Position numbers and translations under genes: made by a program. 22,120 nucleotides of DNA. It comes from a virus. Of the stretch, positions 1-22,120 are shown piece after piece. Under the pieces are notes generated by a model that saw only the letters and a list, made by a program, of their open reading frames with translations, searched no databases and had not been told where the DNA came from. The DNA is taken from the IMG/VR virus record IMGVR_UViG_3300014819_000077, positions 1 to 22,120 of that record, one strand, 5' to 3'. How positions within the stretch are numbered: position 1 is the first letter of the stretch; each line of letters opens with the position of its first letter.

Positions 1-342
1 AAGGGTAGAATTATTCCGAAAGTAAAGTATGATGATACTCGTGGTGGTCGCAACGCTGCTGTAAATACTCTCAATGAAAACACGCTGGAAGTGCGAGTGT
101 TTAAGGGTTCACTTATACCCGAGCGCGTACTGTCGGCTATTGAGTTGGCGCACTCTGCTGTTGAATACACACGCGACTTAAATGTTATGGAGTCGCAGAT
201 AAAAACAAGTGAGGGAAAGATTAAGTCAGGCGCATTGTCTTGGCTTGCTTTCTGCTCATATGTCTACAAGAACAATGAGAAATATCCCAACCTATTCGCT
301 ACAATGGTTAAGTCCTTTGATAACGATAGCCCAACCGAGTAA
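1..342 (+). CDS. Amidoligase-like protein, C-terminal part (5' end outside window)
   Basis: The reading frame is open from base 1, so only the last 113 residues are visible. They include AAVNTLNENTLEVRVFKGSL, followed by a helical segment (ERVLSAIELAHSAVEYTRDL). An AVN...T.E.R.FKGSL signature is typical, from memory, of the C-terminal part of phage amidoligases (glutamine-synthetase-fold COOH-NH2 ligases), which form amide bonds on peptides using ATP. The catalytic N-terminal part is outside the window, so activity cannot be judged. The next gene is a class II glutamine amidotransferase, a recurrent neighbour of amidoligases in phages, which supports the call. The first in-frame start visible (GTG at 91) is probably internal. 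It could also be an unrelated conserved phage protein. Confidence 0.55.
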   Translation, partial: KGRIIPKVKYDDTRGGRNAAVNTLNENTLEVRVFKGSLIPERVLSAIELAHSAVEYTRDLNVMESQIKTSEGKIKSGALSWLAFCSYVYKNNEKYPNLFATMVKSFDNDSPTE

Positions 343-343
343 G

Positions 344-360
344 TGTACGATAATCGTACA
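344..360. repeat. 17-bp palindrome, copy 1
   Basis: TGTACGATAATCGTACA has perfect 8-bp arms around a single central A. It fills the gap between the stop of the amidoligase-like gene and the ribosome binding site (GAAAGGAAA) of the glutamine amidotransferase gene. It is the first of five near-identical copies, all confined to this plus-strand operon. It could be an operator for a dimeric regulator or an RNA hairpin beside the ribosome binding site. Confidence 0.9.
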
Positions 361-374
361 GAAAGGAAACGACA

Positions 375-1217
375 ATGTGTATGCTCTGCGTAGTTCCACC
401 CAACACTACTCCGTCAAGGGATAAGTTGGAGAACTCAGCACTTAATAATCCGCACGGCTTTGGCTATGCGATAGCAGTTCGCTCGGAAAAGCGTATCCAC
501 TCCTTCCGCACTATGAACGCAGATGAGTGTATCAGCAAGTTCCTTGAGGACCGCGCAAAGTACCCTGAAGGGTACGCTATATGGCACGCTAGGTTCGCAA
601 CTCACGGCTCTAACACGCTGGAAAATTGCCACCCATTTATGGTTGGTAAAGATGAGCGTTCTTACCTTGCTCACAATGGTATCTTGTCCGTTATTGAGGA
701 TAACAAAGACGATATGAGTGATACTCGTATCTTTGCTCAGGACTTGTTGCCTTTTATTGGTGGTGTTAGGTCATTAGATAATAATCAAGTATGGAATATG
801 CTTGAGGACTTTACCACAGGTTCTAAAATTGCTATTCTTACTGTTAATCCTAGTGCCAAGCACGAACTCTATCTACTCCACGAGGAGAAGGGTATGTTAG
901 ATGAGTCAGGTGTGTGGTGGTCTAACGACACCTGTTATCTGACTTCGTGGCAAAGCGCTTACAATAACACTCTTGCTAAACCTTATTCTAATCCTTATCA
1001 AACTACATTTGATGAGGAAGAGACTTTCTTGGAGTGTACTGTCTGCGAGGCTGTGTTTGAGTATTGGGAGGCTATGAAAACAGGCACTGACTCTTGGTGT
1101 AATGTGTGTGGCTCTTGCTTTGAGTGTAAATCGTACAAGTCTGCTTGTATGTGCTATGTACCTAGCAAGTCGTACGATTATCGTACAAAGGAAGGAGTAC
1201 CATCGTGGGGGTGGTGA
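375..1217 (+). CDS. Class II glutamine amidotransferase with C-terminal Cys-rich domain
   Basis: A protein of 280 residues. It starts Met-Cys, giving the N-terminal Cys2 nucleophile of Ntn-type glutaminases after Met removal, which is why ATG 375 is chosen over ATG 381. Other family residues are visible: HARFATHG (71-78), the oxyanion Asn-Gly (101-102) and Asp117. Such domains release ammonia from glutamine and pass it to a partner synthetase. After about residue 215 there is an added cysteine-rich tail (C221, C224, C242, C245, C248, C251, C258, C260) that looks metal-binding and is not part of the core glutaminase fold. The ribosome binding site GAAAGGAAA follows palindrome copy 1. The partner is probably the upstream amidoligase-like protein, giving amide-bond or amidation chemistry on a peptide or cell-wall substrate. 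Palindrome copy 2 is encoded in its last residues. Confidence 0.85.
   Translation: MCMLCVVPPNTTPSRDKLENSALNNPHGFGYAIAVRSEKRIHSFRTMNADECISKFLEDRAKYPEGYAIWHARFATHGSNTLENCHPFMVGKDERSYLAHNGILSVIEDNKDDMSDTRIFAQDLLPFIGGVRSLDNNQVWNMLEDFTTGSKIAILTVNPSAKHELYLLHEEKGMLDESGVWWSNDTCYLTSWQSAYNNTLAKPYSNPYQTTFDEEETFLECTVCEAVFEYWEAMKTGTDSWCNVCGSCFECKSYKSACMCYVPSKSYDYRTKEGVPSWGW
1171..1187. repeat. 17-bp palindrome, copy 2 (inside coding sequence)
   Basis: CGTACGATTATCGTACA differs from the consensus only at the first base and has a central T. It lies inside the 3' end of the glutamine amidotransferase gene, where it encodes S-Y-D-Y-R-T (residues 266-271), and just upstream of the ribosome binding site (GGAAGGAG) of the next gene. 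Confidence 0.85.
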
Positions 1218-1375
1218 ATATGGAAGGTATGTGGGTAAGCGGATTTATAGTCCGAGCAACGGATATAACCTATGGCTTATTTCCTACTGTGGAGGCGGCG
1301 CAAGCGTGGGCAGAGATGATGACTATTCCAGTTATCATTGAAGCGGTGTACACGCCGACATTTAATCGTGGGTAA
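1205..1375 (+). CDS. Small protein of unknown function (56 aa)
   Basis: A GTG start at 1205 lies 8 bases after GGAG and overlaps the end of the glutamine amidotransferase gene by 13 bases. An in-frame ATG at 1220 is the alternative. The product contains GFIVRATDITYGLFPTVEAA, a short strand-rich segment followed by a helix. No family is recognised. It was identified from its ribosome binding site, its position directly after palindrome copy 2, and its overlap with the next gene. Confidence 0.65.
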   Translation: MGVVNMEGMWVSGFIVRATDITYGLFPTVEAAQAWAEMMTIPVIIEAVYTPTFNRG

Positions 1376-1589
1376 GAAGCCGTGGAAGCCTGTACCACCG
1401 ACTCCTTTCTACTTTAGTAAGCGAGCCGAGATGTTTTCCGCTAGTGCTGATAAGGCATTAGCGGAGGGCAGAATAATAGAAAGTTCTGCTCTGATGCTCA
1501 AAGCCATTGAGTATCGTACCCTAGCGGGGCAACTCCCGTTAGAGAAAGAGATAAATGACAACACTATACAACGAAAGGGAGTGCTATAA
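1368..1589 (+). CDS. Small helical protein of unknown function (73 aa)
   Basis: The frame is open from TTG 1338. GTG 1368 is preferred because it overlaps the previous stop by 8 bases and keeps the Pro-rich start KKPWKPVPPTPFYFSKRAEM. ATG 1431, behind GAGCCGAG, is a shorter option. The body is a predicted amphipathic helix (SADKALAEGRIIESSALMLK). No domain is recognised. It is overlapped at its 3' end by the zinc-ribbon gene starting at 1555. Confidence 0.6.
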   Translation: MGKKPWKPVPPTPFYFSKRAEMFSASADKALAEGRIIESSALMLKAIEYRTLAGQLPLEKEINDNTIQRKGVL

Positions 1590-1716
1590 ATGTGGCGTGG
1601 CTCTAGTTGTCCCACGCTATGATGATAGTGCTTATTCGTATTGTCAGGCTTGTGCTTTTTCTAAGTTAGGAGTGTACGATTATCGTACACTTAATACAGG
1701 TGATTATGATAGATAA
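1555..1716 (+). CDS. Small zinc-ribbon protein (53 aa)
   Basis: ATG 1555 follows GAGAAAGAG by 4 bases. The product has two CxxC pairs, ECYKCG (C10, C13) and YCQAC (C30, C33), 17 residues apart, consistent with one zinc ribbon. It overlaps the previous gene by 35 bases and the WhiB-like gene by 11 bases, in different frames. Its C-terminal V-Y-D-Y-R-T is encoded by palindrome copy 3, as in the amidotransferase. The target is unknown; nucleic-acid or protein binding is likely. Confidence 0.7.
   Translation: MTTLYNERECYKCGVALVVPRYDDSAYSYCQACAFSKLGVYDYRTLNTGDYDR
1673..1689. repeat. 17-bp palindrome, copy 3 (inside coding sequence)
   Basis: TGTACGATTATCGTACA has perfect 8-bp arms and a central T; the flanking G and C extend the symmetry to 19 bp (1672-1690). 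It lies in the 3' end of the zinc-ribbon gene and 17 bases upstream of the chosen start of the WhiB-like gene. Confidence 0.9.
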
Positions 1717-2044
1717 TCATATGCCTGTATTCCAAGAAAAAGCACTATGCGCTGACTATCCAGCAGAGTGGTGGTTTCCGCAAGAAGTCGCAGGAACTTC
1801 TACTAAATGGTCGCGTACTCCAGACGCAATGAAGGCTAGGAAAATCTGCGAAGGTTGCCCTGCCCTTATGGAGTGCCGAAATTACGCTCTTGCCTACTCA
1901 GGTCTTGCTGGCATTTGGGGAGGTATGGACTACCAAGAGCGCAGAGTAATACAGAACACACTCGGTATCACGCCCATCTTTATGATGGACACTTATGATA
2001 CAAGAGTGCCAATAAAGACAAATGAGGAGGTATCATTTGATTAA
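1706..2044 (+). CDS. WhiB-family Fe-S transcriptional regulator
   Basis: A protein of 112 residues from ATG 1706, which sits directly after AGGTGA. GTG 1700 and ATG 1721 are alternatives. It has the four cluster-binding cysteines of the Wbl family, C15...C48-x2-C51-x5-C57, and the G-I-W-G-G turn (69-73). Wbl proteins bind a [4Fe-4S] cluster and act with the host primary sigma factor. Phage copies such as mycobacteriophage TM4 WhiB are known to repress host whiB2 and affect septation or superinfection. The stretch after the GIWGG turn (about 74-112) is not the usual strongly basic tail and is acidic at the very end, so direct DNA contact may be weak. It is the best single marker for an actinobacterial host. 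Confidence 0.93.
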   Translation: MIDNHMPVFQEKALCADYPAEWWFPQEVAGTSTKWSRTPDAMKARKICEGCPALMECRNYALAYSGLAGIWGGMDYQERRVIQNTLGITPIFMMDTYDTRVPIKTNEEVSFD

Positions 2045-2159
2045 CAATGATGATGAGTACTTTCCTTATGAAAGCGTAGGAGAACAATTAGCATTTATAT
2101 TTTGGATACTTTACGGAGTATCCACAATTTTTGGACTCTTACTGCTAGTAGCACTATAA
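2037..2159 (+). CDS. Single-pass membrane microprotein (40 aa), TTG start
   Basis: A perfect ribosome binding site (GAGGAGG, 2024-2030) inside the end of the WhiB-like gene stands 6 bases before TTG 2037. The frame overlaps the WhiB-like stop by 8 bases. The product has an acidic N-terminus (NNDDEYFPYESVGEQ) and one hydrophobic segment (about residues 19-40) with an aromatic-rich start. Function is unknown; small membrane proteins of this kind in phages can affect exclusion or lysis timing. The unusually strong ribosome binding site for a TTG start argues that it is real. Confidence 0.68.
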   Translation: MINNDDEYFPYESVGEQLAFIFWILYGVSTIFGLLLLVAL

Positions 2160-2160
2160 C
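2131..2160 (+). promoter_or_regulatory. Possible promoter next to palindrome copy 4
   Basis: TTGGAC (2131-2136) and TATAAC (2155-2160) are 18 bases apart, which would put the transcription start at about 2167, at the left edge of palindrome copy 4. It is inside the membrane-protein gene and comparable boxes were not found at the other palindromes, so this may be chance. Confidence 0.25.
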
Positions 2161-2165
2161 CCTAG

Positions 2166-2182
2166 TGTACGATAATCGTACA
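2166..2182. repeat. 17-bp palindrome, copy 4
   Basis: TGTACGATAATCGTACA is identical to copy 1. It lies in the short gap between the membrane-protein stop (2159) and ATG 2195, directly followed by GAAAGAAAG as ribosome binding site. The layout matches copy 1. Confidence 0.9.
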
Positions 2183-2194
2183 GAAAGAAAGTCT

Positions 2195-2392
2195 ATGGCA
2201 AAGTATGGAAATGTCACAGTCGCATTGGCTGGACAAGATGGAAACGCTTTTGCTATTATGGCAAAGGTATCGGGCGCACTCCGCAAAGGGGGTGCGCCTG
2301 AAAACGAGATAGAAGAATATCTCTCTGAGTCCACAGGAGGAGATTACGATAATCTCGTACAAACTGCTATGAAATGGGTTAATATAACCTAA
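2195..2392 (+). CDS. Conserved small phage protein of unknown function (65 aa)
   Basis: ATG 2195 follows AGAAAGAAAG after palindrome copy 4. The product begins MAKYGNVTVALAGQDGNAF and continues with a helix rich in Ala and Gly, then an acidic segment (PENEIEEYLSESTGGDY). From memory, proteins with this sequence pattern are common in actinophages and other phages, but no function is known to me. It ends in a TAATG overlap with the next gene. A decayed palindrome copy is encoded near its C-terminus (Y-D-N-L-V-Q). Confidence 0.75.
   Translation: MAKYGNVTVALAGQDGNAFAIMAKVSGALRKGGAPENEIEEYLSESTGGDYDNLVQTAMKWVNIT
2344..2361. repeat. Decayed copy of the 17-bp palindrome
   Basis: TTACGATAATCTCGTACA matches the consensus except for a 2-base insertion in the right arm and one changed base in the left arm. 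It lies in coding sequence 31 bases before the next start codon, the same kind of position as the intact copies. It could be a relic, or chance resemblance. Confidence 0.5.
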
Positions 2393-2547
2393 TGTTAGGA
2401 TATACGCGTGAAGAACACGCTAATATGATGAGAGGAATAGCAGACGCTATTCTGATTATGCCCCCTAATATGAAAGAAAGTATAGACCATTTGCGTATGA
2501 CCTTTGATTTTATCGAAGGCTTATTCGAAACAGGTCATATAGAATAA
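2392..2547 (+). CDS. Small helical protein of unknown function (51 aa)
   Basis: ATG 2392 overlaps the previous stop as TAATG, so translation is probably coupled. The product starts MLGYTREEHANMMRGIADAI and is predicted to be almost entirely helical, with many Met residues. No family is recognised. It is the last gene of the plus-strand operon, followed by palindrome copy 5 and the terminator. Confidence 0.65.
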   Translation: MLGYTREEHANMMRGIADAILIMPPNMKESIDHLRMTFDFIEGLFETGHIE

Positions 2548-2548
2548 C

Positions 2549-2565
2549 TGTACGATAATCGTACA
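2549..2565. repeat. 17-bp palindrome, copy 5 (operon end)
   Basis: TGTACGATAATCGTACA is identical to copies 1 and 4. It sits between the last plus-strand stop codon and the terminator stem, with no plus-strand gene after it, so it cannot act only on a downstream start codon. The stop codon of the convergent minus-strand gene begins one base beyond it. Confidence 0.9.
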
Positions 2566-2706
2566 CTAAGCCCTTACCGCTTCGGCGGTAGGGGCTTTTT
2601 TAATGCCTTCACACTCACACCCTTTACAGTATTGGTGTAGTTCTCTAGCCAATAGTTCTTGACCTAGTTCGCGCTTGTGCGTTTCCCACTCGCACGAGGC
2701 GCACAT
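2566..2706 (-). CDS. Small Cys-rich zinc-binding protein (46 aa)
   Basis: ATG 2706 overlaps the previous minus-strand stop as TGATG. The product begins MCASCEW and later has YCKGCECEG, giving C2, C5, C27, C30 and C32, consistent with one zinc-binding site. Its last third is encoded by the plus-strand terminator stem (2568-2597), and its stop (2566-2568) touches that stem. Support comes from the coupled start and the cysteine pattern. It closes the replication operon. Function is unknown. Confidence 0.65.
   Translation of the reverse strand: MCASCEWETHKRELGQELLARELHQYCKGCECEGIKKAPTAEAVRA
2568..2601 (+). terminator. Strong intrinsic terminator of the plus-strand operon
   Basis: A 13-bp stem (2568-2580 with 2585-2597, one G-T wobble) closes on a TTCG tetraloop and is followed by a run of six T (2596-2601). 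It terminates plus-strand transcripts. On the minus strand there is no T-run after the stem, and the stem is coding sequence of the small zinc-finger gene at 2566-2706. Confidence 0.92.
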
Positions 2707-2981
2707 CACGAAAAGTTTGTGTTGGACTCAGGATAGACATTGCCGTTTTCTTGGATAGACTTTGCCGTATCGTCATCTTCTTTAAATAATTCAACAATAC
2801 CTTCGTAGAAGGTGTCGATTAACTCAGCCATAATATATGTTTTGACTGCAAGGTTATGGACCGCCTTGGCTAGGTCATCTAGTACTTTAATAAACTCTGC
2901 ATCTTGTTTTTCAGTCCAACTCTGGTCCTTCAACTTGTTCTCCAAGGTCTCCAGCATCTCTTTCAATGGAGTCTGTTCCAT
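2706..2981 (-). CDS. Coiled-coil-like protein of unknown function (91 aa)
   Basis: The frame is open from 3026, but ATG 2981 directly follows AAGGAGG and is the likely start (MEQTPLKEMLETLENKL). The protein is acidic and mostly helical, with heptad-like spacing over the first 70 residues. It overlaps the 3' end of the sigma-like gene by 71 bases in another frame, which is long for this genome. No family is recognised. It may act with the sigma-like protein given the tight coupling, but this is inference. Confidence 0.72.
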   Translation of the reverse strand: MEQTPLKEMLETLENKLKDQSWTEKQDAEFIKVLDDLAKAVHNLAVKTYIMAELIDTFYEGIVELFKEDDDTAKSIQENGNVYPESNTNFS

Positions 2982-3597
2982 CTTCGTCCTCCTTATAGTC
3001 ACGTTCTTTGCGTGGTCTGCTACCACCTAATATATTTAATAAACTGTTTATAGCGCGATTAACGCGCATACGCGCAGCATCTTCGGATATCTCTAACTCC
3101 AGAGCAAGTGTAGAGTTATCAGCACCGTCTCCGAACCTATGGTAGATGACAATGTATTGTTCTTCTGATATCTTATCTAAAGCCTTTTCAATGTCCGCCA
3201 CCATAGCGAACCAGTTGTTTCCCTCAGAGGCAACCTTTTTGTTGGCTATAAAACCAATGTCGTTCAGCGCTGGAGCAGTTGAATCTCCGCGCAGTACGGC
3301 AGGGAGCAATAACTCTAGAACATTCTTATCATAGTAATAGTTATCTTCTACTCTATAACCTGCAATTTTAGCCTTTTCTCTCTGGCAATAATCTTTAGCA
3401 GCATTACGCAAAGAACGAGCAATTAACTTTACGGATTGTTTATCATCTAATTTTTCCCAAGCCTTAACTTTGTTAGGATGCTCCAAAAACCATACCCATA
3501 ATTCTTGACGGATATCATCAACATCCAACATACGAAACTTACGAGCAAACTCATAACCTAAATGCGCTACAAGATTCTCGTATTTTTCTATTACCAC
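2911..3597 (-). CDS. RNA polymerase sigma-factor-like protein
   Basis: A protein of 228 residues. The first third (GYEFARKFRMLDVDDIRQEL, then WVWFLEH) resembles sigma region 2, and residues about 135-190 (ISEEQYIVIYHRFGDGADNS, LALELEISEDAARMRVNRAI) resemble the region 4 helix-turn-helix of ECF/sigma-70 proteins. The C-terminal 30 residues are highly charged and acidic. GTG 3597 overlaps the upstream stop by 7 bases, with AAGGAGAAG upstream. A phage sigma-like protein could redirect host RNA polymerase to phage promoters. The long linker between the two parts is unusual, so it could instead be a DNA-binding regulator with a sigma-derived fold. Confidence 0.68.
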   Translation of the reverse strand: MVIEKYENLVAHLGYEFARKFRMLDVDDIRQELWVWFLEHPNKVKAWEKLDDKQSVKLIARSLRNAAKDYCQREKAKIAGYRVEDNYYYDKNVLELLLPAVLRGDSTAPALNDIGFIANKKVASEGNNWFAMVADIEKALDKISEEQYIVIYHRFGDGADNSTLALELEISEDAARMRVNRAINSLLNILGGSRPRKERDYKEDEDGTDSIERDAGDLGEQVEGPELD

Positions 3598-4358
3598 TCG
3601 TACACTTCTCCTTCTACTGTGAAGGAACGACCAATGATAGGAACATTTACAGGAACTACGTTACTACGACGAATATACAAAATAGTAAATCCTTGTTGCC
3701 AATTAGCAGAACCAGTGCTTAAGTAATCTGCTTTGTTCAAGTCCATCAAGTGTCCTACTTCAACTCCAAAGAGTCTTGAACTAATCCGTCCGTTGTAACC
3801 GACGTGATAGTGCTGGATACCTTGCCTATGGGTGTGTCCACATATGACAGATAATCCGATACGTCTTGCAAGGTTGAGCGCAGTTCCTCCCGCAGTTTGT
3901 AGAAGACTCCCTTCATCTCCGTGGGCAAGAGCCCATCCTGGGGCAAACTGCCAGATTTTACTGTGATACGTAATATCAAGTTCGCGGTATCTGAGCAACT
4001 CCTCATATTCCAAAGCGCGGAGCCCAGCAAGTGCAGGGGCGTATTTGTCGATGTAATTTCCGATTCTGTCACCGTGATTACTCCTCATAACGTGAAATGG
4101 TTTATCTCCTAAAGCATCTTTAAAACGTTCCATAATATCAGAAGTTTTATCAAGACCTGATTGTAAAGTCTTAGCATACTCTGCTGCTCTACCTTTATTC
4201 CATCGAGATGGTTCAGGACTATCTGCCTCATCGCCTACACAGTAGAGTTCGTTGGGCTCAAAGTTATAGATAAAATCAGTTAATGCGGTAATTGCTCTTG
4301 CATCGTGGCTAGGTGCTTGAATATCTGAAATAACTACAACTCTTTTGAGTTTGCTCAC
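3591..4358 (-). CDS. Calcineurin-like metallophosphoesterase
   Basis: A protein of 255 residues with the ordered motifs of the family: SDIQAPSHD (11-19), GDEAD (42-46), SNHGDR (93-98), AHGDEG (145-150) and CGHTH (173-177). Two metal ions are expected at these Asp, Asn and His residues. Motif I has Gln14 where most members have His (D-x-H), though a His follows at 18. The family hydrolyses phosphomono- or diesters; nucleotide or DNA-end processing is the likely role in a replication module. The start overlaps the previous gene as ATGA. Confidence 0.87.
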   Translation of the reverse strand: MSKLKRVVVISDIQAPSHDARAITALTDFIYNFEPNELYCVGDEADSPEPSRWNKGRAAEYAKTLQSGLDKTSDIMERFKDALGDKPFHVMRSNHGDRIGNYIDKYAPALAGLRALEYEELLRYRELDITYHSKIWQFAPGWALAHGDEGSLLQTAGGTALNLARRIGLSVICGHTHRQGIQHYHVGYNGRISSRLFGVEVGHLMDLNKADYLSTGSANWQQGFTILYIRRSNVVPVNVPIIGRSFTVEGEVYEW

Positions 4359-4663
4359 TTTTTCTTCTTTCGTTTAGGCGCAACCTTTTTCTTAGCACGG
4401 CGCTTGTTCTCCATAGCAATATTTTTGCTTTTGGATACTACGCGGAGATTAGATTTACGGTCATCACCAGCACGACCTTTGTTGTTCTTGTGGTCTACTT
4501 CTTTATTACGCGGAAGAGACTTTCCAGTATCGTCTTCGTAATCAACACGGGCTTTGTTAGAAGAAGTAGTAACAGTTGTACCGTCTTTTTTCTTACGTTT
4601 GAAAACATAAATAGGTCTACCTCCGTTTTGTTTGCTTCCTTTGTAAGGTCCAAATCTTTTCAT
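4355..4663 (-). CDS. HNH endonuclease
   Basis: A basic protein of 102 residues. The beta-beta-alpha metal motif is visible as EVDHKNNKGRAGDD (D57, H58), followed by KSNLRVVSKSKNIAMENK with the expected Asn residues. ATG 4663 is chosen because it overlaps the previous stop as ATGA; ATG 4672 is three residues longer but only 3 bases from AGAGG. The tail after residue 88 is nearly all Lys and Arg, which should bind DNA non-specifically. It could be a packaging-associated or free-standing homing-type nuclease; its place in the replication module does not decide. Confidence 0.83.
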   Translation of the reverse strand: MKRFGPYKGSKQNGGRPIYVFKRKKKDGTTVTTSSNKARVDYEDDTGKSLPRNKEVDHKNNKGRAGDDRKSNLRVVSKSKNIAMENKRRAKKKVAPKRKKKK

Positions 4664-4971
4664 TTGTCCCATTTTCCTCTCAATACGAGCAATCCAATGA
4701 TTGCATAATTTGCCATATCTTTAAACGAATCTTCAAGAGATTCGTGTTGTGGATTTTTTCTAGAATCCACAAGATTATTTATACGGGCTAATTTATCGTG
4801 CATCCTTACACGAAGCCCATTGACTGGACCACCTGGACTATCTGAGATATTCTTTGGTCCGTAATCTTTATGTTTAGAAAGAAGTAAAGTTTCTAGTTCA
4901 GCAAAAACATCATAGACATCTAACTCAAACTTAGAAGGATGTTCTTCTAAAAAGTCATTCTTTTTTGTCAA
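4660..4971 (-). CDS. DUF1599-type (nucleotide-modification-associated, MazG-like) protein
   Basis: A protein of 103 residues from TTG 4971, which stands 6 bases after GGAGG; a GTG at 4989 is less well placed. The pattern LLLSKHKDYGPKNI, then GLRVRMHDKLARINNL, ESLEDSFKDMANYAIIG is that of the DUF1599/Nmad1 family as I remember it, an all-helical fold related to dNTP pyrophosphatases. Phage members are thought to act on nucleotide pools or modified nucleotides. The EDSFKD segment could supply metal-binding acids. Confidence 0.72.
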   Translation of the reverse strand: MTKKNDFLEEHPSKFELDVYDVFAELETLLLSKHKDYGPKNISDSPGGPVNGLRVRMHDKLARINNLVDSRKNPQHESLEDSFKDMANYAIIGLLVLRGKWDK

Positions 4972-5299
4972 GTTCTTCCTCCAATCCACTTATTAAATCT
5001 TCTACACTAGATTGAATTGTCACTTCCTGTAAAAACTCTTTGAGAGTATCTTCGGATGAGTTTACCATAAGTAAAGCCGTGCTTCGTATAAGTTCTATAG
5101 CATCTCTAATACCATTACCAAATATCAAAAGGTTATGTAAGTCTTCAAGGAATCCATAGAAGTTAAGAGTACAGTCTTCTCCTAATGGTAACATCCAAGA
5201 ATACTGAGTACCACAATGCTCGAGATACTTGAATATATCACGAGTTGAATAGTCGCACTCTTCGCATTGGTAAAAACCTTTGCTGTTAGGTAATAACAT
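4955..5299 (-). CDS. Protein with N-terminal zinc finger, unknown function (114 aa)
   Basis: ATG 5299 overlaps the previous stop as TAATG. Residues 10-29 (YQCEECDYSTRDIFKYLEHC) place C12, C15, H28 and C29 like a CCHC-type finger, with the DYSTRD...LEH spacing seen in C2H2 fingers. The rest is helical and acidic, ending in EELDKKE. It sits between the primase Toprim gene and the DUF1599 gene, so a role in replication is possible but not shown. Confidence 0.68.
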   Translation of the reverse strand: MLLPNSKGFYQCEECDYSTRDIFKYLEHCGTQYSWMLPLGEDCTLNFYGFLEDLHNLLIFGNGIRDAIELIRSTALLMVNSSEDTLKEFLQEVTIQSSVEDLISGLEEELDKKE

Positions 5300-5922
5300 T
5301 ACTGAGCACCTGCTATCTTTTCTTTGAAGTAGTCTGCTCCGTAAGTCCGATAGAGCGAATTAACATCTTCGCCTTCTGGCGCTTGTATGACGACAACGTT
5401 GGACAATTCTCGAGAAAGGGACTTACCGAAATCATAGCCTGCATTGTCTCCGTCCGCGAAGAGGAAAACCTTATCGAAGTCAGCCAAGAGCCTATTGTAA
5501 TGTTTCTTCCAATTATTAACGCCAGGGACACCAACTGACGGAATGTTACAAACCAAGTCCAAACTAATGGTGTCGATTTCGCCCTCACATATACATATGT
5601 ATGACGATGCACGGAAAAGCGCTCCCACATTATACAGGTGTGTCGTAGCCCCAGCCATTCCCATATACTTGGGCTCTTCGTGTCCGAGACTCCTGAAACG
5701 CAAGTCAACAACACCAGACTTTGTGATGTAAGGGATGCAGAGCCTATTCGTATAGGCTTCATATCCTGTCAGCGGGTCTAAGACGACGCCCAAGCGTGCT
5801 TTGATTGCTGCCTCCATTGTTATGCCGCGTTCTGCGAGGTATTCCTCCGCTTCTGGCAGTGCGCTGTGGTAATACTTTGCCGCTTTTGTTAAAGATTCCC
5901 TCTGCGATGCTGATTGCTTCAC
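5299..5922 (-). CDS. DNA primase, Toprim catalytic subunit
   Basis: A protein of 207 residues. The Toprim fold is shown by ICEGEIDT (E113, E115) and LFADGDNAG (D157, D159), the acids that bind catalytic metal. The N-terminal part (LPEAEEYLAERGITMEAAIK, LCIPYI, VVDLRFRSLG) matches the RNA-polymerase-like region that precedes Toprim in DnaG-type primases. GTG 5922 is behind AAGGAAGGGG and overlaps the CHC2 zinc-finger gene by 164 bases in another frame. Together the two products would make one DnaG-like primase that lays RNA primers. Confidence 0.87.
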   Translation of the reverse strand: MKQSASQRESLTKAAKYYHSALPEAEEYLAERGITMEAAIKARLGVVLDPLTGYEAYTNRLCIPYITKSGVVDLRFRSLGHEEPKYMGMAGATTHLYNVGALFRASSYICICEGEIDTISLDLVCNIPSVGVPGVNNWKKHYNRLLADFDKVFLFADGDNAGYDFGKSLSRELSNVVVIQAPEGEDVNSLYRTYGADYFKEKIAGAQ

Positions 5923-6136
5923 GAAACTTGACCCCTTCCTTTTGCATAATTATAGCATAACCATCGCCCTTTGTTTGGCAAGCAAAGCAACAGAAAGCAT
6001 TCTCATTAAGATTAACTGTTGCAGAGTTATGTCTATCATCGTGGAACGGACACTTGATAGAAAACCACCCACGACGAGTTGGTACGGTTGCCCCATAATG
6101 CTCTAAAATCACTGATATATCAGGCTTTTCCATCAT
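5759..6136 (-). CDS. DNA primase, CHC2 zinc-finger subunit
   Basis: A protein of 125 residues with the CHC2 zinc finger (C29-P-F-H32 ... C50-F-A-C53) that recognises template DNA in DnaG-type primases. After about residue 82 the sequence becomes low-complexity and Arg-rich (RTARSGGIPRRTRHNN). This is the part read out of frame with the Toprim gene. ATG 6136 follows AAGGAAGG by 6 bases and overlaps the upstream gene by 17 bases. The normal single-chain primase is split here, as in some other actinophages. Confidence 0.85.
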   Translation of the reverse strand: MMEKPDISVILEHYGATVPTRRGWFSIKCPFHDDRHNSATVNLNENAFCCFACQTKGDGYAIIMQKEGVKFREAISIAEGIFNKSGKVLPQRTARSGGIPRRTRHNNGGSNQSTLGRRLRPADRI

Positions 6137-6467
6137 TCGTCGCCTTCCTAAGTAATTCTACCCATACTGCTACAGGCATTGTAGCATACCATTCAGCAGG
6201 GTCTCCCTTGCCTTTGCGTTTATGAATTACTGTCCCTGTCCAAGCCTTTGAGTTCTTTGTTTCAACTTCTAATTCTGATAACCAACCAGCAAGGTTTAAC
6301 TTAGCGTGGTTCTTAATTTCTATGCAGACACCGTTGATGCCTGAGATATCACCTTTATCCAGAGTGGCTCCCGCAAGCCTTCTTTCTGCATACGGGAACC
6401 ACTGTTGGAGATATTTAACTACATCTCTCTCTGCTTGAGAGCCCTTGATTTTGGATTTGCTAGACAT
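6120..6467 (-). CDS. PD-(D/E)XK nuclease, Holliday-junction-resolvase-like
   Basis: A protein of 115 residues. The nuclease core is visible: KGSQAERDVV with E13, LDKGDISGI with D40, and VCIEIKNH with E50-x-K52. This arrangement, with KGS near the N-terminus, is that of archaeal Hjc-like and phage junction resolvases. It would cut branched recombination or replication intermediates. TAATG coupling with the upstream transglycosylase gene. A VRR-NUC-type or other structure-specific nuclease is the alternative. Confidence 0.72.
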   Translation of the reverse strand: MSSKSKIKGSQAERDVVKYLQQWFPYAERRLAGATLDKGDISGINGVCIEIKNHAKLNLAGWLSELEVETKNSKAWTGTVIHKRKGKGDPAEWYATMPVAVWVELLRKATNDGKA

Positions 6468-6901
6468 TAGTACCAGCCGTTAGACTGCCAATGAGCCCAC
6501 GCAACGGTTGGAGTACCATAGCGATGGACGATATACTTGAGTCCTTTAGAAACCTGATATTCAATTGTTGAGTCTTGTGGTGTTCTCAATACTTGAGCGA
6601 TACCATAAGCACTCGAGTGAGGGTTCTTGGCTTTCCAGTTCCAAGCAGATTCCTTACCCCACAGTTTGACAAGTGCTTTCCATTCGTTCTTAGCATCTTT
6701 ACCAAACATCTTATTAAGTTTTTGTTTTGCGACTGACTGGGCTAACATTTTTGGGCTCGGTAAAACAGTTTCTGTGTTTCCCATTGAAACCATAATTGGT
6801 TTTAACGGATTCACTTTAATGAGCCACGCACCCACACCGTGGGGCAATGTTGCCGCAAATATTGCAATCGCGGATATTATTGATACTGTCGATAGTTTCA
6901 T
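6467..6901 (-). CDS. Secreted lytic-transglycosylase-like protein
   Basis: A protein of 144 residues with a typical Sec signal: KLS, then hydrophobic VSIISAIAIFAATL, and probable cleavage near GVGA-W. Residues 74-144 match the SLT-type domain of small actinobacterial secreted transglycosylases: WGKESAWN with catalytic Glu84, KNPHSSAYGIAQ, GLKYIVHRYGTP and HWQSNGWY. The ribosome binding site GAGGAG is 5 bases before the ATG. It would cut peptidoglycan from outside the membrane. Its place among replication genes, far from the lysis cassette at 9655-10565, is odd and suggests a role in early infection or host-wall remodelling. Confidence 0.8.
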   Translation of the reverse strand: MKLSTVSIISAIAIFAATLPHGVGAWLIKVNPLKPIMVSMGNTETVLPSPKMLAQSVAKQKLNKMFGKDAKNEWKALVKLWGKESAWNWKAKNPHSSAYGIAQVLRTPQDSTIEYQVSKGLKYIVHRYGTPTVAWAHWQSNGWY

Positions 6902-6903
6902 CT

Positions 6904-7107
6904 TTACTCCTCAATGGGTGCGGTAGCCTGCGTTCCACAGTCAGCGCACTCCATATCTAGAAAATACATCCCTATAGTGTTGTCTTCTGCGAAGACTACT
7001 TTGAGATTCCATACGAAACTCCCGCAGATGCACACCGTAGTTGGATTACCACGGATATCCATCGCCTTGTCATAACTCGGTTTGAGTTGTGTAATAGGTT
7101 TAGACAT
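6904..7107 (-). CDS. Small zinc-ribbon protein (67 aa)
   Basis: ATG 7107 overlaps the helicase stop as TGATG; a TTG one codon upstream is less likely. The product has CICG (C26, C28) and ECADCG about 26 residues later, a plausible zinc ribbon with an irregular first pair. No family is recognised. It is co-translated with the helicase. Confidence 0.68.
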   Translation of the reverse strand: MSKPITQLKPSYDKAMDIRGNPTTVCICGSFVWNLKVVFAEDNTIGMYFLDMECADCGTQATAPIEE

Positions 7108-7895
7108 CAAGACCTATCAGGTATATCAGACACATCCATAATCTCGGGATTAAACTGCAACCAATGAGCCGTATCCCCCGAAGGGTCTGCTTTGCCATAT
7201 CGGTTCTTTACGGGCGCAACGGCTATATATCCTGGCGCGTTGGAACCTACCGTGCAAATCAGAGCAGGTAATTGCGCTACCATCCCCTGAAGCGCGCTCC
7301 GTGGTTGGCACGGATTACCTGAATACGACTCTTTGGTATGATGCAGTACAAGCACAGCAGAATTGGTATCCCTTGCGAGATACTTCAATTCCTTTATTGT
7401 GGAGCGCATACCAGCAAACTCTTCTCCGCCATCATTAGAAATATCCATAAGGTTATCTACAACGATGAGAGTAGGGGCGCAACCCCACAACTCTTCAAAA
7501 GCAAGAACTTCTTGGTCAACATCAGCGAGCGAAGGCGCTGCTTCAAATGACCAGAAGATATGCCCTGAAGAATCATTTATTATTTTTCTTGATTCGGTAA
7601 CATCCTTAACGAGCATTTCTTCTGCATCGCTTTGGGTCTTACCAGTTATCATTGACAGTAAACGCATAGCCATTGTATGTGCGTTTGTGTCGGCACTTAC
7701 ATACAGTGTTGGTACTTTGGCGCGCAACGCCATAGCCAGTGCTAATGTAGATTTACCAGCACCAGGAGTACCAGCAATCATCGACACTTCAGCACGTCTA
7801 AGTATAATCTTATGCGCTTCGAAAGTTCGGAACACGGATGGAAGTGGTTCGCCACCTATGTCCGCGCTGCCAACCGCACGGGCAAGGGTTCTCAT
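7107..7895 (-). CDS. RecA-fold DNA helicase (DnaB/RepA-like ATPase)
   Basis: A protein of 262 residues with Walker A GTPGAGKST (42-50), Walker B LIVVDN (Asp147) and a LHHTKES segment (184-190) that matches the sensor motif of DnaB/RepA-type ring helicases. It lacks the N-terminal DnaB domain, so it resembles the plasmid RepA/short phage helicases. It would unwind DNA at the fork with the split primase downstream. ATG 7895 has no clear ribosome binding site, so translation may depend on coupling to the upstream gene 3 bases away. A RadA-like recombinase is a less likely alternative. Confidence 0.82.
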   Translation of the reverse strand: MRTLARAVGSADIGGEPLPSVFRTFEAHKIILRRAEVSMIAGTPGAGKSTLALAMALRAKVPTLYVSADTNAHTMAMRLLSMITGKTQSDAEEMLVKDVTESRKIINDSSGHIFWSFEAAPSLADVDQEVLAFEELWGCAPTLIVVDNLMDISNDGGEEFAGMRSTIKELKYLARDTNSAVLVLHHTKESYSGNPCQPRSALQGMVAQLPALICTVGSNAPGYIAVAPVKNRYGKADPSGDTAHWLQFNPEIMDVSDIPDRS

Positions 7896-7898
7896 TGG

Positions 7899-8312
7899 TT
7901 AGAATGTACTCCATTCAGGTTCATTGCGCTTTAGGAAAATTGGTTCGCACTGGTCAGGAGTTCCTTTTGGAGTTGAGCACATATATGCTTTCCAAGGACC
8001 CTTAGCGCTAGCGCCTTGTCTCTTAGTCATAGGACCGTGCTTACAAGCACGACCAGTTGGTGCGGTGCTAGGCGTTGTTGTCTGTGGGACAACTGTTGCT
8101 GGAATAACAGCAGTTACGTTATTAACTGCTTGTTGTATCGTAACAGGTGCTCCTTCAATAGAGGCAGCCATTGTGCTAATTGCTCCCTCGGCTCCATCAA
8201 CACCGAGTACTTCGACTAGATTACTCTTAAAATCGGCAAATGTATCTGCTCCGATTACAAAGATTCTCCCGTCATTTAGTTTACTGCTGACTTGGAAGTT
8301 TGCCCCAGCCAT
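7899..8312 (-). CDS. Protein with C-terminal zinc-binding segment, unknown function (137 aa)
   Basis: The frame is open from 8360, but ATG 8312 follows AAAGGAGAAACA and is the likely start (MAGANFQVSSKLNDGRIFVI). It has a small alpha/beta N-terminal domain, then a Thr/Pro-rich linker (PATVVPQTTTPSTAPTG), then a conserved-looking segment CKHGPM, KGPWKAYMCS, GTPDQC that resembles a zinc ribbon. Its place between helicase and nuclease suggests a DNA-binding role, perhaps like a single-strand-binding or loader protein, but this is inference. Confidence 0.75.
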   Translation of the reverse strand: MAGANFQVSSKLNDGRIFVIGADTFADFKSNLVEVLGVDGAEGAISTMAASIEGAPVTIQQAVNNVTAVIPATVVPQTTTPSTAPTGRACKHGPMTKRQGASAKGPWKAYMCSTPKGTPDQCEPIFLKRNEPEWSTF

Positions 8313-8410
8313 TGTTTCTCCTTTGTTATCTGTTCGTTTTTGAACCCTGTATTGTCCCAAGCATCAACCATCTCATCCATAGTTCTGCGGATAGGGAATA
8401 TATCATCCAC
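8276..8410 (-). CDS. Possible small acidic helical protein (44 aa)
   Basis: A GTG start at 8410 overlaps the nuclease stop by 8 bases, and the frame ends 37 bases inside the next gene. The product (DDIFPIRRTMDEMVDAWDNT and onward) is helical and acidic. It fills the only gap between two genes in an otherwise gapless operon. The ribosome binding site is weak, and a 26-residue frame starting as ATGA overlap at 8406 competes with it. Confidence 0.42.
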   Translation of the reverse strand: MDDIFPIRRTMDEMVDAWDNTGFKNEQITKEKQWLGQTSKSAVN

Positions 8411-9179
8411 TATACTCACTAGACTTTGCTCCGTTCATCCACTTGCAATATGATAGCACACCGCATCTTCCGCAGTTGCTAAAGTTAGGCAGAAATATGT
8501 CAGCCTTACGTGCCTTATCAAAGCCTAAGAATATGCTCTCAACCTTATCAGGTTGGAGATGTTCAAGATTCCAAGTAGTAATATTACCAGTGCGTGCATC
8601 CCAGAAGCCAGCCTTATCGACTGATACACCCTGCTTGTCTAGAGCCCAAGCGTAAACTGCTAGTTGCAGGGGATGCCTCTGAGATGACGCACCAGTTTTG
8701 ATATCGACGAGTACCCTATTCCCGTCGTAATCAACCAATACACGGTCAATGGCAAGTTTGACCGTAGTATCGCCCAATGCAATCTCATATTGTTTCTCAA
8801 TAAAATCTTCGTATACACTCCAACCTTTGTCAGGGTGCATAAAGTCTGCCCAGCGGTCTAGCATCCACAAACCTTCGCCATACCACCAAGAGATATCTTC
8901 ACGACCACGAAACTCCCAAGAGTTCATATCACCGTAAAGTGCTTCGTCTTCTTTAATCTGATTGAACCAGACATCGTTCCATAGTTCATCATTGTTATTG
9001 GTTTTACCAAGGTCTAACTTATCGAAACGTTCGGTAGCCTTATGGACAGCAGACCCACCCGTAAACCATACTGCGTGTTTCTCGGGTACGCCTTGTAGTT
9101 TTGTTAGGTTATATTTCCAGCCACATTCTTGCCAGGTACTGAAGGAAGAATATGATATATGTTTAGGTAATTCGCTCAT
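8403..9179 (-). CDS. Cas4/RecB-like PD-(D/E)XK exonuclease with Fe-S cysteines
   Basis: A protein of 258 residues. The nuclease motifs are His46 (GGSAVHKATE), Asp145 (LAIDRVLVD), D159-I-K161 and Q172-x3-Y176. One Cys near the N-terminus (C19, WQECGWKY) and three at the C-terminus (C236, C239, C245) match the arrangement that binds a [4Fe-4S] cluster in Cas4 and AddB-like nucleases. It would resect DNA ends for recombination or degrade host DNA. No cas1/cas2 is near, so a CRISPR role is unlikely. ATG 9179 overlaps the upstream small gene as ATGA. Confidence 0.85.
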   Translation of the reverse strand: MSELPKHISYSSFSTWQECGWKYNLTKLQGVPEKHAVWFTGGSAVHKATERFDKLDLGKTNNNDELWNDVWFNQIKEDEALYGDMNSWEFRGREDISWWYGEGLWMLDRWADFMHPDKGWSVYEDFIEKQYEIALGDTTVKLAIDRVLVDYDGNRVLVDIKTGASSQRHPLQLAVYAWALDKQGVSVDKAGFWDARTGNITTWNLEHLQPDKVESIFLGFDKARKADIFLPNFSNCGRCGVLSYCKWMNGAKSSEYSG

Positions 9180-9310
9180 TCCTCAAAGATATCACACTCA
9201 CAGAACTCTTCGCAGGTTAGGTCGCACTCGTCCCAGCCCAGCCAGTCCCCTTGAAGTGAATCGGATTCGCCGAAAATACTTTGAATAAAACGTTGCCACA
9301 ATGAACGCAT
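9176..9310 (-). CDS. Overlapping small acidic Cys-rich protein (44 aa)
   Basis: ATG 9310 follows CAGGA by 6 bases and lies inside the FmdB-like gene in a different frame; the two share 94 bases. The stop overlaps the nuclease start as ATGA. The product has an amphipathic basic start (MRSLWQRFIQSIFG) and an acidic Cys-rich end (DECDLTCEEFCECDIFEE, C at 29, 33, 37, 39). No family is recognised. The ribosome binding site and ATGA coupling are the main support. Confidence 0.62.
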   Translation of the reverse strand: MRSLWQRFIQSIFGESDSLQGDWLGWDECDLTCEEFCECDIFEE

Positions 9311-9393
9311 TTAATTTCCTGACTATTATCAAACGGAAGGGTTAATTCTTGGACGGTATCACAAGTCCTACATTCGTAATCGTACGTTGGCAA
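9217..9393 (-). CDS. FmdB-family zinc-ribbon protein (58 aa), TTG start
   Basis: TTG 9393 follows GGAGAG by 3 bases. The product begins (M)PTYDYECRTCD, continues IKCVHCGN and ends FSANPIHFKGTGWAG. This is the classic FmdB/CxxC_CxxC_SSSS zinc-ribbon signature, with zinc at C8, C11, C29 and C32. The family is often annotated as regulatory, though its biochemical role is poorly known. It is the first gene of the replication module, right after the 9394-9654 gap, so an early regulatory role would fit. Confidence 0.85.
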   Translation of the reverse strand: MPTYDYECRTCDTVQELTLPFDNSQEIKCVHCGNVLFKVFSANPIHFKGTGWAGTSAT

Positions 9394-9433
9394 TTTCTCT
9401 CCTATATGCCTGAACCCCAGATTCTAAGAAATG

Positions 9434-9448
9434 CCCCCCCTACCCCCC
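9434..9448 (-). other. G6-TA-G7 tract on the minus strand
   Basis: The plus strand reads seven C, TA, six C. On the minus strand, which would be the 5' leader of the replication transcript, this gives two long G-runs, with a further GGGG about 15 bases downstream (9415-9418). Long G-runs can form quadruplexes in DNA or RNA. Confidence 0.5.
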
Positions 9449-9522
9449 ATAAAAATTATGGTGAGTCAGGGAGGCTAGGTTAGGCTATGCCGTCACCCCG
9501 TCATCTGAAGTTTCTGCCCCAC

Positions 9523-9538
9523 GGTTTCCCGTGAAACA
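9523..9538. promoter_or_regulatory. parS-like palindrome
   Basis: GGTTTCCCGTGAAACA differs from the bacterial parS core GTTTCACGTGAAAC at one of 14 core bases (9524-9537). parS is the centromere bound by ParB during chromosome partition. No ParA or ParB gene is in the window, so a host ParB would be the reader. The same bases also form a short hairpin, CACGG-TTTC-CCGTG (9520-9533), which is the alternative explanation. Confidence 0.4.
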
Positions 9539-9579
9539 ATAGTAACATATAAATATTTTTTCCGCATATAAAGAAATAT

Positions 9580-9616
9580 GACCCCCATCCTATGGGATTA
9601 CCACAGGTAGGGGGTC
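9580..9616 (-). terminator. Large hairpin, probable terminator of the late operon
   Basis: On the minus strand GACCCCC pairs with GGGGGTC (7 bp). After a 2x2 internal loop, CCTGTGG pairs with CCATAGG (7 bp, one G-T), closing on a 5-base loop. On the plus strand the inner stem has an A-C mismatch, so the structure fits a minus-strand RNA better. It is followed by ATATTTCTTTAT rather than a clean T-run, so termination strength is uncertain. It lies 39 bases past the stop of the last lysis gene. Confidence 0.6.
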
Positions 9617-9654
9617 AAAGTGTCTAAAAACGGCCTTAGAAGGCGTTTAAAGGG

Positions 9655-9840
9655 CTATTTAGCGCCTCTGCCAAACTCAGGGGCAGATGGGTCTAGCCAT
9701 TTAAGGACAGGTCCGAGGAAGCCAGCAAGGGCTGCTGTTGCCAGCACCTTTAGATTAGTTTCTCCAGCAAGGTATAGTGCGACTGCAGCGGCTGCTGAAG
9801 CACGGAACCAAGTAAGAGATACTTGTTTGAATTGTTCCAT
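9655..9840 (-). CDS. Holin-like small membrane protein (61 aa)
   Basis: ATG 9840 overlaps the endolysin stop as TAATG. The product has an amphipathic N-terminus (MEQFKQVSLTWFRASAAAAV) and one or two hydrophobic segments (about 12-26 and 31-47), then the short tail LKWLDPSAPEFGRGAK. This layout and the W-x-RA-x-AAA start resemble small phage holins. Its position directly after the endolysin supports a role in pore formation and lysis timing. Confidence 0.65.
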   Translation of the reverse strand: MEQFKQVSLTWFRASAAAAVALYLAGETNLKVLATAALAGFLGPVLKWLDPSAPEFGRGAK

Positions 9841-10361
9841 TAGATTGCCTTTCGTTTAGGTTTATGGATAGGACAGCACGTGCATACTATCCGTGGTTCA
9901 GATACTAGCACTTTTTTCTTAGGTTGGGGGGTAAGATTAGCCAAAACCTGATTTAGGACTTTAGGCTGGTTTACCCACCAGAACCAAGGGCTAGTATCAT
10001 TAGATTTATCAGCATTGATAGAAATATGAAGATGTTTAGTGTGAGGATTACTACCAGTATAAACGCGATTGCCAGACTTAGCCTTATCGCGGGACCAGAT
10101 TTTTTTATTAAAGATAAGGTAAGAGACTCGTTCGTCCTCTTTAAGTTTTTCAAAAATAACAGCACAATCAACCCCGTTCTTAGGGTCGTGGGTCAAATCG
10201 ACTGCTAGCCCAGTATTGTGGTCCGAATTCGGGCTGGCTTTCTGATGCGCTAACGAAGGCAACAACCCGTCTGACAGTTTCTTGCGCTTCGGAAATAACG
10301 CTGTCGCTTGACGGAGCACAGCAATAGCAGCAGGTGACGCTACTTTGGCTACAGGCTTCAT
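9840..10361 (-). CDS. Endolysin, M15-type (LD/DD-carboxypeptidase-like) peptidase
   Basis: A protein of 173 residues. The zinc-peptidase motifs are SDHNTGLAVDL (H48, D55) and HTKHLHISI (with H110 and H112), typical of VanY/peptidase M15 endolysins that cut peptide cross-links in the cell wall. There is no signal peptide, so it would need the neighbouring holin. The ribosome binding site GAGGAG is 4 bases before ATG 10361. A Lys/Pro-rich linker leads to an unusual C-terminus, IVCTCCPIHKPKRK, with three Cys and one His, which may bind metal or the wall. Confidence 0.82.
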   Translation of the reverse strand: MKPVAKVASPAAIAVLRQATALFPKRKKLSDGLLPSLAHQKASPNSDHNTGLAVDLTHDPKNGVDCAVIFEKLKEDERVSYLIFNKKIWSRDKAKSGNRVYTGSNPHTKHLHISINADKSNDTSPWFWWVNQPKVLNQVLANLTPQPKKKVLVSEPRIVCTCCPIHKPKRKAI

Positions 10362-10565
10362 TCATCTCCTCAATGCTTCCTTGATTAAGTCTGTTAATAG
10401 TTCTACTTTATTCTCCAAAGAATCAACCTTATCCTTAAGACTAGAACCACCATTAGGTTTTAATTCATATAGGTAATGTTTAACTAACCAGCGTACAGCG
10501 CCAGCAAATCCAGCAACTAAAGTAAATACGGCTACGGCTAGTCCAGCCCATTCAGTAGGTGTCAT
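10362..10565 (-). CDS. Membrane protein with C-terminal coiled coil, possible second holin or antiholin (67 aa)
   Basis: The N-terminal segment (TEWAGLAVAVFTLVAGFAGA) is one transmembrane helix. The C-terminal part (LKDKVDSLENKVELLTDLIK) has clear heptads. Such one-helix/coiled-coil proteins beside phage endolysins are often annotated as holin or DUF2746-like. The stop abuts the endolysin start, and its own start overlaps the upstream gene as TAATG. Confidence 0.65.
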   Translation of the reverse strand: MTPTEWAGLAVAVFTLVAGFAGAVRWLVKHYLYELKPNGGSSLKDKVDSLENKVELLTDLIKEALRR

Positions 10566-12502
10566 TACACAGTCCTTACGGTCATAGTGAGCATTCCTCC
10601 ATAACCAGTAAATCCTCTATCTGGTGGAGTCATACGAGTGAAAGTAATTTGTTCTATAGCAACCTGACGAGATTCGCCAGTAGTTAAGTCTTGCCAAGTA
10701 ACAATATCGCCATTTTCTTCAATACTTTCTAGAGTATTGATTCTATCTAAGGCTCTGCCTTCGTAGCCGACCATAACATTGTACTTGTCTGTCTCCACGT
10801 CAAAACAATAGACGGGAAATCTAATCACTCGCTGTCTTGGTGTAGCGATAGTAGCCTTTGCCTGATAGCCCTTGAAGATAGGACCTTTAGTATTATCAGT
10901 GCCATCTCTATATAGAATAAATTTATAGGCTATGTATTCTTGCGCCCCTGGTGGCTGGCTAGTAGTTACTTCTACTGGCGGAACTGATGAATCATAACTA
11001 ACCACATCATACTCAGTGCCTTCTGCATCTACAGTTTCTAAAGTCATAGAGCCAAAGTCAAACTCACCGCGCCCTATCAGGCGTTTAAAGTTCTTAGGTT
11101 CTAATGTGTTGTATCTGATAAAGCCTGTCTTTATGTAACCGCTAGTTACTTTTTCTGCATTTCTTTCTATCCAGATACCGTCACCTGTTACAGCAAAAGC
11201 CACCCTGTCGCTAGAGCCCAGGAAGGCTACGCTTGCAGCAGTAGATGTAGTATTAGTAGCCACTAAATCTGTGGCATATGGAAAGAGTAATGTTCCTAAT
11301 TCTACAGATAAATCAATACGATACAGTCCTGCCTCAGTACCTACCAGCCCTGATACATAAGCAAATCTATCCCTAAATGCTACGCCTTTGAAGTCACCTT
11401 CAATGATTATAGGGCCATACTTTATACTGCCATCATCTTGGACTGCTGCGACTCGAACACCTTTGCTAGTGCAAATAACCATATAAGTGCCAAGGTATAC
11501 ATCTATAGCATTTACTATTTCAGTTACAGGAAACTGGGCTATCTCGGTAGGTGTAGTCAAAGTAGGAAAACCTAAAGCAGTAGTTCCTGTAGTTAAACCA
11601 ATTTTAAATATAGCGCTATTGGTGCGATTCTTGCCAGAAAAATAAATAGCATTAGGTCCTTCACAGATACTAGTCCATACCCAAGCGCTAGTAGGATGGG
11701 TAAAGGTAGCAGTAGGCAGCGCTGTAGTAGCGTGACTACCAGACGGGGCTATATTAGGGTTAAGTTCATAGATACTATTTGCTACACCAGCCATCAAACG
11801 CTGTTTAACAAATCTAACAACAACACTGCTAGTACCAGTAGCATAAGTAGTGTCATCTGATGTAGTGCCACCAATATTACCTACGTGAAGAGCGGTAGTG
11901 CAGGAAGCAAAGTATCGAGTTCCGTCTGTTGTTACACTTACAATAGGTTGATTAGTATGCGCTGCTACTAAAGTATATGTGCTGGTAGTAGGTGTATCTC
12001 CCGACATAGTAATTTTCTTAAGGTTAACACCGTCAGCAAATACAATACAGTCATTAGTGCCATCATTAGCGCTTATAACTACTGGAGTACTGCTAGTCGA
12101 ATAGGTTTCTACTGTGTCATTTAGGAGAGTTACTTGACCCTCTATCCAGACATCTACCCCTTTGCTATCGGCAAAGCGAGATGTGCCTTCGCCAGGAATA
12201 AGTGCTGGGTCATAAAAAGTAATGCCAGCCCCCTCGTGAAAGGAAGACTGGCTTCTAATCCACCAACCAGTGAGCGACTGCTCACCAGGTTCAGTTTGAT
12301 TATCAAATTGTTCTTTCCTGTAAGGAGCAGTCTGACGAATGTAAGGGTTGGAATCATTAATAGCATAGATAAATGGCATACCACCAATAGCAACATCATA
12401 GGCTATATCAGTATTCTGCCAGATAGCATCAGTAGCAACTACACCAACATCAACAGCAATCGCTCTACTAGAGCGACCTTCTGTAATATCACGACCAGCC
12501 AC
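10565..12502 (-). CDS. Large virion structural protein, probably beta-rich tail protein (645 aa)
   Basis: GTG 12502 follows AAAAGGAGAATAA. The protein is rich in Thr, Val, Gly and aromatic residues with many short strands; repeated pieces such as VVISANDGTNDCIVFADG, VGNIGGTTSD, SGLVGTEAGLYRIDL and FLGSSDRVAFAVTGDGIWIE suggest a beta-propeller-like middle. The last 150 residues look like a separate beta domain. It lies between the lysis genes and glycan-related genes in the tail region. Specific function (tail tip, spike or adaptor) cannot be told. Confidence 0.6.
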   Translation of the reverse strand: MAGRDITEGRSSRAIAVDVGVVATDAIWQNTDIAYDVAIGGMPFIYAINDSNPYIRQTAPYRKEQFDNQTEPGEQSLTGWWIRSQSSFHEGAGITFYDPALIPGEGTSRFADSKGVDVWIEGQVTLLNDTVETYSTSSTPVVISANDGTNDCIVFADGVNLKKITMSGDTPTTSTYTLVAAHTNQPIVSVTTDGTRYFASCTTALHVGNIGGTTSDDTTYATGTSSVVVRFVKQRLMAGVANSIYELNPNIAPSGSHATTALPTATFTHPTSAWVWTSICEGPNAIYFSGKNRTNSAIFKIGLTTGTTALGFPTLTTPTEIAQFPVTEIVNAIDVYLGTYMVICTSKGVRVAAVQDDGSIKYGPIIIEGDFKGVAFRDRFAYVSGLVGTEAGLYRIDLSVELGTLLFPYATDLVATNTTSTAASVAFLGSSDRVAFAVTGDGIWIERNAEKVTSGYIKTGFIRYNTLEPKNFKRLIGRGEFDFGSMTLETVDAEGTEYDVVSYDSSVPPVEVTTSQPPGAQEYIAYKFILYRDGTDNTKGPIFKGYQAKATIATPRQRVIRFPVYCFDVETDKYNVMVGYEGRALDRINTLESIEENGDIVTWQDLTTGESRQVAIEQITFTRMTPPDRGFTGYGGMLTMTVRTV

Positions 12503-12513
12503 TTATTCTCCTT

Positions 12514-13095
12514 TTATTTTTTTACTACCCATAACTGCCAGTTTTTACAAATTAAAAAAAGTTCGTCTTTATGTCTTTCAAGAAATGAATTAACGCCAGG
12601 CATAGGGCGATTAGCATCGCCTGTCCCATCGTTCCACTCATAGTCATCAAAGGCTAATACGCCACCTGACTTAAGACATAGCCAAGATAATTCAGCATCA
12701 AGCAGAGTGCCTATGGCAGTATGGTCAGCATCTATGTAAATAAAATCATAGTAATCAAGCGGGGCTTGACGCAAGAAATCAATAGTCTTGCCCTTGAATT
12801 TAGTTACATTAGTGTAAGTCTTTAACTTATCATCATATGTTAATTCAACATCGTTAAAGTCCATACTGTGGTGGGCTTCTTCATTAGAGCCCAGCCAAGT
12901 ATCTACATCAGTTAGATGACAACCTTCATTAGTAAGTACATTGTTAAGTAACCATACGCTAGCATCACCAGTAAAGGCTCCTAGTTGCAGGAACTTTAAG
13001 TCTGTTTTATCAGATAGTCTAAGTAGTAAATCTGCAAAGTTCTTCTGGGCTGTTGAAGCAAACCAGTTAGGATACTCTACTTTACTCTGCTGCAT
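12514..13095 (-). CDS. Class I SAM-dependent methyltransferase
   Basis: A protein of 193 residues of the Methyltransf_24 type. The SAM-binding glycine motif is FLQLGAFTGDASVWLL (35-50), an acidic end of strand 2 lies near LTDVDTW, YDFIYIDADH (116-125) is the motif IV region, and GGVLAFDDYEW follows. Members methylate small molecules or sugars. The gene overlaps the glycosyltransferase by 14 bases, so the two likely act together, for example in modifying a glycan on the virion or in sugar methylation. Confidence 0.8.
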   Translation of the reverse strand: MQQSKVEYPNWFASTAQKNFADLLLRLSDKTDLKFLQLGAFTGDASVWLLNNVLTNEGCHLTDVDTWLGSNEEAHHSMDFNDVELTYDDKLKTYTNVTKFKGKTIDFLRQAPLDYYDFIYIDADHTAIGTLLDAELSWLCLKSGGVLAFDDYEWNDGTGDANRPMPGVNSFLERHKDELFLICKNWQLWVVKK

Positions 13096-13813
13096 TTTCT
13101 TGTTCTTTAAGTTTTGTCTTTAAATGTTCATTAGCCCAATACAATGCATAGTAGTCATAGTCAACGCTAAAGCGTTTCATATGCTTTACCAGTGCTCCAG
13201 TATGGGCGTGCAGTGGTATGCCAGCCTTCTTCATACGGCGGAAAAAGATAATATCTTCGCCGATAAACTTATTGTCTTCAGCATCACCGCGTTCCATAAA
13301 CATAGACTGACCAGGATAGGCAGCCCTCATCTTAGGAACTATAGACTTATGCATAAGCACAAATCCAAAGCCTGCTGAGTCACACCTGATTACCTGATTA
13401 TCTGGTAATGGGTGGTGATAGCGAACTTCAAACTCACTTACATCATCAAACAGAACTGGAAACGGGCGCATAAGGCTGCCCTCATTTTCCTTAGAAATAA
13501 AGTAGACACCGCTAACTACTGGACGGTTTACCTTATCGGCTGTCTGCCAGAGTTTATGGATAGCCTCAAGGCTTAGAACTATGTCTGAATCTACCCATAG
13601 TATCCAGTCTGTCTTAAGTTTATCTGCCCAGTAATCAAAGAGTATCTGGCGTTGTCTGCCTATCTGATTACCCTGCACACGTATGCTGGTAGTAAAGCGC
13701 ATACCGTTGTTAGGACCAGCAATTACTGCTGTCATTAACCCTTCGGTAAACTTGCCATCAGTTGTGCCGTTGTCACACCAACCGATAGCCACTGTCTCTT
13801 GCTTTTGTATCAT
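13082..13813 (-). CDS. GT-A-type glycosyltransferase
   Basis: A protein of 243 residues. DWILWVDSDIVL has the D-x-D (D75, D77) that binds the nucleotide sugar through a metal, and GEDIIFFRRMKKAG followed by HAHTGALVKH is typical of the acceptor and catalytic end of family-2-like enzymes. No membrane segment is seen. ATG 13813 follows AGGGGACA. It would transfer a sugar to a phage protein or to a host surface glycan. Confidence 0.82.
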   Translation of the reverse strand: MIQKQETVAIGWCDNGTTDGKFTEGLMTAVIAGPNNGMRFTTSIRVQGNQIGRQRQILFDYWADKLKTDWILWVDSDIVLSLEAIHKLWQTADKVNRPVVSGVYFISKENEGSLMRPFPVLFDDVSEFEVRYHHPLPDNQVIRCDSAGFGFVLMHKSIVPKMRAAYPGQSMFMERGDAEDNKFIGEDIIFFRRMKKAGIPLHAHTGALVKHMKRFSVDYDYYALYWANEHLKTKLKEQENAAE

Positions 13814-13828
13814 TGTCCCCTACTTTCT

Positions 13829-14167
13829 TTAGTTTAGTTCATCCCAAGATAGTGTTTCTTCATTCCAACGCCATAAACCTTCTGTAGGCATTGGAGTAGG
13901 CGGTTGCCAGTTGTGGTTAGCATCTAGGCTCCACGATGGGAATGGCTGTGGCGCAATAAACACATCTGCTACTGGGTCATAGGTGTAACCTATGCCAGCA
14001 TATTGTTTGCGGATTTTATGATTATATGAAGTGCGGACACAAGTTTGATTTCTGAAATTTCCATACCAAACTTCAGGACTTAAACCTTCAATAAGTTCAG
14101 TCTCATCAATACCTACAATAACTTCAGTGACAATATTGTTGCTGTCTAAAAATGCGTAATGTGCCAT
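13829..14167 (-). CDS. Conserved phage tail-associated protein, unknown function (112 aa)
   Basis: ATG 14167 overlaps the glycine-rich gene as TAATG. The sequence MAHYAFLDSNNIVTEVIVGI, then RTSYNHKIRKQYAGIGYTYD, FIAPQPFPSWSLD and NWQPPTPMP recalls a family I have seen in cyanophage and other aquatic phage tail-fibre regions. Conserved Trp, Tyr and Pro suggest a compact beta fold. It may be a fibre chaperone or a minor fibre component. Confidence 0.65.
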   Translation of the reverse strand: MAHYAFLDSNNIVTEVIVGIDETELIEGLSPEVWYGNFRNQTCVRTSYNHKIRKQYAGIGYTYDPVADVFIAPQPFPSWSLDANHNWQPPTPMPTEGLWRWNEETLSWDELN

Positions 14168-15129
14168 TATGCCACCCAACTCACATTTCCAGTGCCAGCA
14201 GTAATAGTTGCGCGTTTGTAACCACCGCTTGCTGCACTTTCTGTTCCAGTTAATCCAGCGCCAATCGTAATTGTGTAAGCCTCAGGGTAACGCAAAACAA
14301 CTATACCTGAGCCACCTGCACCTGAGGTTCTAGATGGGTCACCAAAGCAACCTCCACCTCCACCGCCTGTGTTTACGCTTCCAGCGACACCATTCTTTGC
14401 GGTATAATAACCACCACTTCCTCCGCCACCAGTGCCACCATTTGCGCTTCCAGCAACAGGGCTTCGGAATCCACCACCACCGCCGCCACCATAAGTTGTA
14501 GATGAACCTGAGATAGCCGTAGCGACACCATTGCCACCAGCACCACCAGTGCCACCGCTTGCATTAGTTCCTGCCGCGCCAGCACCACCGCCACCGCCAC
14601 CAGAATAACTTTCAGAAGGGCTAGTTCCAGTACCACCGCCATATCCTTGACCCGATGGCGAAGCAGAGCCACCAGTACCGCCACCTCCTGCAGTTAAACC
14701 TGCTCCACCGCCAGAGCCGCCGCTTGCACCATTTCTTACAGTAGTATCAGAGGAAGTAGATGTTCCACCACCGCCTCCGCCCGTTGATGTAATTGTTGAA
14801 AATGTTGAATTAACACCATTTCCACCTCTTGCGCCGCCATTGTGTGTCGCAGCAGTTCCGCCGCCACCTACTGTAACGGTATAATTAGTTGATGCTGTAA
14901 GACTCAAGGCACTTTCTAGTGAACCACCGCCACCTGTTGCAGTTACGGTACAGCGTAATCCACCTGCCCCTCCACCACCGCCTGCTCCATCAAAATCGCT
15001 CATATTATTTCCACCACCGCCACCACCTGCAACAACAAGGTAGTCAACAGTAAGTGGTGGAAGATAAACACTTCCAGCACGCATAGAGCCATAGTATAAT
15101 TTATTTTTCATACTAAATATTGGAGTCAT
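14167..15129 (-). CDS. Glycine-rich tail adhesin
   Basis: A protein of 320 residues. The entry motif VDYLVVAGGGGGG and the exit motif GAGGSGIVVLRYP bracket about 240 residues made mainly of Gly, Ala, Ser and Thr with many GGGGG runs. This is the glycine-rich domain found in many phage and environmental surface proteins, and it resembles in principle the polyglycine sandwich of T-even adhesins, which bind receptors at the fibre tip. The final 30 residues (TITIGAGLTGTESAASGGYK and onward) are a separate strand-rich tail. It is the probable host-range determinant. Confidence 0.75.
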   Translation of the reverse strand: MTPIFSMKNKLYYGSMRAGSVYLPPLTVDYLVVAGGGGGGNNMSDFDGAGGGGGAGGLRCTVTATGGGGSLESALSLTASTNYTVTVGGGGTAATHNGGARGGNGVNSTFSTITSTGGGGGGTSTSSDTTVRNGASGGSGGGAGLTAGGGGTGGSASPSGQGYGGGTGTSPSESYSGGGGGGAGAAGTNASGGTGGAGGNGVATAISGSSTTYGGGGGGGFRSPVAGSANGGTGGGGSGGYYTAKNGVAGSVNTGGGGGGCFGDPSRTSGAGGSGIVVLRYPEAYTITIGAGLTGTESAASGGYKRATITAGTGNVSWVA

Positions 15130-15443
15130 TAGTTAATCTCCACTCCAGAGATGTGGAATGTTACACCAGTTGTAGATGCAAGTCCAGCAATAGTAGTAGC
15201 AGGGTTAGTTGGAGGAATGACCTGCTTCATATCAATTACTGTAGTGTCATAGGCGCCAACAGAAACTGATGTAGCGGCAGTTACTCCAGCAATCGTTAAA
15301 CCAAATGTTGCCGCACTACCAGTCGTATTAGTCACCAATAGGTTGGTAACAATAGTCGTAGTGCTGGTATTTGGTTGGGTGTATAGGGTTGTGCTTGTTG
15401 TTGCTGCTGCTGTTCTAGCCAGCGTTTTAGATGTTACAGCCAT
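15129..15443 (-). CDS. Small beta-rich structural protein (104 aa)
   Basis: ATG 15443 follows AGAAAGGT. The sequence is Thr- and Ala-rich with alternating hydrophobic residues (TTIVTNLLVTNTTGSAATFG), as in a beta-sandwich virion protein. It overlaps the adhesin start as TAATG. No family is recognised; a fibre-tip connector or decoration protein is likely. Confidence 0.65.
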   Translation of the reverse strand: MAVTSKTLARTAAATTSTTLYTQPNTSTTTIVTNLLVTNTTGSAATFGLTIAGVTAATSVSVGAYDTTVIDMKQVIPPTNPATTIAGLASTTGVTFHISGVEIN

Positions 15444-15470
15444 TAGTTACTGTACCTTTCTGTTTGTTTG

Positions 15471-15716
15471 TTAGGATAGTAAAAGTTTTGCTTCTTCTTC
15501 GGTAAGACCTAATCTGTCTAGTAGGTCTGCTTTTTGGGCAGCCTTTGCAGAATCTTGCTCTGCTTTCCAAGCATCATACTGAGCAAAGCCTGCTTCAAAT
15601 TGTTCTTTAGTAATTGGCTCACACTCTAGAAATTGCAAACCCTCGTAGTCATCGCCAGTAAGCACATAACCGCCATTCGGTATTAACATTCTTAAAACTT
15701 CTGCGCCTGTTGCCAT
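15471..15716 (-). CDS. XkdW-like / fibre-assembly-type small protein (81 aa)
   Basis: The frame is open from GTG 15725, but ATG 15716 stands 6 bases after AGGTG and is preferred. The sequence LRMLIPNGGYVLTGDDYEGL and the end DLLDRLGLTEEEAKLLL recall the XkdW family next to phage tail-fibre genes. The middle is a charged helix (FEAGFAQYDAWKAEQDSAKA). A chaperone-like role in fibre assembly is possible. Confidence 0.62.
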   Translation of the reverse strand: MATGAEVLRMLIPNGGYVLTGDDYEGLQFLECEPITKEQFEAGFAQYDAWKAEQDSAKAAQKADLLDRLGLTEEEAKLLLS

Positions 15717-15717
15717 A

Positions 15718-16428
15718 TTATGCACCTATTTCCATTAAAATAATTTGACTTGGTCTTCCTGAGCCTTGGAATGCAACTTGTCCAGAATCTCCTGTGTATT
15801 GAAGTTTTCCTTGTGTTTTGTAAGTAAGACTTGAAGTCGATGATGGCGAATCTACATAAATAAAAGTTTGATTCGCCGTCATTTCAAGTTCTCCACCTGT
15901 TGGTGTTGCAAAAATTCTAAACATAGCACCACCTGAACCAGCACCATCCCAAATGGATGTGCTTCCCCTAACAATTTGCAATTGTGCGGTTGCAGGATTT
16001 GATGTTCTATACACTGATATATTGTGCATTATCATTACTAAAATTTTACTTGATGCTAAGGTTGGGGTAATACTTGCCGTTAATCCTGTGTCTGTATAAG
16101 TTGAAGTCGTAATTGTTGTGCCTGTTGAATAAGTTGCGCTAACAACCTGCAACACCTTGCCACCACCAGCAGGCGCAGCCCACTTCAACCCTGTGCTTTC
16201 CGCAGAGTCAACCGAAAGAAGGTAGCCTGCAGTAGATGCTACTGCCAGCCTAGAGAAAGTATCTGCACCAGTTCCAACTACTAAATCTCCTTTGGCATCT
16301 ATAGCAGTAGCCATTGAGTTAGTAACTGTTACCGTGCCTGATGTACCACCACCTGTGATACCAGTACCAGCGGTAATCCCGTTTATATCTGCTGCGAAAT
16401 TATCCGCAAGCGTTCTTGCTTTTGTCAT
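15718..16428 (-). CDS. Tail fibre / receptor-binding protein (236 aa)
   Basis: The N-terminal half contains a fibre repeat module, AIDAKGDLVVGTGADTFSRL, then STAGYLLSVDSAESTGLKW, which is closely related to a module in the upstream fibre gene. The C-terminal half is a beta-rich domain of jelly-roll type (KVLQVVSATYS, KILVMIMHNISVYR, QLQIVRGSTSIWDG), the kind used for receptor binding. ATG 16428 overlaps the large fibre gene stop as TAATG. Confidence 0.72.
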   Translation of the reverse strand: MTKARTLADNFAADINGITAGTGITGGGTSGTVTVTNSMATAIDAKGDLVVGTGADTFSRLAVASTAGYLLSVDSAESTGLKWAAPAGGGKVLQVVSATYSTGTTITTSTYTDTGLTASITPTLASSKILVMIMHNISVYRTSNPATAQLQIVRGSTSIWDGAGSGGAMFRIFATPTGGELEMTANQTFIYVDSPSSTSSLTYKTQGKLQYTGDSGQVAFQGSGRPSQIILMEIGA

Positions 16429-18566
16429 TAGTATGCTCCCATTATAGACATTACTTCAATAGAACTTGTATCAACCACAGCCCACGAAGCAGTTGTTCCG
16501 TTGGTAGTTAAAAATTTGCCTGAGTTACCAGTCTGGCTAGGTAGTGCATCTACAGTAGCCCAGACTAATCCTGTTGCAGTGCTGGAGTCAGCCTTGAGAT
16601 AATATCCGTTAGTGCCAACTGTTAATTTGCCAGGGGTATCTGCCGAAGTTGCCACCAGTAAATCACCTTTAGCATCAAAGAGTGAGTTAGGTATTGCAGT
16701 AGCAACATCAAATGCTGTGAAGGTAATAATCTCTATTACATCAGAGGCAGCAAGGGCAGGGCTTAGTCCAGTAATGCTTGTGCCATTAGTTGCTGTATAG
16801 TCTTGGCTACGAACCAGCAATACACCATTTAAGTATACTTGCTCTTTACCAGGAAGATACGACAGAGTTACGCCATTATCGTCTGGACCTGACTCTGAAG
16901 TTTCTCCACCTGCTGCTGTATAGCGATAGCGGAATATCTGAGCAGTAGATGAAATACCACCCCAAGCGCTACCACTCCAGACATACATCTGATTATCAAC
17001 TGTGTTCCAGTAAAGAGCACCAGTCAAAAGGGCATTGCCATCATTGTCTAATGTGGGTGGTGTTGACTTAGCACCAAGGTATCTATCATCAAAAGAATCA
17101 AAGGAAGCAGCAGCACTAGTTGCTGAAGTAGCAGCAGAAGCAGCACTTGTTGCTGCAGCAGTTGCTGACGTTGCAGCACTTGAAGCAGATGTTGCTGCCG
17201 ATGTAGCCGAAGTTGCTGCAGCACTTGCTGAAGTAGCAGAGGCAGTTGCTGAGGCATCCGCTGAGGTAGCACTTGTCGCAGCAGCGGCAGCGCTATTGGC
17301 TGCAGATGTTGCTGAAGCGGCAGCGCTGGTAGCCGATGTAGCAGCAGCGGTAGCACTGGCAGCAGCGCTCGTTGCGCTCGTAGCAGCAGCAGTTGCGCTA
17401 GTTGCTGCGCTGGCTGCAGATGTAGCAGCAGCAGCAACGCTGGCTGCCATAGTAGAAGCAGAGGTTGCAGCAGATGCTGCGCTTGTAGCAGCAGAAGAAG
17501 CAGAGGTAGCAGCGCTTGTGGCGCTAGTGGCTGCAGCAGCAGCAGAGTTAGAAGCCGTTGTGGCATAAGAGGCGATAGCCGCTACTGAGTTAGCAGCCGT
17601 AGTTGCACTGGCTGCAGCGCTAGTAGCACTGGTAGCCGCTGCCGTAGCAGAAGTCGCTGCAGAGGCTGCAGAGGTGGCTGCTGATGTGGCTGAGGTAGAT
17701 GCACTGTTGGCGCTAGTAAGGGCGCTAGAAGCGCTTGTAGAGGCGCTAGAGGCACTTGTAGCGGCACTGGTAGCACTTGTGGCAGCCGATGCTGCTGAGG
17801 TGCTTGCAGCCGTTGCTGAGCCTAAGATTGAGTCTACATAGTCCTTAGGAGTAGCAGAGGATGAAACCATACCTGCGCTAGATAGACCAGTAATTGTTGG
17901 GCTACCAGAAATGGTAGGGCTGGTCAGAGTCTTATTGGTTAGGGTCTGGGTAGCGTCAGCAATAACTACCGTACCTGTGGTATTGGGTAGGGTGATTGTG
18001 TTGTCCTGAGTAGGGTCAACTACAGTCAGGGTAGTCTCGTAGGCATCAGCCGTAGAGCCTTCAAAGACAATGCTGGTTTCAACGCCAGATGTTCCAGTAA
18101 TTGTAGGATTAGAAATTGTTGGGCTGGTAAGAGTCTTGTTAGTAAGGGTCTGTGTTTTGGCTGTACCTACTACATTACCTTCACCTGCTGCAATGCCGTG
18201 CATTGACTGGGCATTACCATCGCCATCATTGTAAGAGGCAGAAGCCTGTGTATGTAAGTTGGCATCACGGTAATCTCTACCGATAGCCATATGTCTTACT
18301 ACTGCACCTGCTGAGTGTGACTGTGCAGATGAACCATCAATGGCTCGGGTAATTGTAAATGTATTGGTAGATACTGCCGTAGCATCTACGATTTCTTCAA
18401 GAGCGGTATCTACATCTATAACTAAAGTAAAGGTTCTGCCTGATGGGATTGTTACACCACCAAGTAGTGCTGTGCCTGATACTACTGTCATAGTAGCAGC
18501 ACCTGCGGTTATAGCACTAGTCAGTGTTGACTGTTGGCTACGGGACGAGTATTGACGTGTTGGCAT
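16428..18566 (-). CDS. Long tail fibre with Ala/Ser/Thr repeat shaft (712 aa)
   Basis: The N-terminal part (to about residue 245) is beta-rich with two copies of a TQTLTNKTLTSPTIS module. Residues about 250-489 are almost entirely Ala, Ser and Thr in 7-residue steps such as AATSATS, a coiled or triple-stranded shaft. Then FDSFDDRYLGAKSTPPTLDN, GALYWNTVDNQMYVWSGSAW and a C-terminal module (DAKGDLLVATSADTPGKL) follow. The N-terminus probably attaches to the tail. ATG 18566 follows AGGAACATAA. Confidence 0.82.
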   Translation of the reverse strand: MPTRQYSSRSQQSTLTSAITAGAATMTVVSGTALLGGVTIPSGRTFTLVIDVDTALEEIVDATAVSTNTFTITRAIDGSSAQSHSAGAVVRHMAIGRDYRDANLHTQASASYNDGDGNAQSMHGIAAGEGNVVGTAKTQTLTNKTLTSPTISNPTITGTSGVETSIVFEGSTADAYETTLTVVDPTQDNTITLPNTTGTVVIADATQTLTNKTLTSPTISGSPTITGLSSAGMVSSSATPKDYVDSILGSATAASTSAASAATSATSAATSASSASTSASSALTSANSASTSATSAATSAASAATSATAAATSATSAAASATTAANSVAAIASYATTASNSAAAAATSATSAATSASSAATSAASAATSASTMAASVAAAATSAASAATSATAAATSATSAAASATAAATSATSAAASATSAANSAAAAATSATSADASATASATSASAAATSATSAATSASSAATSATAAATSAASAATSATSAAASFDSFDDRYLGAKSTPPTLDNDGNALLTGALYWNTVDNQMYVWSGSAWGGISSTAQIFRYRYTAAGGETSESGPDDNGVTLSYLPGKEQVYLNGVLLVRSQDYTATNGTSITGLSPALAASDVIEIITFTAFDVATAIPNSLFDAKGDLLVATSADTPGKLTVGTNGYYLKADSSTATGLVWATVDALPSQTGNSGKFLTTNGTTASWAVVDTSSIEVMSIMGAY
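17100..17819 (-). repeat. Low-complexity Ala/Ser/Thr-coding repeat in the fibre gene
   Basis: About 720 bases made of imperfect 21-base units coding AATSATS-like heptads. Mixed synonymous codons keep the DNA copies from being identical, but GCAGCA, GTTGCTGC and TGCAGC words recur throughout. The antisense strand has a long open frame only because of this composition. Confidence 0.85.
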
Positions 18567-18574
18567 TTATGTTC

Positions 18575-19495
18575 CTAGCGGGTATAGTGAACGCGGCTTG
18601 GGTATTGTGTTTGTTGTGCTTGAATCTCTTCGCGTAAGCGTTGTTGGAAGAGAGCATAAATCTGTCGGGATGTAGTATTGGCTGAACCAAATGGACGCTT
18701 TGCGTCAATTTCATCAGCCTGTGGGCTAATTTGAGAAGCACGTGCTGGGTCAAGGTAAGCAAGTAATCTATAAACTGCTCCTAGCACTACAACATCTTTA
18801 ACTGATTCAGATAGACCAGTAACGGTAGCAAAGTCATCAGTAGAATCCGTTAGTGTAGTAGGGCGAGTAGTGTAAACCACATTGACAGTTCTTCCAGATG
18901 TAATGAAGTCGTCAATAGTTACGGTTTGTGTTGTAGAGCCCCAAGTAGCAGCATTAGGGAACGAGTCAAATGTGTAACGGCGTATGTTGAGCCAATCTTT
19001 AGACGGACCAACTACCTGCCAAGTCATTGTCAAAATGTTCTCTATGTTTAACCCCGTTAATTCATAGGTTGTTACCGCAGCATTATACACGAAAGAAGTT
19101 CTTTTGACAGCCAGCAATTGAGACCCAATTGCCTGAATAGTATCGTTAATGGCTTTCTTGATTACATATCGGGGGAAGATAGGCGATATGGTCACTTTGG
19201 TGTCAACAGCAGCAGTTGAAGCAGTAGTTCCTAGATAGCCACGCCCATAGGGCGCAACAGTTGCTGTATTAGCAACGCGGTCAAATGAGTCAATCCACAT
19301 CAACTCTTCGCCTACCTCTATAACACCTTTACCTACTGAGTCGGTGGAGCCTAGGCTCAAGATTGTTGGCGAAGAACTAGGGGAAGTTAATGTTGTGACT
19401 GCAGCAGTAAGGTGTGTGCTTCTATCTTGCTGATAGGTATAACCTGAAAGGTTGATAAGGACTTCATCAATAATTTCTCTGAGTGTTACTGTCAT
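18575..19495 (-). CDS. Probable head-tail or tail adaptor structural protein (306 aa)
   Basis: ATG 19495 overlaps the previous stop as ATGA. The N-terminus (TLREIIDEVLINLSGYTYQQ) is helical, the middle is beta-rich (VGKGVIEVGEELMWIDSFDR), and helices return in the last third (SVKDVVVLGAVYRLLAYLDP). This helix-beta-helix layout is common in phage neck and adaptor proteins, but no family is recognised with certainty. The position just before the fibre gene fits a connector that the fibre hangs on. Confidence 0.58.
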   Translation of the reverse strand: MTVTLREIIDEVLINLSGYTYQQDRSTHLTAAVTTLTSPSSSPTILSLGSTDSVGKGVIEVGEELMWIDSFDRVANTATVAPYGRGYLGTTASTAAVDTKVTISPIFPRYVIKKAINDTIQAIGSQLLAVKRTSFVYNAAVTTYELTGLNIENILTMTWQVVGPSKDWLNIRRYTFDSFPNAATWGSTTQTVTIDDFITSGRTVNVVYTTRPTTLTDSTDDFATVTGLSESVKDVVVLGAVYRLLAYLDPARASQISPQADEIDAKRPFGSANTTSRQIYALFQQRLREEIQAQQTQYPSRVHYTR

Positions 19496-19767
19496 ACGTC
19501 AATACTCCTTAATGCATCAGTAGGAGAAAGATTGGTTGTCCCTGCTAGTTCATTACAGATACCACCAAGAGCCTTAAAGTCACTAGGCTGACGGGTAGCG
19601 TCTGCTTCTAGATTCAGTGCACCGATAAGTGCTTTACCAGTTGTTCCTGCATATTGATTAGCAGCACCAGTAGCAGCCAAGTATAAAGTTAATACTGGAT
19701 ATGTCCCACTATTTCCTAAACGATTTAATTCACTGGTAAATGAACTACCTGCTACACCTGTTGCCAT
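19492..19767 (-). CDS. Small structural protein, unknown function (91 aa)
   Basis: ATG 19767 overlaps the upstream stop as TAATG. The sequence is Ala/Gly/Thr-rich (FTSELNRLGNSGTYP, LYLAATGAANQYAG), with a helical second half (ALIGALNLEADATR) and an end DALRSIDV. No domain is recognised. It is coupled to the adaptor-like gene by an ATGA overlap. Confidence 0.65.
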   Translation of the reverse strand: MATGVAGSSFTSELNRLGNSGTYPVLTLYLAATGAANQYAGTTGKALIGALNLEADATRQPSDFKALGGICNELAGTTNLSPTDALRSIDV

Positions 19768-20003
19768 TATCTATACCTAGCCGTTTTCTTTGCGATTGAT
19801 TTAGGTTGTTTAACAAACTGTTTACCTTTTTTATTGCCTTTTGCTTTAGCCTTGTTTGTAGCAGCCTTTTCGGCTGGGGTCAAATTAGCCCAAGCGGCTG
19901 TTGGCAAATATCTCTTTTTACCTTTAGAAGGTTTGCCATCAGAAGTTTTCCATTTCTGATTTCCCCAATTCTTTAAAGATTGTTGAGATTTAGCCAGTGC
20001 CAT
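19767..20003 (-). CDS. Basic DUF5872-like protein (78 aa)
   Basis: A Lys-rich protein with SLKNWGNQKWKTSDGKPSKG, KKRYLPTAAWANLTPAEKAA, GNKKGKQFV, then KQPKSIAKKTARYR. This matches a small family I remember from aquatic phages and large eukaryotic viruses (DUF5872; name from memory). It may bind the packaged DNA or the capsid interior. TAATG overlaps are present at both ends. Confidence 0.65.
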   Translation of the reverse strand: MALAKSQQSLKNWGNQKWKTSDGKPSKGKKRYLPTAAWANLTPAEKAATNKAKAKGNKKGKQFVKQPKSIAKKTARYR

Positions 20004-20200
20004 TACTTGTACCCTCCGCCTGCTTTCTTATATTGAACCGCTAACAACTGGGCTTTACGGGCAGACCATTCTCCTGGGTCTCCACCTTTAGAGCCAGCCT
20101 TAATCTTATTAAATAAGGCTTTACGCATACCAGGCTTGGTATAATTACCAGCCTGGTTTACTTTAGACTTAGTTTTAGATTTAGCCTTTGCTTTTGGCAT
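20003..20200 (-). CDS. Basic virion-associated small protein (65 aa)
   Basis: A Lys-rich start (MPKAKAKSKTKSKVNQAGNY) is followed by the conserved-looking core TKPGMRKALFNKIKAGSKGG and WSARKAQLLAVQYKKAGGGY. Similar proteins occur, from memory, in other aquatic phages next to each other in this order. Function unknown; DNA condensation or capsid decoration is possible. TAATG overlap with the next gene. Confidence 0.65.
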   Translation of the reverse strand: MPKAKAKSKTKSKVNQAGNYTKPGMRKALFNKIKAGSKGGDPGEWSARKAQLLAVQYKKAGGGYK

Positions 20201-20706
20201 TACTTCTTGCCACCAAGTAGTCCAGGGAATAGTCCCTTTGGATTCATTGGCTTTGGATTCTTAGATGTGTACTTTGGCTTTGGTTTCATTTTATTCAAAG
20301 TAGTCATCTTGGCTTTATTAGGACCTGTGCCAATGTATTTAGCACGAGCAGCATCTGCTGATTTAGAAACAGGTTGATTTCTTTTTGCGTTCTTAGAAGC
20401 AGCCATAGCACGTGCTGCATCTGGAGATTTTGCTGGAGCAGACTTCTTAGCCTTAGCCATAGAAGCCTCTAGGCGTTTTACTCCGTACATACGCTTTACG
20501 CCTTGTACAAATTCAGCATTCTTAGAAGAACCAGCCTTCTTAAGGGCTGCTGACATACCCATACTTTTAATGTTATTAATTGTGGACTGCTTTACAGGAG
20601 TATAAAGTTTATATCCTGATGCAGCCTTACCGCCACCTTTAGGTGCTGCTTTCTTTGGCTTGTATGCAGCACGTGCTGCATCAGCCGTCTTATATGTTTT
20701 TGCCAT
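20200..20706 (-). CDS. Basic Lys/Ala-rich protein with DAARA repeats (168 aa)
   Basis: ATG 20706 overlaps the upstream stop as TAATG; the frame itself is open to 20712. A DAARA motif occurs three times (TADAARAAYKPKK, SPDAARAMAASK, SADAARAKYIG). Between the first two lies a folded-looking part (STINNIKSMGMSAALKKAG, FVQGVKRMYGVKRLEASMAK). The C-terminus is Lys/Pro-rich (KMKPKPKYTSKNPKPMNPKG). Probably a virion nucleoprotein-like component; no family recognised. Confidence 0.65.
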   Translation of the reverse strand: MAKTYKTADAARAAYKPKKAAPKGGGKAASGYKLYTPVKQSTINNIKSMGMSAALKKAGSSKNAEFVQGVKRMYGVKRLEASMAKAKKSAPAKSPDAARAMAASKNAKRNQPVSKSADAARAKYIGTGPNKAKMTTLNKMKPKPKYTSKNPKPMNPKGLFPGLLGGKK

Positions 20707-20996
20707 TACCATTTTACCTTATCTGCCCAATACGCGGCACTCATTTTACCTTTAGCAATGTTACGACTATGACGCGCCTTAAAACTCTTGCGTTTCATTG
20801 TCATACGGCGAGACTCTCCCGCTTTTGGCTTACCTGCGGTAGATGCACCTTGTTCACCAAATCTAATTGTTTTTACTTTACTACCCTCTTTAGCCACAAC
20901 AATATGCGACTTCTTAGGATGAGTGGGAGTACGCTTAGGTTTATTAAAACCTGACACCCCTGCTCTTTTAAGTCTTGGGTCTGCTTTGTTTGGCAT
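20706..20996 (-). CDS. Conserved basic phage protein (96 aa)
   Basis: The sequence MPNKADPRLKRAGVSGFNKP, KRTPTHPKKSHIVVAKEG, KVKTIRFGEQGASTAGKPKA, FKARHSRNIAKGKMSAAYWA is that of a family I remember as widespread in aquatic phages, usually of unknown function. It is strongly basic. ATG 20996 is 3 bases past the upstream stop. It is part of the run of small basic virion-type genes. Confidence 0.7.
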   Translation of the reverse strand: MPNKADPRLKRAGVSGFNKPKRTPTHPKKSHIVVAKEGSKVKTIRFGEQGASTAGKPKAGESRRMTMKRKSFKARHSRNIAKGKMSAAYWADKVKW

Positions 20997-20999
20997 TAA

Positions 21000-21179
21000 C
21001 TACTCTGTTCCTGCTCCAAATTTAAAACCTGGAACTTTTGTAGGGTCCATCTCGCGTCCACCAAGTTTGGTGTTTGGTTTGTATTTGATTGACCTTGTGT
21101 TTCTATAAAGGTCAGCAACGTGAGCCTTCGCATTAGCGCTATCTATTCCGCCTGCTTTTCTAACTTTCTTTGCATTCAT
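21000..21179 (-). CDS. Small basic protein (59 aa)
   Basis: ATG 21179 overlaps the upstream stop as TGATG; a GTG at 21182 is the alternative. The product starts MNAKKVRKAGGIDSANAKAH and ends KLGGREMDPTKVPGFKFGAG. No family is recognised. Lys-rich like its neighbours. Confidence 0.62.
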   Translation of the reverse strand: MNAKKVRKAGGIDSANAKAHVADLYRNTRSIKYKPNTKLGGREMDPTKVPGFKFGAGTE

Positions 21180-21364
21180 CACTTCTTACCCTTCTTCATA
21201 ACGCCTTTAACCTTCTTCAGGTTGGGGTTTTTCTTCTTGGCTGCTGGTGAGGCTTTCCGAGCACCAGCCGCAAGGATTGCTCCTGCACGCTCCTTGGAGA
21301 TACCCTGCTTTTTGGCAATTTGTGATTGGGCTGCCTTGAAACCCATTCCTTTTTTTGCTTTCAT
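21179..21364 (-). CDS. Small basic protein (61 aa)
   Basis: ATG 21364 overlaps the previous stop as TAATG. The core GFKAAQSQIAKKQGISKERA, GAILAAGARKASPAAKKKNP resembles a short helix-turn-helix-like region with Lys-rich ends and is familiar from aquatic phage genomes. It probably contacts nucleic acid, but no function is known. Confidence 0.65.
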   Translation of the reverse strand: MKAKKGMGFKAAQSQIAKKQGISKERAGAILAAGARKASPAAKKKNPNLKKVKGVMKKGKK

Positions 21365-21528
21365 TACTTCTTCTTCCCCATCTTTTTCATTGCAGCCTTC
21401 TTCATACCCTTTTTCATTTCCATTTTCTTCTCAGCCTTAGATTCCATCTTCTCACCCATTGCATAAGCCTTGGCTGCTTTCTTTCCTTTGGCTGTGTAAG
21501 GGAACTTCTTCTTTCCTACTTTTGGCAT
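21364..21528 (-). CDS. Very small Lys/Met-rich protein (54 aa)
   Basis: ATG 21528 lies one base past the previous stop and 6 bases after AGGAG. The product starts MPKVGKKKFPYTAKGKKAAK, and then has Lys/Met-rich segments (KKMEMKKGMKK). The MPKVGKK-FPYT start is familiar from many phage genomes. The stop overlaps the next start as TAATG. Function unknown. Confidence 0.7.
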   Translation of the reverse strand: MPKVGKKKFPYTAKGKKAAKAYAMGEKMESKAEKKMEMKKGMKKAAMKKMGKKK

Positions 21529-21529
21529 A

Positions 21530-21841
21530 TTATGCTCCTAGTTGATTAAGTACTGCTGCTGATTTTTTGTTTATATGTTTTGCTGGTGCCATCTTGCTAG
21601 AGTCATAAGGTTTACCCAGTATCTCACTAGCCTTAACCGCCTCTTGAATCTTCTTCATAGAAGTTCCAGCAGGCTGAATGCCTTGGGCTCTCGCCTCTTT
21701 GTAGGCATCCAATTCTTTGTTAAACGCTTTGTTTGGCATAGTCCTGCGACTATCCGCATCTCCTGCGTTCATCTGTATATTCAAACCCTTACAACCAAAG
21801 CATCCTTCTACTGGCTCAGGGTGATGTTCCCAATGTTTCAT
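21530..21841 (-). CDS. Conserved small phage protein with CxxC (103 aa)
   Basis: ATG 21841 overlaps the upstream stop as ATGA. The N-terminus has HWEHHPEPVEGCFGCKG, a His/Cys-rich patch that could bind metal, followed by a helical region (KAFNKELDAYKEARAQGIQP) and KKSAAVLNQLGA at the end. The arrangement recalls a family near phage head genes, but I cannot name its function. Confidence 0.67.
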   Translation of the reverse strand: MKHWEHHPEPVEGCFGCKGLNIQMNAGDADSRRTMPNKAFNKELDAYKEARAQGIQPAGTSMKKIQEAVKASEILGKPYDSSKMAPAKHINKKSAAVLNQLGA

Positions 21842-22110
21842 ATTGCTGTAAAGTTAGCCTCTGTAACACCTACACCGCCAGCAATAAGTGCTGCCTTGGT
21901 AGTATCATCTACTGTGTAATTATATCCACCACGGTACACAACAGGGTAAGCATCTAAGTCACCATCAACTGGATAACGAATTTGTTCGTATCCACCCGTA
22001 GGTTTTAAGGCTATACTAATACCCCTGTTTAATTTATAGAAGTAAAATAACCTATGGTCCCCTGCTGGTCCTTCTTCAACTATTGGAGTTGTAAAGATGT
22101 ATTCAGTCAT
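21838..22110 (-). CDS. Small structural-type protein of unknown function (90 aa)
   Basis: ATG 22110 follows AGGAGG by 4 bases. The product, TEYIFTTPIVEEGPAGDHRL, then FYFYKLNRGISIALKPTGGY and DAYPVVYRGGYNYTVDD, is a compact beta-rich protein with a helical end. No family is recognised. It is the rightmost gene and heads the visible part of the late operon. Confidence 0.65.
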   Translation of the reverse strand: MTEYIFTTPIVEEGPAGDHRLFYFYKLNRGISIALKPTGGYEQIRYPVDGDLDAYPVVYRGGYNYTVDDTTKAALIAGGVGVTEANFTAI

Positions 22111-22120
22111 AAGTCCTCCT

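Follow-up and report, generated by a model that had tools for sequence, protein, structure and literature searches.

The left end of a 22,120-base viral sequence encodes the C-terminal part of a GS-like amidoligase and a class-II (Ntn) glutamine amidotransferase, or glutaminase (GATase), and we give about an even chance to the reading that the two proteins are subunits of a single enzyme that forms amides using ATP and glutamine, and that phages and conjugative elements carry as an accessory module. The analysis shows both folds, conserved residues of catalytic type and a near-obligate pairing; it also shows that the genes duplicated jointly, are mobile and are dispensable. Ammonia transfer, chemistry and target are inferred.

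The analysed stretch (hereafter the window) is the entire IMG/VR record, and its left end cuts the first gene. Positions 1 to 342 (+ strand), an open frame running off that end, encode the C-terminal 113 aa of the amidoligase, as assigned from PHROG 22302 and from alignments with Mycobacterium phage Marvin gp105 and with locus L001 (L-numbers denote loci or contigs of relatives). The fragment resembles Marvin gp105 (tblastn, E 5e-8 to 1e-7), matches PHROG 22302, the Marvin gp105 family (E 5e-9), and is 57% identical to the C-terminus of the L001 amidoligase in alignments of 28 to 30 members. On its own it matches no Pfam family, PF12224 included, and as a single-sequence query it recovered no viral relative. 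The glutaminase gene follows at 375 to 1217 (+ strand; 280 aa), identified from PF13230, a structural model and invariant residues. The preliminary description, which had placed the end of an amidoligase-like protein ahead of a glutaminase, was thus correct on the order of both genes. The sequence left of base 1 that it proposed to consult does not exist in the record, and a 32-base exact scan found no identical extension. We consequently studied the 5′ part of the amidoligase, which the window lacks, in relatives. In related phage contigs a long open reading frame lies directly upstream of the glutaminase gene, with a C-terminus resembling the window fragment. No tRNA genes were found in the window.

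Domain analysis of the full-length upstream proteins (389–611 aa) revealed a zinc-finger-like Cys array followed by a GS-like domain. The motif order is a Cys-rich N-terminal half, then FGxELEVE, KxDGSLxxGFEIVTHP, CGLHVHVSR and NTxNxxTLEVRVFKGSL. Of 28 family members searched with the PF12224 (Amidoligase_2) profile, 22 gave matches at E<0.01, the strongest at 1.2e-11, and L017, L068, L076 and Rhizobium phage RHph_N3_13 (RHph) exceeded the family cut-off; L001, the nearest full-length relative, gave no PF12224 match. Structural work on the ligase used an AlphaFold2 model of L001 (mean pLDDT 79.7), whose residues 273–532 superpose on YbdK with Z 13.3 (225 residues, 3.8 A), on GCL with Z 12.1 and on GS with Z about 12. 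Foldseek matches to this model were YbdK, glutamate-cysteine ligase, glutamine synthetase and GmaS (best E 7e-5), with PafA and Dop (E about 0.005–0.1) ranked under GS, YbdK and GmaS. The preliminary description had allowed that the complete upstream protein might lack a GS-like ligase core; in the relatives the GS fold and the ligase-type residues are present, and the profile comparison it suggested succeeds with 22 of 28 family members, the window fragment alone giving no match.

Fourteen ligase positions are invariant in 91 of 91 pairs (E283, E285, K311, D313, S315, E321, H361, H363, R411, R438, N443, T449, E451 and R453), and in the window itself only the C-terminal subset is visible. By analogy with GS, E283, E285, E321, H361, H363, R411, R438, E451 and R453 may serve as acidic metal and ATP ligands and basic phosphate ligands. 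Together, sequence and model predict ATP-dependent carboxylate-amine ligase activity. Ahead of the GS core, every full-length ligase (79/79) carries at least two CxxC motifs, with a median of 20 Cys. The array gives weak profile matches to LIM proteins; we rejected its assignment as a LIM domain or cytochrome, the PDB matches being weak and driven by Cys spacing, and retain only the term zinc-finger-like.

The window GATase matches PF13230 above the family cut-off (E 4.7e-7), and all 28 aligned GATase members match PF13230 and PF13522. Its catalytic domain spans residues 2–190. C2, H71, R73, N101, G102 and D116 are invariant in 91 of 91 homologues, and in all 91 the catalytic C2 directly follows the initiator Met. 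The key residues initially listed therefore stand for C2, R73, N101 and G102, and the Asp is corrected from D117 to the conserved D116. The C-terminal domain with eight Cys, noted early on, is likewise present: C221, C224, C242, C245, C248, C251, C258 and C260, seven of them nearly invariant, form a Cys-rich, zinc-ribbon-like segment (C221–C260, positions 1035 to 1154, + strand), recognised by CxxC counts and by Cys columns at least 90% conserved. This segment, with at least two CxxC motifs, occurs in 96 of 102 GATase homologues; the six without it are three truncated copies (L072–L074), MEP402, L171 and L172. The upstream 606-aa open reading frame of L171 was ruled out as an amidoligase by profile. 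Among the 102 homologues we found no stand-alone, ligase-free glutaminase bearing the Cys segment, of the kind that would have counted against the preliminary reading.

In the reading we favour, the glutaminase, an Ntn fold with Cys2 as nucleophile, would free ammonia from glutamine, and the GS-like amidoligase would bind Mg-ATP and convert a target carboxylate to an acyl phosphate. Ammonia or another amine would then attack the acyl phosphate to yield an amide. The zinc-finger array of the ligase and the usual zinc ribbon of the glutaminase may hold the complex together, grip a large target, or both. Coupling of the glutaminase activity to the synthetase is predicted from the gene pairing.

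The main rival, a real possibility but a clearly less probable one, is a cycle like that of EgtA and EgtC. Here the GS-like enzyme would join the gamma-carboxyl of glutamate to a target amine, and the Ntn protein, a hydrolase of the gamma-glutamyl amide and not an ammonia donor, would later remove the group or transfer the gamma-glutamyl moiety. EgtC is a stand-alone Ntn amidohydrolase that does not donate ammonia. In our model of the GATase (mean pLDDT 80.8) this class-II-fold amidohydrolase appears about as near as GlmS: the GlmS glutaminase gives Z 14.3 (175 residues, 3.8 A), EgtC 14.2 and PurF 13.2, a near-equality that argues against the ammonia-donor view. For the Bifidobacterium phage GATase the best match is the EgtC model (E 2.5e-7), and the top folds for the ligase include glutamate-cysteine ligase and YbdK. 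A further point against the ammonia view is that the ligase's fold neighbours include GmaS, GCL and PafA, which take other amines. Against the cycle, the window GATase scores best with GlmS-type glutaminase profiles, and R73/N101/G102/D116 is the ordinary glutaminase set; because both enzyme types bind the gamma-glutamyl group, sequence and fold fit either. The known EgtA–EgtC system similarly combines a GS/GCL-type ligase with a hydrolase of class-II GATase fold, but it belongs to a small-molecule pathway (ergothioneine) whose other enzymes are not seen here, and we know of no zinc fingers in it.

The two genes are tightly linked. Both open reading frames are adjacent in all 71 loci where both were called, with gaps of -34 to +46 nt, a large peak at 0 and frequent stop/start overlap. 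The glutaminase lies directly 3′ of the ligase in 78 of 78 untruncated amidoligase-seeded phage contigs listed, and the 79th ends there. Amidoligase-bearing viral contigs number at least 568 confirmed relatives. Pairing is near-obligate. In Bifidobacterium phages, an unannotated zinc-finger/GS-like open reading frame, recognised by eye from its motifs, lies two genes upstream of the GATase; the candidate amidoligase of phage BA720P3 is L080:2868-3767.

In a scan of 84,980 species genomes the family turned up in bacteria as well: in ten species of Nocardia, in Rugosimonospora and in two records of uncultured genomes. The Nocardia order is ligase-glutaminase-ligase-glutaminase, each amidoligase with its own glutaminase; N. 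vaccinii has three pairs, and L160 and L161 have fewer pairs within the DNA examined. Phylogenetic analysis placed the first-position copies in one clade in both gene trees (100/99 and 98/90). Because this clade recurs in both trees, the pair appears to have been duplicated as a unit with both members kept. Retention of both duplicated members speaks for joint function, although co-duplication, and the same tree, can arise from physical linkage alone.

DprA, SSB and TrwC relaxase genes lie near the N. higoensis copy, and because of these neighbours it appears to sit in a conjugative or integrative element; the N. cyriacigeorgica copy has similar neighbours, judged by N-terminal sequence. Across the Nocardia elements (L160–L170, L173–L178) the tandem pairs are followed by conserved uncharacterised genes (N1, N3 and N6) and by DUF4192, DprA, SSB and TrwC relaxase genes, possibly a cargo or establishment region. 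Three mycobacterial plasmids also carry the pair; on the M. paragordonae plasmid (L183) an unannotated GATase lies 3′ of 15843, on the fragment with the amidoligase. The pair was rejected as a host core gene: in an even sample of 198 genomes across the class, the query genome was the only one to have it.

Comparison with phage LanE43-AprE7, which from its name we take to be phage E7, revealed that its structural and replication genes are syntenic with those of the window, at up to 75% aa identity, and a profile search found the pair absent from it. Phage E7 was isolated on ‘Ca. Planktophila’ (PMC10202952). Because this close syntenic Planktophila phage lacks the pair, the pair is accessory and dispensable in the window's lineage. 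A freshwater actinobacterium of the Nanopelagicales is the probable host, judging from the WhiB gene of the window and from the synteny with E7. Two window genes noted on the side also have E7 counterparts. The product of 4660 to 4989 belongs to DUF1599 (‘nucleotide modification associated’; PF07659, E 1.1e-7) and recurs in 56 related loci as well as in E7; that of 16428 to 18566 is 712 aa long, includes a greatly extended low-complexity run of Ala, Ser and Thr (AATSATSAA repeats) and matches a 559-aa E7 protein.

Nucleic-acid amidation is a further alternative: the zinc-finger array would steer the ligase to DNA or tRNA, where a carboxylated base would become an amide, with defence evasion or a change in decoding as the outcome. 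In its favour, every full-length ligase bears a zinc-finger-like Cys array, the pair is shared by phages and by conjugative or plasmid elements where SSB, DprA and relaxase genes lie close by, and the DUF1599 gene is found in the same phages. We nevertheless consider this alternative improbable: no base-carboxylating or hypermodification enzyme was seen beside the pair, DUF1599 is also present in the Planktophila phage without the pair, and neither ligase nor glutaminase matched any PADLOC defence profile. On the PADLOC result we also rejected membership in known anti-phage defence systems.

The surroundings vary while the pair stays, as a comparison of subgroup A, subgroup B, Marvin and MEP402 makes clear. 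In subgroup A, WhiB and small genes lie downstream of the pair. The window encodes a WhiB-family protein at 1700 to 2044 (PF02467, E 1.9e-14), and in 51 of 79 loci one of the first four genes 3′ of the GATase encodes WhiB. In subgroup B, an SLT-like lytic gene lies upstream and nuclease and helicase genes downstream. In 9 of 9 subgroup B loci (L031, L035, L037, L038, L040, L041, L052, L070 and L075) the SLT-like gene, a homologue of window positions 6467 to 6901, precedes the ligase by 16–26 nt; outside subgroup B it is not adjacent to the pair.

The small Cys-rich and helical proteins that were initially proposed as possible substrates do exist in the window, at 1338 to 1716, but we rejected them as conserved substrates or partners, the neighbourhood counts placing them in only part of the family: F12 occurs in 40 of 79 loci and F39 in 7, and neither was found around the pair in Marvin, MEP402, subgroup B or the Nocardia elements. 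A last alternative is a PafA-like tag ligase: the amidoligase would attach an amino acid or a short peptide to a protein, the small downstream proteins would be its substrate, and the Ntn protein would take the tag off or activate it. In its favour, small open reading frames adjoin the pair, and the Foldseek list includes PafA and Dop. The counts above, the absence of any conserved small protein accompanying the pair across all contexts and the ranking of PafA and Dop under GS, YbdK and GmaS make it quite improbable, more so than nucleic-acid amidation.

For the amide-forming enzyme, a polymer or its precursor, be it a peptidoglycan precursor, a protein, tRNA or DNA, would be a likelier target than a free metabolite, because the zinc modules may assemble the complex, grip a large target, or both. 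A cytoplasmic cell-wall precursor is weakly favoured as the single most likely target. The sole hint to the target comes from subgroup B, where the SLT-like gene immediately precedes the ligase, an adjacency that counts as one event in one related subgroup.

A separate feature of this region is a series of dispersed palindromes. A 17-bp perfect palindrome, TGTACGATAATCGTACA, occupies 344 to 360, after the stop codon of the amidoligase and ahead of the ribosome-binding site of the glutaminase, and its position, about -31 from the glutaminase ATG, is conserved in relatives. Five 17-bp palindromes lie in the + strand early operon (344 to 360, 1171 to 1187, 1673 to 1689, 2166 to 2182 and 2549 to 2565; 0.11 expected), with zero copies in window positions 2566 to 22120. 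Among 76 related contigs, 31 (L001–L014, L017, L018, L020–L030, L036, L068, L072 and L074) carry 4–11 copies of 15–17 bp palindromes at conserved spots, before genes and inside open reading frames, with clade-specific arms (GTACGA, GTTCGG, GTTAGG, GTACGG, GCTCGG and GTAAGA), against at most 1–2 copies in mononucleotide shuffles; phage E7 has none. The pattern looks like a dispersed operator system, putatively a stoperator-like one in which the specificity of the repressor changes; RNA hairpins are another reading.

Among known systems, the closest counterpart is Marvin (cluster S) gp105–gp106, an adjacent zinc-finger/GS-like amidoligase and class-II GATase with a C-terminal zinc ribbon. The Marvin and window GATases share 33% identity over 96% of the GATase, but the Marvin ligase has a shorter N-terminal Cys array (453 aa versus about 520) and other surrounding genes. 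In its record gp105 is labelled ‘glutamine amidotransferase domain protein’, yet it is the amidoligase.

Cassettes of the phiEco32/LUZ24 type (e.g. UFV-P2 and RHph_N3_13) likewise place a GS-like amidoligase and a class-II GATase in the early region, but differ in their extra ATP-grasp and GGCT/AIG2 genes. In LUZ24-like phages the set comprises genes for an amidoligase, an HNH protein, a GATase, an ATP-grasp protein and AIG2 (PMC3890496). In RHph_N3_13, GGCT genes lie beside the amidoligase, ATP-grasp and GATase genes; its GATase lacks the C-terminal Cys ribbon and its amidoligase falls in other PHROGs. GGCT (PF06094), found in RHph_N3_13, is absent from 12 of 12 two-gene phages, a set that excludes the window and in which several records may be incomplete. 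The RHph ATP-grasp protein, itself under the Pfam cut-off, matched only RHph as a single-sequence query, a search that a divergent ATP-grasp could escape.

The OM43 phages MEP401 and MEP402 share the two-gene amidoligase–GATase arrangement and a Cys motif before the ligase core (PMC10580990), but the MEP402 GATase lacks the C-terminal Cys ribbon and has only 23% identity. That report of an amidoligase and a GATase in OM43 phages agrees with the early remark that comparative genomics had already described such phage pairs (PMC10580990). As cited there, a cell-wall change against superinfection was proposed for phiEco32 (Iyer 2009) and secondary metabolites for Marvin (Mageeney 2012). We read the window pair as a two-gene subtype, with a zinc-finger ligase, the usual GATase zinc ribbon and no GGCT in 12 of 12 phages, which earlier literature may have described.

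MurT–GatD and AsnB/LtsA are similar in concept, combining ligase and glutaminase for the amidation of cell-wall precursors. AsnB is a fused synthetase that acts in cell-wall amidation, MurT is a Mur-ligase relative, and GatD belongs to a different glutaminase class; to our knowledge, none of them is homologous to the GS-like ligase. MurT and GatD are reported to act as a ligase and a glutaminase that amidate peptidoglycan precursors (PMC3267633).

Amidoligase/glutaminase pairs have been predicted in phages for years without a known product. The two-gene zinc-finger subtype is common (at least 568 viral contigs) and accessory, and it also occurs on mycobacterial plasmids and on Nocardia elements with tandem pairs. 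Cultivable carriers exist, namely mycobacteriophage Marvin on M. smegmatis and the Bifidobacterium phages. A bolder, rather unlikely extension is that a mobile, zinc-finger-guided two-subunit amidating enzyme marks a macromolecule of the host or the invader (cell-wall precursor, tRNA, DNA or protein) while a phage or conjugative element becomes established. If true, such macromolecule marking would add a modification, and a means of evasion or exclusion, that has yet to be described.
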